The notes under the pieces were generated by a model. The model was not told where the DNA came from. It made no database searches and saw nothing but the letters and a program-made list of their open reading frames with translations. Below, in pieces: positions 1 to 64,000 of a stretch of DNA of 64,000 nt; position 1 is the first letter of the stretch; every line of letters begins with the position of its first letter. Source of the stretch: a virus; the IMG/VR virus record IMGVR_UViG_3300027770_000025, positions 1 to 64,000 of that record; one strand, written 5' to 3'. The position numbers and the translations under genes were made by a program.

Positions 1-970
1 TAGTTCCTGCTGATCCTGAAGTACCTGATGTACCACTAGTTCCTGAGGTTCCTGAAGTTCCGCTAGTTCCTGCTGATCCTGAAGTTCCACTAGTTCCTGC
101 TGATCCTGAGGTACCCGATGTACCACTGGTTCCTGATGTACCACTAGTTCCTGCTGATCCTGAAGTTCCGCTAGTTCCTGCTGATCCTGAAGTTCCGCTA
201 GTTCCTGCTGATCCTGAAGTACCCGATGTACCACTAGTTCCTGATGTACCACTAGTTCCTGCTGATCCTGAAGTACCTGATGTACCACTAGTTCCTGAGG
301 TTCCTGAAGTTCCACTAGTTCCTGAGGTTCCTGAAGTTCCGCTAGTTCCTGCTGATCCTGAAGTTCCGCTAGTTCCTGCTGATCCTGAAGTACCCGATGT
401 ACCACTAGTTCCTGAAGTTCCACTAGTTCCTGCTGATCCTGAAGTTCCACTAGTTCCTGCTGATCCTGAAGTTCCACTAGTTCCTGAAGTTCCACTAGTT
501 CCTGCTGATCCTGCTGATCCTGAAGTTCCTGCTGATCCTGAAGTACCACTAGTTCCTGAAGTACCCGATGTACCACTGGTTCCTGATGTACCACTAGTTC
601 CTGCTGATCCTGAAGTTCCACTAGTTCCTGAGGTTCCACTAGTTCCTGCTGATCCTGAAGTTCCTGAAGTTCCACTAGTTCCTGCTGATCCTGCTGATCC
701 TGAAGTACCTGATGTACCACTAGTTCCTGCTGATCCTGAAGTTCCGCTAGTTCCTGCTGATCCTGAGGTACCCGATGTACCACTAGTTCCCGAAGTTCCG
801 CTAGATCCGCTAGATCCTGTTTTTCCACTAGATCCTGCTGATCCTGCTGATCCTGAAGTTCCACTAGTTCCTGCTGATCCTGAGGTACCCGATGTACCAC
901 TAGTTCCTGAAGTTCCACTAGTTCCTGCTGATCCTGAAGTACCACTAGTTCCTGAAGTTCCACTAGATCC
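1..970 (-). repeat. Gly-X-Y coding repeat, distal block
   Basis: Tandem 9-bp units encode GTS, GSA and GSS triplets. A stretch from about base 800, including the rare GKT triplet, recurs 2007 bp away at about 2807, with roughly 60 nt identical and a further stretch nearly so. 2007 is a multiple of 9. Confidence 0.9.
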
Positions 971-3900
971 AGCAGCTCCATCAGACATCCAACTAACTGA
1001 ATAGGTTTCTGTTCCTCCCCACTGTCCATTCCCAACTACAAAAGTAAGAGGTATTGTCCAAAAGTTATTGAGGACGGTATAGAACAAGTTTCCAACTGTA
1101 AATATACCAAAAACACTAGTATCATTAACCTGCGTTATTTGTAAACGAGAAGGTTTACCCGCGGCTTGATTAGCATCTAAAGCATTAAACCAACCAGTAT
1201 ACGCTCCAGTTAAAGAAGAATCTGAAATATCTATTGATGTGGTATCGGCAAAATTAGCGTTGTCGCCAATGATAATACCGGAGCCCATCTCCGGTGGGTT
1301 ATTAGTCTCCCACCTTCCTGAGTTTGCACCATCAATTCCTGGATCCCCTTGAGATCCTTGAGCTCCCGATGTACCACTTGAACCGCTAGACCCCGATGTT
1401 CCTGAAGAACCGCTTGAACCTGAAGTTCCTGAAGAACCGCTAGTACCACTAGTTCCTGCTGATCCTGAAGTACCACTAGTTCCTGAAGTACCACTAGTTC
1501 CTGAAGTTCCACTAGTTCCACTAGTTCCTGCTGATCCTGATGTACCTGATGTACCACTAGTTCCTGAAGTTCCGCTAGTTCCTGCTGATCCTGAAGTACC
1601 ACTAGTTCCTGCTGATCCTGAAGTACCTGATGTACCACTAGTTCCTGAAGTTCCACTAGTTCCTGCTGATCCTGAAGTACCTGATGTACCACTAGTTCCT
1701 GAAGTTCCACTAGTTCCTGAAGTACCTGAAGTTCCACTAGTTCCTGAAGTTCCACTAGTACCTGCTGATCCCGAAGTACCTGAAGTTCCTGCTGATCCTG
1801 AAGTACCACTAGTTCCTGAAGTACCACTAGTTCCTGAAGTTCCACTAGTTCCACTAGTTCCTGCTGATCCTGATGTACCTGCTGATCCTGATGTACCTGA
1901 AGTTCCACTAGTTCCTGAAGTTCCTGCTGATCCTGAAGTACCTGCTGATCCTGAAGTACCTGCTGATCCTGAAGTACCACTAGTTCCTGAAGTACCTGAT
2001 GTACCACTAGTTCCTGCTGATCCTGAAGTTCCACTAGTTCCTGAAGTACCTGCTGATCCCGAAGTACCTGAAGTTCCTGCTGATCCTGAAGTACCACTAG
2101 TTCCTGAAGTACCACTAGTTCCTGAAGTTCCACTAGTTCCACTAGTTCCTGCTGATCCTGATGTACCTGCTGATCCTGATGTACCTGAAGTTCCACTAGT
2201 TCCTGAAGTTCCTGCTGATCCTGAAGTACCTGCTGATCCTGAAGTACCTGATGTACCACTAGTTCCTGAAGTTCCACTAGTTCCTGAAGTACCTGAAGTT
2301 CCACTAGTTCCTGCTGATCCTGAAGTACCTGCTGATCCTGAAGTACCACTAGTTCCTGAAGTACCTGAAGTACCACTAGTTCCTGCTGATCCTGAAGTAC
2401 CTGATGTACCACTAGTTCCTGAAGTTCCACTAGTTCCTGCTGATCCTGAAGTACCTGAAGTTCCTGCTGATCCTGAAGTACCACTAGTTCCTGAAGTACC
2501 ACTAGTTCCTGATGACCCATTAACCCCTGATGTTCCCGCTGATCCGGAATTTCCAGATGTACCACTAGATCCTGCAGTTCCATCTAGTCCGGCTATTCCT
2601 GAAGTACCTGCTGATCCTGAAGTACCACTAGTTCCTGAAGTTCCTGCTGATCCTGATGTACCACTAGTTCCTGATGATCCTGAAGTACCACTAGTTCCTG
2701 CTGATCCTGAAGTACCTGAGGTACCTGCTGATCCTGAAGTTCCTGATGTTCCTGCTGATCCTGAAGTTCCGCTAGTTCCTGATGTTCCTGCTGATCCTGA
2801 TGTACCGCTAGATCCGCTAGATCCTGTTTTTCCACTAGATCCTGCTGATCCTGCTGATCCTGAAGTTCCGCTAGTTCCTGCTGATCCTGAAGTACCCGAT
2901 GTACCACTAGTTCCTGAGGTTCCACTAGTTCCTGCTGATCCTGAAGTACCTGATGTACCACTAGTTCCTGAGGTTCCTGAAGTTCCGCTAGTTCCTGCTG
3001 ATCCTGAAGTTCCACTAGTTCCTGCTGATCCTGAGGTACCCGATGTACCACTAGTTCCTGAAGTTCCACTAGTTCCTGCTGATCCTGAAGTTCCTGATGT
3101 ACCACTAGTTCCTGAAGTTCCACTAGTTCCTGCTGATCCTGAAGTTCCGCTAGTTCCTGCTGATCCTGAAGTACCTGATGTACCACTAGTTCCTGAAGTT
3201 CCACTAGTTCCTGCTGATCCTGAAGTTCCGCTAGTTCCTGCTGATCCTGAAGTACCTGATGTACCACTAGTTCCTGAGGTTCCTGAAGTTCCGCTAGTTC
3301 CTGCTGATCCTGAAGTTCCACTAGTTCCTGCTGATCCTGAAGTACCTGATGTACCACTAGTTCCTGAGGTTCCACTAGTTCCTGCTGATCCTGAAGTTCC
3401 GCTAGTTCCTGCTGATCCTGAAGTACCTGATGTACCACTAGTTCCTGAGGTTCCACTAGTTCCTGCTGATCCTGAAGTTCCGCTAGTTCCTGCTGATCCT
3501 GAAGTACCACTAGTTCCTGCTGATCCTGAAGTACCTGATGTACCACTAGTTCCTGAAGTTCCACTAGTTCCTGAAGTTCCTGCTGATCCTGAAGTACCTG
3601 ATGTTCCACTAGTTCCTGATGATCCATTAACTCCTGAAGTTCCTGCTGATCCTGAAGTTCCTGCTGATCCTGAAGTTCCTGAAGTTCCTGAAGTTCCACT
3701 AGTTCCTGCTGATCCTGAGGTACCTGCTGATCCTGAGGTACCACTAGTTCCTGAAGTACCTGCTGATCCTGAGGTACCACTAGTTCCTGAAGTACCTGCT
3801 GATCCTGAGGTACCACTAGTTCCTGAGGTTCCACTAGTTCCTGATGATCCGTTAACTCCTGAAGTACCTGCTGATCCTGAAGTACCTGATGTACCACTAG

Positions 3901-6900
3901 TTCCTGAAGTTCCACTAGTTCCTGCTGATCCTGAAGTTCCTGAAGTTCCTGAAGTTCCTGCTGATCCTGAGGTACCACTAGTTCCTGCTGATCCTGAAGT
4001 TCCACTAGTTCCTGCTGATCCTGAAGTTCCACTAGTTCCTGATGATCCCGAAGTACCTGATGTACCACTAGTTCCTGAAGTTCCACTAGTTCCTGCTGAT
4101 CCTGAAGTTCCTGAAGTTCCTGAAGTTCCTGAAGTTCCTGAAGTTCCACTAGTTCCTGAAGTTCCACTAGTTCCTGATGATCCCGAAGTACCACTAGTTC
4201 CTGAAGTTCCACTAGTTCCTGAAGTACCTGCTGATCCTGAAGTTCCACTAGTTCCTGAGGTTCCACTAGTTCCTGATGATCCGTTAACTCCTGAAGTTCC
4301 TGCTGATCCTGAAGTTCCCGAAGAACCATTTGCTCCCGATGTTCCTGCTGATCCTGAAGTTCCTGAAGAACCACTTGCTCCTGATGTTCCTGCTGATCCT
4401 GAAGTTCCAGAAGAACCATCTGCTCCTGATGTTCCAGAAGAACCATCTGCTCCTGAAGTTCCAGAAGATCCACTTGCTCCTGAAGTTCCCGAAGAACCAT
4501 TTGCTCCCGATGTTCCTGCTGATCCTGAAGTTCCTGAAGAACCACTTGCTCCTGATGTTCCTGCTGATCCTGAAGTTCCAGAAGAACCATTTTCTCCTGA
4601 TGTTCCAGAAGATCCACTTACTCCTGATGTTCCAGAAGATCCACTTGCTCCTGAAGTTCCCGAAGAACCATTTGCTCCCGATGTTCCTGCTGATCCTGAA
4701 GTTCCTGAAGAACCACTTGCTCCTGATGTTCCTGCTGATCCTGAAGTTCCAGAAGAACCATTTTCTCCTGATGTTCCAGAAGATCCACTTGCTCCTGAAG
4801 TTCCCGAAGAACCATTTGCTCCCGATGTTCCTGCTGATCCTGAAGTTCCTGAAGAACCACTTACTCCTGATGTTCCTGCTGATCCTGAAGTTCCAGAAGA
4901 ACCATTTTCTCCTGATGTTCCAGAAGATCCACTTGCTCCTGATGTTCCAGAAGATCCACTTGCTCCTGAAGTTCCCGAAGAACCATTTGCTCCCGATGTT
5001 CCTGCTGATCCTGAAGTTCCTGAAGAACCACTTGCTCCTGATGTTCCTGCTGATCCTGAAGTTCCAGAAGAACCATTTTCTCCTGATGTTCCAGAAGATC
5101 CACTTGCTCCTGATGTTCCTGCTGATCCTGATGTTCCAGAAGATCCACTTGCTCCTGAAGTTCCCGAAGAACCACTTGCTCCTGATGTTCCCGAAGAACC
5201 ACTTGCTCCTGAAGTTCCTGCTGATCCTGATGTTCCCGAAGAACCATCTGCTCCTGATGTTCCCGAAGAACCGTTTTCTCCTGATGTTCCTGCTGATCCT
5301 GAAGTTCCTGAAGAACCACTTGCTCCTGATGTTCCTGCTGATCCTGAAGTTCCAGAAGAACCATCTGCTCCTGATGTTCCAGAAGAACCATCTGCTCCTG
5401 ATGTTCCCGAAGAACCATCTGCTCCTGAAGTTCCAGAAGATCCTGCTGCTCCTGATGTTCCTGCTGATCCTGATGTTCCAGAAGAACCATCTGCTCCTGA
5501 AGTTCCAGAAGAACCACTTGCTCCTGATGTTCCAGAAGATCCGTTTGCTCCTGATGTTCCAGAAGATCCATCTGCTCCTGAAGTTCCAGAAGATCCACTT
5601 GCTCCTGAAGTTCCCGAAGAACCATTTGCTCCCGATGTTCCTGCTGATCCTGAAGTTCCTGAAGAACCACTTGCTCCTGATGTTCCTGCTGATCCTGAAG
5701 TTCCAGAAGAACCATTTTCTCCTGATGTTCCAGAAGATCCACTTGCTCCTGATGTTCCTGCTGATCCTGATGTTCCAGAAGATCCACTTGCTCCTGATGT
5801 TCCCGAAGAACCACTTGCTCCTGAAGTTCCCGAAGAACCACTTGCTCCTGAAGTTCCTGCTGATCCTGATGTTCCCGAAGAACCATTTGCTCCTGAAGTT
5901 CCCGAAGAACCGTTTGCTCCTGAAGTTCCAGAAGAACCACTTGCTCCTGAAGTTCCCGAAGAACCACTTGCTCCTGAAGTTCCCGAAGAACCACTTGCTC
6001 CTGATGTTCCTGCTGATCCTGAAGTTCCAGAAGAACCATCTGCTCCTGATGTTCCCGAAGAACCATCTGCTCCTGAAGTTCCAGAAGATCCTGCTGCTCC
6101 TGAAGTTCCAGAAGTTCCAGAAGATCCTGCTGATCCTGATGTTCCTGCTGATCCTGATGTTCCAGAAGAACCATCTGCTCCTGATGTTCCCGAAGAACCA
6201 TCTGCTCCTGAAGTTCCAGAAGATCCTGCTGCTCCTGAAGTTCCAGAAGATCCTGCTGCTCCTGATGTTCCTGCTGATCCTGATGTTCCAGAAGAACCAC
6301 TTGCTCCTGAAGTTCCAGAAGATCCACTTGCTCCTGATGTTCCAGAAGATCCACTTGCTCCTGATGTTCCAGAAGATCCACTTGCCCCTGAAGTTCCCGA
6401 AGAACCACTTGCTCCTGATGTTCCCGAAGAACCACTTGCTCCTGAAGTTCCTGCTGATCCTGATGTTCCCGAAGAACCGTTTGCTCCTGATGTTCCCGAA
6501 GAACCGTTTGCTCCTGATGTTCCCGAAGAACCACTTGCTCCTGATGTTCCCGAGGAACCTGCTGCTCCTGATGTTCCCGAGGAACCTGCTGCTCCTGATG
6601 TTCCCGAGGAACCTGCTGCTCCTGATGTTCCCGAAGAACCACTTGCTCCTGAAGTTCCTGCTGATCCTGATGTTCCCGAAGAACCATTTGCTCCTGAAGT
6701 TCCCGAAGAACCGTTTGCTCCTGATGTTCCCGAAGAACCTGCTGCTCCTGATGTTCCCGAAGAACCTGCTGCTCCTGATGTTCCCGAGGAACCTGCTGCT
6801 CCTGATGTTCCCGAAGAACCACTTGCTCCTGAAATACCACTAGTTCCACTGCTTCCACTTCCCGTTCCTCCTGATATAGTTATTGTGGTATATCCGCTAG

Positions 6901-7798
6901 AATCAGTTACAGACGAAACGCCAGATCCAGTAAAGTTTAGACCAGTAACACCTACTCCTATCTGGGATCCACTAGAATAAGTATTTATAGCAGATCCTGA
7001 TCCCCCTGATCCACCAGGTATTGTAACCGTTACCGTATTGTATTGATCCCCAGTTTCAGTTACTGTAACACCAGCACCGGTAAATCCGACATACCAAGCT
7101 CCGTTGAAATGCTGTCCCGTTTGTCCAATGATTACTGGAACATAATCAGAAATTGCAAGTACGTCTATATTATAAGCAGCCTCTGCTATACCAGCTGGTA
7201 GATCCGGATATACATCATTCGAAACAGCATTTTGATATGTCCTATAATCAGATTGCTGAGATATTGCACTATAAGTAGCATTAGTAGGTACTCTATTAAG
7301 AGAACTGTATGCACCATCCTCATCATAAGTACAGAAGAAATTAATGTATTGATAAGATGGTTTATCGGTTATTTTGTTAATTACAAAGGTATTAAATACC
7401 CCCGAAATAGGATTAAATGATCCAGCATCTGTTGCTATGTTTGTAACTAAAAAACCCTCCAATAAATCAGCAGTTGTATAAATGCCGTTTACCTCAAGAT
7501 AAGTTCCTTCACAATAAAATACGCCGTCACCACACGATGTGGTAATGGTAACACCAGTATTAGTTGCTGTTCCATTGGCGGACATTACGAATGAAGAAGC
7601 ACCGTAATTAACAGAAATTACGGTAGTTGATGAGGGAATTCCTGTACCTGTTACAGCAAGACCTGGTATAATGAGATTAATATTAGATACGCTAGTAACT
7701 ACATTACTTCCGTTTGATACGTTTCCTGTTATCTGTGGTCCGTTGGTAAAAAATTCAGGTATAAATAATTGACCGGTTATTCTAGGTTGACTCCCCAT
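1..7798 (-). CDS. Giant collagen-like fibre protein (3' end beyond window)
   Basis: A single minus-strand frame runs without a stop from an ATG at 7798 to the left edge, giving at least 2599 codons. Residues 1 to about 317 are a Ser/Thr/Gly-rich, beta-type head without repeats. From there to the edge the protein is a run of Gly-X-Y triplets, mainly GTS, GSS, GSA, GAS and GNS, with almost no proline. It is broken once by a unique island of about 120 residues (about 2157-2276, bases 971-1330) that contains Trp and aromatic residues. The frame was confirmed at bases 7, 970, 2590, 6847 and 7798. The gene follows the 7811-10180 fibre gene by 12 nt, so it is probably co-transcribed with it. Known family context: collagen-like Gly-X-Y shafts are common in phage tail fibres. 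The Thr/Ser density makes O-glycosylation plausible (inference). The C-terminus is not visible. Confidence 0.9.
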   Translation of the reverse strand, partial: MGSQPRITGQLFIPEFFTNGPQITGNVSNGSNVVTSVSNINLIIPGLAVTGTGIPSSTTVISVNYGASSFVMSANGTATNTGVTITTSCGDGVFYCEGTYLEVNGIYTTADLLEGFLVTNIATDAGSFNPISGVFNTFVINKITDKPSYQYINFFCTYDEDGAYSSLNRVPTNATYSAISQQSDYRTYQNAVSNDVYPDLPAGIAEAAYNIDVLAISDYVPVIIGQTGQHFNGAWYVGFTGAGVTVTETGDQYNTVTVTIPGGSGGSGSAINTYSSGSQIGVGVTGLNFTGSGVSSVTDSSGYTTITISGGTGSGSSGTSGISGASGSSGTSGAAGSSGTSGAAGSSGTSGAAGSSGTSGANGSSGTSGANGSSGTSGSAGTSGASGSSGTSGAAGSSGTSGAAGSSGTSGAAGSSGTSGASGSSGTSGANGSSGTSGANGSSGTSGSAGTSGASGSSGTSGASGSSGTSGASGSSGTSGASGSSGTSGASGSSGTSGASGSSGTSGSAGTSGAAGSSGTSGAAGSSGTSGADGSSGTSGADGSSGTSGSAGTSGSAGSSGTSGTSGAAGSSGTSGADGSSGTSGADGSSGTSGSAGTSGASGSSGTSGASGSSGTSGASGSSGTSGANGSSGTSGANGSSGTSGSAGTSGASGSSGTSGASGSSGTSGASGSSGTSGSAGTSGASGSSGTSGENGSSGTSGSAGTSGASGSSGTSGSAGTSGANGSSGTSGASGSSGTSGADGSSGTSGANGSSGTSGASGSSGTSGADGSSGTSGSAGTSGAAGSSGTSGADGSSGTSGADGSSGTSGADGSSGTSGSAGTSGASGSSGTSGSAGTSGENGSSGTSGADGSSGTSGSAGTSGASGSSGTSGASGSSGTSGASGSSGTSGSAGTSGASGSSGTSGENGSSGTSGSAGTSGASGSSGTSGSAGTSGANGSSGTSGASGSSGTSGASGSSGTSGENGSSGTSGSAGTSGVSGSSGTSGSAGTSGANGSSGTSGASGSSGTSGENGSSGTSGSAGTSGASGSSGTSGSAGTSGANGSSGTSGASGSSGTSGVSGSSGTSGENGSSGTSGSAGTSGASGSSGTSGSAGTSGANGSSGTSGASGSSGTSGADGSSGTSGADGSSGTSGSAGTSGASGSSGTSGSAGTSGANGSSGTSGSAGTSGVNGSSGTSGTSGTSGTSGSAGTSGTSGTSGTSGTSGSSGTSGTSGTSGTSGTSGTSGTSGTSGSAGTSGTSGTSGTSGTSGSSGTSGTSGSAGTSGTSGSAGTSGTSGSAGTSGTSGTSGSAGTSGTSGTSGTSGTSGSAGTSGVNGSSGTSGTSGTSGTSGSAGTSGTSGTSGSAGTSGTSGTSGSAGTSGSAGTSGTSGTSGTSGSAGTSGSAGTSGVNGSSGTSGTSGTSGSAGTSGTSGTSGTSGTSGTSGSAGTSGTSGSAGTSGTSGSAGTSGTSGTSGTSGTSGSAGTSGTSGSAGTSGTSGTSGTSGTSGSAGTSGTSGSAGTSGTSGTSGTSGTSGTSGSAGTSGTSGSAGTSGTSGTSGTSGTSGSAGTSGTSGSAGTSGTSGTSGTSGTSGSAGTSGTSGTSGTSGTSGSAGTSGTSGSAGTSGTSGTSGTSGTSGTSGSAGTSGTSGTSGTSGTSGSAGTSGTSGSAGSAGSSGKTGSSGSSGTSGSAGTSGTSGTSGSAGTSGTSGSAGTSGTSGSAGTSGTSGSSGTSGTSGSAGTSGTSGTSGSAGTSGIAGLDGTAGSSGTSGNSGSAGTSGVNGSSGTSGTSGTSGTSGSAGTSGTSGSAGTSGTSGTSGTSGTSGSAGTSGTSGTSGTSGTSGSAGTSGSAGTSGTSGTSGTSGTSGTSGTSGTSGSAGTSGSAGTSGTSGTSGTSGSAGTSGSAGTSGTSGTSGTSGTSGTSGTSGSAGTSGTSGSAGTSGTSGTSGSAGTSGTSGTSGTSGTSGSAGTSGSAGTSGSAGTSGTSGTSGTSGSAGTSGSAGTSGTSGTSGTSGTSGTSGTSGSAGTSGTSGSAGTSGTSGTSGTSGTSGTSGTSGTSGTSGTSGSAGTSGTSGTSGTSGTSGSAGTSGTSGSAGTSGTSGTSGTSGTSGSAGTSGTSGTSGTSGTSGTSGTSGSAGTSGTSGSSGTSGSSGSSGTSGSSGSSGTSGAQGSQGDPGIDGANSGRWETNNPPEMGSGIIIGDNANFADTTSIDISDSSLTGAYTGWFNALDANQAAGKPSRLQITQVNDTSVFGIFTVGNLFYTVLNNFWTIPLTFVVGNGQWGGTETYSVSWMSDGAAGSSGTSGTSGTSGSAGTSGTSGTSGTSGTSGSAGTSGTSGSAGSAGSSGKTGSSGSSGTSGTSGTSGTSGSAGTSGTSGSAGTSGTSGTSGSAGSAGTSGTSGTSGSAGTSGTSGTSGTSGSAGTSGTSGTSGTSGTSGTSGTSGSAGTSGSAGSAGTSGTSGTSGTSGSAGTSGTSGSAGTSGTSGTSGTSGTSGSAGTSGTSGSAGTSGTSGTSGTSGTSGTSGTSGTSGTSGSAGTSGTSGTSGTSGTSGSAGTSGTSGSAGTSGTSGSAGTSGTSGTSGTSGTSGSAGTSGTSGSAGTSGTSGTSGTSGTSGTSGSAGT
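1331..4323 (-). repeat. Gly-X-Y coding repeat, middle block
   Basis: Tandem 9-bp units encode mainly GTS/GSA/GTS patterns. About 200 nt starting at 1761 are repeated identically from 2049, an offset of 288 bp. Part of the same unit also occurs 333 bp upstream, at about 1458. All offsets are multiples of 9, so whole triplets are gained or lost. Confidence 0.9.
4324..6847 (-). repeat. Gly-X-Y coding repeat, proximal block with 171-bp higher-order unit
   Basis: This block favours GSS, GTS, GAS, GAN and GAA triplets. A marker string recurs at 4330, 4501, 4672, 4816, 4987 and 5626. The steps are 171, 171, 144, 171 and 639 bp, all multiples of 9. The 171-bp unit equals 19 triplets. This points to amplification of long units on top of the 9-bp unit. 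Confidence 0.9.
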
Positions 7799-7810
7799 GT
7801 TTCTTTTATT

Positions 7811-10180
7811 TTAAAATTGCGCTCTTATATTTCTATCACCTGTTGAAAGAGCAGCCCAAACAAATACATTAGGCGTAGAAGTAAGTGTCATTGTTGCATT
7901 TATAGTTGCCCCTGCTGTTGTATAAACTCTCCAAACGGGAGCATATGAATTATAGATTGCATCATTCTGTCCTGCCCCGTTTGCTGATGATTGCGGTGTT
8001 GTTAGTGTGTATGTACTATTCATGGAGTCAGAAATAAGCATGCTCATGAGTTGAACATCACCACCAGAAGGGGCTACTATAGTTGAACCTGTTGCAGTAA
8101 CTGAAGAAGATGTAAATCCTAAGGAGTAAGCTGCTGAAGATCCTGAGGATGATCCGCTGTTCGCGGTAGCTACTGAGAATGAGTTTGCATCTATATAGGT
8201 AATGGTACCATTAAAGTTATCAGCATTTGCATTTCTTACTATGATCATATCTCCATTACTTCTTCCGTGAGAGGTGTGGGTAATCGTTAATGTTGTTGTT
8301 GATCTAGTCCACGAAAGTCCAGTATAAACTGTTGAACTAGATTCCATCCATATTTGCGCGTTTCCTGAAAGATATGTTCTGTACCTGGAAACCGTATTAT
8401 ATATGGTAGAGGATCCTCCAGATGCGTTTGATCCAGTAGGACCGGTAGGACCAGTTATACTAACTCCCGAAGTTCCTGATGATCCCGAGGCTCCCTGTAC
8501 TCCGAAATTTCCCGTTATTGAAAAACTCCATGACGCATAGGTATTACCCGCATTGCTGGCTGAAGTAACATTTATCGTTAAAGATGTTCCTGAGAATGCG
8601 GTGATGTCGCCTTCCATAAAGTTGTCGGCTACTGCAAAGGCTCTAACTCTCTCACCTACTTGGAATGCAGTTTGTGTATTTGATAAGTTTGTTGTCCATG
8701 TTTTACTTCCTGATCCTACTATAATATTAGAAGTAGTTGAAGTTAATCCATAATATCCTATACCTTGTGCTCCTGAAGTTCCTGCTGATCCTGAAGAACC
8801 TGAAGTTCCGCTAGTTCCTGATGTACCACTAGATCCTGAAGTTCCGCTAGTTCCTGATGAACCGTTAGAGCCTGATGTTCCACTAGATCCATTAACTCCT
8901 GATGTTCCACTAGATCCAGAAATTCCAGTGTAACCCTGAAGATTAACATTCCATACGCTGTAAGGATTTCCTGAGCCTATTTCATAACTACATAAAATAG
9001 TCATAGATCCCGTACCTGAATTATATGCTGTTACTAATCCAACAAATAATCCTACGGAGTTATTATAAACAGACACCGTTTCACCACCGGTAGAATTATA
9101 AGAAAGTCCAGTCCCAACAGTGATAGTTACACTATTTCCTACGGTTGGTATTGTCGTTGTGCTAACACTGGTTGTTTGATATAAACTTGCTCCATTAACC
9201 CCCGATGTTCCACTAGATCCGGAAGATCCTGATGAGCCAGAAGATCCTGATGTTCCTGAAGTCCCGGAAGATCCTGATGATCCTGATGATCCCGATGATC
9301 CCGAAGTTCCGCTAGTTCCAGATGATCCATTAGAACCCGATGTTCCTGATGAGCCACTAGAACCTGATGTTCCTGATGAACCGCTAGATCCAGATCTTCC
9401 TGATGATCCTGATGATCCTGATGATCCCGAGGTTCCGCTAGTTCCAGATGATCCATTAGAACCCGATGTTCCTGATGAACCGTTAGAACCGGATGTTCCT
9501 GATGACCCATCAATACCAGATGTTCCTGATGAACCGCTAGATCCAGAGCTTCCTGCTGATCCTGAAGTTCCTGCTGATCCTGAAGTTCCACTAGTTCCAG
9601 AGGAACCATCAACACCAGATGTTCCCGACGAACCGCTAGATCCAGAGGTTCCTGATGATCCTGAGGTACCACTAGTTCCTGAAGTTCCTGATGTTCCAGC
9701 TGATCCTGAAGATCCTGAAGATCCTGAAGATCCGCTAGTTCCTGAAGATCCATCAACACCGGATGTTCCTGATGAACCACTAGACCCAGAGCTTCCTGAA
9801 GTTCCACTAGTTCCTGCTGATCCTGAAGTTCCGCTAGTTCCTGCTGATCCTGAAGTTCCGCTAGTTCCTGCAGACCCTGAAGATCCACTAGATCCTGATG
9901 ACCCTGAGGTTCCACTAGTTCCTGAAGATCCTGAAGAGCCATCAAAACCACTAGTTCCTGAAGATCCATATGCCGGACCTTGAGGTCCTTGTGGACCCAC
10001 AGGTCCAGATGGACCGGTTACCCCTTCTATATAAGGTAGATCGTTCCATGGTTTTTGGCCATCCCCAATTTTTAATCTTCCTGTGTCTGATTCAACCCCA
10101 GGCTCTCCGAGCATCAAAACCGGATCATTATAAGACCAGTTTATCGAAAAGTCCCTTCTTAATAATATTCTGTATGGCAT
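7811..10180 (-). CDS. Tail fibre with Mtd-like N-terminal module and collagen-like shaft
   Basis: 789 aa. Residues 1-53 hold the module seen at the start of many phage fibres (RILLRRD, then GEPG, then TGRLKIGDG and W-DLPY), like the N-terminal domain of the major tropism determinant. After it come long runs of GSS, GTS and GSA triplets. Two unique beta-rich islands interrupt the shaft, and a unique C-terminal domain of about 170 residues ends the protein, perhaps the receptor-binding tip. The ATG at 10180 is preceded by an AATATATAC motif and by a terminator, so this gene likely starts a new transcript that also covers the giant fibre. Function in host adsorption is inferred from architecture. 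Confidence 0.85.
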   Translation of the reverse strand: MPYRILLRRDFSINWSYNDPVLMLGEPGVESDTGRLKIGDGQKPWNDLPYIEGVTGPSGPVGPQGPQGPAYGSSGTSGFDGSSGSSGTSGTSGSSGSSGSSGSAGTSGTSGSAGTSGTSGSAGTSGTSGSSGSSGSSGTSGVDGSSGTSGSSGSSGSSGSAGTSGTSGTSGTSGSSGTSGSSGSSGTSGVDGSSGTSGTSGSAGTSGSAGSSGSSGSSGTSGIDGSSGTSGSNGSSGTSGSNGSSGTSGTSGSSGSSGSSGRSGSSGSSGTSGSSGSSGTSGSNGSSGTSGTSGSSGSSGSSGSSGTSGTSGSSGSSGSSGSSGTSGVNGASLYQTTSVSTTTIPTVGNSVTITVGTGLSYNSTGGETVSVYNNSVGLFVGLVTAYNSGTGSMTILCSYEIGSGNPYSVWNVNLQGYTGISGSSGTSGVNGSSGTSGSNGSSGTSGTSGSSGTSGTSGTSGSSGSAGTSGAQGIGYYGLTSTTSNIIVGSGSKTWTTNLSNTQTAFQVGERVRAFAVADNFMEGDITAFSGTSLTINVTSASNAGNTYASWSFSITGNFGVQGASGSSGTSGVSITGPTGPTGSNASGGSSTIYNTVSRYRTYLSGNAQIWMESSSTVYTGLSWTRSTTTLTITHTSHGRSNGDMIIVRNANADNFNGTITYIDANSFSVATANSGSSSGSSAAYSLGFTSSSVTATGSTIVAPSGGDVQLMSMLISDSMNSTYTLTTPQSSANGAGQNDAIYNSYAPVWRVYTTAGATINATMTLTSTPNVFVWAALSTGDRNIRAQF

Positions 10181-10210
10181 CTAGGTTAACCTATTATGTT
10201 TATTTGTTTA

Positions 10211-10219
10211 GTATATATT
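10211..10219 (-). promoter_or_regulatory. Putative late-type promoter motif AATATATAC
   Basis: The motif lies about 30 nt upstream of the 10180 fibre start and just after a terminator. It belongs to the AATATATA(G/A/C) set found before about twelve genes in the window. Confidence 0.4.
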
Positions 10220-10263
10220 CTCATTCTTAAAATCTATATACGTCTAACTAGTTTTATATATCA

Positions 10264-10290
10264 CAAAAAAAGACCCGGTGTTACGGGTCT
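10264..10290 (-). terminator. Intrinsic terminator
   Basis: The stem AGACCCG/CGGGTCT with a 6-nt loop is followed on the minus strand by seven T residues. It lies just downstream of the 10313-10825 fibre gene. An A/T-rich flank on the other side could make it work in both directions. Confidence 0.8.
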
Positions 10291-10312
10291 TTATAAAATG
10301 TTATTTATTTCA

Positions 10313-10825
10313 TCAGGTTAATCTTATTCTAACTGCACCGCTATTGTGATATATCCCACCTAAAGGAATACCCCCCGTTGCTGCATATGTGTCATTAGGA
10401 AAATTATATAATGCATAATTAGTTAATATAAGTGTACCCGTAGTTCCTGTTATAGTTTGACTACCGTAAAAAGTATTAGCACCAGTTCCGCCCGCTCCTG
10501 TAGGACCAGCATTTCCAGTAGAACCCGTACCTCCTGCTATTGTTATGTTCACGAATCCATTGGCCCCTGTAATACCAGAGACGCTAGATCCGGTAAAATT
10601 AAATCCGGTAACACCCGTTAATATCTCTAATCCGTTTCTATAAACTGAAGCGTTAACAACATCATAGGGATTCCAATATGAAAGATTGTTCCAATATGTA
10701 GTTCCATCTCCTATTTTCATAAGAGAGGTATTTGTCTCGTAGCCGAATTCACCCACTAAAAGTATGGGATTATTTACCCCCCATATTGTTGAGGTGTCTC
10801 TTCTTATTTGTATTCTAAAAGCCAT
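10313..10825 (-). CDS. Short tail fibre with Mtd-like N-terminal module
   Basis: 170 aa. Residues 1-51 carry the same fibre-start module as the 7811-10180 and 43077-43913 proteins (RIQIRRD, GEFGYETNT, MKIGDG, W-NLSYW). Residues of about 70-104 (VTGFNFTGSSVSGITG, ending ITIAGGTGS) closely match the segment just before the repeats in the giant fibre. A short Gly-rich stretch (GPTGAGGTGA) and a small C-terminal domain follow. The gene sits 20 nt after the 10846-11142 gene and is followed by a terminator. It may be an accessory fibre or fibre-foot protein (inference). Confidence 0.75.
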   Translation of the reverse strand: MAFRIQIRRDTSTIWGVNNPILLVGEFGYETNTSLMKIGDGTTYWNNLSYWNPYDVVNASVYRNGLEILTGVTGFNFTGSSVSGITGANGFVNITIAGGTGSTGNAGPTGAGGTGANTFYGSQTITGTTGTLILTNYALYNFPNDTYAATGGIPLGGIYHNSGAVRIRLT

Positions 10826-10845
10826 TTGTCTTTAATTTTATTTTA

Positions 10846-11142
10846 TTAAATACCGTTCTTTTGTATTGGCTCAACACCTCCGACTATCGGAGATAGAAAC
10901 TGAGAGTTATCTCTGCTTGAATTACCACCATCTAAAATATCAGAAAAGCTACTTCCAACTGGATTTGTATTGGAATAGAAATTTCCAGTTTGCTTAGCGT
11001 TAATAGATGTTCCAGAATCTGACTTTTTAACATAGTTATTCCCAGTACCAATAAAATATAATTGATCCAATGTTTGACTATTGCTACCGTCAATGATTCT
11101 AGAATTAAGAAGATTTAGATTTATAATACCATCAGCTGCCAT
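10846..11142 (-). CDS. Hypothetical small structural protein
   Basis: 98 aa, polar, rich in Asn, Ser and Gly, without recognised domain, signal peptide or membrane segment. It is preceded by an AATATATAG motif 21-29 nt upstream of the ATG and lies between tail and fibre genes, which suggests a virion component. It is possibly a short fibre-attachment or baseplate-edge protein, but no family was recognised. Confidence 0.6.
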   Translation of the reverse strand: MAADGIINLNLLNSRIIDGSNSQTLDQLYFIGTGNNYVKKSDSGTSINAKQTGNFYSNTNPVGSSFSDILDGGNSSRDNSQFLSPIVGGVEPIQKNGI

Positions 11143-11162
11143 TTAATAAAGAAATGTTTATG

Positions 11163-11171
11163 CTATATATT
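11163..11171 (-). promoter_or_regulatory. Putative late-type promoter motif AATATATAG
   Basis: Located upstream of the ATG at 11142 in the 72-nt gap after the 11215-11964 gene. Confidence 0.4.
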
Positions 11172-11214
11172 CATACACCAAAAGATTAAATTGGCAAAAA
11201 AAGAGATATAAAGA

Positions 11215-11964
11215 TTAAAGTATTTCCCTATCTCCGTTAGGAGTAACGTTTTTGGCAAAGAGCTGTTCCATTCTAATTCCGGTTTGCATTAGATTACCCC
11301 TGAACTTTTCTGTGGTTAAATCTTTCTCAGGGAAATACGTTTCTGCAGCAACTGTGAATTTAAAATCTATGTATTGTGGATTATTCTGATAACTGAATTC
11401 TAGTTGTTTAGTCATATCATAGCTTTCAGGAAATCCGACTTGGGCAGGAATTCTAAACCCTTCGTATTCAAAACTGAATTGGTATGTTTTATAGAAAGTT
11501 GTTACTACTGATTGGAATATCTTAAAAGCATCGAGAAGGGTGTCAACTTTTATTGTGATATCAAAAGTTATATTTAGCGGTACTGAATTAGTAAAGGAAG
11601 AAAGTGTCTTCATTTCTCCTTTAAGATCCTCCTGCGCGTATGACATCCGGGTGTATTTATTAGATAATCCTTGAACATCTATCTGAAGAGACTGTAACGA
11701 AACTACTCCCCTTGGGATAACGTCATAGTTACCCTCCGCAACAACCTCGTCAGTTTTACAGTTTGTGTACTTTATAAAGAAATCTTGAAGAAATGACTCA
11801 TCGCCAGTTAGCGAATAGAAAAAAGGAATATAAGTCTCTAATACCTCCTGCTGATCATTTATCTGAATGTACTTCAGTTTATCGTTCATTGACTTAAGTA
11901 GGGAAGTTATTAGTCCTCTTAAGAAAACATCGTCCGTGTTGTATTTTTCTAAAAATCCTGACAT
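11215..11964 (-). CDS. Tail sheath stabiliser/completion-like protein (T4 gp15-like)
   Basis: 249 aa. By eye it follows the pattern of T4 gp15-type tail terminators: an N-terminal helix (LRGLITSLLKSMN), a central stretch with PRG, then LQSLQID and N-Y, and a beta-rich C-terminal half ending in a V-A-A-E-T-Y-F-P segment. The similarity is weak, so this is an inference supported by position: it lies with fibre and structural genes on the minus strand. If correct, the protein caps the tail tube and sheath so the head can dock. It starts 8 nt after the end of the 11972-12865 gene, probably in the same transcript. Another baseplate protein is the alternative. Confidence 0.45.
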   Translation of the reverse strand: MSGFLEKYNTDDVFLRGLITSLLKSMNDKLKYIQINDQQEVLETYIPFFYSLTGDESFLQDFFIKYTNCKTDEVVAEGNYDVIPRGVVSLQSLQIDVQGLSNKYTRMSYAQEDLKGEMKTLSSFTNSVPLNITFDITIKVDTLLDAFKIFQSVVTTFYKTYQFSFEYEGFRIPAQVGFPESYDMTKQLEFSYQNNPQYIDFKFTVAAETYFPEKDLTTEKFRGNLMQTGIRMEQLFAKNVTPNGDREIL

Positions 11965-11971
11965 TTTTTAA

Positions 11972-12865
11972 TTAATATGTTACTATTACAAAACCAATTT
12001 TTGTTTTTGCTGTTGATCCTGCAGCATTTGATGCAGTTAAAGTTACTGTGTATGTTCCGGTTACTCCGTAGGTAACTATTGGGTTTTGTATAATACTTCC
12101 TGTTGGCGATGCGGTTACACCAAAGCTCCATATCCATCCTGTTGGAGCAAATTGCCAAGGTGACATTACACTAGTGTCTTTAAATGAAACTGTTCCCCCG
12201 GGTATAATTTGTACCGAAGCAGTTGCACCTGTAGCAGTTGCAAAATTAGTATAAGGCGGGGTTGGTATTGGTCCCTTCCTTGTGGTTACCCCATCTGGTG
12301 TGCTATCAAATGATGGCGATCCTACAGGTACATCGTCTAATCTTCCCGGGGTTCTTTGTATCTGGATTGGTATTTCTGCATATCTTATCTGAAGTGGCTC
12401 GTTGGAGTCATTTAGATATGTAGGATGAGCAAAACTAGAATTATCATATTGATCCTTGGTTATTCCGGTTAAGCTCTTATACGTGTTCCCTAGCATCTTT
12501 TTAACACTATTAGTTGGCATAGTGCTAAGCGTTTTTATAACAACAAATGATTTTAATATGGCCTGTAGATTGCTTGTATTCTGATTGTTATATTCGACAA
12601 AGAAGTATGTCCAGCTATTTATGCTCCTGTTACTAACGGTAGGTTTACCTAAACTATTATTAACACTAGCATAATCATAAACAGCATTATTAGAAGGTCT
12701 GAGTAAACCAGTTCCTAAAAGACCCATTCCTATTGTAGCTGGATCAAAGTAATTCACCGGAATATTATTCATCCCCGAGATAGTAGATTTATTAACCTCT
12801 ATCGCCTGATTTCTTTGTTTTTTAGTGATATTCTTTTGTGAATTACCCGTTTGTCTACTTCTCAA
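11972..12865 (-). CDS. Structural protein with C-terminal PKD-like domain
   Basis: 297 aa. The C-terminal about 85 residues look like a PKD/Ig-like domain (VSFKDTS, W-W-FG, then YTVTLTASNAAGS). Such domains are common on exposed surfaces of phage tails and capsids and often bind sugars. The N-terminal 200 residues are not recognised. The only usable start is TTG at 12865; there is no ATG before residue 32, and the frame is open back to the stop of the upstream gene. An AATATATAC motif lies about 18 nt before the TTG, which supports that start. Confidence 0.65.
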   Translation of the reverse strand: MRSRQTGNSQKNITKKQRNQAIEVNKSTISGMNNIPVNYFDPATIGMGLLGTGLLRPSNNAVYDYASVNNSLGKPTVSNRSINSWTYFFVEYNNQNTSNLQAILKSFVVIKTLSTMPTNSVKKMLGNTYKSLTGITKDQYDNSSFAHPTYLNDSNEPLQIRYAEIPIQIQRTPGRLDDVPVGSPSFDSTPDGVTTRKGPIPTPPYTNFATATGATASVQIIPGGTVSFKDTSVMSPWQFAPTGWIWSFGVTASPTGSIIQNPIVTYGVTGTYTVTLTASNAAGSTAKTKIGFVIVTY

Positions 12866-12882
12866 CTTAGGAATCTTTTTAT

Positions 12883-12891
12883 GTATATATT
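12883..12891 (-). promoter_or_regulatory. Putative late-type promoter motif AATATATAC
   Basis: Lies in the 51-nt gap between the SbcC-like gene and the PKD-domain gene and separates replication genes from structural genes. Confidence 0.4.
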
Positions 12892-12916
12892 CCAGATGGG
12901 TTAGGAATGATACTGC

Positions 12917-14581
12917 TTAAAATTTATCTATTTTAATACTAGAGAAGTTATGCGTCTTAGTAACATCTAATTTCCAGTCAAATATCTCATGTGGCATGGG
13001 CGCGTGATTTATGACAAATATATTAAGCCCCATTGATCTTGAATTTTTCTGTAAAATTTTAAGTATCGCTTGCACGCCCTCGGGATCGACCGAACTAAAT
13101 AGCTCATCAAGAAAAAGCAGGTTGATTGTGCTAAATTTAAGCTTCATCAGCTTCATTATCGATATAAGAACCACGAAATCAACTTTCTTCATTTCCCCGG
13201 TACTTAAAGACGGTACAGGTATTTCCACACCCATATGATATAATGAAGCTTTAAACTCATCATCAAAAACTACTTGATATTCAAGATTCATTTCTCTTAG
13301 CAAATCTAATATCTCAGAATTAAGGGAGGGTAGAATTGTTTTTATCGCCATCTGTTTAACCCCCTTCTCGCTTAGCACGTCATCTAAGCCTTTAATCCAT
13401 AGGTTCTTCTCCTGTGTCTTAGCCACATCAGATCCTATTTTTATCTTATCCTCTTCTAAATTGGTTATTATTCTTTTAAGAGACTCTACCTGTTTATCAT
13501 TGTCCGAAGATTCAAGTCTTTGTATTTCAAATAATACCTCTCTAATTTTACTATCAATTTTAACACCCTTCTCCTGGAGGTCCATTTTTTTTGTCTTCAT
13601 CTGAGATTCCTTTTCTCTAACTTCAGTTAAAGATGTTTCGCACCCAGTGAATTCTGTATAGCTATCATCTTTCTCGTTTGTCAGATTACCCTTTAAATCA
13701 TTATGAAAATCGCTATCTAAAGGTCCTTCGCAGGTTGGACATTTTTCAGATTGATATAATCTAAGTCTTCTTTCAAGATCCTGGTATTTAGTTCTCGCTT
13801 CGATTAGTGATCTATTTGTATTAGTTACTAAATCGTTTATTTCCTGCTCTTGAATTTTAAATTCTGTTATTTTAGCAGAATGTATTTTTTGAATATTCTT
13901 AAATTTATCTAAACTTTCATTTAGAGTTCCTAGCTCGTCTTTCACCTCTTGCTCGATGATAGCTAAAAGAGAATCCATCTCTTCCTGTGATTTATCTATG
14001 CTATTTTCTGTCGATTGAAATTTACCGGATAGGATGTCTAGGGATTCCTTTATTCTTCTAACCTCACTCTTTAGGACTTCCCTCATTTGATTTAATATAT
14101 GAAATCCGAATATTTTATCAACAATAGCCCTTTTGTCCTGTGGACTCATTTTAATAAAAGATTTAAAGTCGTTTATAGAAAGAGATATGGTGTTGTTGAA
14201 AACATAAAAAGGAATACCTATTAAATCATCAGCTAAATAGTCCTGAACGTTTTTAGTCCCTGCCTGGTCATATTTAACACCGTCAATATAGAGAAAGAAA
14301 AATGTGGGTTCTAAACCTCTTTCGACGGTTATATTTTTACCATTCGATTCAAATTCTATGCGCGTCCATGCATTACCGTTAATTCTATTTGGTATATCCC
14401 CGAGTTTCTTGCCCTCAACTTTACCATAAAGACAAAAAGATATAACTTGTGATATACTAGTTTTACCTGCCCCGTTTTCACCAACAACCTGAAACAAACA
14501 AGAGGATTCAGGAAAATCTAAAACTTGTTTCTTATTCCCGTAAGAGGAAAAGTTTTTCCATTCTATTTTTCTGATTCTCAT
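12917..14581 (-). CDS. SbcC/Rad50-like recombination ATPase (T4 gp46-like)
   Basis: 554 aa. Walker A GENGAGKT lies at 34-41, a zinc-hook CPTC at 281-284 in the middle of a long coiled coil, the ABC signature LSTGE at 459-463, and Walker B LLFLDE at 488-493 followed by the D-loop. This is the layout of SbcC/Rad50 and of phage gp46, at the short length usual in phages. The partner nuclease lies directly upstream, 1 nt apart (14583-15680). Together they process DNA ends for recombination-dependent replication and host DNA degradation. The gene is in one operon with helicase and RecA-like genes. Confidence 0.93.
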   Translation of the reverse strand: MRIRKIEWKNFSSYGNKKQVLDFPESSCLFQVVGENGAGKTSISQVISFCLYGKVEGKKLGDIPNRINGNAWTRIEFESNGKNITVERGLEPTFFFLYIDGVKYDQAGTKNVQDYLADDLIGIPFYVFNNTISLSINDFKSFIKMSPQDKRAIVDKIFGFHILNQMREVLKSEVRRIKESLDILSGKFQSTENSIDKSQEEMDSLLAIIEQEVKDELGTLNESLDKFKNIQKIHSAKITEFKIQEQEINDLVTNTNRSLIEARTKYQDLERRLRLYQSEKCPTCEGPLDSDFHNDLKGNLTNEKDDSYTEFTGCETSLTEVREKESQMKTKKMDLQEKGVKIDSKIREVLFEIQRLESSDNDKQVESLKRIITNLEEDKIKIGSDVAKTQEKNLWIKGLDDVLSEKGVKQMAIKTILPSLNSEILDLLREMNLEYQVVFDDEFKASLYHMGVEIPVPSLSTGEMKKVDFVVLISIMKLMKLKFSTINLLFLDELFSSVDPEGVQAILKILQKNSRSMGLNIFVINHAPMPHEIFDWKLDVTKTHNFSSIKIDKF

Positions 14582-14582
14582 A

Positions 14583-15680
14583 CTATTTAGTTTCTTGCTC
14601 TTGTGTGGTTACTATTGTGTGTAATTTTACTAGACTCTGATACATCTTATCCTTTGTGTCTCTATCATGTTCTAAGTTTTCGACGTACTCCTTTATAAAA
14701 TCAAGAACATTGAATTGTCTGCCATCTATATCAATTATCTGCTGGGATAGAGAATTAGCTTGGTCTGGATCGTAAGGATGAAATTTAAGGCTTCTCTGTG
14801 ATTGTAAAATATCAGTTAAAATGTTAAGGGGTGCTTTTAAAGACATAACAGGATCAATCATTATGTCAACGAAGTTATTAGTAAATAACGGTTCTAAATC
14901 TTCATGTGTTGATTCCAGTATATCTGTGAAATAAAATCTTTTAAATTTTGGAGAAAAATCATTGGGAAAATAAGTCTCTTTTAGGTCAGAAACATTTAAA
15001 AGTGTTATGCCTTTCTGATTATCCATATCAGATCTGGTTATCTCATATGGTGATCCTAACATATTTATATTCCCTGCCTTTTGTGCATAGTGTATATGAC
15101 CAGAATAAACCTTTTTGAATTTATCGAATTCTTTGACAGAAGCACCAGTTTCTACCCGGGTGAATTTATTGAATTTTAAACCTCTTATATCTGCATGACA
15201 GCATAAAACATCATGCGGATCTGAATTTTCTAGAAATTCGCTTTCTGCTTCATGATCCTTTCTCCAAGGCATTAAAAGAAAAGATTTATCAAGTATCTTT
15301 AGTGTCTGGGGTTCTTCTACGATATTTATTCTGGGTATCCATTTGATAGATTTCAGCGAGTTTACGTCATTAGATGTTTTTCCCCACACGTCATGATTTC
15401 CTAGTATAATATAAACACCATCTTTAAAAATAACAGAAAGCTCTTCAGCTATTTCGATACCTAAGTTAAGTACTTTTAAATTTATGCTTTGTCTGGAGTC
15501 AAAAAAATCTCCAAGATGAAATAGAACATCACCAGGTTTATAATTTTCCCTAACTAGCGGAAAGAACCAATCGAAAAAATATTCTCTAATACTATCGATC
15601 CATTCATTAGAATTATTCCTTACCCCTAAATGGGTATCAGTTATAAACCAAATTCTTTTATCTGTTCCTATTGCTGTCAT
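14583..15680 (-). CDS. SbcD/Mre11-like nuclease (T4 gp47-like)
   Basis: 365 aa. The metallophosphoesterase motifs are all present: DTHLG (15-19), GDFFD (57-61), GNHD (94-97), CCHAD (about 160-164) and GHIHY (194-198). These ligate two metal ions in the Mre11/SbcD family. The C-terminal part is the usual cap and SbcC-binding region. With the next gene it forms the end-processing nuclease complex used in phage recombination. A 1-nt gap separates it from the SbcC-like gene, so translation is likely coupled. Confidence 0.93.
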   Translation of the reverse strand: MTAIGTDKRIWFITDTHLGVRNNSNEWIDSIREYFFDWFFPLVRENYKPGDVLFHLGDFFDSRQSINLKVLNLGIEIAEELSVIFKDGVYIILGNHDVWGKTSNDVNSLKSIKWIPRINIVEEPQTLKILDKSFLLMPWRKDHEAESEFLENSDPHDVLCCHADIRGLKFNKFTRVETGASVKEFDKFKKVYSGHIHYAQKAGNINMLGSPYEITRSDMDNQKGITLLNVSDLKETYFPNDFSPKFKRFYFTDILESTHEDLEPLFTNNFVDIMIDPVMSLKAPLNILTDILQSQRSLKFHPYDPDQANSLSQQIIDIDGRQFNVLDFIKEYVENLEHDRDTKDKMYQSLVKLHTIVTTQEQETK

Positions 15681-15691
15681 CCAAATTTATA

Positions 15692-16210
15692 CTAAAATAA
15701 TCTCTTAATTTTCTTTTTTGAAAGAATCTTAAATTTAACTTCTAGCTCATTTATGATTAGTTCCCTGTATTTAATGGGTGCTATTTCATAAGCTTTTGTA
15801 TACGGTATCTGTACATAATCACAGATACAAACAAACTTTTCAGAAAAGCTAAATTCTGTTTCCCCGAGTTTCTCTATAACTTCCTGAAAAAGGTGTGGCA
15901 TTAAATCCTTAGGTATTTTCTTCTTATAGCTTAACGGGAACCATCTTGAGGTTTGGAATGCCTCATATACTGCTTCTTCTAATTTTTTCTTATGTAGATA
16001 CTCTTGTTCATCATAATACGTTTCTACAAATCTATGATTCTGATCTACATCAAAATTGTCATTATAGTCAACGTCTTTAGTTGGATTATTATGTGCTCCG
16101 AATATCTTATCACCGAGTTTTTTCTTATTGGGATCCGTACCCTCTGTGTCGTTAATCAGATCTTCTTTTTCTTCTTCCATTATAAGGAGGTTATTTTGCT
16201 TACTCAACAT
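15692..16210 (-). CDS. Hypothetical protein in replication operon
   Basis: 172 aa from the ATG at 16210, which overlaps the helicase stop by 11 nt. A second ATG at 16180 (MEEEKED) is an equally good start and would leave the helicase gene free. The N-terminal third is acidic and polar and probably disordered; residues of about 75-165 are helical with a very basic C-terminus (KILSKKKIKRLF). Position between helicase and nuclease suggests a replication accessory role such as helicase loading, but no family was recognised. Confidence 0.7.
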   Translation of the reverse strand: MLSKQNNLLIMEEEKEDLINDTEGTDPNKKKLGDKIFGAHNNPTKDVDYNDNFDVDQNHRFVETYYDEQEYLHKKKLEEAVYEAFQTSRWFPLSYKKKIPKDLMPHLFQEVIEKLGETEFSFSEKFVCICDYVQIPYTKAYEIAPIKYRELIINELEVKFKILSKKKIKRLF

Positions 16211-17501
16211 GCATCGGCATATTGGTATCCTCGCTTATTCGCATATAACGGTAGTCAACATTAAATATCTTGTGAGCATTTTTGTAACCATCGTCGCGAT
16301 TAGCAAGGATTTTTAATTTATACTCCTTATTAGCGTACATTATCGGATCTTGAATAATACCAAACATACCATCAACGGTTGCAACTAATCCAGAAGATTC
16401 AGCTGCTGAATTGATGCTTAAATCAGAGGCATCAAAATCCCCTTGTTTAGTTTGTGTGGCAGTTATTATAGACCAATTGTTAGTCATAGCCATACCTCTT
16501 AGATCCTCTGCAATTTGCTTGATTTTCATGTAGGTATTTTCAGAGTTGGGATTTCTCCAATTCTTCATAATGTTAATATAATCCACAATAATTACCTTAA
16601 ATTTTATACCCCTCATTTCTTCAACTTTCCTTAAATATCTCTCAATGTCATTTACAGAAGCCTGCGATGTAGGAAACTCCTTAATCAATAAATGACCCGG
16701 AACTTTTAGATTATCATAAGTTACTGACGATAGCTTTCTCTTAATAAGCTGATCATCATTTGAACTATCGCTATATTCTGAAATAGGTATACCTAATATA
16801 TTAGCACCTACTCTTTTTACGTATTTCCTATCTGTCATCTCTAAGGAAAGAATAGCCACATTATTTCCCGTTTTAACAGCTTGTGCACCTAGATTACCTA
16901 ACCATAAAGATTTACCAACCTTAGGCATTCCCATAAAAACATATAAAGCTTTTGCAGAAAATCCCCCTCCTAATACTGTATCAATAAAAGGATATCCGCT
17001 AGAGAATGTACTAGAGCTGTATTGTTTATGACTATCGGGATTAAAGAAATCTAATCCCTCATCAAAAGCAAAGTCGATATTATTTCTTTCAATTACTATG
17101 TTTTTGAAAGTGTCAATAACGTTTTTGATATTATCTGAAGTGACAGGGGTAGATTGAATGTATTTAACAGCATCGATTGCAGACTTTGTTAAATTCTTAT
17201 ATTCAATAAAAAATTCAGTGGTTTCTTTTAACCAATCTTCTTCGTATTTAGATAGATCAATATCATATACTGCTTTTATCTCGCTATCTTTAAGATCTCC
17301 ACCTTTACCCATTATCTTAAAAGCCTCAACTAATTGTTCAGATGTAGGCATATCATGGTACTTATCCCAGAATTCTTTAGCAGATTCAAATACAATTCCC
17401 AAAGCTTCATTCTTAAAGAAGTGGGATTTACATGTTTCTAAATAATCAGGTCTGCTTAGAATGTATCTAAGGATAATGTTTTCTGAGTGGGTTAAATCCA
17501 T
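16200..17501 (-). CDS. DnaB-like replicative helicase (T4 gp41-like)
   Basis: 433 aa. The RecA-fold C-terminal domain has Walker A GMPKVGKS at 191-198, the LSLEM motif, Walker B VIIVDYI at 303-309 and a TATQTKQGD segment typical of DnaB family helicases. The N-terminal 140 residues would be the hexamer collar and primase-contact domain. It unwinds DNA at the fork. It lies between the RecA-like gene and the nuclease pair, a layout seen in T4-like replication blocks. No primase was found in this window. Confidence 0.92.
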   Translation of the reverse strand: MDLTHSENIILRYILSRPDYLETCKSHFFKNEALGIVFESAKEFWDKYHDMPTSEQLVEAFKIMGKGGDLKDSEIKAVYDIDLSKYEEDWLKETTEFFIEYKNLTKSAIDAVKYIQSTPVTSDNIKNVIDTFKNIVIERNNIDFAFDEGLDFFNPDSHKQYSSSTFSSGYPFIDTVLGGGFSAKALYVFMGMPKVGKSLWLGNLGAQAVKTGNNVAILSLEMTDRKYVKRVGANILGIPISEYSDSSNDDQLIKRKLSSVTYDNLKVPGHLLIKEFPTSQASVNDIERYLRKVEEMRGIKFKVIIVDYINIMKNWRNPNSENTYMKIKQIAEDLRGMAMTNNWSIITATQTKQGDFDASDLSINSAAESSGLVATVDGMFGIIQDPIMYANKEYKLKILANRDDGYKNAHKIFNVDYRYMRISEDTNMPMHVE

Positions 17502-17512
17502 TTTTTTTATTT

Positions 17513-17812
17513 TTAGCTTTTGTAGTATGGATTACTTTGTATCCTATACCATTTTTTTGTTCCTGTGCTTTTTTCAATCTCTTTGAAATCACCATCCTCT
17601 ATCATAGTTTTAATCACCTCCCCATGTTTCATCTTTTCCCAGGAAGATCCGAAAATAGAATTAAATGTCTGATTTGATATATCACCATTAGGCCTTCCGT
17701 CCTTAACGAGGTAAAGACTTACTTCGTATATGATATCTTCTTTGGTAGGGTAATTAGGCAGCGATTTCCAGAGATTAAGAATGTACTTAAATTTGATCTT
17801 ATTCCTGTCCAT
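17513..17812 (-). CDS. Hypothetical small protein between recA-like and helicase genes
   Basis: 99 aa, mixed charge, with a probable helical bundle or winged-helix-like pattern (residues 18-70) and a C-terminal KKWYRIQSNPYYKS. It overlaps the end of the RecA-like gene by 14 nt and is 11 nt from the helicase, so it is translated within the replication operon. A role with single-stranded DNA or helicase loading is possible but not shown. Confidence 0.65.
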   Translation of the reverse strand: MDRNKIKFKYILNLWKSLPNYPTKEDIIYEVSLYLVKDGRPNGDISNQTFNSIFGSSWEKMKHGEVIKTMIEDGDFKEIEKSTGTKKWYRIQSNPYYKS

Positions 17813-18998
17813 CGATCAAATCAGTTTCGTTTGAATCATCATCGATATCCATAGAGTCTAAAATATCGCTATGATCAGCAAGATCTGGGAATTTGAATTT
17901 ATCTCTAATAACCTTAGCATCAAGCTGTTCTAGTACTTCCCTAGTAAAAACTTTTTCTGTGAATAATTCTGTTGAAGCTACTGTTTTGCCAAGGTGTTTA
18001 ACACCCCATCTAGTTGATGATGCGCTTGGTTTAAATACTGATTCTTTTTTACCCTCAGCATTTTTAATCTCCTCATACTTACCTCTTTCGATTCCGCACG
18101 CTTCCCAAGAAACATAATCTTGTAATCCAACAAATGGATTCATACCATGTGCAAATGAAATATGAAATTTAACTTGCTCAGGAATAGTGAAACGGCTTTT
18201 CTTTAAAGTTGACGTAACTACGATACCAGTTTTAGTTCCAGCTCCGTCTTTTAGCTGAGCTTTAGAAAGGAAAGAAACAACAGACATAGCAAAGATAGGT
18301 CCGTCGCCACCGGAGGATTCTTTTGTTGGCATATATCCACCCCCTGCATAAACGTGGTTTGTACAAATCAAAGGAATCTTAGCCGCAGTTAAATCTAACG
18401 TGATAACTCTAAATAGTTTTCTAAGTTCTTTAGCTTTAGCACCCATATCTGCTGCATTATGGCCTTTCATTGCATCAGCTAGCTCTTTATCAGTACTTAA
18501 CATACCTAATGAATCTAGTACTAAAAGTACCTTAGGTTTTTGACCTGCTGCTTTAGCTTTCTTAACTGCATCAATAACATTAGATGCAAATGTCTGAAAT
18601 TGGGAAACTGTTTGAATAGGTTGATATCTTAGCTTATCCGCATCAATACCAAATTTCAAAGCTCCTGATTTATCAATCGCACCTTCAGTGTCACAATAGA
18701 TAACATCGTATCCAATTTTCTGAGCTTCCCTAACTACATTTAAACAGAAGAATGATTTACCCGTACCTGGATCACCCATAACTCCAAATGATCTTGAGTT
18801 TGGTACGCCACCAAATAAAGTTCCTGAGATCTGTGCATTAAGTAGGTAATTACCCGTGGGTATCCATTCATCTACTTCACTAAATGTATTTGTTGAAAGG
18901 ATAGATCCTGTTTCGAATCCTGCAATTTTAGAAAGCTCCTTATCTAGAGCTGCAAATGAAAAGGTACCAGGTGAGCTTTTTTCTGTTGTCTTAGCCAT
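17799..18998 (-). CDS. uvsX: RecA/UvsX-like recombinase
   Basis: 399 aa. Walker A GDPGTGKS at 75-82 and Walker B VLLVLDS at 157-163 identify a RecA-fold strand-exchange protein; the length and the acidic C-terminal tail (DSMDIDDDSNE) fit phage UvsX. It forms filaments on single-stranded DNA and drives recombination-dependent replication and repair. It is the first gene of the replication operon. A TATAAATA string just upstream (19013-19020) equals the T4 late-promoter consensus core. Confidence 0.92.
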   Translation of the reverse strand: MAKTTEKSSPGTFSFAALDKELSKIAGFETGSILSTNTFSEVDEWIPTGNYLLNAQISGTLFGGVPNSRSFGVMGDPGTGKSFFCLNVVREAQKIGYDVIYCDTEGAIDKSGALKFGIDADKLRYQPIQTVSQFQTFASNVIDAVKKAKAAGQKPKVLLVLDSLGMLSTDKELADAMKGHNAADMGAKAKELRKLFRVITLDLTAAKIPLICTNHVYAGGGYMPTKESSGGDGPIFAMSVVSFLSKAQLKDGAGTKTGIVVTSTLKKSRFTIPEQVKFHISFAHGMNPFVGLQDYVSWEACGIERGKYEEIKNAEGKKESVFKPSASSTRWGVKHLGKTVASTELFTEKVFTREVLEQLDAKVIRDKFKFPDLADHSDILDSMDIDDDSNETDLIDGQE

Positions 18999-19198
18999 AA
19001 TTTATATTTAAGTATTTATAAATTATACTGCTAATTACCTATTAAGTTTCTGAGATTATAAAAACTGGGACCTATTAAAGACTAGTTTTTAAAGAAAGGG
19101 CTCTTAAGTACTCTAAGATTATATTAACCCCTGGGCCAATATGATATTGATTTTAGCAATGGTTTGCAGAAATGTTCCGATTTTTCGGAAAATATTTT
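18999..19198. other. Intergenic region upstream of the recA-like gene
   Basis: 200 nt between two minus-strand genes. It holds TATAAATAC on the minus strand at about 19012-19020, about 15 nt before the RecA-like start, which is a candidate promoter. A small hairpin TTCCGA/TCGGAA at 19174-19189 lies after the 19199-21223 gene but has no T-run on the minus strand, so it is at best a weak terminator. Nothing else was seen. Confidence 0.5.
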
Positions 19199-21223
19199 TT
19201 ATAATCCCATTTTTTTCTTGATCTCGTCCTTGTTATCGCTATAAAATCCAAGATCTCTTTGAAAATCCTCGAATGCTTCATCGTTATCTGCATATACTTT
19301 ACCTGATAATGAACCGATATAAGTCATCGCTAATTTAGAGGCATTCTTAGTTTCCTCGTCAAATTCACCATTAAGATTACCTGTGGGTAAATGACCTAGA
19401 TCTATTAACCTTTGTTGAAATGATTTTACTACCTCCTTATTAAGATCCTTTCCGTCTTTAGAAAATACCTGAACGTCGCTTTTTCTTTTAATCTTAGATG
19501 GCTTAACTTCTTCTGTTCCCGAGCCTCCTTTAAACATATCTACTGCTTTATTAATTACCACATCAGCATCTCTATCTCTATATCTTTTTTCTATGGCTTG
19601 TTGATTGGTAACCTCAGAAGCTTTTGCAGCTGCCTTTTGCATTAATTCCCTTCCTTTTTCTAGATAAGCTATGGAAGCAATTCTTTCCCTACTCTCTCCG
19701 AGTACATCGTTTTTCCACTTCTCTAAAATTCCACCCTTTCTTCCTATTATAGCGATTTGCTTTGATATGTCATCTAATTTTGTCTTAATAGATGATAAGC
19801 TAACACTGCTTGATTCTAGCTCTTTAGGAACACTAACAACATATTTAAAGGAATCCTGTACGAATGATATCATTTCAGAAGCTTCAGATTTAGCTTCATC
19901 AGCAGTTAAATCAGACGCTTTTCTTGTTACTTTGTCGCTTTCACTATCAGTAGAAGAATCGTTACTCAATCCATGAACGTTTTTCTTAAAAGCTACTACA
20001 TTATCAATCTCACTAGCTAATCCAACTAAACTACCCTTTAATACATCTGCAGCATATAATAAAGATGCTTTATCATCTCCTGATTTTGCTGATTGATTTT
20101 TTGCTCCACCCTTAAATCCATCTACTATGCCTCTTCCTACTCCGCTTATGAAAGCTTTTTTATCATCTAAAAACCCACCAAAATCTTCTAGTATTCTATC
20201 GTTATTTTCTAACCAATGCTCTGATTCCTCTTTTTTGTCGTCTGCTTTTTTAGATAATACTATACTAGAAATAGCATCAGATAACTCCTCATAGAAATTT
20301 TCAGGTGCTTCAGCTAAGCCTGATTTAATTTGATCTATTGCACCACCTAGTATATCTTCGATTTTTACGCTTCCGAAATAAGCAGGAAAATCTTTTTTAA
20401 GTTTCTCTGCAATTCTTATCTTATCTTCTTTAGATGTTTTTCCATCTTCTAGTTGTTTCTGTAATTCTTCGACCTTAGCTAGATCCTCCCCTTTTATTCC
20501 ACCCTCTCTTTTTTCAACAAATCCTAGTTCAACATCAGCACCTTTTCCGAATTGATCTATTGCACTCCTATATAATCCTATTGCATTATTAATCTTACCT
20601 AAAGTCATAAGCTGCTTGGGATCTATCATGTCAGAATATTTCTTCTTCATCTCTGCTAGCTGCTTATCGTACTCCTCTTGTTTTAATTTAGGAGTGCCGT
20701 TTAGCTCAGCGTCTAGAGCTTTCTTCTCTTCAAAATATTTCTTGTAAACATCATTAGATTTAATATTCTTCTGTATTATCCCGGTAATTCCTGCACCAGA
20801 TGGAGGCCAAGATCCTGCTAATTGATAAATCTTATTCCATGCATTTTTAAGTCCTGCTGCACTTTTATCAACACTGGTAGCAATATCGTACCTATCGTTT
20901 TTATAGTTTTTTATAGCTGGAGCATCTGGATCTACCGCACCGCCCAAACTTGCCATGCCGTCTAATGAGTTAAGTGCCTCTATAAATAGTGTTACATAAG
21001 CAGAATAAGAAGATTTATTAGATTTATTGCTAACATTAAGATTCATATTAATCTTATACTTATCAGACACCGATGTTTTTTTATCAGTTTCTTTTTTAGA
21101 AGTTGGCCCTTTTATATCATCCGCAAGATCGTCGGTCTCATCCTCATTAACAGATAAGCCCATCCTTATTTTGCTTTCTAATAAGCTATAGCTAGAGAAG
21201 CTATGGATTTTGAATAATCCCAT
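19199..21223 (-). CDS. Putative internal head protein with peptidoglycan-binding-like C-terminus
   Basis: 674 aa, mostly Lys/Asp/Ser-rich helix and coiled coil. Residues of about 600-635 (FQQRLIDLGHLPTG, then LNGEFDEETKNA) resemble a PG_binding_1 repeat. The N-terminus (HSFSSYSLLES) fits the pattern of the T4 capsid-targeting sequence, also found at the starts of the 21233-22483 and 58551-59903 proteins. In T4 that tag directs proteins into the prohead and is cleaved after L/I-x-E. I infer a packaged, possibly injected protein. No catalytic motif was seen. It follows the next gene by 9 nt, so the two are co-transcribed. Confidence 0.6.
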   Translation of the reverse strand: MGLFKIHSFSSYSLLESKIRMGLSVNEDETDDLADDIKGPTSKKETDKKTSVSDKYKINMNLNVSNKSNKSSYSAYVTLFIEALNSLDGMASLGGAVDPDAPAIKNYKNDRYDIATSVDKSAAGLKNAWNKIYQLAGSWPPSGAGITGIIQKNIKSNDVYKKYFEEKKALDAELNGTPKLKQEEYDKQLAEMKKKYSDMIDPKQLMTLGKINNAIGLYRSAIDQFGKGADVELGFVEKREGGIKGEDLAKVEELQKQLEDGKTSKEDKIRIAEKLKKDFPAYFGSVKIEDILGGAIDQIKSGLAEAPENFYEELSDAISSIVLSKKADDKKEESEHWLENNDRILEDFGGFLDDKKAFISGVGRGIVDGFKGGAKNQSAKSGDDKASLLYAADVLKGSLVGLASEIDNVVAFKKNVHGLSNDSSTDSESDKVTRKASDLTADEAKSEASEMISFVQDSFKYVVSVPKELESSSVSLSSIKTKLDDISKQIAIIGRKGGILEKWKNDVLGESRERIASIAYLEKGRELMQKAAAKASEVTNQQAIEKRYRDRDADVVINKAVDMFKGGSGTEEVKPSKIKRKSDVQVFSKDGKDLNKEVVKSFQQRLIDLGHLPTGNLNGEFDEETKNASKLAMTYIGSLSGKVYADNDEAFEDFQRDLGFYSDNKDEIKKKMGL

Positions 21224-21232
21224 TTTATTTGA

Positions 21233-22483
21233 TTATTTGAAAAGATCAGCTACCTTATCTTTATTCTCTTCGTATTTTTCTATAAATTTAAGAAATTCTG
21301 GGGTCATTGATTTACCATCTAATCCTTTAAGATCCGGTACTAAAGCCTCGAATCTAGAAGCTATAGATTTTATTGCTGCTTCGGTTCCTTTACCGTAAAG
21401 CCCATCAGCTTTTATCTTTTCTTTATCTCCAAGTAATGTGTTTAATTTTTCTTGGTATGTTTTTATAGTTTCGAAATTTTTACCTTTTTTACTTAGGTTA
21501 TCCTTATCTACATTACCTGATTTTACTTCCTCGTATGATTTCTCTTCTTTATCTTCTTCTTCTTCTTCTTTATCTTCTTCTTTATCTTCTTCACCCTCGC
21601 CTGCATCTTTTGCAATAACAACCTCTTCTTGCTTGTTTAAAATTTCAATTGCCTTATTTATAAGATCCATTGCGCTTTCGACCGCTGCTTTTATCTTACC
21701 GTCGATTCCTAATTTAACTAACGCTTTACCTTGAATTTCATTCATCCTAGCAGGCACTTCGTTAACTTTACCTATGATCTCTTCTAATTTATCTTTTCTC
21801 TCTTTTCTCTTCATATTTTCCCATTCGCCCTCATTAGAAAGTAGATCATAGTATCCTTTTAATTCTCTAGCTATTTTAATACACTCGCTCTTTAAACTTT
21901 CAACTGGCGAGTTTTTAGCCAAATAAACAACTTGAGAATATATTGGCGTAATCTTCTTTACTATTTCTTCTCTCTCGTCGGTAAAAGTGTTTTTCTCAAA
22001 AATGTGTAAATGCCCTTGTTCTCCGTGCACTAATCCATTATTATCTTTATCCTCTTGTGCTTCAACTTTAGGAGCTTCTTTTGCAGTTTGACCTAATTGA
22101 GAGATGTAAGCTATTGTCTTTTTGTAAATAGTGTCTTTAATCTTATCTGCAGCTTTCTCGTCGCTTTTTAATAGCGTGTCGTATGCGTCTTTAAGTTTTT
22201 TACCCGCAACTACCATTGATGTAGCAGCTTCTTTATATTTAGGATCAACCTTACCTGCAATTTTATTTATTGCGTCTAGCATTCCTTGTCCTTTATTATC
22301 AGAATCAGCTACTGCGGTAAGATCTTTACCTGCATCTTTATAATCTCCGATTTTTGTTACTAAAGCGCCATAAGCCTGCATGAAAAGATCTATCATCTGA
22401 TCTGCCGCGCTTATTGATCCTGCTTCATCAGCTTCATTTAGTTTATGATAGCTTCTGTAGTCTAATACTCTATTTGTTGACAT
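21233..22483 (-). CDS. Putative internal head protein, CTS-like N-terminus
   Basis: 416 aa. The N-terminus (VLDYRSYHKLNEADEAG) matches the [S/D]-[F/Y]-x-x-[F/Y]-...-L-x-E pattern shared with the 19199-21223 and 58551-59903 proteins. The middle is helical, with an acidic run of Glu/Asp/Lys at about 295-320. The last 80 residues (YQEKLNTLLGD, then DGLYGKGTEAAI) resemble a degenerate peptidoglycan-binding repeat. An AATATATAG-like motif (GATATATAG) precedes the ATG by 23-31 nt, directly after a terminator, so this gene begins a two-gene late-type transcript. Role inferred only. Confidence 0.6.
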   Translation of the reverse strand: MSTNRVLDYRSYHKLNEADEAGSISAADQMIDLFMQAYGALVTKIGDYKDAGKDLTAVADSDNKGQGMLDAINKIAGKVDPKYKEAATSMVVAGKKLKDAYDTLLKSDEKAADKIKDTIYKKTIAYISQLGQTAKEAPKVEAQEDKDNNGLVHGEQGHLHIFEKNTFTDEREEIVKKITPIYSQVVYLAKNSPVESLKSECIKIARELKGYYDLLSNEGEWENMKRKERKDKLEEIIGKVNEVPARMNEIQGKALVKLGIDGKIKAAVESAMDLINKAIEILNKQEEVVIAKDAGEGEEDKEEDKEEEEEDKEEKSYEEVKSGNVDKDNLSKKGKNFETIKTYQEKLNTLLGDKEKIKADGLYGKGTEAAIKSIASRFEALVPDLKGLDGKSMTPEFLKFIEKYEENKDKVADLFK

Positions 22484-22506
22484 GTTGTTTAATTTTTTTT
22501 TGTATT

Positions 22507-22515
22507 CTATATATC
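22507..22515 (-). promoter_or_regulatory. Putative late-type promoter motif GATATATAG
   Basis: Sits directly behind the terminator of the sugar operon and upstream of the ATG at 22483, marking the start of a new transcript. Confidence 0.4.
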
Positions 22516-22516
22516 A

Positions 22517-22546
22517 CAAAAAAATTCCGCCTTTTGGACGGAATTC
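22517..22546 (-). terminator. Intrinsic terminator of the large sugar operon
   Basis: On the minus strand AATTCCG and CGGAATT form a stem around a short inner CC/GG pairing, followed by seven T residues. It lies 22 nt after the gmd stop codon and ends the run of 20 minus-strand sugar genes. Confidence 0.85.
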
Positions 22547-22567
22547 TATTAATTTGTTTAAAGTGTC

Positions 22568-23542
22568 TTAGCAGTACTTGTCCATCCAGTATTGGATCAT
22601 CTCATCTAGCATAGTTTCAAATGTGTATTCTGGTTCCCATCCTGTTTTATGCCTTAGCTTAAACGAATCACCTTTAAGATCGTCTAGCTCCTCTGGTCTC
22701 ATAAACTTTTGGTCCTGAACGACATAATCTTTCCAATCAAGGTCAAGCTTACCGAACACGTATTCTACAAGCTCCAAAACGGAATGTGATGTTCCAGTTG
22801 AACAAACATAATCGTCAGGTTCATCCTCTTGAAGGATCATCCACATAGCTTTAACGTAATCTTTAGCGTGTCCCCAATCTCTAGTAGCGTTTAAATTGCC
22901 TAGGCTGAGCTTTTCTGCCATACCTAGCTTAATCTCTACTGCAGCCTTTACTACCTTATTAGTGACAAAGTTTGTACCTCTGCGTGGTGATTCGTGGTTG
23001 AATAGAATACCGTTACTTATAAACATTCCATATGAATTTCTATAGTTTCTGCAGATGTTGTACGAGAATACTTTAGCACACCCATAAGGTGATACCGGAT
23101 TCATTGGGGTCGTTTCTCTCTGGTACCTATCATCATCGATAGAATTGCCAAACATTTCCGAAGATGATGCCTGGTAGATCTTAATGTCCTTATTAAACAC
23201 TCTTACAGCTTCCAGTAAATTTAGTGTTCCTATGCCTGTTGCTTGTGCAGTATAAACTGGTTGGTCAAAAGATATTCTAACATGCGACTGAGCAGCTAAG
23301 TTATAAACCTCATGCGGGTTAGAGATATTTAAAGCATGCAAAAGAGACGGGACATCTAAAAGGTCTGCATAAATAAGGTTGCCTTTTATTTTTTCGTAAA
23401 CAGAATCTAGCCTGGATGTTTGATTTTCTGATACTGAATTTCTTTTGATTGTTCCGAATACATTGTAACCCTTATTGATCAGAAATTCTGCAAGGTAACT
23501 TCCATCTTGTCCATTAATACCTGTTATTAAAGCTCTTTTCAT
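22568..23542 (-). CDS. gmd: GDP-mannose 4,6-dehydratase
   Basis: 324 aa from the ATG at 23542; the frame is open 12 codons further but this start gives the normal N-terminus MKRALITGINGQDGS and overlaps the upstream stop as TAATG. The NAD(P)-binding GxxGxxG is at 8-14, the catalytic SSSEMFG region at 126-132 and the YxxxK pair at Y153/K157. The enzyme converts GDP-mannose to GDP-4-keto-6-deoxymannose, the first step to GDP-L-fucose; the next enzyme (Fcl) is the adjacent gene. It is somewhat shorter than cellular Gmd. It is the last gene of the sugar operon. Confidence 0.93.
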   Translation of the reverse strand: MKRALITGINGQDGSYLAEFLINKGYNVFGTIKRNSVSENQTSRLDSVYEKIKGNLIYADLLDVPSLLHALNISNPHEVYNLAAQSHVRISFDQPVYTAQATGIGTLNLLEAVRVFNKDIKIYQASSSEMFGNSIDDDRYQRETTPMNPVSPYGCAKVFSYNICRNYRNSYGMFISNGILFNHESPRRGTNFVTNKVVKAAVEIKLGMAEKLSLGNLNATRDWGHAKDYVKAMWMILQEDEPDDYVCSTGTSHSVLELVEYVFGKLDLDWKDYVVQDQKFMRPEELDDLKGDSFKLRHKTGWEPEYTFETMLDEMIQYWMDKYC

Positions 23543-24453
23543 TATTTTCTTATATTTGGATAATTTTCTTTGAACCATGTTACTGATTTGTGTATTCCCT
23601 CCTCAATTGGGGTGAATTCAAAATCTGGTGCTATTGATCTTATGACAGAATTATCACTTGGTTTCCTAAATTGGCCTTCAGGTTTATCTAAATCCCAAAT
23701 TATCTTACCCCTGAAATTAAATTCACTTGCTATAATTTCCACTACTTCTTTTATTGATATCTCTTTTCCTGAAGATATTATAACAGGAATTCCCTCTTTA
23801 TAGTTATCAAAAAGGATACGGGTTAGATCAGCTACGTCCTCTGAAAATACAAATTCCCTAAGGGGGCTTCCAGATCCCCATATGGTAACATCTGATCCGC
23901 TGATATCTGCTAAGTGAAATTTGTGAATTAATGAGGGAAGAACATGTCCATCTTCTAAATTATAATTATCTGCTGGACCGTATATGTTACAGGGGATCAC
24001 ACTAAAATAATTAACACCATATTGCTCTCTATATGATTGCATCTGTATCTCTGCCATTCTTTTAGCATACGCATAGCCATAATTAGAAGAATGCGGTGGG
24101 CCAAGATGAATCTTATCTGGTGTGAGTGGATATTCTACTTTATCAGGAAATACACAGGTTGAAGAAAATGCAATCAGCTTTTTAATTCCTGCTTTTCTAG
24201 CCTCCTCTATGATTCCGGTATTCATCTTGAGGTTCCCGTAGGTGAATTCTCCAGGATATTCCATATTACCCTTTACCCCTCCAACTCTAGCTGCACAGTG
24301 TATGACCCCTTCTATCTCTTTATTCTTTAGAAAATCCCCTATTGAATTTTGATTCAGAAGATTAAGATCATTAGACCCTATTTTTATGTAATCTTCACCA
24401 ATAAATCTTGATCCAACTAATCCTGTTCCCCCTGTAATTAATATCTTTCCCAT
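23542..24453 (-). CDS. fcl: GDP-L-fucose synthase
   Basis: 303 aa. It has the SDR Rossmann motif GGTGLVG (8-14), the family marker AARVGG (54-59), FSSTCVFP around the catalytic Ser, and YxxxK at Y127/K131. The segment SVIPCNIYGP is typical of GDP-fucose synthase (WcaG/Fcl). It epimerises and reduces the Gmd product to GDP-L-fucose. Coupled by TAATG overlap to gmd. A GT11 fucosyltransferase in the same operon can use the product. Confidence 0.93.
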   Translation of the reverse strand: MGKILITGGTGLVGSRFIGEDYIKIGSNDLNLLNQNSIGDFLKNKEIEGVIHCAARVGGVKGNMEYPGEFTYGNLKMNTGIIEEARKAGIKKLIAFSSTCVFPDKVEYPLTPDKIHLGPPHSSNYGYAYAKRMAEIQMQSYREQYGVNYFSVIPCNIYGPADNYNLEDGHVLPSLIHKFHLADISGSDVTIWGSGSPLREFVFSEDVADLTRILFDNYKEGIPVIISSGKEISIKEVVEIIASEFNFRGKIIWDLDKPEGQFRKPSDNSVIRSIAPDFEFTPIEEGIHKSVTWFKENYPNIRK

Positions 24454-24481
24454 TATTTAAAGTTTTTAGTAAATTATTTAG

Positions 24482-25297
24482 CTACCATTTGCCAATGGTC
24501 TTATATTTTTTATTGTATTCCTGATTTTGGTAGTATTGTATAGTCTGATCCTTGTCCATTCTTTTGCATTGCTCGAAGACATCCCAATTTTCCTTTGCTT
24601 TTGGGTTAGCCTCACTACTGTCAGAACCTCTATAGTGTTCAAAGTGATAAACCTTACAGTCGCTTATCCAATTAACATTAAATCCCATTTTTTGAAATCT
24701 CTCGCCTCTTTCTTTATCTTCAGGTCCATATGAAATAAAATTCTCATTCTCTGCACCATATTTTTTATAGATCCATGTATTAAAGAAAATGCAATGTCCA
24801 TATTCAGAATCATAGTCAGACCAAGGTCCAATAACGTCTATGTGATTTAGATCAAATCCATTCTCATAAAATCTTGGATAATCAAAATTATCTAAAACTC
24901 TTCTTTGACCTCCTGGACCGAATCTATAGGGGTATACTACGTCGCTATCCCCATTGGTTATGTCATAAGTAATTTTTTTATAAAATTTGGCCGGTATAAT
25001 TACGTCTATGTCATAGTTAGCAACAACTGGTGTTTGCACATCATCAAGCATGATGTTTAGATATTTAGTTCTATGAAAAATCCCCTCATCTTCTGATTTC
25101 CAGTGTTTAATCTTTAGATTTTTTAGATCATCTAGAAAATCTAATTTACTTATCCCATCTTCACAGATCTCGTATATAAATACATTAGTCTCAAGATGCT
25201 GATTCAAAAATCCTAAAACAGTTTTAGCATTTCTGTACCGATCAGAATGCTCTACCTTGATCGGTATGATTAGTGTACAATTTTTTAAATCAATCAT
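24482..25297 (-). CDS. Glycosyltransferase, GT2/GT7-C-like
   Basis: 271 aa. GT-A fold features: an N-terminal strand LIIPIK, DxD at NYDIDVI (about 95), and a C-terminal GPEDKERGERFQ motif like the galactosyltransferase C-domain, in which ED would be the catalytic pair. Likely transfers a hexose from a nucleotide sugar in the cytoplasm; donor unknown. It overlaps the GT6 gene by 8 nt and lies before fcl. Confidence 0.75.
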   Translation of the reverse strand: MIDLKNCTLIIPIKVEHSDRYRNAKTVLGFLNQHLETNVFIYEICEDGISKLDFLDDLKNLKIKHWKSEDEGIFHRTKYLNIMLDDVQTPVVANYDIDVIIPAKFYKKITYDITNGDSDVVYPYRFGPGGQRRVLDNFDYPRFYENGFDLNHIDVIGPWSDYDSEYGHCIFFNTWIYKKYGAENENFISYGPEDKERGERFQKMGFNVNWISDCKVYHFEHYRGSDSSEANPKAKENWDVFEQCKRMDKDQTIQYYQNQEYNKKYKTIGKW

Positions 25298-26057
25298 TGT
25301 GTTTTTGTATTGTTCCCCTCAATTCTTTCTTACCTCCAAAATCATCCTTGTTTAATTGAAGTATTTTAGGGTCTCCGAATTTTTTTATTATTTCGTAATG
25401 ATTATCCCTTGCTGGATCCCCTACAAAACAATCTGGATACGCAAACGTAGGATCTAATATTTTTGGATTTTTTTCCATCATATACCAATTTAAAGCACTC
25501 TCATCATGCCATAGCGGTATTATATTTCTACTTAAATCCAAGTCAATCAAACGGGATAGTTCTTCTGACATCCTGAGAAATTCATTAGTTTTACCGCCAT
25601 TGAAACATCCTTGAAAATAGTTTCTTTCCTTACCTACTGGAAAATAAAATGATGACATAGGGTTTCTTTCTAGCGGATACTCATTCCTGGGTTCTAAATA
25701 AAAACCTGGATGCAATGTTACTATTAGACCACATCCGTTAGGTGTTTCTAGAATAGAACTTCCTATTGTGGATACTACTTTCATATTAGCATTCATAAAG
25801 AAAATGTAATCAAATTCCTCTAATTGCTTTTTAATAGAGTTAAACATATGAAATCTCATCATTGTATCGAATGGCCATCCGAGTTTTTGCTGCTCCACCT
25901 TTATTACGTCTTCCGAGAATTTTATATTTTCCGAATCAGTAAAGACGAAATATTTTTTCTCCGATCCTGGCAGAAAATACTTATTGCATGATTCAACCAG
26001 ACCATCAATAAATATGTCATATTTTCCTGTTGCTATTGTTGTTACTGCAATTCTCAT
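25290..26057 (-). CDS. GT6-family glycosyltransferase (ABO blood-group transferase family)
   Basis: 255 aa, no membrane anchor, the size of bacterial GT6 enzymes. Family hallmarks: TIATGKY at the N-terminus, KYFVFTDS, KLGWPFDTMMRF, FFMNANM (NAN at 89-91 in place of the mammalian DxD, as known for bacterial GT6), HPGFY, NYFQGCFNGG and WHDESALNWY (183-192) with the likely catalytic Glu186. GT6 enzymes add alpha-1,3-Gal or alpha-1,3-GalNAc, in the ABO case to Fuc-alpha-1,2-Gal. By eye, the two residues that set A/B donor choice correspond to Gln149 and Cys151, so the donor cannot be predicted. Overlaps the upstream gene by 41 nt. Confidence 0.9.
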   Translation of the reverse strand: MRIAVTTIATGKYDIFIDGLVESCNKYFLPGSEKKYFVFTDSENIKFSEDVIKVEQQKLGWPFDTMMRFHMFNSIKKQLEEFDYIFFMNANMKVVSTIGSSILETPNGCGLIVTLHPGFYLEPRNEYPLERNPMSSFYFPVGKERNYFQGCFNGGKTNEFLRMSEELSRLIDLDLSRNIIPLWHDESALNWYMMEKNPKILDPTFAYPDCFVGDPARDNHYEIIKKFGDPKILQLNKDDFGGKKELRGTIQKHND

Positions 26058-26844
26058 TTTCTCGTTTTTGATTTGAAAGTTTTTTGAATATAGGCAGATG
26101 TCCGCCGTTTAAATTTATATAAACACTAAACAATTCAGGATTTCTCTTAAAAGCAATGGCTAATGCGATCTGCTCATTATTTACCATATTTAATTCTAGC
26201 ATTTCTTTTTCCAATATATTAATGACCATATCTGAGACTTTAGATACTATCGTACCGGTACCCCCGAATAATGTACCTACAAGAATACAGTTGTTATCCC
26301 ATTTATATTCTTCCGTGTTCATAGATGAGTATATTCTTTCCGTGTTCACATTCCCCTGTATAATAAATCTATCTTTATCTAAATTTTGTAAATTTGGCCA
26401 ATCTAAAGAAAGATCGAAATCAGAAAAAAATCTGCTACATCCCGCATCAAGCCAGAAATAAAAATCCGAATGTTTTTTTATTTCATTTTGAATCCATCCA
26501 AATTTAGAATACTGTATTATATTATATAGGTCTAGGTTGCATTCTATTCTAGAATTGTCCTTTATTCTTGAAAGGTAGTCTGCATCATTCAGTATTTTAT
26601 TTATTGAATCTTTGTGTTTGTACATTGGAATTTCTTCTAGCCTCTGAATTCTTATTTCAGTGCATTCAGGATCTCTATGTTCTTCTATAAATTTTTTAAA
26701 TTTCTCCTCGGTATAAATGATCATATGAACCTTTAATCGTAGGGTTTCTTTGAACCATTCGAGATATTGGGTCATCGGCCTACCATCTCCTAGATTTTCT
26801 CTACCTATGTCAAATAAGGCAGTGATTACTTTTATTCCACCCAT
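26017..26844 (-). CDS. HtrL/YibB-like protein
   Basis: 275 aa. The start (VITALFDIGRENLGDGRP, then YLEWFKETL) and the FYFWLDAGCSRF segment match the HtrL/YibB family, which occurs in LPS and capsule loci and has a glycosyltransferase-like layout but no settled activity. It overlaps the GT6 gene by 41 nt and the GT4 gene by 13 nt, so it is part of the operon. Probably acts on sugars; substrate unknown. Confidence 0.75.
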   Translation of the reverse strand: MGGIKVITALFDIGRENLGDGRPMTQYLEWFKETLRLKVHMIIYTEEKFKKFIEEHRDPECTEIRIQRLEEIPMYKHKDSINKILNDADYLSRIKDNSRIECNLDLYNIIQYSKFGWIQNEIKKHSDFYFWLDAGCSRFFSDFDLSLDWPNLQNLDKDRFIIQGNVNTERIYSSMNTEEYKWDNNCILVGTLFGGTGTIVSKVSDMVINILEKEMLELNMVNNEQIALAIAFKRNPELFSVYINLNGGHLPIFKKLSNQKRENENCSNNNSNRKI

Positions 26845-27779
26845 TTGCTAATTGTTTCTGCATATTCTTTTACAAGCTTAGTCCAATCAAAATTAGCCAA
26901 TCCATATTTTCTAATCTCTGATCTCATTCTATTAGAAATCTCTTGATTTTTTCTGATACTTTCACTTACGTAATCAAGGTCATGCAATTTATCATTAGGT
27001 ATAATTTCTATGAATGGTAGAGATCTATCAAGATTCCCACTAGCATATTCACTGACAACCAAACCGAGACCGCATATTAAAGCTTCACAACAAACTAAGG
27101 GATGTGCTTCACCGTCGCTTAAAAGAACAAGATTAGAATATTTGGATAATTCTTTATAGAGCTTATCCTTAGTCCATTCACCTAAGTAATTGCTTCTATT
27201 AAAATTAAACCTATGATCATCCTGGTTTCCTGCAAAGTGTATAAACTCAAGATCTTGATAAATGTATTGTTTCTTTCTATCTGTTATTTTAGCTAAGTAT
27301 ATGCTTTTATCTAAAAATTCTGGAGAATCGTAGTATTCAAAAAGATCGCTTCTTGCTCCGTTTGGGGTTACGTATAATCTGGATGGATCTGCTCCACCGT
27401 TAAGATAAACCTGTCTTATACCTTCAGAGAGACAGAATATTTTAAAATCACTATCTACAAATCCTTTAAATATTCTATGATATCCTCCCAGTAGATGATG
27501 GGGTACTTCTAAGTACCCGAAATGTGAAGTTGCAGCTTTATTTGGACACGAGATATGTGGCAAAACGTGATAAAGATCGTCATATTGCAAATGCACAAAA
27601 TCCGGATTAAATGAATTTACTTGGTTTACTATCTCTTGGGGGTTTTGTGTATTTACAATCTGTACTTCGTGCCCTAACTTTGTTAGCTCCTGGTAATAGT
27701 CCCAGATCAATATCTCAACTGCTCCCCATCCTACTGGAGGAATAGGCATGATTCCCGGACCTATTATGCAGATCTTCAT
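26832..27779 (-). CDS. GT4-family glycosyltransferase
   Basis: 315 aa from the ATG at 27779 (MKICIIGPGIM), which overlaps the upstream stop as ATGA; a longer start 9 codons earlier would add residues with no family counterpart. GT-B layout: the N-terminal glycine-rich GPGIMPIPPVGWGAVE and the C-terminal donor site SDGEAHPLVCCEAL with the E-x7-E pair, followed by VVSEYASGN. Retaining GT4 enzymes use nucleotide-diphosphate sugars; donor unknown. Confidence 0.88.
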   Translation of the reverse strand: MKICIIGPGIMPIPPVGWGAVEILIWDYYQELTKLGHEVQIVNTQNPQEIVNQVNSFNPDFVHLQYDDLYHVLPHISCPNKAATSHFGYLEVPHHLLGGYHRIFKGFVDSDFKIFCLSEGIRQVYLNGGADPSRLYVTPNGARSDLFEYYDSPEFLDKSIYLAKITDRKKQYIYQDLEFIHFAGNQDDHRFNFNRSNYLGEWTKDKLYKELSKYSNLVLLSDGEAHPLVCCEALICGLGLVVSEYASGNLDRSLPFIEIIPNDKLHDLDYVSESIRKNQEISNRMRSEIRKYGLANFDWTKLVKEYAETISKWVE

Positions 27780-28315
27780 TTTTTCTCCGGTTTCCTTACT
27801 GACCAACTAGTATCTTCAAAGAAATTTAATTCCTCTGCCGAGAAGAATTCGTCAACTGCTCCTCTTACTCCACGGTCCCGGGGATCTTCATGAATGTAAT
27901 CGTGACCGCATATTATTCCCGAATCTTTTAGCTTAGGAAGGGAGATATTAATATCTCTTAATACAAATTCTTTATCGTGGTTTGCATCTATGTAAACAAA
28001 ATCAAAATACAAATCAGGTAAACCCGGAATTATTTCTTTTATATCACCTTTTTTAAATATGATATTAGGATTCTCTTTTAATTTTTTTTCCAATTTCCCG
28101 GTGGAAATTAAATCTATAGCTATTACTTCTTTGCAATAATAAGAAAATAAAGAGGTACTAACCCCATCATTAACCCCCAATTCCAATACTATGTGGCCTT
28201 TATTCATTCCGTGGAATTTACACATATCGTCTAACCCTTTTAGATAATTTTGTCTATTTTGATAAGCTCCCCCATGACCATCCATTCTTTCTTCGTAAAG
28301 ATTTGGCTTTTCCAT
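27776..28315 (-). CDS. SAM-dependent methyltransferase
   Basis: 179 aa. Class I methyltransferase core: VLELGVNDGVS (motif I), AIDL (motif II), a DFVYIDANHD segment and GGHDY-like CGHDY typical of the Methyltransf_24 group often found in polysaccharide loci. Likely O-methylates a sugar or works on a glycan precursor. First codons MEKPNLYEE; the last codons overlap the GT4 start. Confidence 0.8.
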   Translation of the reverse strand: MEKPNLYEERMDGHGGAYQNRQNYLKGLDDMCKFHGMNKGHIVLELGVNDGVSTSLFSYYCKEVIAIDLISTGKLEKKLKENPNIIFKKGDIKEIIPGLPDLYFDFVYIDANHDKEFVLRDINISLPKLKDSGIICGHDYIHEDPRDRGVRGAVDEFFSAEELNFFEDTSWSVRKPEKK

Positions 28316-28405
28316 TTTTAATTTATTTAATTATAGATATCCTCATACCAAATTATAGCTGGGTATTTTTTTAATGTTTCATAAAATAAAACTGAGATAT
28401 ACTAT

Positions 28406-29029
28406 TTATTTCTGTATAACAAGTAAGTTATTATCAATACTGTTCTTCGAGTTTTGTATTGATATTAATTGTATATGTGACGGTGATAGATGGTCACGTA
28501 TTTCTAAGATTTTTTCTTCAAACCTATCAAAGGTAAATCTGGTTAGATCCTCTATTATAAAAATACCCCCGTCCTTTAACTTACTGTAAGAATTTTCTAA
28601 GAAATTTATATTTGATGTGTATTCATGTTTTCCGTCATCTATAATTATATCAAAATCTATATCCTTTAGTGTTTCGTTGTTCCACATTTCCCGAATAGAT
28701 TCCGGATTGTCTTGATCGCAAAAAAATGAGCTGATCCTATCCTCGTTCACAAAATAATCACGATTAACATCACCGCAATAAATGTGTGAATTTTTAAAAT
28801 ATTCTTTCCATGCTCTTACGGATGATCCGCCGTAAATTCCAACTTCAAATATTTTTAAATTATTATCTCTATCATCAGAGAACATAAAGTCATAAAACAA
28901 TGAGTAATTGTGCCAATCTGAGCATTTATCGCTACCAAACTTTGTCATTTTAATACACAGATCAGTTTGGATGTTATTATTTGCTTCATTAAAAAATGAG
29001 TTGATTAGACTACTGTTTATTTTTTTCAT
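28406..29029 (-). CDS. Sugar O-methyltransferase-like protein
   Basis: 207 aa. Contains IFEVGIYGGSSVRAWKEYF, then CGDVN, then DFDIIIDDGKHE and GGIFIIEDL. This order (E-G-G-S, W-x-x-Y-F, D-D-G-x-H) is that of the MycE-like macrolide/sugar O-methyltransferases, where the D-D-G-x-H residues bind metal and substrate. A paralogue is 31462-32010. It overlaps the next upstream gene by 4 nt. A 90-nt gap follows it. Confidence 0.8.
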   Translation of the reverse strand: MKKINSSLINSFFNEANNNIQTDLCIKMTKFGSDKCSDWHNYSLFYDFMFSDDRDNNLKIFEVGIYGGSSVRAWKEYFKNSHIYCGDVNRDYFVNEDRISSFFCDQDNPESIREMWNNETLKDIDFDIIIDDGKHEYTSNINFLENSYSKLKDGGIFIIEDLTRFTFDRFEEKILEIRDHLSPSHIQLISIQNSKNSIDNNLLVIQK

Positions 29030-29889
29030 AATTTGTTTAAATAATTTTCAATATTAATATTTCTAAAATAACTAGCTCCCGTGGGATGAGGATTCCAGCT
29101 TTGCCCCTCCCATACGAAAGGTTTATTTTCAAATCTGATTACTCTATATAGAAAAGAATATAAGGGAAAACTAGGCGATAACTTTCCCTCCATGATATAC
29201 TTGTATATTAGACAATTTAAAACGTCCTGATCTCCACAAGACCATTTAAAGTCTGGATCTGGATTAGGATCAGGAGATTTAGCAATAAGAGATTTATCTT
29301 TGCAAAGTTCTAAATATTCGTTAATGAAATTCCTGCTAAAATCTGTATTTCTTATTATTATTCTAGCTGCATTTAACAATGGGCTATTTCTTATCAGACC
29401 ATTCTCCTGTGGGTTCGTAAAGAATCTATCTATCACATAAGACTTTACGTGATTCTTAACTAGTATTTCTGGTCTTTCTATTTGCACAAATATATCAGAC
29501 CCATTCTCATTGAGAAGTCTAGTAGAAATTGAATATATGTTCTCCCAGTCAGATTCGAAGTATTGCGGATTCTTTTCAAAGTTACCGTCATGATAAATCA
29601 GTATGGAGTTTTCCGGTATTTCCGAAAGAGTTTTCTTTATTAAAAATCCCTTAAAGTCAAAATATCCTATGTGATTTGCATTTGGATTCATGTCGAGTTC
29701 CTCATCATAATAGTTGCAAATATCTTCGCTACCTGGAAGATCTTTTAAAGTTCTTTTATTGTACAGTAAAATATCCTTGAAATAGGTGGATAGTCTTTCC
29801 TTTATGGCTAAAGATTTTTTAGTTAGATCAAACCCTCCGTCTATTTTTGGTCCCTCTGTATAGAAGCTTAAAAAGTATATGTTATTCAT
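29026..29889 (-). CDS. Putative glycosyltransferase, family unknown
   Basis: 287 aa from the ATG at 29889, chosen because it leaves the neighbouring gene intact (an ATG 11 codons earlier overlaps it). Sequence signs of a GT-A enzyme are ILIYHDGN and CGDQDVLNCLIYK near residues 220-235, similar to the D-Q-D-x-L-N end motif of several sugar transferases. Context is entirely sugar genes. Low-confidence function. Confidence 0.6.
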   Translation of the reverse strand: MNNIYFLSFYTEGPKIDGGFDLTKKSLAIKERLSTYFKDILLYNKRTLKDLPGSEDICNYYDEELDMNPNANHIGYFDFKGFLIKKTLSEIPENSILIYHDGNFEKNPQYFESDWENIYSISTRLLNENGSDIFVQIERPEILVKNHVKSYVIDRFFTNPQENGLIRNSPLLNAARIIIRNTDFSRNFINEYLELCKDKSLIAKSPDPNPDPDFKWSCGDQDVLNCLIYKYIMEGKLSPSFPLYSFLYRVIRFENKPFVWEGQSWNPHPTGASYFRNINIENYLNKL

Positions 29890-29893
29890 TTTT

Positions 29894-30772
29894 TTAGAAT
29901 ATAATATTTTTGAAATGCTCAAAATTTACGTCACTTACCCAATAAGGCCAAATAGAAGGGGTTCTTATCCTGCTTTTTTCCAAATTGAAATCTTCTAGAT
30001 AGGTTTCAATTTTATTATGGTAAATATCGTAATAGTTAGTTGCCTGTTTGTATATGTGGGCTCCGAAGTCTGCTATCTGTATTTCCAGATTATTCTTATT
30101 GCAAACACGTTTAACCAGCTCATTAGTATGCATAATACCCTCCGTGTATGACTCTTTTATTTCATCGTGCCATCCCTTTAGAAATCTCCCCATTGCATCT
30201 TGTCTTCCGAGAAAAAACCAGTCGCATGGTTTATTCGGGAATTCACCTGCGTATAGATGTCCGCCGTTAACCGAGCTTTGGAAAAATATCATATTATCCT
30301 TTATGTCAAGTGATTCTATAACACTGGATATTTTTTTGGTTAATATTAAATCAGGTCTGGATCTAATTATAAGGTCATAGTGATTTGAAGAGCTTAATAT
30401 GTATGATTGATATGCACTGTATGTTTGACTCAGCAATCCATATAGTACTATAGGTGTCATTATTTTATAAAATTCATCTGATTGATCGCCCCATGTATCT
30501 TTAGTAAATCTTTTAAAGAAAGTTACATCAAACGGTTTTCCGCTTTCTATTAGATGCTTTTTTATATTGAATTTTTCAATCAGATAATTAGCTATATCTG
30601 AATTACCTAGTTTTTCACTGAAGTGCATTTTATAGCATTTATCCTGATGTGATTCGTCCCACCATAGATGGGAGTAAACATCATTTATGTCATCTTTCAG
30701 ATTTGTATTGAATGTTTCTACACATTCTACATACGTCTTGGGGTTTCCTGAAAGCAGATATCCTATTTTCAT
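29894..30772 (-). CDS. Putative glycosyltransferase-like protein
   Basis: 292 aa. Starts with the short strand MKIGYLLSGNPKTY and has YDLIIRSRPDLIL at about 133-145, the same pair of marks seen in the 33689-34420 protein (ALCFYGQPRNF and YDCVIVSRFD). Such proteins occur in viral and bacterial surface-sugar loci and probably have a GT-A fold with R-x-D as metal site. Activity is not established. Confidence 0.6.
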   Translation of the reverse strand: MKIGYLLSGNPKTYVECVETFNTNLKDDINDVYSHLWWDESHQDKCYKMHFSEKLGNSDIANYLIEKFNIKKHLIESGKPFDVTFFKRFTKDTWGDQSDEFYKIMTPIVLYGLLSQTYSAYQSYILSSSNHYDLIIRSRPDLILTKKISSVIESLDIKDNMIFFQSSVNGGHLYAGEFPNKPCDWFFLGRQDAMGRFLKGWHDEIKESYTEGIMHTNELVKRVCNKNNLEIQIADFGAHIYKQATNYYDIYHNKIETYLEDFNLEKSRIRTPSIWPYWVSDVNFEHFKNIIF

Positions 30773-31456
30773 TTATATTAAATTTTTTTTAAATATTACA
30801 CCATACATTTTTTCTAATAAATGAGCTTCAAAAGGATTAGATTTCCAAAATCCGCTAAACTCTTTTTGTTCCGGATAAGCAACTATATCCAATAATTTTT
30901 TATATTGGCTTAGAGTGTATTGATGAATGTTATTTTTCTCCACGAAGAAAAATCCGCCAATATGATAATCTTTAATAAAAGGGCATGGTTTTTCGAATGC
31001 CTCTTCATAAATATTGTTTAAAGATCTTTTATATGGATTTGGATGTCCCGCTATATTATCTTGGCTAGATCCATAATCCATAGAAAGACCGTTTTCACTC
31101 TCCCGACCGATCCATTTAAACCCATCAGTAATATTATCCTCTGCCATTTGATTTCTAATCTCACCAATATAATTTGGAAGATATGAATTTTTCTCTCCAG
31201 TAAGGGGGGAAAACGGGTCAGCTTGTGAAAAATAAATCTGGTCGGTTAGGTTGTTGTAATTTTCTACAATGTGATACATGTATGCATGGGCTTCCCTTCC
31301 GACGTTATCCAATTGGATCTTTTTTAAATTAGATTGTTGCAACTCTAACCTTTCTCCCTTGTCGTAGATAAAAATCTCCATGTCATCCTCTCTAAGCTGT
31401 GTGATCCAATCAACACTTTCGTTATATCGGCAAAGAACCAATGATTTAGTAGCCAT
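30773..31456 (-). CDS. DUF3431-like protein
   Basis: 227 aa. The opening VLCRYNESVDWITQL, the IFIYDKGE strand, NVGREAHAYMYHIV and IYFSQADPF match the DUF3431 family, which is common in surface-polysaccharide loci and looks like a divergent glycosyltransferase. It abuts the 29894 gene (no gap) and follows the methyltransferase gene by 5 nt. Function unknown. Confidence 0.75.
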   Translation of the reverse strand: MATKSLVLCRYNESVDWITQLREDDMEIFIYDKGERLELQQSNLKKIQLDNVGREAHAYMYHIVENYNNLTDQIYFSQADPFSPLTGEKNSYLPNYIGEIRNQMAEDNITDGFKWIGRESENGLSMDYGSSQDNIAGHPNPYKRSLNNIYEEAFEKPCPFIKDYHIGGFFFVEKNNIHQYTLSQYKKLLDIVAYPEQKEFSGFWKSNPFEAHLLEKMYGVIFKKNLI

Positions 31457-31461
31457 AAGTA

Positions 31462-32010
31462 TTATTTTTTTATTATTGTGGTTAACTCATCTTTATAATT
31501 AATCATTTCTATATTTTCGCTAGAATATGTAAGTGTGTTCGGATAATCCTCAACAAAATATAATCCGCCCGGAGAAAGATAGTTTTCAAATAATGTATGG
31601 AAAGATGTCATTATATGAGAATCTACATGACTGCCATCATCTATTATTATATCAAATTGATCCACACCCATCTGATTGCAAGATTCAATTAATGATGAGC
31701 TGTCCGATTGATCACCATAAGATATTTTGATACCCTCTCTAACGAAATAATCGGGATCCTCTACTCTTGATAGATTATTATCTACGCAGTATACTTCAGC
31801 CTGGGTAAAATATTCTTTCCATAGCTTTAGACTATCCCCTCCACCAAATCCTATCTCGAGGATTTTAATTTTTTTATCCCTTAAGGGTCTGAAATGTTTT
31901 TCATATTCTTCCGTGTAATTGTGACCTGGGGTTCCGTCAGCTTTAAAGGGTCCTTTATCTGTCAGTGGATATTTGGCAGATAATTCACTAAGATTTTTTA
32001 TATTTTCCAT
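31462..32010 (-). CDS. Sugar O-methyltransferase-like protein (paralogue)
   Basis: 182 aa. Shows KYPLTDKGP, HNYTEEYEKHF, ILEIGFGGGDSLKLWKEYF, VYCVDNN, YGDQSD, FDIIIDDGSHVD and GGLYFVEDYP. This is the MycE/CmcI-like methyltransferase pattern with the metal-binding D-D-G-S-H. It is clearly related to 28406-29029. It overlaps the 31988 gene by 23 nt. Confidence 0.83.
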   Translation of the reverse strand: MENIKNLSELSAKYPLTDKGPFKADGTPGHNYTEEYEKHFRPLRDKKIKILEIGFGGGDSLKLWKEYFTQAEVYCVDNNLSRVEDPDYFVREGIKISYGDQSDSSSLIESCNQMGVDQFDIIIDDGSHVDSHIMTSFHTLFENYLSPGGLYFVEDYPNTLTYSSENIEMINYKDELTTIIKK

Positions 32011-32728
32011 TGTAGTTTTCTGAGTAATGTTTATGATATTGATGTACTATTGAGTGATTAGTTAATTCCCAATTTGGGTTTCTGTTAGCTTCTATAAAAT
32101 CTATATTTTCCAAGTATTGATATCCAAAAATGCAAAAAAGTACGGTTAGTAAATAATCACAATTAGATATTCTCTTGTCATTATATATCAGCTCTTTTAA
32201 GAGTGTGTCATCTGTATCTTTTAGTATTCTAAGAAGTGATGATGTCCTGATTAGACTACCCCCACAAGCACCGAAATTGTAATTGGTATTAGCTGGATTA
32301 TATTTTTGTATTAGGGAAAGCACATTGTGATGTATTGTATTCGCAAAAGATCCTGACAGATCAGAATTCGAATTGGCTCTTATTTTACCCCTCAGCAATA
32401 TATCTGGCTCATAGTAAAGAATATAATCTGTTTTACAATAATCTACTGCATGTTTTAGCCTTTCTAGAAACTCCCTACAGCAAAGAATAAGCTTATCCAA
32501 TTCTTTTGACTCTGGATTATTTACATAGCCCAGAATATCAGCATACAGGGTAAAGTTAGAATTATCGTCACAAAGATCAGAAAAATCATACCCTCCATCA
32601 GATGCTAAATATATGGGTGCTTGCGGATAGTGATCTCTTATATTATCTATACAGAATCTTACTGCTTCATTTTCTTTGTAGCATGAAAAGAAAATTCCCA
32701 GATTATCTTCTATTAATATTTTATCCAT
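31988..32728 (-). CDS. Putative GT2-like glycosyltransferase
   Basis: 246 aa. N-terminal LGIFFSCYKENEAVRFCIDNI and IYLASDGG, central YILYYEPDILLRG (E-P-D in the place of DxD) and GACGGSLIRTSSLL. This resembles inverting GT-A enzymes with a modified metal site. Donor and acceptor unknown; part of the sugar operon by overlap with both neighbours. Confidence 0.65.
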   Translation of the reverse strand: MDKILIEDNLGIFFSCYKENEAVRFCIDNIRDHYPQAPIYLASDGGYDFSDLCDDNSNFTLYADILGYVNNPESKELDKLILCCREFLERLKHAVDYCKTDYILYYEPDILLRGKIRANSNSDLSGSFANTIHHNVLSLIQKYNPANTNYNFGACGGSLIRTSSLLRILKDTDDTLLKELIYNDKRISNCDYLLTVLFCIFGYQYLENIDFIEANRNPNWELTNHSIVHQYHKHYSENYNGKYKKS

Positions 32729-33689
32729 TATTATAAACTTTTATAAGATCCAATGCTCTATTAATATACGTGTGATTTTCTTTTACTAATATCATTTGAT
32801 CTTTTATAAATTCGGTGTCGTTCATTTTTTTAATCCCGTCATAGAATAATTGACTAGAATCATCATTATAAATTACCATACCATCAAAGAAATCATAAAC
32901 CGCTTTAGAGTTTGTCATTCCGAGTTGACCGTAACTTATATTCTTCATAACTCTGCATGGAATATAACCCCAGTCTAGCATTGCTTTATGTCTAAAATCT
33001 GGAGCAAGATATGATTTCTGTATAAGCTCCATTGTAGTCTGGGATTCAAGGGGATTTGTCCATGGACAATTGCTTCTAAATTCTATTCCGTTCTCTTTAC
33101 AAGCTTCATAGAATGGCATTATATAAGGAACAGTATCATAATAATCTGGTGCTTTTAAGCAATCGAATAAACCGCCTCTTCCTCCTCCAATTGTACCTAT
33201 GTAATCTACTACATTTTCTCTTTTTATAAATCTATCATCAAGATTTATCTCATCGGGTAATAGATCAGTTGCCCAAGTAGTGTATATTATATCATATCCA
33301 TCCTTGCCCTTTTCGAAATATGTTCCCTTACCTATCTTCTCAGTCTGGCTTCTATCAAGATGATATTCATAATTTTTATCAATCCATGAGTTAGCATTAT
33401 ATCTTACGTCTATCAATCTTCCTACTCTTCCTAGATATTGCTCGTGTCTATTATCTTTATTTCCTAGATAATGGATAAAGTATGTTGCAGTATTAGAGAT
33501 TGGCATATTCCTTGTTGCAAATTGCTCGGTTATTACTAGAGCGTCATTGAAATCCACATTGTGGCTACTCTCTGAATCCAACCAATGCACATCATAGCCA
33601 AGTGACTTGAATGCCTTATAGTACCCATAGTGTATATAGCTATGTGTGTGGCTGTAAAGGGGATATCCCCATATAATTACTTTTTTCAC
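32721..33689 (-). CDS. Putative GT-B glycosyltransferase-like protein
   Basis: 322 aa. Starts with KKVIIWGYPLYSHTHSY and YKAFKSLGYDVHWLD, like the N-terminal lobe of GT-B enzymes, and has a C-terminal lobe with GYIPCRVMKNISYGQLGMTNSKAVYDFF and YNDD. The GxTNSxAV element recalls nucleotide-sugar binding loops. No clear family. It abuts 33689-34420 by a shared base. Confidence 0.6.
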   Translation of the reverse strand: MKKVIIWGYPLYSHTHSYIHYGYYKAFKSLGYDVHWLDSESSHNVDFNDALVITEQFATRNMPISNTATYFIHYLGNKDNRHEQYLGRVGRLIDVRYNANSWIDKNYEYHLDRSQTEKIGKGTYFEKGKDGYDIIYTTWATDLLPDEINLDDRFIKRENVVDYIGTIGGGRGGLFDCLKAPDYYDTVPYIMPFYEACKENGIEFRSNCPWTNPLESQTTMELIQKSYLAPDFRHKAMLDWGYIPCRVMKNISYGQLGMTNSKAVYDFFDGMVIYNDDSSQLFYDGIKKMNDTEFIKDQMILVKENHTYINRALDLIKVYNNG

Positions 33690-34420
33690 TAGAATGATAT
33701 TTCAAAATTTCTATATTCTACCTCTATACCGAACAATTTAGCATGATCCCTTAGATACGCTTCGTTTGTCCATATCCCGCCATCATCCACTATCTTATTT
33801 CTATGAAAATCTATAGCATAAAATATACTTGATATTATATTGGAGTTTGTGTTGTTCGTTATCATAAACCAGTCATTCACTTCACCCCTCGGTAGCTCTT
33901 TGTAACCACTTGTAAGTTTGGATAGATCTATAGAATTAAAATTTATTTTAGTTTTAGGTGAAACATCAAATCTTGAAACTATAACGCAATCGTATTCGAA
34001 CTGATTTTCTTGAGAATATAACTCTTTTAAAAGAAGTGATTGATTTATACTATACCACATGCTGTATGCAGATTTTACTCTATTCATTATAAAATCATCG
34101 CGATCGTATGCTCTTGAATATGACCAGCATTCGTCTATATTTTCCTCAGTAGCTGGAACTAATTTACCGTTAAATACCTTTTGTTTTTCTAGTATGAATT
34201 TTTTTGATTCTGTTACTGAGGGAATTTTATAATCAAGGGATTCCTCCAAATTGAAATTTTCAAATCCTGGGGTCATCTTATGTATATTTCTATCGCTAGG
34301 ATCGTACCATGAATGGAAAAATACATCCACGTTATTTCCGTCTATTATATTTCTTCTAAAATAATCCCAGTTGGATGAAAAGTTTCTAGGTTGCCCGTAG
34401 AAGCAAAGTGCTATTCTCAT
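33689..34420 (-). CDS. Putative glycosyltransferase-like protein
   Basis: 243 aa. Begins MRIALCFYGQPRNFSSNW and has YDCVIVSRFDVSP at about 148-160, the arrangement shared with 29894-30772. Also NDWFMITN and DDGGIWTNEAYL. Likely a GT-A enzyme of an uncharacterised viral/bacterial family. It overlaps the upstream gene by 4 nt. Confidence 0.6.
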   Translation of the reverse strand: MRIALCFYGQPRNFSSNWDYFRRNIIDGNNVDVFFHSWYDPSDRNIHKMTPGFENFNLEESLDYKIPSVTESKKFILEKQKVFNGKLVPATEENIDECWSYSRAYDRDDFIMNRVKSAYSMWYSINQSLLLKELYSQENQFEYDCVIVSRFDVSPKTKINFNSIDLSKLTSGYKELPRGEVNDWFMITNNTNSNIISSIFYAIDFHRNKIVDDGGIWTNEAYLRDHAKLFGIEVEYRNFEISF

Positions 34421-35085
34421 ATTTTTTTAAATATTAGATTGCAGTAGGTGACTTTAAATTGTGAGATACCATGATAGTCAACGTTTATATTAAAGTCCTC
34501 GTTTAATGTGTCATAATTAAAATCCCCTATCAGCTTAAATCCAGAGGACTCGTATATTCTGATCATGTCATCTACCTTTATGAATTCATTCTGGTTATAA
34601 TACGATTCATCTGTATGCGATATAACATCGCTTGCTATTACAACATATCCTCCATTTTTTATTTTTCTATATAGAGAATCTGCTGCTTTTAATAGACCGG
34701 TATTACCATTTTCGTCATACTCAAAATGGGTTAAAGAGCACCCATCAAGAGCATAATTTATGGTATTATCTTCGTGTGATTCTATGTATGTAAAAAAATC
34801 TCCTATATTATGATATAGATTTTCTCTTTGAAAGGTATTACTAACTGATATGTCTATCATATGGCCTTCTTTAAAATGCTCGCATAATAGCCAAGCAAGT
34901 GGTGATGGACCAGCTCCACAATCAACAAATTTATTTTTCTCACCATTTGAATTCATTACAAAATCGTATATGATGAAATTTTTATACGTTGAATCATCAT
35001 TTTTTAACGGAAGACTTTCTATTTCATTCTTGTATTTGGATCTAAGGATCTCTAGATCTTTACCTTCGCAATATTTTAAATACAT
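34417..35085 (-). CDS. SAM-dependent methyltransferase-like protein
   Basis: 222 aa. FVDCGAGPSPLAWLL is a motif I variant, MIDIS a motif II, and a GGYVVIASDVISH segment follows. Acceptor unknown; the operon context suggests sugar methylation. It is the first gene after a 116-nt gap, where an internal promoter could lie, but no match to either promoter class was seen there. Confidence 0.7.
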   Translation of the reverse strand: MYLKYCEGKDLEILRSKYKNEIESLPLKNDDSTYKNFIIYDFVMNSNGEKNKFVDCGAGPSPLAWLLCEHFKEGHMIDISVSNTFQRENLYHNIGDFFTYIESHEDNTINYALDGCSLTHFEYDENGNTGLLKAADSLYRKIKNGGYVVIASDVISHTDESYYNQNEFIKVDDMIRIYESSGFKLIGDFNYDTLNEDFNINVDYHGISQFKVTYCNLIFKKI

Positions 35086-35201
35086 ATTAATTATTTTGTG
35101 TTATTTTTATATTAATCCCATAGTGATGAATTTTAAATCATACAGATTGTTAGATATTCTTTATAATTATAGGAATTTTTAGAACTATTGTTTCTTGATA
35201 T

Positions 35202-36212
35202 CTATATTTTTATTAGTGAACATATGGATTTAATTAAATCCAATATATTCGGATTAGAATCCCAATTGAGAATTTTTTTAGAGAGATTGTTATTACCCAT
35301 GGATTTTTTAATTGTTTCTTTCTCCACTATAGTTTTTCTGAGTGGAAATTTACCGTCAAAAAGGTCATCATAGCTATCCCATAATTTATCAGATTCTCTG
35401 TACGTGGCATCTATATTTTTTTCTAATGCTATACCTTCTTTGACACTCTCTAAAATATCTTTGACCGAGGTTAATGTACCGCTTGAAACATTAAATGTAT
35501 TATACCCTTTATTATCCATATTTAGACATTTCTCTATGAGGTCAACCACATCATTAACATAAACATAATCCCTTGACTGCTCACCGTCCGAATGTAATAT
35601 CGGGGATCTACCATTCTTAAGCTCCCTTACTATATAGTTTATTAGCGGTGGGGATTTTCTGTGTATATCCTGTCTGGGACCAAATACATTAAAAAATCTT
35701 AGTGTTGTTATATTCATACCATAATTTTCAGAGAAGGATGTGCATATCTCCTCTGCCATTTTTTTAGATAATGAATAAAAGAGCCTTGGATTTATCTCGT
35801 CTGATTCGGAGAATCCTTTATTACTGAGCGGTGTGTTTTCATAAACTGCGCTGGTGCTTGCAAATATTATCTTTTCTATACCATATTTTCTTGCAGCTCC
35901 TAGAACCGAAGCAGTTCCTTCAACATTACATCTTATACATTCTCTGTAATTTACTTCGCAATCAGGAAGAGATGTTATAGCTGCAAGATGCACTATAGCA
36001 TCAGGTATTTCCTCAGATATTAAGTTATGAAAATCGTCAGAATTTACATCAATCTTATAAAATTGGCCAAAAGTCTTACCATCAACAATTAGATTTTCTA
36101 TGTACCCGTTACGCAAATTATCAACCAGAATAAGATCGTGTCCGTTCTGATTTAGAAAATGCCCGAGTGTGGATCCTATACCACCAGCAGCCCCTGTTAT
36201 AAGTATTTTCAT
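35202..36212 (-). CDS. NAD-dependent sugar epimerase/dehydratase
   Basis: 336 aa. Extended SDR: GAAGGIGS (7-14), HLAAITS, FASTSAVYE around the catalytic Ser/Thr, and YSLSK (Y-x-x-x-K) near residue 146, then LRFFNVFGPRQ and SRDYVYVNDVV. This is the pattern of UDP-glucose/GlcNAc 4-epimerases and related enzymes. It would supply UDP-Gal, UDP-GalNAc or another modified donor for the transferases, but the exact substrate cannot be told from sequence alone. Confidence 0.88.
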   Translation of the reverse strand: MKILITGAAGGIGSTLGHFLNQNGHDLILVDNLRNGYIENLIVDGKTFGQFYKIDVNSDDFHNLISEEIPDAIVHLAAITSLPDCEVNYRECIRCNVEGTASVLGAARKYGIEKIIFASTSAVYENTPLSNKGFSESDEINPRLFYSLSKKMAEEICTSFSENYGMNITTLRFFNVFGPRQDIHRKSPPLINYIVRELKNGRSPILHSDGEQSRDYVYVNDVVDLIEKCLNMDNKGYNTFNVSSGTLTSVKDILESVKEGIALEKNIDATYRESDKLWDSYDDLFDGKFPLRKTIVEKETIKKSMGNNNLSKKILNWDSNPNILDLIKSICSLIKI

Positions 36213-36214
36213 TA

Positions 36215-37285
36215 TTATATTTTCAAATATTGATTAATGCTATCGCTATCTCTTGGTATATTTATTGAAGAGCAAGAAGGATATGGATTAGATTTAGCGA
36301 AATCGTTTATCAGAAGTCTTTGCGAATGAGGTAGTCCCATAATTAGAATATCATGGGGTATATTATGCTTATTCATTTCCACGATAGTTAATTCCCTATA
36401 CTCTTCAGGTCTGCTCGTGGTTATAATAATAAACCCACCATTTTCTTTTATTTTTCTAATCATACTTATATTATCAATAAGTGGCTTACCCTCACCTATA
36501 AACGGCGGTATTAAATGGGATGTATTAGTTATAAGCGTTCCGTCTAGATCTGTAAAAACAGTATATAATTTTTCCTTATAATCATTCCAAGATTTTATTG
36601 TTCCCCAATCTAGAAACGCTAAAGACTCGTTACCCCTGAATATTTTATTATCTAGTATCATTTCAAATATAACATTGCTTATGTAGCATTCACCCGTAAG
36701 ATTACCTATCCTGTTATAATAATCACAGAATTCATTAGCTGAATTAAATCCGTAACCCCCCACGCAAAAATTAGAGCTTATAACTCTTTTTTCGACCATA
36801 TTTATAATGGTGTTATTGGAATCAAGTTCTATATAGCTTTTAGATTTTGCATTTATTTCATCTATATTATTTATATCAAAATATGTTACTTGATTATCGT
36901 CTGATTCTATATCACATTCGAAATACCCATCGGAATCTTTAATATAGATGAATCCATTAATTCCTGTCTTCTGGATAGCCATGTAAACAGTTTCTGCCTG
37001 TGAATTTGTAGACATATCTAGAACTATTGTATTTATACGATCAAGCACTGTATCCATAGAAATGGTATTTTTTATGGATTTCTTTATCGCTCCGGAAGCA
37101 TTATAAAGGTCCTCATGTTCTTTCAGAAAGACAAAATATATTTGATCGAAAAAATCTAGGTTTATTCCACGTATAGATTCTACGCACATAAGGTTTCCTG
37201 TTAAAGGGTGTGTTAGCATCCATTTGGGTCTCATTCCAGGGAATCTAGAGGATTTACCTCCCATAGGTATTATTAAATTCTTCAT
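36215..37285 (-). CDS. Sugar nucleotidyltransferase fused to HAD phosphatase
   Basis: 356 aa in two parts. Residues 1-240 are a nucleotidyltransferase: PMGGKSSRFPGMRPKWML is the G-x-x-S-R-F-x10-K activation loop. Residues 241-356 are a HAD domain: FTDLDGT (244-250), TTSRPEEYRE (HAD motif II region) and a short C-terminal lobe. Such fusions occur in capsule loci and would activate a phosphosugar or similar alcohol phosphate and remove a phosphate. It overlaps the kinase-like gene by 32 nt, suggesting a kinase, phosphatase and nucleotidyltransferase working in one pathway. Confidence 0.78.
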   Translation of the reverse strand: MKNLIIPMGGKSSRFPGMRPKWMLTHPLTGNLMCVESIRGINLDFFDQIYFVFLKEHEDLYNASGAIKKSIKNTISMDTVLDRINTIVLDMSTNSQAETVYMAIQKTGINGFIYIKDSDGYFECDIESDDNQVTYFDINNIDEINAKSKSYIELDSNNTIINMVEKRVISSNFCVGGYGFNSANEFCDYYNRIGNLTGECYISNVIFEMILDNKIFRGNESLAFLDWGTIKSWNDYKEKLYTVFTDLDGTLITNTSHLIPPFIGEGKPLIDNISMIRKIKENGGFIIITTSRPEEYRELTIVEMNKHNIPHDILIMGLPHSQRLLINDFAKSNPYPSCSSINIPRDSDSINQYLKI

Positions 37286-38126
37286 AGATAGGTAATTTTT
37301 TTATAATTTTTTCAATTGTTAATCTGTCATGCTCTTGCTTAGCGTATGGATATATTCTTAAAAAATTTAAAGCTTCTAATACTTTAAATTCTTCAGATGC
37401 AACTATTTTAGGGTATTTCATCTCTATCGACCTCCATATTTTAAGCGACGTTTGAACACATCTGAGGTTTAGCTCATTATTGTCTTTTAAAAAACTCCAG
37501 AAATAAAAAAGATCCTGCTTTAATTTAACCAGATCTATTACCCAGCTTTCAATATACGAATCTAGAAAGTCTAGTATAAAGATATGGCTTTTACTAAATA
37601 ATATATTAGATAGTGTTAGATCGCCGTGACAAAAGCTCCTTGGTATTTCTACGTTTTCTAGCTTTAATATTTTCTTTTCTATAAAATCGGAAAATTCACC
37701 ATCAGGGATGTTTTTTTTAATAGACCCCAATTTTTCTCTGCAGATTTCAGAAAATTGTATATCGGTATATTTGTCTTCTGTTGATCCGATGGAATCAATA
37801 TAGTTAAATATAGATTTTGTAAATAAGTCAATATCCTCTGGTGATGAGTAATTTAGAAAATATCTATAATCTTTACCTGTAGCATATTCCATGATAAAAT
37901 ATTCCAGATCGTATTCATCCCTACCAGTTTCTGTTATAAGCGGGCATTGTATACCTGAAATATCCATCATTCTAAATTCGTATTGTTTTTTTATCTGATT
38001 GATCAGCCTGTGATTATACCCTTTGTCGGATGATACTTTTCTAACTGATTTACCATCGGATGAGATAGTTAATTTACATCCAGATAATCCACCCGTAAGG
38101 GATTTTACCAATCTGTGCTGGCTCAT
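37254..38126 (-). CDS. Aminoglycoside/choline-kinase-like phosphotransferase
   Basis: 290 aa from the ATG at 38126, which overlaps the fucosyltransferase stop as TAATG. FCHGDLTLSN (166-174) is the H-G-D-x4-N catalytic loop (Asp169) and ILDFLDS (184-190) the metal-binding Asp of the APH/choline kinase fold. It would phosphorylate a sugar or small alcohol, and the next gene encodes a nucleotidyltransferase-HAD fusion that could activate the product. Substrate unknown. Confidence 0.78.
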   Translation of the reverse strand: MSQHRLVKSLTGGLSGCKLTISSDGKSVRKVSSDKGYNHRLINQIKKQYEFRMMDISGIQCPLITETGRDEYDLEYFIMEYATGKDYRYFLNYSSPEDIDLFTKSIFNYIDSIGSTEDKYTDIQFSEICREKLGSIKKNIPDGEFSDFIEKKILKLENVEIPRSFCHGDLTLSNILFSKSHIFILDFLDSYIESWVIDLVKLKQDLFYFWSFLKDNNELNLRCVQTSLKIWRSIEMKYPKIVASEEFKVLEALNFLRIYPYAKQEHDRLTIEKIIKKLPIYEEFNNTYGR

Positions 38127-38977
38127 TATAGTATTTTCCAATTTTTACAGTAGATATCTGATGTATCATTCTGTATTAAATCTCCGAACCATCTAGAGGG
38201 TGCAATTACAATTTTATCCGGGTTTACATTTAACCAAGCACCCCACCAGCTAAATGAGCTGTTTGCAATTATATTATGATCGCATAAAGACATCGCACAC
38301 ATTTCAGTATATGGATTTTCTAGATTGCTAATTATATAATTCGGATCATTAAACTCTGTTTTACACCATTCAACGTCATCTGAGAATATCACATATATGA
38401 TATTCTCGTTTAGTATTCTAAGCTCTTCGATTGCATTGTTATAATAATTAAAAGAACATGGCGGGTGATGATCTGGGAACATGACATAATCTCCTCTTCT
38501 AACGTGTATAGAAGCTATTACAGCATCTTTATTCTCTTTCCTTATTGTTTGTATATAAGACTCGGCAGAGTCCTTATATGGGCTTTTAAATGTGAACTGT
38601 GAGAGTATAGAATCCCTGAATTCATCAAAGTATTTTTCAGTCTGGAAGTACCCGTTTAATGAGCAATCATCATAAAGGCTTTCCACTCCTGTATTATATC
38701 CAAATTCATTCTCGCTGTAATAATACCCTTGATTTATGTGTCTTTGCGGAATGAAGTATTCTGGACTGATATCAAAGCAATCAGTAAGATCACATTTAAC
38801 CGGCATGCATCGTCCGATCTTAGGATCGAAAGGACCAGACTCTTGATAATTAAGGCAATTCTCTATAGGAAATCTTGCAATAGTATTTAATCTATTGGCA
38901 ATTCCTAGGGTTGAGGCAAATTGAAACATCTGGTTTCCTAGCCTCCCCATATAACCTATTTGTTGAAATGATATCAT
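38126..38977 (-). CDS. GT11 alpha-1,2-fucosyltransferase
   Basis: 283 aa. Family marks: GRLGNQMFQFA (11-21), the GDP-fucose-binding HVRRGDY (158-164), YVIFSDDVEWC, the downstream SLCDHNIIANSSFSWWGAWLN, and NPDKIVIAPSRWF. These are diagnostic of GT11 alpha-1,2-fucosyltransferases, which put fucose on a terminal galactose, making the H-type structure. GDP-fucose is supplied by Gmd and Fcl in the same operon. It is the first gene of the sugar operon; a possible promoter with TATTTTGG lies about 33 nt upstream. Confidence 0.93.
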   Translation of the reverse strand: MISFQQIGYMGRLGNQMFQFASTLGIANRLNTIARFPIENCLNYQESGPFDPKIGRCMPVKCDLTDCFDISPEYFIPQRHINQGYYYSENEFGYNTGVESLYDDCSLNGYFQTEKYFDEFRDSILSQFTFKSPYKDSAESYIQTIRKENKDAVIASIHVRRGDYVMFPDHHPPCSFNYYNNAIEELRILNENIIYVIFSDDVEWCKTEFNDPNYIISNLENPYTEMCAMSLCDHNIIANSSFSWWGAWLNVNPDKIVIAPSRWFGDLIQNDTSDIYCKNWKIL

Positions 38978-38997
38978 TATTACTCTATTATTCTTAT

Positions 38998-39029
38998 TTC
39001 ATTTTATCCAAAATACACCTTTAAGTTTC
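38998..39029 (+). promoter_or_regulatory. Possible Bacteroidota-type promoter for the GT7 gene
   Basis: On the plus strand TTTTATCC is followed at nearly the standard distance by TAAGTTTC, one base from the TAnnTTTG consensus. It lies in the 104-nt divergent gap and would drive 39082-40296. Weaker than the six exact sites. Confidence 0.4.
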
Positions 39030-39081
39030 AGGACGGAACCAAATACTATAATATCGATAAAATAAGAAAAGAATTTAATTA

Positions 39082-39741
39082 ATGGAAAAACTAGCAGTAA
39101 TAGTACCCTACAGAAATAGAGCTGAACATCTAAAGGTGTTCATTCCTTATATGGAAAAATCTTTAGCCAAGGAGAAAATTCCATTTAATATATTTATAAT
39201 AGAACAGCATGACGATAAACCATTCAATCGTGCTAAGTTACTAAATATAGGATTTAAAGAAGCTATGAGCTATGACTACTTTGCTTTCCATGATGTTGAT
39301 ATGCTTCCTGTTGATTCGGATTATTCTTTTCCTGATGGACCAACACACCTTTCATCTGAGGTTGAACAATTTAATTGGGGATTACCATATGATGGTTATT
39401 TTGGTGGGGTTACCCTATTCGACAAAGAAAGCTTTGTTAACATTAATGGGTACTCTAATGAGTATTGGGGATGGGGAGCTGAAGACGATGACGTGATTCA
39501 CCGGTGCATGATAAGGGATGTTGACACGTATAGAAAACCATGTAGATACAGGTCTTTGAATCATGAGAGAAACATAGAGAGATTCGAATACAACCAGAAT
39601 CTAACACGACTCTATGAATTTCAGAATTCAGATTCGCCAGAAACTATGATATCAAATGATGGCATATCTAGCTTGATCTACGAAAAGGTATCAACGGACG
39701 ATCTTTCAAGAAAAACAAAATTGATCAGGGTTAAATTATAG
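39082..39741 (+). CDS. GT7-like beta-1,4-galactosyltransferase
   Basis: 219 aa. The sequence follows the animal beta4GalT catalytic domain closely: VIVPYRNR (7-14), FNRAKLLN (48-55), FHDVDMLP with DVD at 71-73, YFGGVTLF, INGYSNEYWGWGAEDDD (about 121-137) and a downstream H-E-R region. DVD and the ED pair bind metal and substrate. Known family members transfer Gal (or GalNAc) beta-1,4 to GlcNAc or Glc. There is no membrane anchor, so it works in the bacterial cytoplasm. It is one of few plus-strand genes, divergent from the sugar operon. Confidence 0.9.
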   Translation: MEKLAVIVPYRNRAEHLKVFIPYMEKSLAKEKIPFNIFIIEQHDDKPFNRAKLLNIGFKEAMSYDYFAFHDVDMLPVDSDYSFPDGPTHLSSEVEQFNWGLPYDGYFGGVTLFDKESFVNINGYSNEYWGWGAEDDDVIHRCMIRDVDTYRKPCRYRSLNHERNIERFEYNQNLTRLYEFQNSDSPETMISNDGISSLIYEKVSTDDLSRKTKLIRVKL

Positions 39742-39744
39742 GTA

Positions 39745-40296
39745 GTGTTTAAGCTAAAGGACATAAAGAAGAATCGGCTGGTCATATTTGACCTCGACGA
39801 CACCTTGGTAAAAACTGATGCAAAAATCAAGATAATAAGCGGCAGAACAAAAAAAGTAATAGCAGAGCTAACACCTAACGACTTTAATTCGTTTAAGAAA
39901 AAATCGGGGCATATCTTTAATTTCGATGATTTCGAGGATCCAGAAATTCTTAGACAGGGAAAGCTTATTCATTCTATATTTTCTAAATTAAGATATTATT
40001 ACAGGAAAGGAATTCCAGTTTCTATAGTTACCGCAAGAAGTTCTTCGAATATAGTTAGAGGGTTCTTTCTTGAAAATGGTATAGATATTCATCCTGATTT
40101 GGTTATAGCCATAAATGATCCCGGATCAAATTTACAAGGAAATATAGCTGAGAGAAAGCAGAAAGCTATCAAGAGCCTAATTGATGATGGCTATATCAAT
40201 TTGATATTCTTTGATGATAATGAGGATAACCTAGCTTTAGCTAAAAATCTGGAAGGATATAAAAATTCTAGGATAAAGCTAATCCGTGTTATTTAA
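39745..40296 (+). CDS. HAD-family phosphatase
   Basis: 183 aa from a GTG start 4 nt after the GT7-like stop. VIFDLDDTLVKTD is HAD motif I, IVTARSSS motif II, a Lys-rich segment motif III, and IFFDDNEDNL motif IV. It is similar in shape to the 3'-phosphatase half of phage polynucleotide kinases and to small phage HADs. Whether it acts on nucleic-acid ends or on sugar phosphates is open; the neighbouring GT7 gene favours neither clearly. It converges with and overlaps the next gene by 4 nt. Confidence 0.75.
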   Translation: MFKLKDIKKNRLVIFDLDDTLVKTDAKIKIISGRTKKVIAELTPNDFNSFKKKSGHIFNFDDFEDPEILRQGKLIHSIFSKLRYYYRKGIPVSIVTARSSSNIVRGFFLENGIDIHPDLVIAINDPGSNLQGNIAERKQKAIKSLIDDGYINLIFFDDNEDNLALAKNLEGYKNSRIKLIRVI

Positions 40297-40532
40297 TCAT
40301 CAGATTTTCTAAGATCGTTAAGAACCCTATTTACAGTATTCTTTAAATGTTCTCTATTTTGATCCATCGATAGAGGATCATCATTTTTTAGAAGATAACT
40401 TATACCTTCTAGTGCTCCTAAGGAAAATGCTATCTTAGCCTTTAAATAATTATTTTCATTCATTACTTCGAAGATTTTCCTGTCTTGTACCTGAGCTTTA
40501 AATTCTTTTTTAGACTCCATTTTTAATTTCAT
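40293..40532 (-). CDS. Hypothetical protein
   Basis: 79 aa (an in-frame ATG four codons on, at MESKKEF, is an alternative). Predicted mainly helical: a Lys/Glu-rich start, then a segment with SLGALEGISYLL, then a polar helix. No family recognised. The region upstream on the minus strand has TTTG and TACATTTC elements that could be a promoter. Confidence 0.55.
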   Translation of the reverse strand: MKLKMESKKEFKAQVQDRKIFEVMNENNYLKAKIAFSLGALEGISYLLKNDDPLSMDQNREHLKNTVNRVLNDLRKSDD

Positions 40533-40649
40533 TTGAAATGTATAATGTATATAATCAAACCAATTAAAAACCCAAAAAACTTGAAATTACGTAGATTCCT
40601 TATTTTGCTGTATAACAGGAATATCTAAAGAACTAGGGTATTTGAAATA

Positions 40650-40673
40650 AATAAAAAAGGACCTATTGGTCCC
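40650..40673 (-). terminator. Intrinsic terminator overlapping the bS21 stop
   Basis: GGACC/GGTCC with an AATA loop is followed on the minus strand by TTTTTT. The TAG stop codon of the bS21 gene lies inside the hairpin, so ribosomes finishing the gene would cover the terminator stem. Confidence 0.85.
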
Positions 40674-40860
40674 TCTTTTGATCTTTTTTAGATTGTACGT
40701 ATTTAGCTTTTTTAATCTCGTCCCTTCTGGATACACTTTTCTTTTTAAAATTTTTTCTCTCTTTAAGCTCCTGTATTATTTGTAATTTGGTGTATTTGTA
40801 TTTATATTTTTTGAGAGCAGCATCAATACTTATTTTACCGTTAATGTTTATCTGGATCAT
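40663..40860 (-). CDS. rpsU: Ribosomal protein bS21 homologue
   Basis: 65 aa, strongly basic. INGKISIDAALKKYKYKY, LQELKERKNFKKKSVSRRDEIKKAKYVQ align by eye along the full length with bacterial bS21 (helix-turn-helix, R-R-x-x-F-x-K-P/K-S-x-R-R motif). Phage-borne bS21 is known from large phages. In Bacteroidota, bS21 takes part in hiding the 16S anti-Shine-Dalgarno sequence, so a phage copy could alter which mRNAs are translated (inference). The start overlaps the Clp gene by 20 nt; no strong Shine-Dalgarno is seen. Ends in a terminator. Confidence 0.88.
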   Translation of the reverse strand: MIQININGKISIDAALKKYKYKYTKLQIIQELKERKNFKKKSVSRRDEIKKAKYVQSKKDQKRDQ

Positions 40861-42916
40861 TCTGGTTTGGTTTCTTTTTTGCAGTTATCTTAACCTTTAC
40901 TGGAATCTGCATATCTGCTTCTTTTACTGAATCATAAGAAAGCGTAACTGTACTCCCCTCCTCAATCTTACCTTGTACCATAAGATCAGCTAAAGTGTCT
41001 TCTACGTATTTTTGGAGCATTCTCTTAATAGGTCTTGCCCCAAACTTGGGATCAAATCCATTTTCTGCTATCTTTTCTTTTAGATCCTGAGCAACCTTTA
41101 CCTTGTATCCAAGACTTTCTAATCTAGGCATAATCTTGCTTATCTCAACATCGAGGATGTTAATAACGTCTTCCTTTTCTAATGCTTTAAAGTAAACTAT
41201 GTCATCTAATCTGTTTATAAACTCAGGGGAGAATGTTTTTTGTAATTCTTTCTTTAACAGAATCTCATTTTCAGTCTCTGCTTTATCCTGTTTAGATTTA
41301 GTGGTGAATCCCATGCCTCCGCTGTAGTCCTGAAGATTTCTTTGACCCACATTGGATGTTAAAATTATTAGCGTGTTTTTAAAATTAATCTTTCTACCCA
41401 TTCCATCTGTAATAGATCCCTCATCTAATATCTGTAACATGGTGTTAAATATGTCTGGATGTGCTTTTTCAATTTCATCAAATAGTACTATAGAATAAGG
41501 TTTCCTTCTAACCTTTTCTGTTAGTTGCCCACCATCTTCGTGTCCAATATATCCTGGGGGAGCACCAATTAATTTAGTTGCTTCAAATTTCTCCATATAT
41601 TCGCTCATATCAACTCTAATAAGAGCGTCGGGATCACCGAACATAATGCTGGCAAGTTCTTTAGCTAGTTGTGTTTTACCGACACCAGTTGGTCCAATAA
41701 AGATAAATGAGCCAATTGGTTTATTTGGATCTTTTAGCCCCATTCTATTCCTTCTGATAGCTTTAGCAATTTTTTCTATTGCGTGATCCTGCCCAATTAC
41801 TTTAGCCTTAAGATCTGGCTCAAGACTAATAAGTTTTTCGTTTTCTAATTGGGTTACTTTTTTAAGAGGAATACCTGACATCATCGAAACAACCTCTGCT
41901 ACCCTTTCGCCATCTACGACTTTCTTTCTCTCCTTCATTTTTTTCTCCCAGTCTTTAACCTCAATATCTAATGATATTTTGATTTTTCTCTCCTGGTCCC
42001 TATATTTAGCAGCAGCCTCGTAATCTTGTTTAGCCACTGATTTTTTCTTATCCGCTTGAACAGTCTCCAGATTTTTCTCTAATGTCTTAATAACCTCTGG
42101 AACCTTAACATCGGTTAATTGGGTTCTACTTCCTGCCTCGTCCATAGCATCTAATGCTTTATCTGGGAAGTTACGATCAGTGATATATCTTTCTGTTAAT
42201 TTAGCGCAATTAACAATTGCATCATCAGTGTAAGTTACGTTATGATGCTCTTCGTACTTTTGTTTAACGTTATTTAGAATTAATAGCGTTGTTTCTAAAT
42301 CTGGTGCATCTACCTGAACTTTTTGAAATCTTCTTTCTAATGCTCCGTCCTTCTCGATGTTTTGCCGATATTCATTTATCGTTGTTGCTCCGATACATTG
42401 TATCTCACCTCTTGATAAAGCAGGCTTAAACATATTAGCAGCATCTAATGATCCTGATGCTCCCCCAGCTCCAACCATAGTGTGAATCTCATCAATAAAT
42501 ACGATTACGTTTTTATTACCTCTAAGCTCTTCTAAAATTGCTCTTATCCTTTCTTCAAATTGTCCACGATATTTAGTACCTGCAACAACAGATCCTAGAT
42601 CTAAGCTAAGTACCCTTTTGTTAAGTAATCCTCTGGAAACTTTTCTCTGCACAATTCTAAGCGCAAGTCCTTCTGCAATAGCAGATTTACCTACACCGGG
42701 ATCACCAATTAAAACCGGATTATTCTTTTTCCTTCTTGAAAGAACTTGCGAAACCCTTTCTATCTCTTCATCTCTACCTATAATAGGATCGAGTTCTCCC
42801 TTTATAGCCATCTCTGTTAAGTCTCTTGAATATTGATCAAGAGCCGGAGTTTTGCTACTTCCCTTTTTATAGGTAGGATCGTTTAAATTATCATCGTACT
42901 CGTCTTCGAAAGCCAT
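40841..42916 (-). CDS. Clp-family AAA+ unfoldase (ClpC/ClpA-like, lacking the N-domain)
   Basis: 691 aa with two AAA+ modules: Walker A GDPGVGKS at 71-78 and GPTGVGKT at 408-415, Walker B VIVFIDEIH and SIVLFDEIEKAH, plus a UVR-like stretch (KQDYEAAAKYRDQERKI, about 296-312) in the short middle domain, as in ClpC. The usual Clp N-domain of about 140 residues is absent. GGMGF at 533-537 stands where ClpA/ClpC carry the loop that docks on ClpP, so it may recruit host ClpP to degrade chosen proteins. An exact early-type promoter lies 26 nt upstream of the ATG; bS21 is co-transcribed. Confidence 0.92.
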   Translation of the reverse strand: MAFEDEYDDNLNDPTYKKGSSKTPALDQYSRDLTEMAIKGELDPIIGRDEEIERVSQVLSRRKKNNPVLIGDPGVGKSAIAEGLALRIVQRKVSRGLLNKRVLSLDLGSVVAGTKYRGQFEERIRAILEELRGNKNVIVFIDEIHTMVGAGGASGSLDAANMFKPALSRGEIQCIGATTINEYRQNIEKDGALERRFQKVQVDAPDLETTLLILNNVKQKYEEHHNVTYTDDAIVNCAKLTERYITDRNFPDKALDAMDEAGSRTQLTDVKVPEVIKTLEKNLETVQADKKKSVAKQDYEAAAKYRDQERKIKISLDIEVKDWEKKMKERKKVVDGERVAEVVSMMSGIPLKKVTQLENEKLISLEPDLKAKVIGQDHAIEKIAKAIRRNRMGLKDPNKPIGSFIFIGPTGVGKTQLAKELASIMFGDPDALIRVDMSEYMEKFEATKLIGAPPGYIGHEDGGQLTEKVRRKPYSIVLFDEIEKAHPDIFNTMLQILDEGSITDGMGRKINFKNTLIILTSNVGQRNLQDYSGGMGFTTKSKQDKAETENEILLKKELQKTFSPEFINRLDDIVYFKALEKEDVINILDVEISKIMPRLESLGYKVKVAQDLKEKIAENGFDPKFGARPIKRMLQKYVEDTLADLMVQGKIEEGSTVTLSYDSVKEADMQIPVKVKITAKKKPNQNDPDKH

Positions 42917-42941
42917 ATATTATTTGTTATTATATTTTATC

Positions 42942-42973
42942 CAAAAATACGATTAAATTTCGGGTTAAAAAAA
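42942..42973 (-). promoter_or_regulatory. Early-type promoter of the clp-rpsU operon
   Basis: Minus strand: TTTTTTTAACCCG, exactly 11 nt, then TATTTTTG. It has the shared architecture of six sites in the window and the Bacteroidota -7 consensus TAnnTTTG. It lies 26 nt upstream of the Clp start. Confidence 0.75.
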
Positions 42974-43034
42974 TAAAAATCAATTAAGATAAAAATCTTT
43001 AACCTATTTTAGAGAATATGAGCATGTACAGAAT

Positions 43035-43060
43035 AACCGGATATTCTCCGGTTTTTATTA
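43035..43060. terminator. Hairpin after the third fibre gene
   Basis: AACCGGA/TCCGGTT with a 5-nt loop. The T-rich tail is on the plus-strand side (TTTTTATTATTTTT); the minus-strand side has only a short mixed A/T stretch. It lies 17 nt after the 43077 stop and may serve that gene weakly. Confidence 0.5.
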
Positions 43061-43076
43061 TTTTTATTTGGCTATT

Positions 43077-43913
<837 letters not shown>

Positions 43914-43934
43914 TTAATGTAATTTTATTTAATA

Positions 43935-43943
43935 CTATATATT
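43935..43943 (-). promoter_or_regulatory. Putative late-type promoter motif AATATATAG
   Basis: Directly upstream of the fibre ATG at 43913, in a 39-nt gap. Confidence 0.45.
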
Positions 43944-43952
43944 CTGAATGAT

Positions 43953-44699
43953 TTATCTTTTATATGTAAGGGTAAAAGAAACCCTCTGGTCTGTTGCTTT
44001 TAATGCATCTTTAAATTTTGTAGGCAGCGTAGAAGTCCATGATTCATAGGAAATACCGAGAGATATTGTCTTTGATATTTTTTTAGTTATGTCCAAATTA
44101 TTTGATAAGTTCGTATTATTACTACCAGTAAATCCAGATTTTGACCAAAATGCTGGTTGATATAAAACTACATTGGATATTAAAACACCTAATACTTCTT
44201 TGGAAATGGACTGCCTTACACTAGCTCTAAAGCTATTTTTCCAGTCCCCACCTATAAGCATATCATCATAAACCGGAGCTATTGATGTATTGGTTCTGAA
44301 TCCTTTACCGTCAATTTCTTTCTTTATCCCTATACCTCCAGCAACTCTTAAATCTATTCTTTTAGAGTAAGAATGTTCTAAATTTCCAAATATGATTAAA
44401 CTAAATCCTTTTTTGATATCCCTCCAGAAAAAAAGATCAGCCCTAAGATCCTCTGCTTTCTTAATCATCTCGCCATCAGACGTTTGGGCATATTGAATAA
44501 AATAATCAGGTGAAAATATAACACCGTGCTTAGATTTAGCACCGTCATAATTTATTATTGATTTTGTTGTTAGCTGAAAGCTGTTTGAGTTACCAGAGTT
44601 ATAAACACCACCTAAAGTAAATTTAGTTATTCTTAGCGTATCCTGTGCTTTAGCTTTGATAGCAATTAAAATAAGTAAGAATAGAAATATGTTTTTCAT
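43953..44699 (-). CDS. DUF481-like outer-membrane beta-barrel protein
   Basis: 248 aa. Residues 1-18 are a signal peptide (MKNIFLFLLILIAIKAKAQ, cleavage after AKA). The rest is alternating beta strands with the FTLGGVYNSGNSNSFQL start typical of DUF481 barrels and ends in an aromatic/basic C-terminus (VSFTLTYKR). In cells such proteins sit in the outer membrane. In a phage it could change the host surface during infection, for instance blocking other phages (inference). A T7-ATCTCG string upstream resembles the early promoter, but no TAnnTTTG follows it. Confidence 0.8.
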   Translation of the reverse strand: MKNIFLFLLILIAIKAKAQDTLRITKFTLGGVYNSGNSNSFQLTTKSIINYDGAKSKHGVIFSPDYFIQYAQTSDGEMIKKAEDLRADLFFWRDIKKGFSLIIFGNLEHSYSKRIDLRVAGGIGIKKEIDGKGFRTNTSIAPVYDDMLIGGDWKNSFRASVRQSISKEVLGVLISNVVLYQPAFWSKSGFTGSNNTNLSNNLDITKKISKTISLGISYESWTSTLPTKFKDALKATDQRVSFTLTYKR

Positions 44700-44729
44700 G
44701 CTTATTGTTTCACGAGATAAAAAAATATT

Positions 44730-45722
44730 TTAAGCTAGAACACCAACTTTTTCTAAACTTATCTGAATCTGTTCAATGATCTGATAGGGGTTTGCGTTAG
44801 AAGCCGGTCTTCTATCTTCAAGATACCCTTTCTTATTATCGATGGTTGCTTGGGGTATTCTAATAGAAGCACCTCTGTCAGCTACACCATAAGAAAACTT
44901 ATCTATGTGTTGCGTCTCATGAAGACCAGTTAGTCTCTGATCATTATCAGATCCGTAAGCTTTCATGTGATCATTTCTTCTCTCATCAAACACTTCAAAT
45001 ATTCTCTCAAATACACTCCAATCTCCAGAATTTCTCATTTCGTCTGTTGAGAAGTTAGTATGTAAACCTGAACCGTTCCAATCACCTTTTAAAGGCTTAG
45101 GGTGGTATTCTACAGTAACCCCAAACTCTTCTGTTATTCTCTCTAGAAGATATCTAGCAATCAATAATTGATCTGCTGCATCAACACCAGTACCAAAAAT
45201 TTGAAATTCCCATTGCCCTATAAGAACCTCTGCGTTAATTCCTGTTATATCCAAACCAGCTTCCAGACAAACATCTAAATGTTTTTCTACTATTTGTCTT
45301 GCGGATACGTTTTCTGTTCCAACTGCACAATAGTATTTTCCTTGTGGCTCTTGTCCTGCTCTAAATCCTAACGGAACTCCACATTGGGACAAAATATACT
45401 CCTGTTCAAACCCCCACCAATTATCTTTGTTATCTTCTAAAAGATGCCTATGATTAGACTCATGCGGGGTTAAATCAGGATTCATCACCTCACATAAAAC
45501 AAGATAAGCATTCTTTCTCTCTGGATCTTTGATAACTTTAACTGGCTTTAACGCACAATCAGATTTTTTCCCCTCTGCTTGTCTTGTAGATGATCCATCA
45601 AAACTCCAAATTGGCAATGCATCAGGAACATAAATATTGTCAAGGATCTTTGTTTTAGACCTTAGATTTGGCTCCGGCTCATAACCATCCAACCAGATGT
45701 ATTCGTACTTGTACTTATTCAT
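44730..45722 (-). CDS. glnA: Glutamine synthetase, short GSII type
   Basis: 330 aa. Beta-grasp start (YEYIWLDG, WSFDGSST), then FEQEYIL with metal-binding Glu residues, GINAEVLIGQWEFQI, DWNGSGLHTNFST and HETQHIDKFSYGVADRGASIRIP, in the order of eukaryote-type GSII. Many Bacteroidota carry a similar short form. It makes glutamine from glutamate, ammonia and ATP. All active-site blocks look intact. Likely a host-derived metabolic gene that supports nucleotide and amino-sugar synthesis in infection (inference). It is 30 nt from the next gene. Confidence 0.92.
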   Translation of the reverse strand: MNKYKYEYIWLDGYEPEPNLRSKTKILDNIYVPDALPIWSFDGSSTRQAEGKKSDCALKPVKVIKDPERKNAYLVLCEVMNPDLTPHESNHRHLLEDNKDNWWGFEQEYILSQCGVPLGFRAGQEPQGKYYCAVGTENVSARQIVEKHLDVCLEAGLDITGINAEVLIGQWEFQIFGTGVDAADQLLIARYLLERITEEFGVTVEYHPKPLKGDWNGSGLHTNFSTDEMRNSGDWSVFERIFEVFDERRNDHMKAYGSDNDQRLTGLHETQHIDKFSYGVADRGASIRIPQATIDNKKGYLEDRRPASNANPYQIIEQIQISLEKVGVLA

Positions 45723-45774
45723 AATAGTTCTTTATTTTTTATAGACCAAAAACGGAAAAAGTATTCATTTTTTT

Positions 45775-45849
45775 GCGGAGAACGGAGGGATCGAACTCAC
45801 TACCTTCTGGATCACAACCAGACGCTCTAACCTAATGAGCTACACACCG
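45775..45849 (-). tRNA. tRNA-His(GTG)-like, 3' half degenerate
   Basis: D arm GCTC/GAGC and anticodon arm TCTGG/CCAGA with loop TTGTGAT are intact (anticodon GTG), and the discriminator is C as in tRNA-His. The acceptor pairing CGGTGTG with TTCTCCG has two T-T mismatches and a G-T pair, and the T stem (GTGAG with CTCCG or CCTCC) does not close properly. It may be decaying or a chimera. Confidence 0.55.
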
Positions 45850-45853
45850 TGTA

Positions 45854-46285
45854 TTATTTTGTGTTTAGGTATTCTTCTATCTCAGCTTCGTTTGCTAATC
45901 TAATAGGAACGAATAACGCAAATCCATTATCATCTTCGAAATGATTACACGTATCTAAACGAAATCCAAATTTATACCTCCAATGTTCAAAAACATTTTC
46001 TTCTGCATTCCATTTACCTACTTTTGCTCTTCTATACTCGCCATAGTAGAATTGGTTGTCAACTAGATCTGCCTTTGGTATAGCACCAGCAGCTATTAAT
46101 TTTGGTACATAGAATTCTCTATACTCCTTTTCATCAACACGTGGAATAACAGGAACGTCCTCTAGTTTTTCTATCTTTGGTAACGTCAGCCAATACTCCT
46201 TCATCCTTGCTTCTCTTTCCGCTTTTAACTTGAGTCTTTCAGCTTCAAATTTGAGCAGGTACTCTTCTTTTATTCTATCTTCCAT
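45854..46285 (-). CDS. Hypothetical protein between tRNA genes
   Basis: 143 aa from the ATG at 46285; the frame stays open upstream only because it reads through tRNA-Cys, so that extension is rejected. N-terminal Lys/Glu-rich helix (residues 1-35), then a mixed domain with FYVPKLIAAGAIPKADLVDNQFYYGEYR and a C-terminal FALFVPIRLANEAEIEEYLN. No family recognised. Lies between tRNA-Cys and tRNA-His. Confidence 0.7.
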   Translation of the reverse strand: MEDRIKEEYLLKFEAERLKLKAEREARMKEYWLTLPKIEKLEDVPVIPRVDEKEYREFYVPKLIAAGAIPKADLVDNQFYYGEYRRAKVGKWNAEENVFEHWRYKFGFRLDTCNHFEDDNGFALFVPIRLANEAEIEEYLNTK

Positions 46286-46311
46286 GACTTTTATTTTTAT
46301 TTGTTTATTTG

Positions 46312-46385
46312 AGGCACCGGTAGGATTCGAACCCACGTCTTCCGCTTTGCAGGCGGTCATCTAGAAGCCACTCGGCCACGGTGCC
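46312..46385 (-). tRNA. tRNA-Cys(GCA)
   Basis: Acceptor GGCACCG/CGGTGCC pairs fully, the anticodon loop CTGCAAA gives GCA, the T arm has TTCGAAT, and the discriminator is T, as expected for cysteine. CCA is not encoded. Confidence 0.93.
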
Positions 46386-46419
46386 ATTGTTATATGTTTT
46401 CTTTATCCCAAGTTATGAG

Positions 46420-46492
46420 ATCCTATAGAGGGATTCGAACCCCCGACATTCTCATTAAAATGAGATGCTCTAACCAGCTGAGCTAATGTAGA
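46420..46492 (-). tRNA. tRNA-Lys(TTT)-like, acceptor stem degenerate
   Basis: D arm GCTC/GAGC, anticodon stem TCTCA/TGAGA with loop TTTTAAT (anticodon TTT) and T arm GGGGG/CCCTC are good. The acceptor TCTACAT/TATAGGA pairs only in its first three positions. The 5' acceptor strand coincides with the -7 slot of an early-type promoter, which may explain the loss of pairing. Confidence 0.6.
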
Positions 46493-46514
46493 AAAAAGTT
46501 TCGGGATAAAAAAA
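46483..46514 (-). promoter_or_regulatory. Early-type promoter overlapping the tRNA-Lys 5' end
   Basis: TTTTTTTATCCCG, 11 nt, then TACATTAG (one change from TAnnTTTG). The -7 slot lies inside the tRNA-Lys acceptor strand, so transcription from it would start within the tRNA; it could serve tRNA-Cys and downstream genes. Confidence 0.5.
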
Positions 46515-46518
46515 TATT

Positions 46519-46668
46519 TTATAAAATATCTTCCTGAATTGTGTAATTTATTATGTCATGAATTTCTATCATCCATGACATAGCTTCTTCATATGTTATT
46601 CCGGTTAACCCTTCTACAGGAACAGGGGGATATGATGAGATATTAATTACGCTGTAAGTTGTTTCCAT
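46519..46668 (-). CDS. Hypothetical small protein
   Basis: 49 aa, ATG at 46668, the ATG following directly on the preceding gene's stop (its TAA ends at 46670). Sequence shows METTYSVINI, a Pro-rich PPVPVEGLTG and an acidic/aromatic helix (YEEAMSWMIEIHDII). The coding frame is supported by its tight coupling to the 46670-47467 gene. No family recognised; it could be a partner of the upstream structural protein. Confidence 0.55.
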   Translation of the reverse strand: METTYSVINISSYPPVPVEGLTGITYEEAMSWMIEIHDIINYTIQEDIL

Positions 46669-46669
46669 A

Positions 46670-47467
46670 TTAGCTGAATGTTAGTGTTAATGTTTGTGTC
46701 TGTGCCCCTATCGTACCCCCAATTCCACCCCAGTTTGCATTATTAACGAATGGTCTCAATGCAGCTGTGCTAGCTGCATCACAGCTGAGAGTGTTTGAAA
46801 ATTCAACCACATTTGCTGGAACTGGAGGAGTACCATAACGACATCCAGTTCCAACAAGCCAGGTATTAGCTCCGATAGTAACGCTGACTGTGGTACCGTT
46901 TCTTAGATTGGTTGCTAGTGTTTGAACCTTTATTGGGTCAGATACATTATATACGGGCGAGCCCGAAAGGGAGCTTGTAAACGTAAAGTTTGTGTAGCTG
47001 CCTGTTAGTGATGCCCTAAATGCTGTCCATGCATTTTCTATTGCTGTACCTGGACTTGTGCTATATGTAAAAAGTTGGGAAAACGTTACCTGTACTTGTC
47101 CAGAGAAAAGTCCGTAATTATTTGTATCCAACCATCCAGTTGCTCCTGCTGTTGTTGTTAAATTCCCCGGGCTCCCTGGCAATCTATTAACTACCGCTAA
47201 AAGTTGGGCTTCTGATGTTCCTGCTGTTTTCCAAAAAGTGGGAACATCAGCAAGGGCAAACCCAGTTCCGCCACCAGTTGTTCTCCCTGCTAACCCTCTT
47301 GTTGTGGTATCTGATGTGATTAAATAAACACCAGTGTCATCGACACCTCCGTACCATCCCCCTGTACTAACATCCACATTGCCGGCAGAATATTGCAAAG
47401 TTTTCATCTGGGTAGCACCAGACTCTGCAGTTCCCCCTGGGTTATATTTGAATATGTAAGTTGCCAT
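46670..47467 (-). CDS. Putative virion protein, unknown family
   Basis: 265 aa, Thr/Gly/Ser/Asn-rich, mostly beta strands, no signal peptide. Regular features include GGWYGGVDDTGVYLITSDTT and a C-terminal TQTLTLTFS. Composition is like phage fibre or decoration proteins, and an AATATATAG motif lies upstream of the ATG, so a late structural role is likely. No specific family recognised. The 49-aa gene follows directly. Confidence 0.6.
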   Translation of the reverse strand: MATYIFKYNPGGTAESGATQMKTLQYSAGNVDVSTGGWYGGVDDTGVYLITSDTTTRGLAGRTTGGGTGFALADVPTFWKTAGTSEAQLLAVVNRLPGSPGNLTTTAGATGWLDTNNYGLFSGQVQVTFSQLFTYSTSPGTAIENAWTAFRASLTGSYTNFTFTSSLSGSPVYNVSDPIKVQTLATNLRNGTTVSVTIGANTWLVGTGCRYGTPPVPANVVEFSNTLSCDAASTAALRPFVNNANWGGIGGTIGAQTQTLTLTFS

Positions 47468-47488
47468 TTAATATTGTTAACTATTTTT

Positions 47489-47497
47489 CTATATATT
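47489..47497 (-). promoter_or_regulatory. Putative late-type promoter motif AATATATAG
   Basis: Lies 22-30 nt upstream of the ATG at 47467, between tRNA-Arg and the gene. Confidence 0.4.
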
Positions 47498-47524
47498 TTT
47501 TTTATTAGGAATATACGGGTATCG

Positions 47525-47597
47525 TGGCTTCAGAAGGATTCGAACCCTCACCAACTCGTTCGAAGCGAGGTATGCTAATCCATTACACTATGAAGCC
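47525..47597 (-). tRNA. tRNA-Arg(TCG)
   Basis: Acceptor GGCTTCA/TGAAGCC pairs fully, the anticodon stem CTCG/CGAG holds loop CTTCGAA (anticodon TCG, codon CGA), and the T arm has TTCGAAT. CCA is not encoded. Confidence 0.92.
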
Positions 47598-47599
47598 AT

Positions 47600-47632
47600 G
47601 AAAAAGGACTCTGTATTTATCAGAGTCCTTTC
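47600..47632 (-). terminator. Intrinsic terminator
   Basis: AAGGACTCTG/CAGAGTCCTT forms a 10-bp stem with a 7-nt loop, followed on the minus strand by TTTTT. It ends whatever is transcribed from the 47633-47972 region and stands 3 nt before tRNA-Arg. Confidence 0.82.
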
Positions 47633-47972
47633 CATTTAATATTTCGGTATCTGAGATGATAAAGAGCATAGACTAAAACCAAATCTAAGTCAATATCAAA
47701 GACCCTTTCCTACTACAAAGTCAAAGTCAAAAACTAAGTCTCATTTTCGTTAGCCAATTTTTCGCATGCGATAACCTGTCTAACTGGTGAGTTCTATCTC
47801 AGTTTTTAGAATTTGTAGGAAAGGCGGGATATGATTATACCCACCCGGAGGCGGATAAGATTTGTAGTTTATAAATATAGGGGCATTCAGCCAGCATATA
47901 AAAAATCCCTACCATCCCAGATCAAATGAATGTGGAATCATCTTGTGACTATCCACACCCAACCCAATTCCT
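47633..47972 (-). ncRNA. Unexplained structured region, candidate non-coding RNA
   Basis: 340 nt without a credible gene. Arms at 47704-47713 and 47815-47824 pair over 10 bp, a second pair AAAAACT/AGTTTTT (47729-47735 and 47801-47807) stacks inside, and an inner GTTAG/CTAAC stem encloses the 10-bp palindrome TCGCATGCGA (47762-47771). A terminator follows on the minus strand. No T arm or tag frame, so not tmRNA. The strand is inferred from the terminator. Confidence 0.4.
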
Positions 47973-48890
47973 TTATTCAGCTACGTCCTTTAAGAACATA
48001 TCGATCACCTCCTGAAATCTAGGATCGATACCTATTCTCAAAGCTGCTGTTTTTTTAATTTCATTCTGACGCTCTTCTTCAAACAAATGCGAAGCTTGAC
48101 GGTAGTTAGCCTGCCATTCCTCTTTTGCCTTGCTGTAATCGCTAATGACTTTTTGATTCACCTCATTAACAGAAGCTTCCTTAACCGCATTATCTTTAGC
48201 AATTCTAGCGTTCTCGGTGGTTACTAAATTCTTAACCTTCGCCTTGAAGTAGTTAACACGTTGCTCGTGAGCTCTATGAACTCCAGCAAGTTGTTCATGT
48301 AAATCACCTAACTCTTCAGACGTGTGATGTACACTAACCTTAAGTGGAGTTTTCTTTCCAGACTCTACTTCGATCCACTCTAGAGTTTTAAGTGTAGGTA
48401 ACTCTGATCTTAAGTTATCTAATTTACCCCCTTTGTGAATGAATTGTCCTACGTGAGATGCAAAAGCTTCCGCTTCTAAATACTCGTTGTATTCGGCTAA
48501 AGAAAGTTGGCTCCAAGCCCAATCTTCGTTAACTGAATCATCTATTTCTGCACTTTGAAGTTCACCGCATTTAGGAATCTCGATATCAAATTCCATGCGG
48601 GTGTTTCTAAGTCCATTAAGCATCTCTTCTTTGGCCTTAATGTTTTCCATTAAAAAAGCCTGGGTAGCGTGAAGCTTTGATTTATCTGCTAGCAGATCAA
48701 CCACGTTTTCTGGCATCTTTTTGCCCGGAGTTTCGATATAGGTCTCCTCTCCTATTTTAAGGACCTTTTCAACGTTGTTGATGTCTCTTAATTTAAAAGA
48801 GATGTCTCTTGATCTTTGGTTGCAAAGATTAGAGATTGACTGTGCTTGAGACATTGATAGTCCCTTCGAAGCTAAAGAATTTTTTCTCAT
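47973..48890 (-). CDS. Conserved hypothetical, coiled-coil protein
   Basis: 305 aa. N-terminus MRKNSLASKGLSMSQAQSISNLCNQR, then helical segments rich in Glu/Lys/Ala/Asn with likely coiled coils at about 75-110 and 190-290. No enzyme motif. It has its own exact early-type promoter about 40 nt upstream. The even charge pattern suggests a soluble scaffold or nucleic-acid-independent binding protein. Function unknown; early expression is inferred from the promoter. Confidence 0.7.
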   Translation of the reverse strand: MRKNSLASKGLSMSQAQSISNLCNQRSRDISFKLRDINNVEKVLKIGEETYIETPGKKMPENVVDLLADKSKLHATQAFLMENIKAKEEMLNGLRNTRMEFDIEIPKCGELQSAEIDDSVNEDWAWSQLSLAEYNEYLEAEAFASHVGQFIHKGGKLDNLRSELPTLKTLEWIEVESGKKTPLKVSVHHTSEELGDLHEQLAGVHRAHEQRVNYFKAKVKNLVTTENARIAKDNAVKEASVNEVNQKVISDYSKAKEEWQANYRQASHLFEEERQNEIKKTAALRIGIDPRFQEVIDMFLKDVAE

Positions 48891-48927
48891 ATGGTATAAA
48901 AAATTAAAGTATTTTCTTATTTATAGC

Positions 48928-48959
48928 GCAAACTTATGGTATTGTTACGGGATAAAAAA
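48928..48959 (-). promoter_or_regulatory. Early-type promoter
   Basis: TTTTTTTATCCCG, 11 nt, then TAAGTTTG, a perfect match to the TAnnTTTG consensus. Drives the 48890 gene. Confidence 0.8.
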
Positions 48960-48976
48960 ATATTAAGTGATTTTTT

Positions 48977-49369
48977 TTAAATTACTTCGTTTTCAGATCC
49001 TCCGAAGAAATATAGGATTGATCTAATGTTTCGTTGTTCGTTGCTTAAGGCTTCAGCCTTAATTTTTTCGATAGCCATATAACCTTGTACAGATAAAAGG
49101 GTGTTTCTCTTGTCCATCAATTCAGTGTTTGTTCTAGATACATCAATAAAAGCAGCCTCTCTTGATTCTGCATTGCTGTAAATCTTCTTCCCGTTGTCAT
49201 CAACCTGTGAATTAATTTCAGTTTTAATTACAGATTCGATCTGAGAGATCTCATTAGAGATGTTTTGGGTCTGTTCGTTGTAATCTAAAATCATTCCTTG
49301 TTTTTCAAAAATCGCGTTAGGGATTTCCGATAGTCTTTCTGCAAGACTTGCTAATCTTTCTTTGTTCAT
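48977..49369 (-). CDS. Hypothetical coiled-coil protein
   Basis: 130 aa, nearly all helix, with heptad-like spacing at 20-60 and 75-115 and a C-terminal YFFGGSENEVI. It starts 2 nt after the end of the cREC-like gene, so it is in one transcript with it and with the upstream glycosyltransferases. No family recognised. Confidence 0.6.
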   Translation of the reverse strand: MNKERLASLAERLSEIPNAIFEKQGMILDYNEQTQNISNEISQIESVIKTEINSQVDDNGKKIYSNAESREAAFIDVSRTNTELMDKRNTLLSVQGYMAIEKIKAEALSNEQRNIRSILYFFGGSENEVI

Positions 49370-49371
49370 GT

Positions 49372-49821
49372 TTATAAAATTTGTTTATTAATTGTTCCAT
49401 TTATCTCATAATCCCATCTAACCCTTATGCATGTTTCTGGTCTTTTACAGAGCTTAAGATAGAGATTTATATAACCCATGATATGGCAACACCCTATGGG
49501 ATTTGCAGAGTGTGTATAACATTGTGGCAGATCTTGTCCGGTAGATTTAGAATACTCTATTAACCATTTAGCAGCATCTAGACCGGTCTTTTCTTTTATC
49601 TTTGAATAGTCAATTACGTAAGTTTCCCTAACCTCTTCAACATAATGGCGGGTAGCAGAAAAATCTAGATCGTGATCTAGTGTTATAATTTCAATGTTAT
49701 CCAATCCGGTTTTTTCTACCAGATCGATAAACTCTTTGAAGTTCTTAACCACAACCCATTCGGTATCAGCTGATGGTGATTCTAATGGTGTTCTCTGGTC
49801 GTCTAGATAGATTGAAATCAT
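49372..49821 (-). CDS. cREC-like receiver-fold protein
   Basis: 149 aa. SIYLDDQRTP at the start and EIITLDHDLDF around residue 47 match the cyclic-phosphate-processing receiver-like (cREC) group, which keeps the acidic pocket of response regulators but is linked to RNA or nucleotide metabolism rather than two-component signalling. A C-terminal IGCCHIMGYINLYLKL follows. The last base of the upstream gene overlaps by 4 nt. Confidence 0.65.
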   Translation of the reverse strand: MISIYLDDQRTPLESPSADTEWVVVKNFKEFIDLVEKTGLDNIEIITLDHDLDFSATRHYVEEVRETYVIDYSKIKEKTGLDAAKWLIEYSKSTGQDLPQCYTHSANPIGCCHIMGYINLYLKLCKRPETCIRVRWDYEINGTINKQIL

Positions 49822-50825
49822 TTTTTACTTTTTATATTCTCTATGGATTTTCCTATTTCAGCATCGTCGATCATTCCATGGTAGAACTGAACCCTTTCAG
49901 AATCTTCACACTTCTGTAGCAAATTATCGAATATGTGTGCATTCATTATATTGCTGTTCGATTCCACATAATCTACAACATCAGCATATAGGGTGTTAAC
50001 GAAAATTCTTCCGTAATTTTGTGTTGCATTTCTTCTCCATAGCGTAACATTTATTGCAGTCTCTTCAGCTATAGGATAAAACTCTCGGTCAAAGCTATTT
50101 AGATACTCGTTCTCAGTTATAGATTTCCACTCTAATAAGAAGTCCCCGCATTTTTCATTGAAGCTTAATGCACAGCTGTAGACATAAGTCATTGTTGGGT
50201 TCTTAACTCCATAATATCTCATTAGCCTGCTGTAGTCCTTTATGTCAAGATTCTCTAACTCATGCTCATATACTTTTATCGGGAAATCCTTACCATCAAA
50301 TATGATCTCATATGATTGATCTTCGTGGTTGATTCTTTTAATGTTACCGAATGCTGATGTTGCTCCGGATGTGAAATAGTTAACCCTTGTACCTCTAAAT
50401 TCGTCCCTTATTATAACTCTACCCTCTAGATTAAATTTAGGAAAAGCATTATTAGGATCTATCATGTTATAATAATAAGGCAAATCCCAATTTCCAACAG
50501 AAAGAAGTGGATAATTAAAATCATGTACAAAGAAGTTAGGATCAAATCTTCTGCTGATCACTATATCTGAATCAAGAAATAATATGTCACCACCGAAGGT
50601 TCTTAAAGCATCCAAACAAATTCCGGGTTTATAAAACGGAAATCTTTTCATCTTAGGATCTAATGGCCAGTGTTTTTTTGTCAGATTTGGGTATTGAAGA
50701 TCTGACTCAAATCCCACTGTATAATATAGGAATTCAATATTATCATGACCATGTAAGTGGAGTGACTGTAACAAGTAGTCTACTTGATATTCGTAATTCT
50801 TGTCTGTGAATGCTAATATTTTCAT
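49818..50825 (-). CDS. GT8-like glycosyltransferase
   Basis: 335 aa. N-terminal KILAFTDKNYEYQVDYLLQSL and YYTVGFES, then the metal site GGDILFLDSDIVIS (D-S-D at about 84-86), a pattern of GT-A enzymes such as GT8. The C-terminal half lacks other named motifs. It is in the second sugar locus, 3 nt from the GT2 gene. Donor unknown. Confidence 0.72.
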   Translation of the reverse strand: MKILAFTDKNYEYQVDYLLQSLHLHGHDNIEFLYYTVGFESDLQYPNLTKKHWPLDPKMKRFPFYKPGICLDALRTFGGDILFLDSDIVISRRFDPNFFVHDFNYPLLSVGNWDLPYYYNMIDPNNAFPKFNLEGRVIIRDEFRGTRVNYFTSGATSAFGNIKRINHEDQSYEIIFDGKDFPIKVYEHELENLDIKDYSRLMRYYGVKNPTMTYVYSCALSFNEKCGDFLLEWKSITENEYLNSFDREFYPIAEETAINVTLWRRNATQNYGRIFVNTLYADVVDYVESNSNIMNAHIFDNLLQKCEDSERVQFYHGMIDDAEIGKSIENIKSKK

Positions 50826-50828
50826 TGT

Positions 50829-52007
50829 TTATCTTGCTTTTGGGTTTAATATAAAGGTGATCTTAGTGAAATCTATAAAATACCACCAAGAAAACCCAGC
50901 ATTATGAATAGCAGATTCCATATCGCTTCTAATATCTAATGCCTCAATTTCTAGTGTTACTATAATTTGTTCTAGTGAAGGATCAATTGTTGATAACCTA
51001 TTGGTAAATGTTTCTATATCCTGAATATTCTTAATAGAAAAAATTAGGTGCGAAGGGTGCTCTATTTTTTTATTAAACCAAAAATCGTGATCGAAATAGA
51101 GTTCCCCTATTCTATTTCTGTCCCTCGCATTTAGATTGCTGTTATAGTACTCCACTCTTGCTCTGTATGTTATACTACCAAGATTTGAATAGTACATCTG
51201 ATATAAAGAATCAAAAGAACCGTCATAGTGATAATGTATAGATTCTAGGGTTTTCCTGCTTTTTCTGCTTTCTGCCTTAGTCATCATACCTTTATCCTCT
51301 GCTTCTATATCGGATAAAGAAACTCCCCTGCTCTGCCACATAGGTCCTGATACAGATCCCACTCTGTAGGTATAATCATGTAGTGTTCTAGGTAGGCATA
51401 GCATTTTACCACACTCCTCGTAATTTAGAATTTTTAGAATATCAGCGCTCATGCTATGTGTGTACTCGCCTTCTCTTGCTATCTCCCCCCTATGTAATAT
51501 AGCAGATTTTCTGAAACATCTGGCGTCTCCCATTACGGAATGAACATTGTTTTTTAGACCCTCTATAAAATTAGACGATCCGTTGTATTTTATATACTTA
51601 GCACCTATTGAATGCCCGGTTACATTTCCATCTTTCATTACTGATGTTGCTCCTATAATAGATAATTCGGGGAACCTTTCAAGATGAACTAAGTAACATT
51701 CAAGTAGCTTAGGATACATAATATCATCAGAATCTATAGTCAGTATGAATTCTCCACTGGATTCTATTAATGGCAAATTCCAGTAATAGTGATTTTTCCA
51801 TTTAGGATAGATCACTCTTACTCTGCTATCATTTTTTTCGAGATTCTTCAAAGTCTCCAGAACTAAAGGATCCTCGCTGAAGTCGTCGCACACAAGCCAT
51901 TCCCAATTGGTGTGGGTTTGGTTTTTTATTGATTCGTAGACCTTTTCTAAATCATCTATATAATTATAGAATCCTGTGAGTATGCTAAATTTGGTTTTTT
52001 TCTCCAT
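50829..52007 (-). CDS. GT2-family glycosyltransferase
   Basis: 392 aa. Classic GT2 start: FSILTGFYNYIDDLEKVYESIKNQTHTNWEWLVCDDFSED, with ILTIDSDDIMYP as metal site. The C-terminal 150 residues contain an extra domain with SHLIFSIKNIQDIETFT and a final FSWWYFIDFTKITFIL. Likely transfers a sugar to a growing chain. Abuts the glf gene. Confidence 0.88.
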   Translation of the reverse strand: MEKKTKFSILTGFYNYIDDLEKVYESIKNQTHTNWEWLVCDDFSEDPLVLETLKNLEKNDSRVRVIYPKWKNHYYWNLPLIESSGEFILTIDSDDIMYPKLLECYLVHLERFPELSIIGATSVMKDGNVTGHSIGAKYIKYNGSSNFIEGLKNNVHSVMGDARCFRKSAILHRGEIAREGEYTHSMSADILKILNYEECGKMLCLPRTLHDYTYRVGSVSGPMWQSRGVSLSDIEAEDKGMMTKAESRKSRKTLESIHYHYDGSFDSLYQMYYSNLGSITYRARVEYYNSNLNARDRNRIGELYFDHDFWFNKKIEHPSHLIFSIKNIQDIETFTNRLSTIDPSLEQIIVTLEIEALDIRSDMESAIHNAGFSWWYFIDFTKITFILNPKAR

Positions 52008-53117
52008 TTAATATTCGTAATTTGTTAGCTGCTTAAATTTATGTAACGCACTTCCTATAACCTGGTGCATGTCGTAGTATTTATACTCTGCCAATCTACC
52101 GCCAAAGATATATTTGGGCGATATCTCGTTTGAAAGCTTTTGGTAATCTATATACCTTAGATTGTTCTCCGAGTTATTCACCGGATAATATCTTTCCTTA
52201 CCAGGTTCCCATGAATCCGGATATTCCCTAGTTATTATTGTGGAATCACTTTTTGTAAATTCGAAGTGCTTGTGTTCGCAGATTCTGGTGTATGGTATTT
52301 CCTCCTCTGTGTAGTTAATTAAAGCATTACCCTGATAATCGGGAATATTTAGTTCTTCTGTTTCGAATCTTAGACTTCTATATTCTAGTGGACCAAATTG
52401 ATACCCAAAGAATTCATCAATAGCTCCGGTGAAGATTATCGTTTTAGCCTCGCTCTCGAATTGCTCTTTATTCTCAAAGAAATCAACGCCAAGTCTAACC
52501 TCAACACCTTCCTGCATTTTCTCGATCATCTTGGTATATCCGCCAATAGGTATACCCTGATAGGTGTCATTAAAATAATTATCATCAAAGGTTAATCTAA
52601 TAGGAAGTCTTCTGATAATCGAAGAAGGCAATTCTTTAGGATCTCTACCCCATTGCTTCTTAGTGTACCCGTATATGAATTTTTTATAGATCTCTTCCCC
52701 AACCTGAGATAGTATCCATTCCTCTAGATTTTTAGGTGAATCTGAATGTATCTTTACTGATTCTAGGATTTTGTTAGCCTCTTCAGGAGTCTTAACACCA
52801 AATAACTGATATAGAGTAAATAAGTTTATAGGGAAAGAATATAAGTCCCCTTTATAACTCACTTTAGGCCTGTTTACGAAGTTATTAAAGCTTGCGAATC
52901 GGTTTACATAGTTCCAGATCCGATCGTCCGATGTGTGGAATATATGTGGTCCGTATTTGTGTACATTAATACCGTTAACATTCTCGCTATAAGCATTTCC
53001 TGCATTGTGAGACCTTTTATCTATTATTAAACATTTGTACCCTTTTTCGTTTGCTTGCTGTGCAAAGGTGGATCCGAATAAACCGGATCCTACTATAACG
53101 AAATCGTATTTATACAT
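52008..53117 (-). CDS. glf: UDP-galactopyranose mutase
   Basis: 369 aa from the ATG at 53117 (MYKYDFVIVGSGLFGS); an ATG 7 codons earlier overlaps the upstream stop and is less likely. Dinucleotide-binding GSGLFGS, then RSHNAGNAYSE, KYGPHIFHTSD, FVNRPKVSYKGDLYSFPIN, and GYTKKQWG, all typical of UGM with bound FAD. It turns UDP-Galp into UDP-Galf, so the glycan made by this locus probably contains galactofuranose. C-terminal GGRLAEYKYYDMHQVI is the family end. Confidence 0.95.
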   Translation of the reverse strand: MYKYDFVIVGSGLFGSTFAQQANEKGYKCLIIDKRSHNAGNAYSENVNGINVHKYGPHIFHTSDDRIWNYVNRFASFNNFVNRPKVSYKGDLYSFPINLFTLYQLFGVKTPEEANKILESVKIHSDSPKNLEEWILSQVGEEIYKKFIYGYTKKQWGRDPKELPSSIIRRLPIRLTFDDNYFNDTYQGIPIGGYTKMIEKMQEGVEVRLGVDFFENKEQFESEAKTIIFTGAIDEFFGYQFGPLEYRSLRFETEELNIPDYQGNALINYTEEEIPYTRICEHKHFEFTKSDSTIITREYPDSWEPGKERYYPVNNSENNLRYIDYQKLSNEISPKYIFGGRLAEYKYYDMHQVIGSALHKFKQLTNYEY

Positions 53118-53128
53118 TTCTTTATTTT

Positions 53129-53992
53129 TTAAAACCATTTATTTTCTGATTCAAAGTAATATTTATAGTCATTAAGATAGAAATATTTCCTCGGGTTTAG
53201 GTATTGACTAACTCCTTCTGCATTACCTCTATATAAACACACCCACATAGAAACATTACAGCTGTTTAATATCAACTTAGAGCATCTACTTAAGATTAGA
53301 GAGATTGCCATAAATTCAACACCAAAATTAGTCCTCCCCCCATTTTCTATAGTCCATACCACTTGCCATTCGTAGCTCTTGTTTATTACTGGGAGTTCCG
53401 GTATAAATATAGAATCGGGATATATGGACATCGCATGATCTAAAAATTCTTTCTCGTCAGTTTGAATCAAGATTTTATATTTTGGGTTCTCTTTAAGTAA
53501 GATTCCTATCTTATTGATGTATTCTTCATAACTAGGTGGATTAGCCTCCATTAACTTATCATTTCCCCTATAATATACACCTATAGTTTCCTCTGTATTG
53601 ATTTCATATTTTGCTAGAAAAGAGTTCATTTTTTCTAGCACTCTTTCTGATGGATCAAAATATGAATTTATTATCGGTAATATCTCTTTGTAGTTTATTC
53701 TTTTATATGGGCTGAATTGACCAAGGTATGTAAAATCACCATCTTCATATTTCATAAAATCTGTAAATAGTATAGTTTTACCGACCCCTGTTATTTCTGA
53801 TCCACGAGATTTAAAAAATTCACACCATATATCTGAATTGATTGATTCGTCTTCCTTATACCATTCCATTAAAGATGCCGTGGATATAAAGGGGAATTCA
53901 CATTCCTCGTTATATTTCGCTATTATCTGGTTTAATGTAACTGTGCATGTGCTAAAAAAACCGGCAGTAAAAACTGGTGATAAATTAGACAT
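53129..53992 (-). CDS. GT23/NodZ-like putative fucosyltransferase
   Basis: 287 aa. GVYYRGNDK (138-146) resembles the G-V-H-x-R-R-x-D-K donor loop of GT23/NodZ and O-fucosyltransferase folds, and YKILIQTDEKEFLDHA and FGVEFMAISLILSRCSKLILNSCNVSMW fit the C-terminal lobe of those enzymes. The first Arg is replaced by Tyr-Arg spacing, so activity is uncertain. A GDP-fucose user would fit the Gmd/Fcl genes elsewhere in the window. Overlaps the oxygenase gene by 8 nt. Confidence 0.6.
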   Translation of the reverse strand: MSNLSPVFTAGFFSTCTVTLNQIIAKYNEECEFPFISTASLMEWYKEDESINSDIWCEFFKSRGSEITGVGKTILFTDFMKYEDGDFTYLGQFSPYKRINYKEILPIINSYFDPSERVLEKMNSFLAKYEINTEETIGVYYRGNDKLMEANPPSYEEYINKIGILLKENPKYKILIQTDEKEFLDHAMSIYPDSIFIPELPVINKSYEWQVVWTIENGGRTNFGVEFMAISLILSRCSKLILNSCNVSMWVCLYRGNAEGVSQYLNPRKYFYLNDYKYYFESENKWF

Positions 53993-54761
53993 TCTTTATT
54001 AGATTTGGATATCGTAATTTATGATCTGCTCTTTTCTTTCTTTCAGTTGCATATTCTTCGCTCTCCTCCATCCAAGGAAGTTTTAAATATTCAGTTGAAC
54101 TCCATTCATCCTCTATCACATTAGTTCTTATGTAGTAATAAGAAGCTATAGAAATTCTTGGACTTTCCCCTTGGTAAGGATAAGGATGTCCGTGGAAATT
54201 GTTTCTAGTATCAAACAAAACCCAACGATTAAATTTAGGCTCGATCACTTCTACAGCTCCTTCGGAGTTCCAGAACTCCAATTCTCCACCGTCTCCAGGT
54301 TTCCAGCTGCTGTTCAGGTATCCGATAAGATTGATGCATCTTAGCATCTGTTTATCGTCATTGTAAGTGGTGGGAAGAATATTGAAGTCTTTATGGATTG
54401 ATAAATATCCTCCTTCCTTAGTTTTATGTAATCCCCCGCCCCATCTTTTTTCGTCAACCAAAAGATCTTCGATTCCTGTTATTTCTGATACTGCGTCAAT
54501 AAATTTATCCGAATGAACATACCGGAATAACGATACCAGATTCTCCGGCATTTTAGACTGGTCATTCATTGCATATTTCTCGTACTCGAAATATGGGTTT
54601 GCATAACGCACAAATTCGGAATCGTCAATCACTAAAAATTCATTCTGGCATTTCAGAATGAATTCCTCGTCAAATAAGTTGTCTATTATAACAAACTTAG
54701 GTGATTCTTTTGTGTATTTATTTTTTGCTTCCTGTGATAATACTGAGCTGTGACTTATCAT
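53985..54761 (-). CDS. 2OG-Fe(II) oxygenase
   Basis: 258 aa. Iron-binding H-x-D at His123/Asp125 (SIHKDFN), a distal His in FHGHPYP (190-192) and the 2-oxoglutarate-binding R-x-S at Arg202/Ser204, on a double-stranded beta-helix core (ELEFWNSEG, NRWVLFDT). Related to prolyl-4-hydroxylase-type enzymes. Substrate unknown: candidates are a sugar, a nucleotide or a collagen-like fibre residue (inference; the third fibre has Pro in X positions). Overlaps neighbours by 4 and 8 nt. Confidence 0.85.
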   Translation of the reverse strand: MISHSSVLSQEAKNKYTKESPKFVIIDNLFDEEFILKCQNEFLVIDDSEFVRYANPYFEYEKYAMNDQSKMPENLVSLFRYVHSDKFIDAVSEITGIEDLLVDEKRWGGGLHKTKEGGYLSIHKDFNILPTTYNDDKQMLRCINLIGYLNSSWKPGDGGELEFWNSEGAVEVIEPKFNRWVLFDTRNNFHGHPYPYQGESPRISIASYYYIRTNVIEDEWSSTEYLKLPWMEESEEYATERKKRADHKLRYPNLIKNV

Positions 54762-55522
54762 AACATATTTTTGTTGATATGATCTTCTACAGCATTATAG
54801 CGGAAAGAATTCGGGGTATCATGAACCATCATTGAGCTTTCCCATTGACGGGTATACCACATATGAATAGCTATATCATCAGACCCCTTATCAACTCTTG
54901 GATTAGTTGACTTAAAGCGTTCATCAAAGTGAGGATATAGATAATTGAATTTTCTTCCCTTCTCCTTTAACATCCATAGGATCATATAATAAGGCTCTTG
55001 CTCATAAGAACAGTTTTCATCATTGCCCATTATTTCGTGCGGGTACAAGAAGTCTGAGCGGTGTCTATCGGCATTATAGATAATACCTTTATTGTTTCTC
55101 CACCCGTCTACATCATGCTTAAACGTAACCTCTTCAGTATCAAAATTAAGGGTATTAAAGTGATCCACATTACCAACCATAAAGAAAGAATTTACGGCAA
55201 CTGGGTTAGCGCCTCTGTAATGGTGATATCCATCGGATACTGCAGAAAGAGTAAGGTCTTCATCCGCCATCTTTTGAATAAGCTTTAATAGCTCTTCCCT
55301 GCTGTTAAGAAAACAATCCTCATCCAAATGCACAAACCATTTGGCGCTTGTGTTCTTAAGTGGGTTCAACCAATGGAACCAAGCATATGGCCAATTATTT
55401 CTTCCGTCAACCACAATATGCTCGCTTTCAGGGAAATGTTTTTTGACAAGTTGTTTTTGGTAATTTAACCACTTTGTATATAAAGTGGTGGTGACAAATA
55501 GAATGTCTTGATCTTTAATCAT
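54758..55522 (-). CDS. Putative GT-A glycosyltransferase
   Basis: 254 aa from the ATG at 55522 (MIKDQDILFVTTTLY); a longer frame reads into tRNA-Arg and is rejected. WFVHLDEDCFL (D-E-D) is a likely metal site, and YEQEPYYMILWML and HDTPNSFRYN are further marks. Many Trp/His residues. It is the first gene of the second sugar operon, downstream of tRNA-Arg and the 55.7-kb promoter. Confidence 0.68.
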   Translation of the reverse strand: MIKDQDILFVTTTLYTKWLNYQKQLVKKHFPESEHIVVDGRNNWPYAWFHWLNPLKNTSAKWFVHLDEDCFLNSREELLKLIQKMADEDLTLSAVSDGYHHYRGANPVAVNSFFMVGNVDHFNTLNFDTEEVTFKHDVDGWRNNKGIIYNADRHRSDFLYPHEIMGNDENCSYEQEPYYMILWMLKEKGRKFNYLYPHFDERFKSTNPRVDKGSDDIAIHMWYTRQWESSMMVHDTPNSFRYNAVEDHINKNML

Positions 55523-55537
55523 TTTGTTTTGTATTGG

Positions 55538-55609
55538 TACCCCCGGCGGGGATCGAACCCACATCACGGGATTAGAAATCCCGTGTTCTATCCATTGAAC
55601 TACGGAGGC
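55538..55609 (-). tRNA. tRNA-Arg(TCT)
   Basis: Acceptor GCCTCCG/CGGGGGT pairs with two wobbles, the anticodon stem CGGGA/TCCCG holds loop TTTCTAA (anticodon TCT, codon AGA), and the T arm is GTGGG/CCCGC. Codon AGA fits an AT-rich genome. Confidence 0.92.
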
Positions 55610-55681
55610 ATTATTTTTAATAATTTATTTCAAAGAGCACATCAATTTTGTATATTTAAGCATTCTATTATTTATAGATCC

Positions 55682-55713
55682 CAAATGTATTATTATTTCC
55701 CGTTACAAAAAAA
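55682..55713 (-). promoter_or_regulatory. Early-type promoter upstream of tRNA-Arg and the second sugar operon
   Basis: TTTTTTTGTAACG, 11 nt, then TACATTTG. The upstream block differs in its last bases from the other sites, but spacing and the -7 element are exact. A CTATAAATAATAG string follows. Confidence 0.75.
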
Positions 55714-55782
55714 TATTTCTAGTAAATACCAATAAGATTTTAGTATTACAAAGGGGGAAGACCTTTAATGAGTTCAATGTAA

Positions 55783-56235
55783 TTATTTACAAAGGGTGTC
55801 TGCTATCGAGATAGCCCAGGGTGATAATGTCTTATATCTAGCCTCCATTCCCATAGATTCGATTAATCCAACAGCAGCTCTCAGTAAAGTGTTAGATTGG
55901 TATCTAGGATCAGGATTAAGATCGACGTCAATATAAGCAGGCTTTTGTATACCGTGATCTATCATGCTCTGAGCAGTCTCCACGCTTAGCTCCACCTCTT
56001 TCCAAAGCCTTTCGTATCTAGAAGACATTCGGGGTAATATCAATTTACTGTAAATCACATGTCCGCCTTTTCGTGGATTGTGCATAACTACAGCCACCGC
56101 AAAAGTTGTTTTATTCCCAGAGTTATGAGAGTCGCAGCCTACATATATCTTGTGATCCCCATTATCCTTCAGCCAATCTCGAAGGTATTCGTTTAGAGAG
56201 ATCTTCTCTCCGGTTCCAAGTTTACGCCAGTTCAT
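55783..56235 (-). CDS. YkuK-like RNase H-fold protein
   Basis: 150 aa. KIYVGCDSHNSG (G-x-D-S at the first catalytic strand), a KGGHVIYSKL strand, RLWKEVELSVETAQSM and AYIDVDLNPDPRYQSNTLL match the YkuK/DUF458 family, which has an RNase H-like fold. Asp residues at C-D-S and D-V-D-L could form a metal site, so a nuclease role is possible but not proven. An AATATATAG motif lies upstream. Confidence 0.78.
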   Translation of the reverse strand: MNWRKLGTGEKISLNEYLRDWLKDNGDHKIYVGCDSHNSGNKTTFAVAVVMHNPRKGGHVIYSKLILPRMSSRYERLWKEVELSVETAQSMIDHGIQKPAYIDVDLNPDPRYQSNTLLRAAVGLIESMGMEARYKTLSPWAISIADTLCK

Positions 56236-56260
56236 ATGTTAATAGTATCTTTACTTCAAC

Positions 56261-56269
56261 CTATATATT
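56261..56269 (-). promoter_or_regulatory. Putative late-type promoter motif AATATATAG
   Basis: 26-34 nt upstream of the ATG at 56235, in the divergent gap shared with the 56367 gene. Confidence 0.35.
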
Positions 56270-56339
56270 TAATAAAAGTTCCGGCTAAAATAAAATAAAG
56301 GCATATGTCTATTAGATTGCGGAAAAAACAACCAATGAG

Positions 56340-56348
56340 AATATATAG
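56340..56348 (+). promoter_or_regulatory. Putative late-type promoter motif AATATATAG
   Basis: 19-27 nt upstream of the plus-strand ATG at 56367. Confidence 0.45.
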
Positions 56349-56366
56349 ACAAATATATTTCTAATA

Positions 56367-56873
56367 ATGGACAAAATTTTAAATCTAAGCACATTTGGTG
56401 ATGTTATACATCGTGATGGCCAAGATCAAATGGATCGTGAAGAAAAAGGCATTCACTCTGAACATCCAAAGATGGACGGAACGGAGGGTAAATATGCTTA
56501 TGTATTTAAGATGATTTTACAGAACGTAGCCCAGACTAAGCTATTACATTGGCAATCACATTTCTACGGACAGCACAAAGCTCTAGACGATTTATTTGAT
56601 GGACTTATAGATAAAGGTGACGAGCTAGCAGAAAGTGTAATGGGTAAATATGGTAGACCAGTTTTAAACGAGGAACAACTTTGTTTGGCCCTCATGAACT
56701 ACAGCAATCCAGAAAAAGGCGATTTAAGCGACTTTACGGATCACTTATATAAATGCTATGCAATTGATTGCAAATCACTTTTTGAGCAAGGTAAGGATTC
56801 AGAGATTCTCAATATAATCGAGGAAATAATAGCTTTGGTTGATAGAATCAAATATTTAATATCATTAAGATAA
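56367..56873 (+). CDS. DUF5856-like, Dps/ferritin-like helical protein
   Basis: 168 aa. KMILQNVAQTKLLHWQSHFYGQHKALDDLFDGLIDKGDELAE forms two helices with the H-W...H...D-E-L-A-E pattern that recalls Dps-type ferritins and matches a conserved phage family (DUF5856). The N-terminal 40 residues are polar. Iron or DNA binding is a possibility only. It is followed at 15 nt by a small structural gene in the same transcript. Confidence 0.7.
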   Translation: MDKILNLSTFGDVIHRDGQDQMDREEKGIHSEHPKMDGTEGKYAYVFKMILQNVAQTKLLHWQSHFYGQHKALDDLFDGLIDKGDELAESVMGKYGRPVLNEEQLCLALMNYSNPEKGDLSDFTDHLYKCYAIDCKSLFEQGKDSEILNIIEEIIALVDRIKYLISLR

Positions 56874-56888
56874 ACTAATAAATATAAT

Positions 56889-57179
56889 ATGACACAAGGA
56901 AATAATTGCTATAGATTAATAGCTAGCCAAAACTACAGACCAGGAGCTACCGGTGCTACCGCGGGACCTCAAATAAAAGACCTGACAATATCTAGCATTT
57001 ATATTGCACCTGGTGCAGCAACACTAGATTTTTACGATGCAGCAAATAATAGAAGCATCATTACAATAGGATCAGGTAATACTGGGGTATGGATGCCAAT
57101 CACAGTTACTGCTACTGGTTCATCACTATCAGGAAATATCTATGGATTCTCTCCGGGAAACATCTACGGAAACCAATAA
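56889..57179 (+). CDS. Small putative virion decoration protein
   Basis: 96 aa. A short Gly-rich collagen-like bit (GATGATAGP, 18-26) is followed by a beta-rich domain (LTISSIYIAPGAATLDFYDAANNRSIITIGSG), the build of small phage decoration or fibre-tip proteins. It ends 2 nt before a bidirectional terminator. Structural role inferred from composition and the upstream late-type motif. Confidence 0.6.
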   Translation: MTQGNNCYRLIASQNYRPGATGATAGPQIKDLTISSIYIAPGAATLDFYDAANNRSIITIGSGNTGVWMPITVTATGSSLSGNIYGFSPGNIYGNQ

Positions 57180-57180
57180 C

Positions 57181-57216
57181 AAAAAACCCATCGGAGATTG
57201 TTCGATGGGTTTTTTG
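57181..57216. terminator. Bidirectional intrinsic terminator
   Basis: AACCCATCG/CGATGGGTT with a 9-nt loop has A6 on one side and T6 on the other. It separates convergent genes 56889-57179 and 57223-57912. Confidence 0.88.
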
Positions 57217-57222
57217 TGCTTA

Positions 57223-57912
57223 TTAGTTTATAGACTCTGTGAAGATTATAAGATTTCTGATCATAACCTCATATTCCCATTTACCATTGGGTAATTTCTT
57301 TTCAGCTAGGATAACCATCGTAGAAGATCCATAATCTCCGTCTCCTCTTTCTTTTATAATGTCGTTATGTGATTTTGAGTTCTTATATTCAGAGATAACT
57401 TTTTGGCTTAATTTACCTACCCTATAGGCTTTTTTTATGTCATCAACTGCCCTTTGCACTAATTGATCTTGTGATGTTTGTTTGCCATCCAAAACGGTAG
57501 ACCAAATAACCTGATACATTATCTCGCCTTTCACTTTAAGATTCAGGTTATCCAAGCTGGGAAATAATTCGGGATATTTCACTTCAGCTGGTGAGAAATA
57601 TGAGGGTTTACCAAAACACTCAGTATGCCCTATTTTTCCGTCGGGAATTGAATCTATTATATCTGAGAATTTACCCCCTGTATTAGAAGTTTGCTGAACT
57701 ACACTTATAAAATATGAATTTCTAAGCTTTGCTCTTTCGTCCAATAGTAGATTTCGATTAAGATCATGCGAGAGGGTAGAAACGTATAGTTCAATTTTTT
57801 TGGAGATGCTATCGTTAATAGAATTAAGATCTTCTATATAGTAGACCTTATTCTGCTGTCCGAATAAGGTAACGGAGAATGTGACGGCTAACCCTAATAG
57901 TATCTTTTTCAT
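57223..57912 (-). CDS. Secreted or periplasmic hypothetical protein
   Basis: 229 aa from the ATG at 57912, giving a normal signal peptide (MKKILLGLAVTFSVTLFG, cleavage near GQQ). A start 6 codons earlier would lie across the promoter. The mature part is mixed helix and strand, with two Cys-free halves and a C-terminal GKWEYEVMIRNLIIF strand. Exported function during infection is inferred. The -7 element ends 4 nt before this ATG, so the mRNA may be leaderless. Confidence 0.7.
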   Translation of the reverse strand: MKKILLGLAVTFSVTLFGQQNKVYYIEDLNSINDSISKKIELYVSTLSHDLNRNLLLDERAKLRNSYFISVVQQTSNTGGKFSDIIDSIPDGKIGHTECFGKPSYFSPAEVKYPELFPSLDNLNLKVKGEIMYQVIWSTVLDGKQTSQDQLVQRAVDDIKKAYRVGKLSQKVISEYKNSKSHNDIIKERGDGDYGSSTMVILAEKKLPNGKWEYEVMIRNLIIFTESIN

Positions 57913-57916
57913 ATTA

Positions 57917-57948
57917 CAAATGTAATTCACTATTGCGGGATAAAAAAA
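57917..57948 (-). promoter_or_regulatory. Early-type promoter, possibly leaderless
   Basis: TTTTTTTATCCCG, 11 nt, then TACATTTG. The distance from TTTG to the ATG at 57912 is 4 nt, about where transcription should start. Confidence 0.75.
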
Positions 57949-57958
57949 TATTTACTTA

Positions 57959-57967
57959 AATATATAG
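57959..57967 (+). promoter_or_regulatory. Putative late-type promoter motif AATATATAG
   Basis: Lies 6 nt before the plus-strand ATG at 57974, unusually close; partly shares the divergent gap with the 57917-57948 promoter. Confidence 0.35.
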
Positions 57968-57973
57968 ATAATC

Positions 57974-58492
57974 ATGGGAACACCCGATAATATATTATTT
58001 ATTGATTTTAGAAACAGCATAATGGAATCATCAGGATTCTCTGATGCTTTGGTCAGGTTTATGGAAAGGGAGGGTATCTATGGATATGAACAGGAGGTTG
58101 AAAGCATACTGAGGGGTAATTCAATAAATTCTGTGATAACTGATATACAGAAATATTTTAGAGATAAGGAGGGTATAGAGGTTAGCAGAGCAGATATAAT
58201 GGATATGGACAGGGAATCTATGCTGGATAGGTATCTCGAGATTAGGGGTATTAAGGGGTATACTGGATCTATTATTGATCTATGGGGTCAATACAGAAAA
58301 GCTGGAATGACCAAGACTATTAAGGCAAAAGACAAAGATCTTTATCACTTAAAGCCAAGTAAGGACACCCTACGTATATGGTGCTGGGACAATAAGAGGT
58401 TAGAGGGTATACCGACGCTAATTACAGTAGAGGACATATATGGTAGAGAAAACTTCGGACAGGTAAATCCTAGCGACTATGTGTATGTATAA
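57974..58492 (+). CDS. Hypothetical protein
   Basis: 172 aa, acidic/basic balanced, likely alpha/beta (NILFIDFRNSIME, RYLEIRGIKGY, RIWCWDN, LITVEDIY). No recognised family. Codon use differs slightly from neighbours in having more AGG/GGG codons, which may mean separate origin. Followed by 58 nt and the CTS-bearing gene. Confidence 0.65.
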   Translation: MGTPDNILFIDFRNSIMESSGFSDALVRFMEREGIYGYEQEVESILRGNSINSVITDIQKYFRDKEGIEVSRADIMDMDRESMLDRYLEIRGIKGYTGSIIDLWGQYRKAGMTKTIKAKDKDLYHLKPSKDTLRIWCWDNKRLEGIPTLITVEDIYGRENFGQVNPSDYVYV

Positions 58493-58511
58493 AAAAAACA
58501 TATAGTGTTTT

Positions 58512-58520
58512 GATATATAA
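58512..58520 (+). promoter_or_regulatory. Putative late-type promoter motif GATATATAA
   Basis: About 30 nt upstream of the ATG at 58551, preceded by TTTT. Confidence 0.35.
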
Positions 58521-58550
58521 GATAAATAAATTAAAAAAAGATACAAAAAA

Positions 58551-59903
58551 ATGGAAAACAGACTATTATCATTCAATGAATTCGAGACTCTTTACGAATC
58601 TTTCGGATTCATAGCAGAAGCAGAAGTACCTGACTTTACCCCACTAAAAACTACAATTAGTGCTGAAGATCTAACGTCACTATTTGGCGGTAAAATGGTA
58701 GATGAGGCATTCGATGCTAAAGCATTCTCTCCTATGCGCAAAGGTGAAAATTCTGAGAGAGTTAAACAACTTCAGAAAGATCTTGGATTACCTGATTTCG
58801 GAAAATATAATGGAATGTTCGGGGCCACTACAGAGAAGGCGGTTAAAGATTTCCAAACCAAGTATAAATTAACTGTTGATGGTAAAGTTGGAGTTCAGAC
58901 ATTAAGAAAAATGTTAGCTCTAAAAGGCGATAAAACTCCAGATAAAACTATCGAAGCTAAATACCTTAAGATAACCACTCCAGGTCAAGCAAACGCAGCA
59001 GGTATTGATCCTGAGCTATTAAAGCTATATGACATAACAATCGTAAACAACGGAGAAAAACAATATGTTATATTAATACCTAAAAAAGATGCTTCTGCTA
59101 AAGCTAAAGCTCTTCAGTCTAAAGGAACATTCAAAGGATTCGAATGGTTAGCAGAAGGGGTAAAATACATCGGTAAAGCTTTAATTTATACTGTTGCCGG
59201 GGTAACATTAATTACTTTAGATATAGCTAAAGCCATAATTTCAGGAATAGCTTCCGCTGCAAAATTCGTAGCAGGCGGAGTAGCTTACGTTATGGGTGCA
59301 GCCATTCAAGGAATAGTTAATATCGGAAAATGGATAGGTAAAAAGGGTAAAGAAGCATATGCAAAAGTTTCTGCCGCAGCAAACGAACTTTATACCGGAT
59401 TCTGTAAGGGATTTGCTAAAGTTGCTAAATCATCAGTAGAAGCTTTTACAGCTTTCATGACAGGGGTTAAAGCAGTAGCATACACAGCTACTGGAATTGC
59501 ATTAGCAGCTTTTAAAGCTGTTGCGACATTATTATCTCCTGCAGTTAAGGCAATAGTACAGGGTGCTAAAGACGCTGGTGCATTTATTTCAAACGGAGCG
59601 GCATGGATAGCTAAAAATGTTAAGAATGGAGCAATAGCTTTTAAGAATTCAGTTGTAGCTGGTTGGGAGGCCACTAAAAAAGCTACACAAAATGCATGGA
59701 ACGGTGCTAAGACAGCAGCTAAATCAGCTGGTGATGCAATGTACAAAGCAGCTGGTGATGCTTATAACGCAACTACCAGTTTCTTTTCAAGTATGTATGA
59801 TGCAGGTAAATCTTTCTGGGAATCTCTATTAGAATTAACGGGAAATCCTATCTTTGAATCAGACGAATTAGCATTTGATCATATTGACTTTACAATCGTA
59901 TAA
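58551..59903 (+). CDS. Putative internal head protein with CTS-like start and peptidoglycan-binding domain
   Basis: 450 aa. N-terminus LLSFNEFETLYES...FIAEAE resembles the T4 capsid-targeting sequence and its L/I-x-E cleavage site. Residues 62-122 are a clear PG_binding_1 domain (RKGENSERVKQLQKDLGL, GMFGATTEKAVKDFQ, DGKVGVQTLRKML). Residues 200-420 are a long Ala/Gly/Lys-rich run of amphipathic and hydrophobic helices that could insert in membranes. I infer a packaged protein that acts on the cell envelope when DNA enters; no hydrolase motif was seen. It ends before a bidirectional terminator. Confidence 0.72.
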   Translation: MENRLLSFNEFETLYESFGFIAEAEVPDFTPLKTTISAEDLTSLFGGKMVDEAFDAKAFSPMRKGENSERVKQLQKDLGLPDFGKYNGMFGATTEKAVKDFQTKYKLTVDGKVGVQTLRKMLALKGDKTPDKTIEAKYLKITTPGQANAAGIDPELLKLYDITIVNNGEKQYVILIPKKDASAKAKALQSKGTFKGFEWLAEGVKYIGKALIYTVAGVTLITLDIAKAIISGIASAAKFVAGGVAYVMGAAIQGIVNIGKWIGKKGKEAYAKVSAAANELYTGFCKGFAKVAKSSVEAFTAFMTGVKAVAYTATGIALAAFKAVATLLSPAVKAIVQGAKDAGAFISNGAAWIAKNVKNGAIAFKNSVVAGWEATKKATQNAWNGAKTAAKSAGDAMYKAAGDAYNATTSFFSSMYDAGKSFWESLLELTGNPIFESDELAFDHIDFTIV

Positions 59904-59914
59904 CAAAAAAACAC

Positions 59915-59951
59915 ACAAAAAAACCAGATCCTAAAAGATCTGGTTTTTTTG
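59915..59951. terminator. Bidirectional intrinsic terminator
   Basis: AACCAGATC/GATCTGGTT with a 6-nt loop, flanked by A-runs on one side and T7 on the other. Separates convergent genes 58551-59903 and 59961-60521. Confidence 0.88.
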
Positions 59952-59960
59952 TGGTGTTTA

Positions 59961-60521
59961 TTAGCCAATGTATTCTGTTACCCTATTAGGCAAGATGCTA
60001 TATCTTTCTAATTTAAGCGAGATGAACCCGAGTGCCGCACCTATGACGTGTACCATATGTGCTGTGCCGTCTGAAAAATTAGAAAATCCTATTACTTCAG
60101 GAACGATCATAATAGCAAAGAAGATGTAAAGAAATATGTTTTTCTTATTAAGACACGCTCGACTTAACATAAAGTATAGGGTTCCCGATATTCCAACTGC
60201 AGGAATACCTACTGCTAAAGATACAGGAAAATATATAAGTGATATAATAAGTGTAATAAAGAATAGATTTCTAAAGCTATATTTCTGATTTATATCAGGT
60301 ATTAGAAAAGCAAACATTAATAATAGATTCATACCTAGATGGGTAAGATCCCCGTGTATAAATCCATTAACAAATGGATTGTAGTTCATGATGTTATCCG
60401 AAGCATCACCTAAAATGACCTTAGCAATTACGCATAGGGCAAAAGAAGAAATCCACGCTAAGAATATAAATAGAACGTTTAATGCGGGATTCTTTAATTT
60501 TTTAAAAAATGTAGTTTTCAT
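59961..60521 (-). CDS. Rhomboid-family intramembrane protease
   Basis: 186 aa with about six hydrophobic segments. FIHGDLTHLGMNLLLM is the second-helix H-x3-N mark of rhomboids, GISG (110-113) holds the catalytic Ser112, and HVIGAALG (158-165) is the H-x-x-G-x-x-x-G helix with the catalytic His158. The dyad looks intact. Such proteases cut membrane proteins within the bilayer. Phage examples are unusual; targets could be host envelope or anti-phage membrane proteins (inference). An exact early-type promoter and AAAAGGAAATT precede the ATG. Confidence 0.88.
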   Translation of the reverse strand: MKTTFFKKLKNPALNVLFIFLAWISSFALCVIAKVILGDASDNIMNYNPFVNGFIHGDLTHLGMNLLLMFAFLIPDINQKYSFRNLFFITLIISLIYFPVSLAVGIPAVGISGTLYFMLSRACLNKKNIFLYIFFAIMIVPEVIGFSNFSDGTAHMVHVIGAALGFISLKLERYSILPNRVTEYIG

Positions 60522-60546
60522 AATTTCCTTTTTTAAGATTATGATA

Positions 60547-60578
60547 CAAATTTATGACAGATTTACGGGTAAAAAAAA
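60547..60578 (-). promoter_or_regulatory. Early-type promoter of the rhomboid gene
   Basis: TTTTTTTTACCCG, 11 nt, then TAAATTTG; 25 nt before the ATG at 60521. Confidence 0.78.
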
Positions 60579-60607
60579 TTTAATTCATATTTTTTTATCG
60601 TTAGGTA

Positions 60608-60616
60608 AATATATAA
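60608..60616 (+). promoter_or_regulatory. Putative late-type promoter motif AATATATAA
   Basis: 6 nt upstream of the GTG at 60623. Confidence 0.35.
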
Positions 60617-60622
60617 ACAATC

Positions 60623-60808
60623 GTGAAATACCTGGTCCTACCTAATAGAACTGCATTAAAGAAGAAGCCCTCTATAAATAAGAAGAGAGTATGCACTAAA
60701 CCTAGTGAAGCGGGAACATTAGAGATTAAGATCGATAAAGATCATGATAGAGTACCTAAGAGATACCAATGTGACTATGATAATTGGTTCCCGTGGGAGT
60801 GGTATTAA
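60623..60808 (+). CDS. Hypothetical small basic protein
   Basis: 61 aa with a GTG start (MKYLVLPNRTALKKKPSINKKR). Two halves: a Lys/Arg-rich first half and a second half with DKDHDRVPKRYQCDYDNWFPWEWY. No family recognised. A second small gene follows 24 nt on. Confidence 0.55.
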   Translation: MKYLVLPNRTALKKKPSINKKRVCTKPSEAGTLEIKIDKDHDRVPKRYQCDYDNWFPWEWY

Positions 60809-60832
60809 TTAATAAACAAAAAGTATAAGAAT

Positions 60833-61006
60833 ATGTCAAATTCTAAAATTAGTGAGGAAATACTTTATGAAGCACACGTTCTCGGAATTTTTCACGAGGT
60901 TATTGATCTAGCAGTCAAACTTCAATCTACTGGCGTCGATGTATATTTATCCTATGATATGGCATTTAGAAAAGTCTCGTCTGAGACTGAATCAGCTAGG
61001 GATTAA
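60833..61006 (+). CDS. Hypothetical small protein
   Basis: 57 aa, ATG at 60833. Two helices (KISEEILYEAHVLGIFHEVIDLAVKL and VYLSYDMAFRKV) and a polar tail. The frame is supported by tight spacing after the previous gene and an A-rich leader. No family recognised. Confidence 0.55.
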   Translation: MSNSKISEEILYEAHVLGIFHEVIDLAVKLQSTGVDVYLSYDMAFRKVSSETESARD

Positions 61007-61045
61007 TATTTTACAACTATAGATTCTATCGATTTCTGGTATATC

Positions 61046-61312
61046 CTAGATCATATCAACTCTTTTATCCGCTACACCTCTAGTCAGAGCGTCTAAAGAT
61101 CTTCTATAGGTTTCAATGGTCTTTTTAAAATCTTTTGTTTTATAGAAAGCGCATCTGCACTCTCCGACATCTTTTAATGTGCAAATTGACCAGTTTTCTA
61201 TAATTCTTTTGCATGTATCTAGATGATCTGTAGTTTTTGAAGATTCTATTACTCTTTTTATCCAGGTATAATCGGTTAATATTTTCCTTCTTATGACTTC
61301 TGTATTTTTCAT
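61046..61312 (-). CDS. Hypothetical protein
   Basis: 88 aa from the ATG at 61312, which has AGGAGG ending 4 nt upstream, one of few clear Shine-Dalgarno sites here. Helical, basic, with Cys residues (WSICTLKDVGECRCAFYKTKD) that could form a small metal site. The same frame is open further upstream across 61313-61502 (hydrophobic, with FLFLVIIPSPAWPFYFVY), but no good start was found there. Confidence 0.55.
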   Translation of the reverse strand: MKNTEVIRRKILTDYTWIKRVIESSKTTDHLDTCKRIIENWSICTLKDVGECRCAFYKTKDFKKTIETYRRSLDALTRGVADKRVDMI

Positions 61313-61502
61313 GGGTCCTCCTATTTTTTGTGGCATTTTTAAAAATCCTTTAATCTTTCCCCGGTAAACAAAATAAAATGGCCAGGCAGGACTCGGTATA
61401 ATTACCAGAAATAAAAAATCAATGCCATCTGATTTTTTAATTGTTTTTAGTAGATAAGACGCACCATTATTTATAGCGGCATTTACCTTATTCCCCGATA
61501 TA

Positions 61503-61649
61503 TTATTTTTTACCCTGAGCTTTATAAGGTTTCTTGTAGTTTTTGCTATTAGGGTTGCTTGATGTCTTACTTTTAGCAGCAGTTCCCTTTCTTGTTTTTT
61601 TCTTGATGTGTGTTGAAGCTGTTGATCCACCTTTAGTTGCTTTTGCCAT
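61503..61649 (-). CDS. Small very basic protein
   Basis: 48 aa, ATG at 61649, rich in Lys/Ser/Thr with a C-terminal SKNYKKPYKAQGK. It has an AATATATAA motif 14-22 nt upstream and an A-rich leader. A longer overlapping frame in another register was rejected. Similar Lys-rich tails ending in a K-P-Y-x-x-Q-G motif occur in phage small proteins as far as I recall. Possibly binds nucleic acid. Confidence 0.6.
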   Translation of the reverse strand: MAKATKGGSTASTHIKKKTRKGTAAKSKTSSNPNSKNYKKPYKAQGKK

Positions 61650-61662
61650 TTTTATTTTATCT

Positions 61663-61671
61663 TTATATATT
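61663..61671 (-). promoter_or_regulatory. Putative late-type promoter motif AATATATAA
   Basis: Upstream of the small basic protein start at 61649. Confidence 0.35.
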
Positions 61672-61705
61672 TAATAATATTCAAAAATAAAGTAATAATT
61701 GGACC

Positions 61706-63445
61706 TTAATTTATCTGAATGTAGCTATTCGTATTTTCCTGCGTAGTTAGAGAGTAAATCATAAGATCACCCTCATAAACATCGATATGAGCAGGTTCTC
61801 CTTCTATATCATTAAGCCACCAGGAATCCCTCCCCACTAATTTATGATATATCACTGCATCCTCTGAATCAGGAGTGTGTACCACTATTTTTCGAGTAAC
61901 CTCATTGTCAAGATAGTTTTGTGAATATAGACAATACCCGGTGTGATTGCCTGCATTATCTAGTTTTCTGTATATGTCGCTAATACACCCTTTGTATTTG
62001 GTAGGCAGGTTGCTGACAGATACCACTGTGTTCCATGTGGTATCAGGAAAATCTGATTTCATCTCGATGTTACCTTCTCTAATTAAAACTGAGCCTTTGT
62101 CCAGGTTATCATAGATATAAGCTTCTACTATTTTAAAATCCCTAGATCCTTGTATATTCATCAAATAATCCTCGTAATCTTCCTCTTTAGATATCCGAGG
62201 CATGATCTTCATGAAATGATCTATCTCGCAAAAGAAATAATGGAAAGAAGCATCTTTAGGATAATTTGATTCATTTAGATAGAATAAACCTTTCTTATCG
62301 TTCTTTATTACCGTTTCGGGTATCTGAGAAATCCAGAGCATAGAATTTTCTCCGTATAAGTCATCGGTCTCAAATCTTTGAAAATGCGTGTATCCAATGT
62401 TCTTAGCTATATCTAGGACATTGAACAGGTTTACTAAAACTGATAGACCGTGTTTTTGAAGACCCGATTTTAAATTATGAACCGTGAAGTTACCTTTATC
62501 CGACCAAAAGTCGACATCTTTCACATCCGGATAATCTTTCTTGAATAGCTGGTTACGGCTATCATAGAAATGATAATCCACCATATCTATGATTTCTTTC
62601 TTTATCGAAGTATTTGATACAAGAAAAACGTCCTGCCCATTTGATTTCAATCTATTGATGCATTCTATAAGATTAGATTCTACTTTAGCATCATGAACAA
62701 AGCAATCTATTATAGAGATTGTTTTTGTATTTCTTAGGGTCTCTCTCTTTTCTATAATACCAATAGCCTTTACATTATTGTCATTCTTTTCCTCCTCAGA
62801 TCTAAGAGAAAACATTCCATGCTCACTGTGTCTATATACGCCGCAATTCCAATTATCACATCTTATTTTACCGCGAAGTGAAATCTCATAGTTAAATGCC
62901 CAATCAAGATAAGGAAAATCCCTTATCCATTCTTTTAAAATATTCGGAAAGTTTCTAAAAGTTCTACCGAAGCTGACTATATTAGAATCGAGCAGATCCT
63001 GTGTATTAACCTCATCTTTTTTTGGAAATTTATTATGTCCGGGTTCTGTTGGATCAAATGTCCCGTCGGGCATAAGGCTCACGTATCCAGTAGAGTGCAT
63101 AACATAATCAGGATTACTCTCGAGAAAATCTATTTGCATTTGGAGCTTGTCTGAATTATTTAGATAATCGTCACCGTCTAATATAGTTGCATACTTACCT
63201 TTAGAATTTTCGAGAAGATATTTAATGTTCCCGAACGCTCCTAGATTTTCTGAGCTTTCAAATATAATAACCCTTGGGTCATTTGAGAATTCTTCCCTGA
63301 GTAATCTATTTGTACCATCCCCTGAATGATCATCTCTTATAAGGATCTCGAAGTCGAAATTAGTATTCTGTGACGTGACAGATTTTACACATTCGACTAT
63401 ATAGTTTTCAAAATTATATGATGGTATTATTACGCTTAATATCAT
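61706..63445 (-). CDS. Two-domain glycosyltransferase with GT2 N-terminal domain
   Basis: 579 aa. Residues 1-230 are a GT2 domain: LSVIIPSYNFENYIVECVKSV, RDDHSGDGT, and ILDGDDYL (D-G-D-D metal site). Residues of about 240-579 form a second domain (SIIDCFVHDAKVESNLIECI, DVFLVSNTSIKKEI, FETDDLYG) that looks like another GT-A-like domain with E-T-D-D. A bifunctional enzyme adding two sugars is possible. It follows the 63454 gene by 8 nt. Confidence 0.82.
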   Translation of the reverse strand: MILSVIIPSYNFENYIVECVKSVTSQNTNFDFEILIRDDHSGDGTNRLLREEFSNDPRVIIFESSENLGAFGNIKYLLENSKGKYATILDGDDYLNNSDKLQMQIDFLESNPDYVMHSTGYVSLMPDGTFDPTEPGHNKFPKKDEVNTQDLLDSNIVSFGRTFRNFPNILKEWIRDFPYLDWAFNYEISLRGKIRCDNWNCGVYRHSEHGMFSLRSEEEKNDNNVKAIGIIEKRETLRNTKTISIIDCFVHDAKVESNLIECINRLKSNGQDVFLVSNTSIKKEIIDMVDYHFYDSRNQLFKKDYPDVKDVDFWSDKGNFTVHNLKSGLQKHGLSVLVNLFNVLDIAKNIGYTHFQRFETDDLYGENSMLWISQIPETVIKNDKKGLFYLNESNYPKDASFHYFFCEIDHFMKIMPRISKEEDYEDYLMNIQGSRDFKIVEAYIYDNLDKGSVLIREGNIEMKSDFPDTTWNTVVSVSNLPTKYKGCISDIYRKLDNAGNHTGYCLYSQNYLDNEVTRKIVVHTPDSEDAVIYHKLVGRDSWWLNDIEGEPAHIDVYEGDLMIYSLTTQENTNSYIQIN

Positions 63446-63453
63446 TATAGTGA

Positions 63454-64000
63454 TTAATTCTTATATGAGATGGGATCAAAATAATGTTCATACCATTGGG
63501 TAACTGGAGTATTGTAATAGCTAATCCATCTATGTGCTCCCATACCTAGCCACATTTCAGCAACTGTTCTGTTATCTGGATTTTCTATATTCAATTTTAC
63601 TAATGATGGTAAACTGTTTATATGTTTTGTATTTGACCACCAGAAATTTCCTGAAAAATAATTTTTGAAGTGATAATCAAGAAACATAAAAGACTCTACG
63701 TATAGACATCCGCATACATCACCTTTACTATTAATCAGATCTATTACTGGGGATTTCCATCTTTCTATATTAAAATAGTTCATGCAATCTCTCCAAGAAT
63801 CTATGTATACATTTTCTCCTCTTGACGATCCCTTTGTGTGAAAGTATAAAACAGATCCATTAGGATTTAATCTGCAATAATTTTGAAGATTTATCAGTGT
63901 ATTGAATTCTGCATTATTAACTGAATATCTAACTATTTCTATTTTTATATCAGGGTCATATTTTTTTAAAAGGGACTTAAATGTTTCATAATCTAAGTCT
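63454..64000 (-). CDS. Putative glycan-related protein (5' end beyond window)
   Basis: At least 181 aa, open to the right edge, so the start is not visible; an internal ATG at 63783 is not the likely start because the upstream frame reads well (VLYFHTKGSSRGENVYIDSWRDCM). Marks are YFHTKG, NYFSGNFWWSN and YYNTPV. This H-T-K-G...S-G-N-F-W-W pattern recalls an uncharacterised family near glycosyltransferases in phages and giant viruses. Neighbouring gene is a glycosyltransferase. Confidence 0.7.
   Translation of the reverse strand, partial: DLDYETFKSLLKKYDPDIKIEIVRYSVNNAEFNTLINLQNYCRLNPNGSVLYFHTKGSSRGENVYIDSWRDCMNYFNIERWKSPVIDLINSKGDVCGCLYVESFMFLDYHFKNYFSGNFWWSNTKHINSLPSLVKLNIENPDNRTVAEMWLGMGAHRWISYYNTPVTQWYEHYFDPISYKN

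Follow-up and report, generated by a model that had tools for sequence, protein, structure and literature searches.

The window, the whole stretch of 64,000 nucleotides analysed here (G000:C1:1-64000), opens on an ORF of 2599 codons on the minus strand that begins with ATG and meets no stop. The 348,582-bp phage contig itself ends at window position 1, so this giant ORF leaves the contig and not just the window. Fibre and tail genes follow it in the window. The far contig end (L006) bears a further open frame of the same orientation, which begins within a collagen-like repeat and ends in a Peptidase_S74 domain. The locus comprises the following features:

2..7798, minus strand: first 2599 codons of the giant collagen-like fibre gene, with no stop before the contig end; match to Pfam Collagen (PF01391), E = 3.7e-285
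6857..7798, minus strand: N-terminal 314-aa region (aa 1-314), non-repetitive, presumed virion anchor
1322..6856, minus strand: array 1, 615 unbroken Gly-X-Y triplets (aa 315-2159)
980..1321, minus strand: globular 'SGRW' knob of 114 aa (aa 2160-2273) between the arrays
8..979, minus strand: array 2, 108 Gly-X-Y triplets (aa 2274-2597), reaching the contig edge
7811..10180, minus strand: second collagen-like fibre of 789 aa, with an Mtd_N domain, Pro-poor arrays and beta domains
10313..10825, minus strand: Mtd_N fibre-like protein, 170 aa
10846..11142, minus strand: 98-aa protein, kept beside gp15 in relatives
11215..11964, minus strand: T4 gp15-like tail sheath stabiliser (PF16724), one border of the fibre cluster
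L006:18832-19998, minus strand: collagen-like and S74 piece at the far contig end

Glycine occupies every third residue throughout the 615 and 108 unbroken triplets of the two arrays. The triplets are GTS (419), GSA (113), GSS (98), GAS (33) and 16 rarer types. Thr fills the X position in 420 of the 723 and Ser the Y position in 554. There is a single Pro in the 723 triplets, and 23 of the 2169 residues (approximately 1%) are charged. Because the imino acids and charged pairs of collagen X and Y positions are nearly lacking, the giant ORF is classed as collagen-like by periodicity alone. Its match to PF01391 scores 920 bits against a cutoff of 27.2, and many PHROG tail-fibre families match it as well, although these matches are partly driven by composition. 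Few collagen-like fibre genes met in our searches are as long.

The sequence-only reading had reported a frame of at least 2599 codons running past the edge, with about 700 triplets and almost no Pro. The frame does stay open to the contig end, and the count of 723 triplets with one Pro agrees. The same reading took the frame to be made of Gly-X-Y triplets, which is true of the 723 but not of aa 1-314 and aa 2160-2273. Bacterial and phage collagens gain stability from Pro in the X position, charged residues, Thr or glycosylation (PMC3368898, PMC8968730), and the earlier remark that the usual Pro or charged pairs are missing is correct for the sequence and agrees with these reports.

A search with 306 aa of the N-terminal region found no relative in IMG/VR or INPHARED. 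The sole similarity found is in its last 43 or so residues, which recur in the neighbouring Mtd_N protein. An AlphaFold2 model of the region, built without an alignment, had a pLDDT of 33 and was unusable for fold search. The knob is homologous to SGRW domains in the L198 fibre (three copies), L009 and L163. A plus-strand ORF of 837 aa (4330..6843) was rejected as a by-product of the codon composition of the repeat and is not counted as a gene. A further Mtd_N protein, which includes a little collagen-like sequence, lies distant from the fibre cluster (window 43077-43913, minus strand).

In the gene order of G001, G002 and G018 the fibre cluster sits by the neck gene between structural genes, as in host-recognition clusters of T4-like phages. 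Pelagimyophages have fibre genes that carry Mtd domains and collagen repeats and are clustered in the same way beside the neck gene (PMC7029224). The late-cluster position between the gp15-like and neck genes, the neighbours with Mtd_N and beta domains, the S74 domain and the PHROG tail-fibre matches all point to an adhesion role. On the best reading, which we hold to be probable, the giant ORF codes for the shaft of a trimeric adhesion fibre of great length, borne on the tail or neck of a T4-like jumbo phage; the trimer is deduced from the S74 domain. Three relatives on contigs of 117-434 kb (L225, L229, L230) have gp15, p98, p91 and neck close together, and no collagen-like fibre genes or homologous glycosyltransferases were found between these genes.

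The domain at the far contig end matches Peptidase_S74 (PF13884) with an E value of 7.5e-15. It carries an SDRDLK motif, the Ser-Lys spacing of which we take to be that of S74 domains. The triplets of this piece include GAQ, GSS, GKT and GVN. Directly past the S74 end lie, in order, DUF6445, GT2, GT2, p91, GT4 and GT9. The DUF6445 gene (L006:18095-18673, minus strand) belongs to PF20043, which Pfam lists as of 'unknown function'. Four residues (H84, D86, H167 and R181) are invariant in 31 aligned members. The predicted structure (pLDDT 90.8) is closest to the prolyl hydroxylases PHD2 and P4H (Z approximately 15); the DUF6445 profile had no match among PDB sequences, and the link came from fold comparison alone. 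The HxD...H triad, the Arg for 2OG and the double-stranded beta-helix of 2OG-Fe(II) oxygenases are all present, and DUF6445 is accordingly a predicted 2OG-Fe(II) oxygenase of the prolyl-hydroxylase fold. The family is widespread in jumbo phages and in cyano- and pelagiphages (including L008-L070), sometimes as two copies beside GT2 genes.

These enzymes may have nothing to do with the fibre. The glycosyltransferases, the oxygenase and, in relatives, the sulfation genes would then act on the host surface or on phage DNA and share only a variable island with it, a reading whose chances we put a little short of even. The authors of the pelagimyophage study assign glycosyltransferases of the same island to O-antigen modification (PMC7029224). 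Cassettes are exchanged freely among close relatives, and DUF6445 occurs away from fibres. A target on the host or the DNA is less easily reconciled with the position of the cassette, which, in the examined members that have it, is embedded among late structural genes with the fibre on one side and the neck on the other.

Relatives without GT4 and DUF6445 have a sulfotransferase, an adenylylsulfate kinase and a cytidylyltransferase/ATP-sulfurylase-like gene at the same place. Such an apparent sulfation cassette lies beside the fibre at L213:2667-4908, L214:1680-3348, L278:5638-6000 and L071:14956-17453 (the last by sequence resemblance only). Elsewhere in the window, positions 39082-39741 (plus strand) match a family 7 glycosyltransferase (Glyco_transf_7N/7C, E 2e-26), followed by a weak HAD-hydrolase match. 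Family 7 glycosyltransferases are known mainly as animal galactosyl- and GalNAc-transferases. A GT2 glycosyltransferase of 579 aa is encoded at 61706-63445 (minus strand), and a tRNA-like gene, its anticodon unresolved, lies in a short tRNA cluster (46419-46493, minus strand).

The relation of the giant ORF to the S74 piece spans an assembly gap. A terminal overlap of at least 15 bases was looked for between the two ends of the contig, and none was found. In G001 and G002 the order gp15, fibres, enzyme cassette, p91, neck, small terminase-like gene, terminase and sheath is unbroken in each, and the two ends of our contig therefore adjoin. The 373,485-bp G018 has an exact terminal overlap of 127 bp located within its own collagen gene; joined there, it has one ORF of 2700 aa at the same locus, with arrays of 262, 36 and 236 triplets and 6 Pro in 534. 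L008 has a GTS/GSA array with 82% DNA identity to that of the window, which continues into S74 within one ORF, and L009 combines the SGRW knob with S74, again in one ORF. We consider that the giant ORF and the S74 piece are probably one giant gene.

The gap could nevertheless hide a stop and another gene. The contig ends would in that case belong to two genes, one for a GTS-and-knob fibre whose tip would lie in the gap and one for an S74 fibre. G001 has three separate collagen-like genes at the locus, and the arrays at the two ends differ in composition (GTS/GSA versus GAQ). Moreover, L198, with 99% identity to our phage in the neck protein, has a fibre of GTS arrays and three SGRW knobs that ends in a different, non-S74 tip; this tip was searched for in the G000 genome and not found. 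Weighed against the single ORFs of L008 and L009 and the single gene of G018, two genes appear unlikely, though with a chance worth keeping in view.

The occurrence of DUF6445 and glycosyltransferases beside the fibre suggests modification in the style of collagens. The shaft might be a Pro-free triple helix, its Thr/Ser-rich triplets hydroxylated and/or O-glycosylated by the neighbouring gene products in the manner of other glycosylated collagens. The genes directly past the S74 end (DUF6445, both GT2 genes, GT4 and GT9), the invariant residues and prolyl-hydroxylase-like predicted fold of DUF6445, and the precedent of virion glycosylation in mycobacteriophages (cited in PMC12619734) fit this reading. 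Among 36 related loci GT4 accompanies 24 of 27 Pro-poor arrays versus one of nine Pro-containing arrays (Fisher p 4e-5). However, on the neck-protein tree of these 36 loci only three independent changes remain and the association is not significant, and modification by adjacent enzymes was rejected as a general rule. In close relatives the same cassette adjoins arrays of 65% and of 10% Ser/Thr. L198 lacks DUF6445 and GT2 genes and still has arrays rich in Ser/Thr, no homologous glycosyltransferase accompanies the Pro-poor arrays of L221 and L222, and DUF6445 also occurs in phages with no fibre nearby. There is, in addition, hardly any proline to serve as substrate of a prolyl hydroxylase. Because of the three changes, the variable Ser/Thr content under a constant cassette and the Pro-poor arrays that lack one, we regard modification of the shaft as doubtful. 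The fuller version, a Pro-free triple helix of hundreds of nm stabilised by phage-encoded hydroxylation or glycosylation (in relatives perhaps sulfation), with cassettes travelling together with the fibre, is slightly more doubtful still.

The lack of imino acids and charge pairs in the GTS triplets also raises the question of whether the shaft is a triple helix at all, a doubt already voiced in the sequence-only reading. The repeat could fold as a polyglycine-II or polyproline-II bundle, like phage S16 gp38 and the snow flea antifreeze protein, or stay disordered. PGII bundles with Gly-rich motifs do exist in phage tips (PMC6851490). Such bundles are built of several short Gly-rich helices linked by turns, whereas array 1 runs for 615 triplets without a break, and an S74 tip indicates a parallel trimer. 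We judge these folds improbable. The literature searched here yielded no usable table of host-guest triple-helix propensities and no biochemical test of GTS/GSA arrays.

The repeat is conserved as protein rather than as DNA. Across the 615 units the first two bases of the Gly codon are invariant and the third varies; Ser alternates between TCN and AGY codons, and the 108 occurrences of (GTS)3 have 36 different DNA versions. Because variation at the codon level spares Gly bases 1 and 2, the Gly-X-Y periodicity is maintained by selection on the protein. The arrays are thus neither chance nor a simple DNA repeat, and codon-level divergence of the units rules out a simple tandem-repeat artefact. 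Internal repeats are exact over as much as 215 bp, and 6% of 127-mers occur more than once, so the true array length may differ from that assembled. That mis-joined repeats of this length have inflated the array is very improbable, given the divergence of the units at synonymous sites and the recurrence of comparable long arrays on independent contigs as well as in the closed G018.

Contigs often end at this place. Among neck-gene contigs of at least 40 kb (n = 37), 21 stop on the fibre side and one on the other at a distance of no more than 10 kb, a large contrast even though some of the contigs are not independent, and several of the fibre-side edges fall within Gly-X-Y arrays. The repeat array accounts for many of these jumbo phage genomes breaking at one place, presumably where assemblers are unable to cross it. 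A degenerate (GTS)5 pattern found at least 120 stretches in IMG/VR, and 118 loci among the matches listed have 0.01 Pro per triplet. Judged by such matches, Pro-poor Thr/Ser arrays are widespread in aquatic phages. The longest unbroken run among the 118 loci has 241 triplets, compared with 262 in G018 and 615 in the giant ORF, although many of these loci are cut off by contig ends and their run lengths are lower bounds. Extreme length sets the giant ORF apart, and its run of 615 is the longest unbroken one found. A different composition is seen at L053:1-9929, where five adjacent fibre genes have Gly-X-Y arrays with X mostly aromatic or Ile (GIS, GYS, GFS, GWS).

We propose a single giant adhesion fibre, a homotrimer, to which the giant ORF contributes the N-terminal part and the greater part of the shaft. 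The N-terminal region would anchor the protein on the virion. Collagen rises 0.286 nm per residue, and the arrays, if triple-helical, would form an extended rod of approximately 620 nm over the visible 2169 triplet residues, interrupted by knobs that the sequence itself shows. The likeliest candidate for the missing end is the collagen-like S74 piece of the far contig end. S74 domains trimerise and fold the C-terminal tip and are then cleaved off, and the same folding and cleavage would apply to the giant fibre. The Pro-free rod may owe its stability to helix length and cooperativity, hydration of Thr and Ser, and trimer clamps at the knobs and tip. Architecture, locus and relatives give good support to the earlier suggestion of an extremely long fibre. 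The sequence-only reading had half of the locus in view; the S74 tip and the modifying enzymes lie at the far contig end.

Known collagen stability rests on proline and hydroxyproline or on charge pairs, and the GTS/GSA arrays have neither. Either a triple helix can do without imino acids, or these phages build their rods on another architecture or modify the chain. Between these options the giant ORF and the closed G018 allow a clean test.

Several known systems share parts of this structure. The EPcl prophage collagens of E. coli (PF01391) likewise have a Gly-X-Y rod in a phage fibre, trimeric end domains and a Pfam Collagen match. They are Pro-rich in X with approximately 22% charged residues, and the longest has 322 residues (PMC3368898), whereas the giant ORF has one Pro per 723 triplets, about 1% charged residues and 1845 residues in one run. 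Fibres with a C-terminal S74 domain (PF13884; T4-like gp37 relatives, PDB 8jov and 6f45 by sequence) share this domain with the far contig end, but the shaft here is collagen-like rather than a triple beta-helix, and the link from S74 to the giant ORF crosses the gap. The host-recognition cluster of pelagimyophages and cyanomyophages also places fibres, Mtd domains, collagen repeats and glycosyltransferases by the neck gene; these phages are another lineage, and the available part of that report mentions no giant proline-free array for them (PMC7029224). The bundles of S16 gp38 and the snow flea antifreeze protein similarly use a Gly-rich motif that needs no proline, and differ from the giant ORF in having turns where it has one 615-triplet run. 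The giant ORF is thus an extreme member, in length and composition, of the known phage collagen-like fibres, most likely with an S74 tip.

Follow-up and report, generated by a model that had tools for sequence, protein, structure and literature searches.

A jumbo-phage GT6 glycosyltransferase that combines an NxN motif with a QGC donor tripeptide, encoded in a GDP-fucose/GT11 gene cluster

Glycosyltransferase family GT6 is a model for the choice of a donor sugar by a few residues and for catalysis without a metal ion. What sugar would such an enzyme transfer when it is encoded by a phage, would it need a metal, and what would it modify? We addressed these questions for a gene in IMG/VR record IMGVR_UViG_3300027770_000025, within positions 1–64,000 (the 64,000-nucleotide stretch referred to here as ‘the window’). 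The record is a jumbo phage of 348,582 bp that carries tail-fibre, SbcCD, DnaB-like, UvsX-like and tail-sheath-like genes. The tail sheath is matched best by those of an uncultured phage of 462 kb, a Flavobacterium phage and further huge phages, the Prevotella Lak phages among them, which provides a weak hint that the host may belong to the Bacteroidota. The first 10 kb of the window (1–10000) have a GC content of 0.44–0.48, versus ∼0.34 elsewhere in the window, and contain collagen-like tail-fibre genes. A tRNA-like gene at 46419–46493 has an unassigned two-base anticodon (tt).

The GT6 gene belongs to a run of 20 glycan genes between 22.5 and 39 kb that share one direction and often overlap; none of them evidently encodes a membrane protein for O-antigen export. 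The members considered here are as follows (values are those of the profile or PDB matches).

22568..23578, minus strand: GDP-mannose 4,6-dehydratase (GMD); Pfam 1.1e-116, PDB GMDs to 2.9e-98
23542..24453, minus strand: GDP-L-fucose synthase (FCL/WcaG); PDB GDP-L-fucose synthases to 2.9e-85
24482..25297, minus strand: phrog_15655 protein, probable glycosyltransferase; PHROG 1.1e-63, function unknown
25290..26057, minus strand: GT6 glycosyltransferase, 255 aa; NAN 89–91, QGC 149–151, WHDE 183–186, K237
26017..26844, minus strand: HtrL_YibB family protein, upstream of GT6; Pfam 3e-15
26832..27806, minus strand: GT4-type glycosyltransferase; phrog_33732 2.5e-117
35202..36212, minus strand: SDR epimerase, GalE-like; Pfam 5.4e-53, PDB UDP-glucose 4-epimerases
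36215..37285, minus strand: HAD-domain protein; weak Pfam HAD matches
37254..38141, minus strand: APH-type kinase; Pfam 4.7e-07
38126..38977, minus strand: GT11 fucosyltransferase (alpha-1,2 type); Pfam 2.5e-30, HVRRGD at 158–163

The best NCBIfam match of the GMD is the gmd family, but at 396.5 bits (cut-off 415); the FCL also falls below the cut-off of its best NCBIfam match, and the GalE-like protein far below that of galE, its best match there. The latter is a putative enzyme that could possibly supply UDP-Gal or UDP-GalNAc. The N-terminus of the HAD-domain protein resembles a sugar nucleotidyltransferase by eye, while PF00483 (nucleotidyltransferase) was not found in the phage record, this protein included. 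The phrog_15655 gene overlaps the GT6 stop by 8 bases; its cyanophage relatives are annotated as glycosyltransferases, and it also adjoins GT6 in a second viral locus, L072. On the other side, the HtrL_YibB gene overlaps the GT6 start by 41 bases, and the GT4-type protein is a 55% match to a neighbour of GT6 in a third locus, L001. A PDB sequence search with the GT11 protein returned nothing.

An earlier note, made from the sequence of the window, had proposed that the phage encodes a GT6 enzyme, and profile, sequence and structural comparisons all bore this out. The reading frame is intact, with an ATG start, and the encoded protein begins at residue 1 of the Bacteroides ovatus enzyme BoGT6a in the alignment. 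It matches the Pfam GT6 profile (PF03414) at 4.7e-30 and NCBIfam NF041524 at 254.8 bits, above the curated cut-off of 250 bits, and BoGT6a is its best relative in a PDB sequence search (1.2e-50). An AlphaFold model (pLDDT 90, pTM 0.88), for which the input alignment comprised the window and fetched loci only, displays a GT-A fold with the GT6 layout. Comparison with PDB folds placed BoGT6a complexes at the top (TM 0.86–0.87, rmsd 1.9, E 3.8e-29), ahead of the human ABO blood-group transferases GTA and GTB. The homology is far beyond chance. We conclude that this is a real, intact enzyme gene of a known family, with the fold and conserved active site of that family.

The motif FFMNANM, which the note had recognized but placed one residue off (at 87–92), corresponds to residues 86–92. 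Within it, N89-A90-N91 aligns with N95-A-N97 of BoGT6a and with DVD at the human DxD site, in agreement with the proposal that NAN replaces DxD. The catalytic glutamate was likewise rightly recognized: E186, within WHDESALNWY (residues 183–192; W183-H184-D185-E186 form the WHDE motif), aligns with E192 of BoGT6a. The donor contacts T10, Y13, R68, H116, E186 and K237 are all kept. The segment YFQGCFNGG aligns with human B-type YYMGAFFGG and with YYAGGLSGG of BoGT6a, which puts Gln149 and Cys151 at human positions 266 and 268, as the note had judged by eye. Chance oddity or misalignment was rejected as an explanation for these two residues, since HMMER and MAFFT alignments agree on them and ∼100 relatives share them. 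A hand count on the same alignment assigns the remaining human A/B positions to Gln56 (176) and Gly118 (235), the latter being A-like. Human GTA and GTB share the GT6 fold, the catalytic glutamate and likely the H-type acceptor with the phage enzyme, but differ in their DxD motif and in having LGG or MGA rather than QGC. The human enzymes are metal-dependent and membrane-anchored.

The closest comparison for metal use is BoGT6a (PDB 4ayj, 4cj8), a metal-independent alpha-1,3-GalNAc transferase that shares its fold, NAN motif, catalytic glutamate and C-terminal lysine with the phage protein; it is bacterial rather than viral, is ∼38% identical, and has AGG (with Gly at 268) in place of QGC. BoGT6a is active without metal, and the metal independence of the NxN clade has been published for this enzyme: Asn95 contacts the donor, touching the GalNAc nitrogen, and the diphosphate is bound by two residues close to the C-terminus, Lys231 and Arg243 (PMC3961637). 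The phage enzyme retains N89 and K237, and probably R247, so that metal independence would be expected. As in BoGT6a, UDP would be held by N89 together with K237 and probably R247 of the C-terminal cap, instead of by a metal ion.

The note had also regarded Gln and Cys as an unusual donor site. This did not survive a survey of relatives, in which QGC is more frequent than any other tripeptide of phage GT6s and belongs mostly to cyanophage enzymes with DxD; a QGC tripeptide peculiar to the window enzyme was accordingly rejected. DAD with QGC occurs in 97 of 121 distinct GT6 sequences, nearly all of them viral, a count inflated because one collecting scan used a YxQGC pattern. QGC was also present in 8 of 12 phage loci fetched after a plain protein search, and therefore represents a standing phage type. 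NAN with QGC was found in only three of the 121 (the window, L001 and L072), all viral and all in one clade. Judged by these sequences, the rare feature is NxN combined with QGC, and not QGC itself. The novelty lies in that combination and in its setting, a phage GDP-fucose/GT11/GT6 cluster, the GT6 family itself being known.

The cyanophage GT6s (from Synechococcus phages B23, Bellamy, S-CAM9 and others) are also phage-borne, carry QGC and adjoin GT11. They are 31–37% identical to the window enzyme and differ from it by an additional stretch of loop following the HP motif and by their DxD motif, because of which they are probably metal-dependent. NxN and DxD phage enzymes thus share a donor tripeptide, indicating that the choice of donor and the use of a metal vary independently, which allows the two to be tested against each other. 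In one cyanophage-type subgroup (L006–L009, L094, L095, L097 and L099–L104), FYEE or YYEE replaces WHDE and Thr replaces the donor-site Arg, with the catalytic glutamate kept.

A GT6 tree of 37 representatives (<68% identity), computed without the motif columns, grouped the window enzyme with L001 and L072 (support 98/92). In the best tree this clade joins the bacterial NxN enzymes (88/75), with one change for NxN and two for QGC. Grouping of the clade with the QGC cyanophage enzymes, with QGC as a single clade, was not rejected (p-AU 0.09). On these topologies, either NxN or QGC has changed more than once. Searches of ∼890 bacterial genomes yielded few further GT6s: three of 396 Bacteroidota genomes (centre genome included) and one of 399 Pseudomonadota above the cut-off.

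What donor would a QGC pocket accept? The tripeptides tested in vertebrate GT6 enzymes are LGG, AGG, MGA, GGA and HAA (PMC6351642), and a published structural hypothesis holds that GalNAc transfer by GT6 enzymes needs Gly at 266 or 268 (PMC4692239). Both glycines are absent from the phage pocket (Gln149, Cys151), so by that hypothesis UDP-GalNAc should be excluded and UDP-Gal is predicted; Q149 and C151 would leave the N-acetyl group no room. From these two positions, UDP-Gal (B-type) is most likely the donor, an ordinary reading that is stronger than the note's suggestion that donor use may be new. The same module could instead use UDP-GalNAc and build an A-like cap, as BoGT6a, the closest solved and nearest characterised relative, is a GalNAc transferase, Gly118 is A-like, and the Asn that contacts the GalNAc nitrogen (PMC3961637) is kept as N89. 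We consider this unlikely, since the phage enzyme lacks the Gly at 266 or 268 proposed as a requirement (PMC4692239), where BoGT6a has Ala-Gly-Gly. It is improbable that QGC denotes an additional class of GT6 donor use, common to phage enzymes with NxN and with DxD, in which a sugar that is neither Gal nor GalNAc is transferred onto a fucosylated glycan; that sugar may be UDP-Glc or a modified sugar of phage make.

The acceptor is best approached through the neighbouring genes. The note had envisaged a fucosylated acceptor, which is plausible, but it overlooked the main evidence: GDP-fucose supply (GMD and FCL), GT11 and GT6 lie in one co-directional cluster. The linkage recurs elsewhere. GT11 was present in 14/14 and 29/36 GT6 records in two sets, and 129 of 144 GT6 loci had it within the flank that was fetched, on the same strand every time, although these counts are inflated by related loci. 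The separation is <300 bp at 94 of those 129 loci and 12 kb in the window. By comparison, the window GT11 was matched in only 102 of 50,697 phage records. Among the 37 tree representatives, GT11 was absent from the examined stretch only in L036 (a 6-kb fragment), L041, L072, L077 and L082. Of 47 records, 27 carry a GMD, and GMD, FCL and GT6 occur together again in L072, with no GT11 on its 75-kb contig. Parts of the cassette are common to phages that are otherwise dissimilar.

Given the co-directional GT11 at most loci, the acceptor is probably fucosylated. We think it quite unlikely that the enzyme instead forms a linear alpha-1,3 linkage on a non-fucosylated acceptor, with GMD, FCL and GT11 serving another glycan branch. 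The 12-kb separation in the window, the missing GT11 in L072 and a DxD+AGG phage subclade (L077, L080, L082–L084 and L107) entirely without GT11 would fit that arrangement; the near-universal same-strand pairing in phages and bacteria, and the position of FCL and GMD close downstream of GT6 in both the window and L072, argue against it. The members of that subclade have DAD with AGG and no GT11 on any contig, but GMD is present in five of the six records.

From the enzyme's family, fold and active site, the cluster and the GT11 linkage, we infer a donor, acceptor, metal independence, destination and benefit, and on balance somewhat favour an active, metal-independent, retaining, B-type GT6 alpha-1,3-galactosyltransferase that caps a fucosylated glycan, either on the infected cell or on the virion. 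GMD and FCL would convert GDP-mannose to GDP-L-fucose, and GT11 would place fucose alpha-1,2 on a terminal glycan sugar to give an H-like acceptor. GT6 would then transfer galactose from UDP-Gal onto the same sugar, forming a blood-group-B-like branched cap. Fucosylation by a GT11 followed by GT6 capping is also the order in E. coli O86, where a fucosyltransferase and WbnI make up a blood-group-B pathway (PMC4202792), in that case within a bacterial O-antigen locus. The GDP-fucose, GT11 and GT6 genes suggest a portable blood-group-like capping pathway in several phage lineages, which offers concrete, cheap assays of the products of phage sugar clusters.

The cap's destination is most likely the infected-cell surface, where it might remodel a glycan, for example against rival phages. 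Host-surface alteration against rivals has been proposed for sugar clusters of both cyanophages (PMC2984593) and jumbo phages (PMC7824862). The P-SSM2 and jumbo-phage polysaccharide clusters described there also combine phage glycosyltransferases with sugar-nucleotide genes, the P-SSM2 GT6 differing in its DVD with AGG. Decoration of the virion, on its tail fibres or its capsid, appears rather unlikely: the cluster has no evident membrane protein and collagen-like tail-fibre genes lie within the same window, but similar clusters are usually read as modifying the host surface (PMC7824862, PMC2984593).

Several other viral GT6 domains are fused to additional enzymes. In L090:4312–6717 and L092:4405–6738, GT6 lies behind methyltransferase and GT2 domains in reading frames of ∼780–800 aa, with GT11 directly after. 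In L041:3242–4834 (LR756502.1, a 642-kb phage), GT6 is fused to an N-terminal GT2-like domain. A protease-like ATPase encoded just upstream of that gene is 59% identical to the product of 40841–42916 in the window; the sugar islands of these two huge phages therefore adjoin the same gene.
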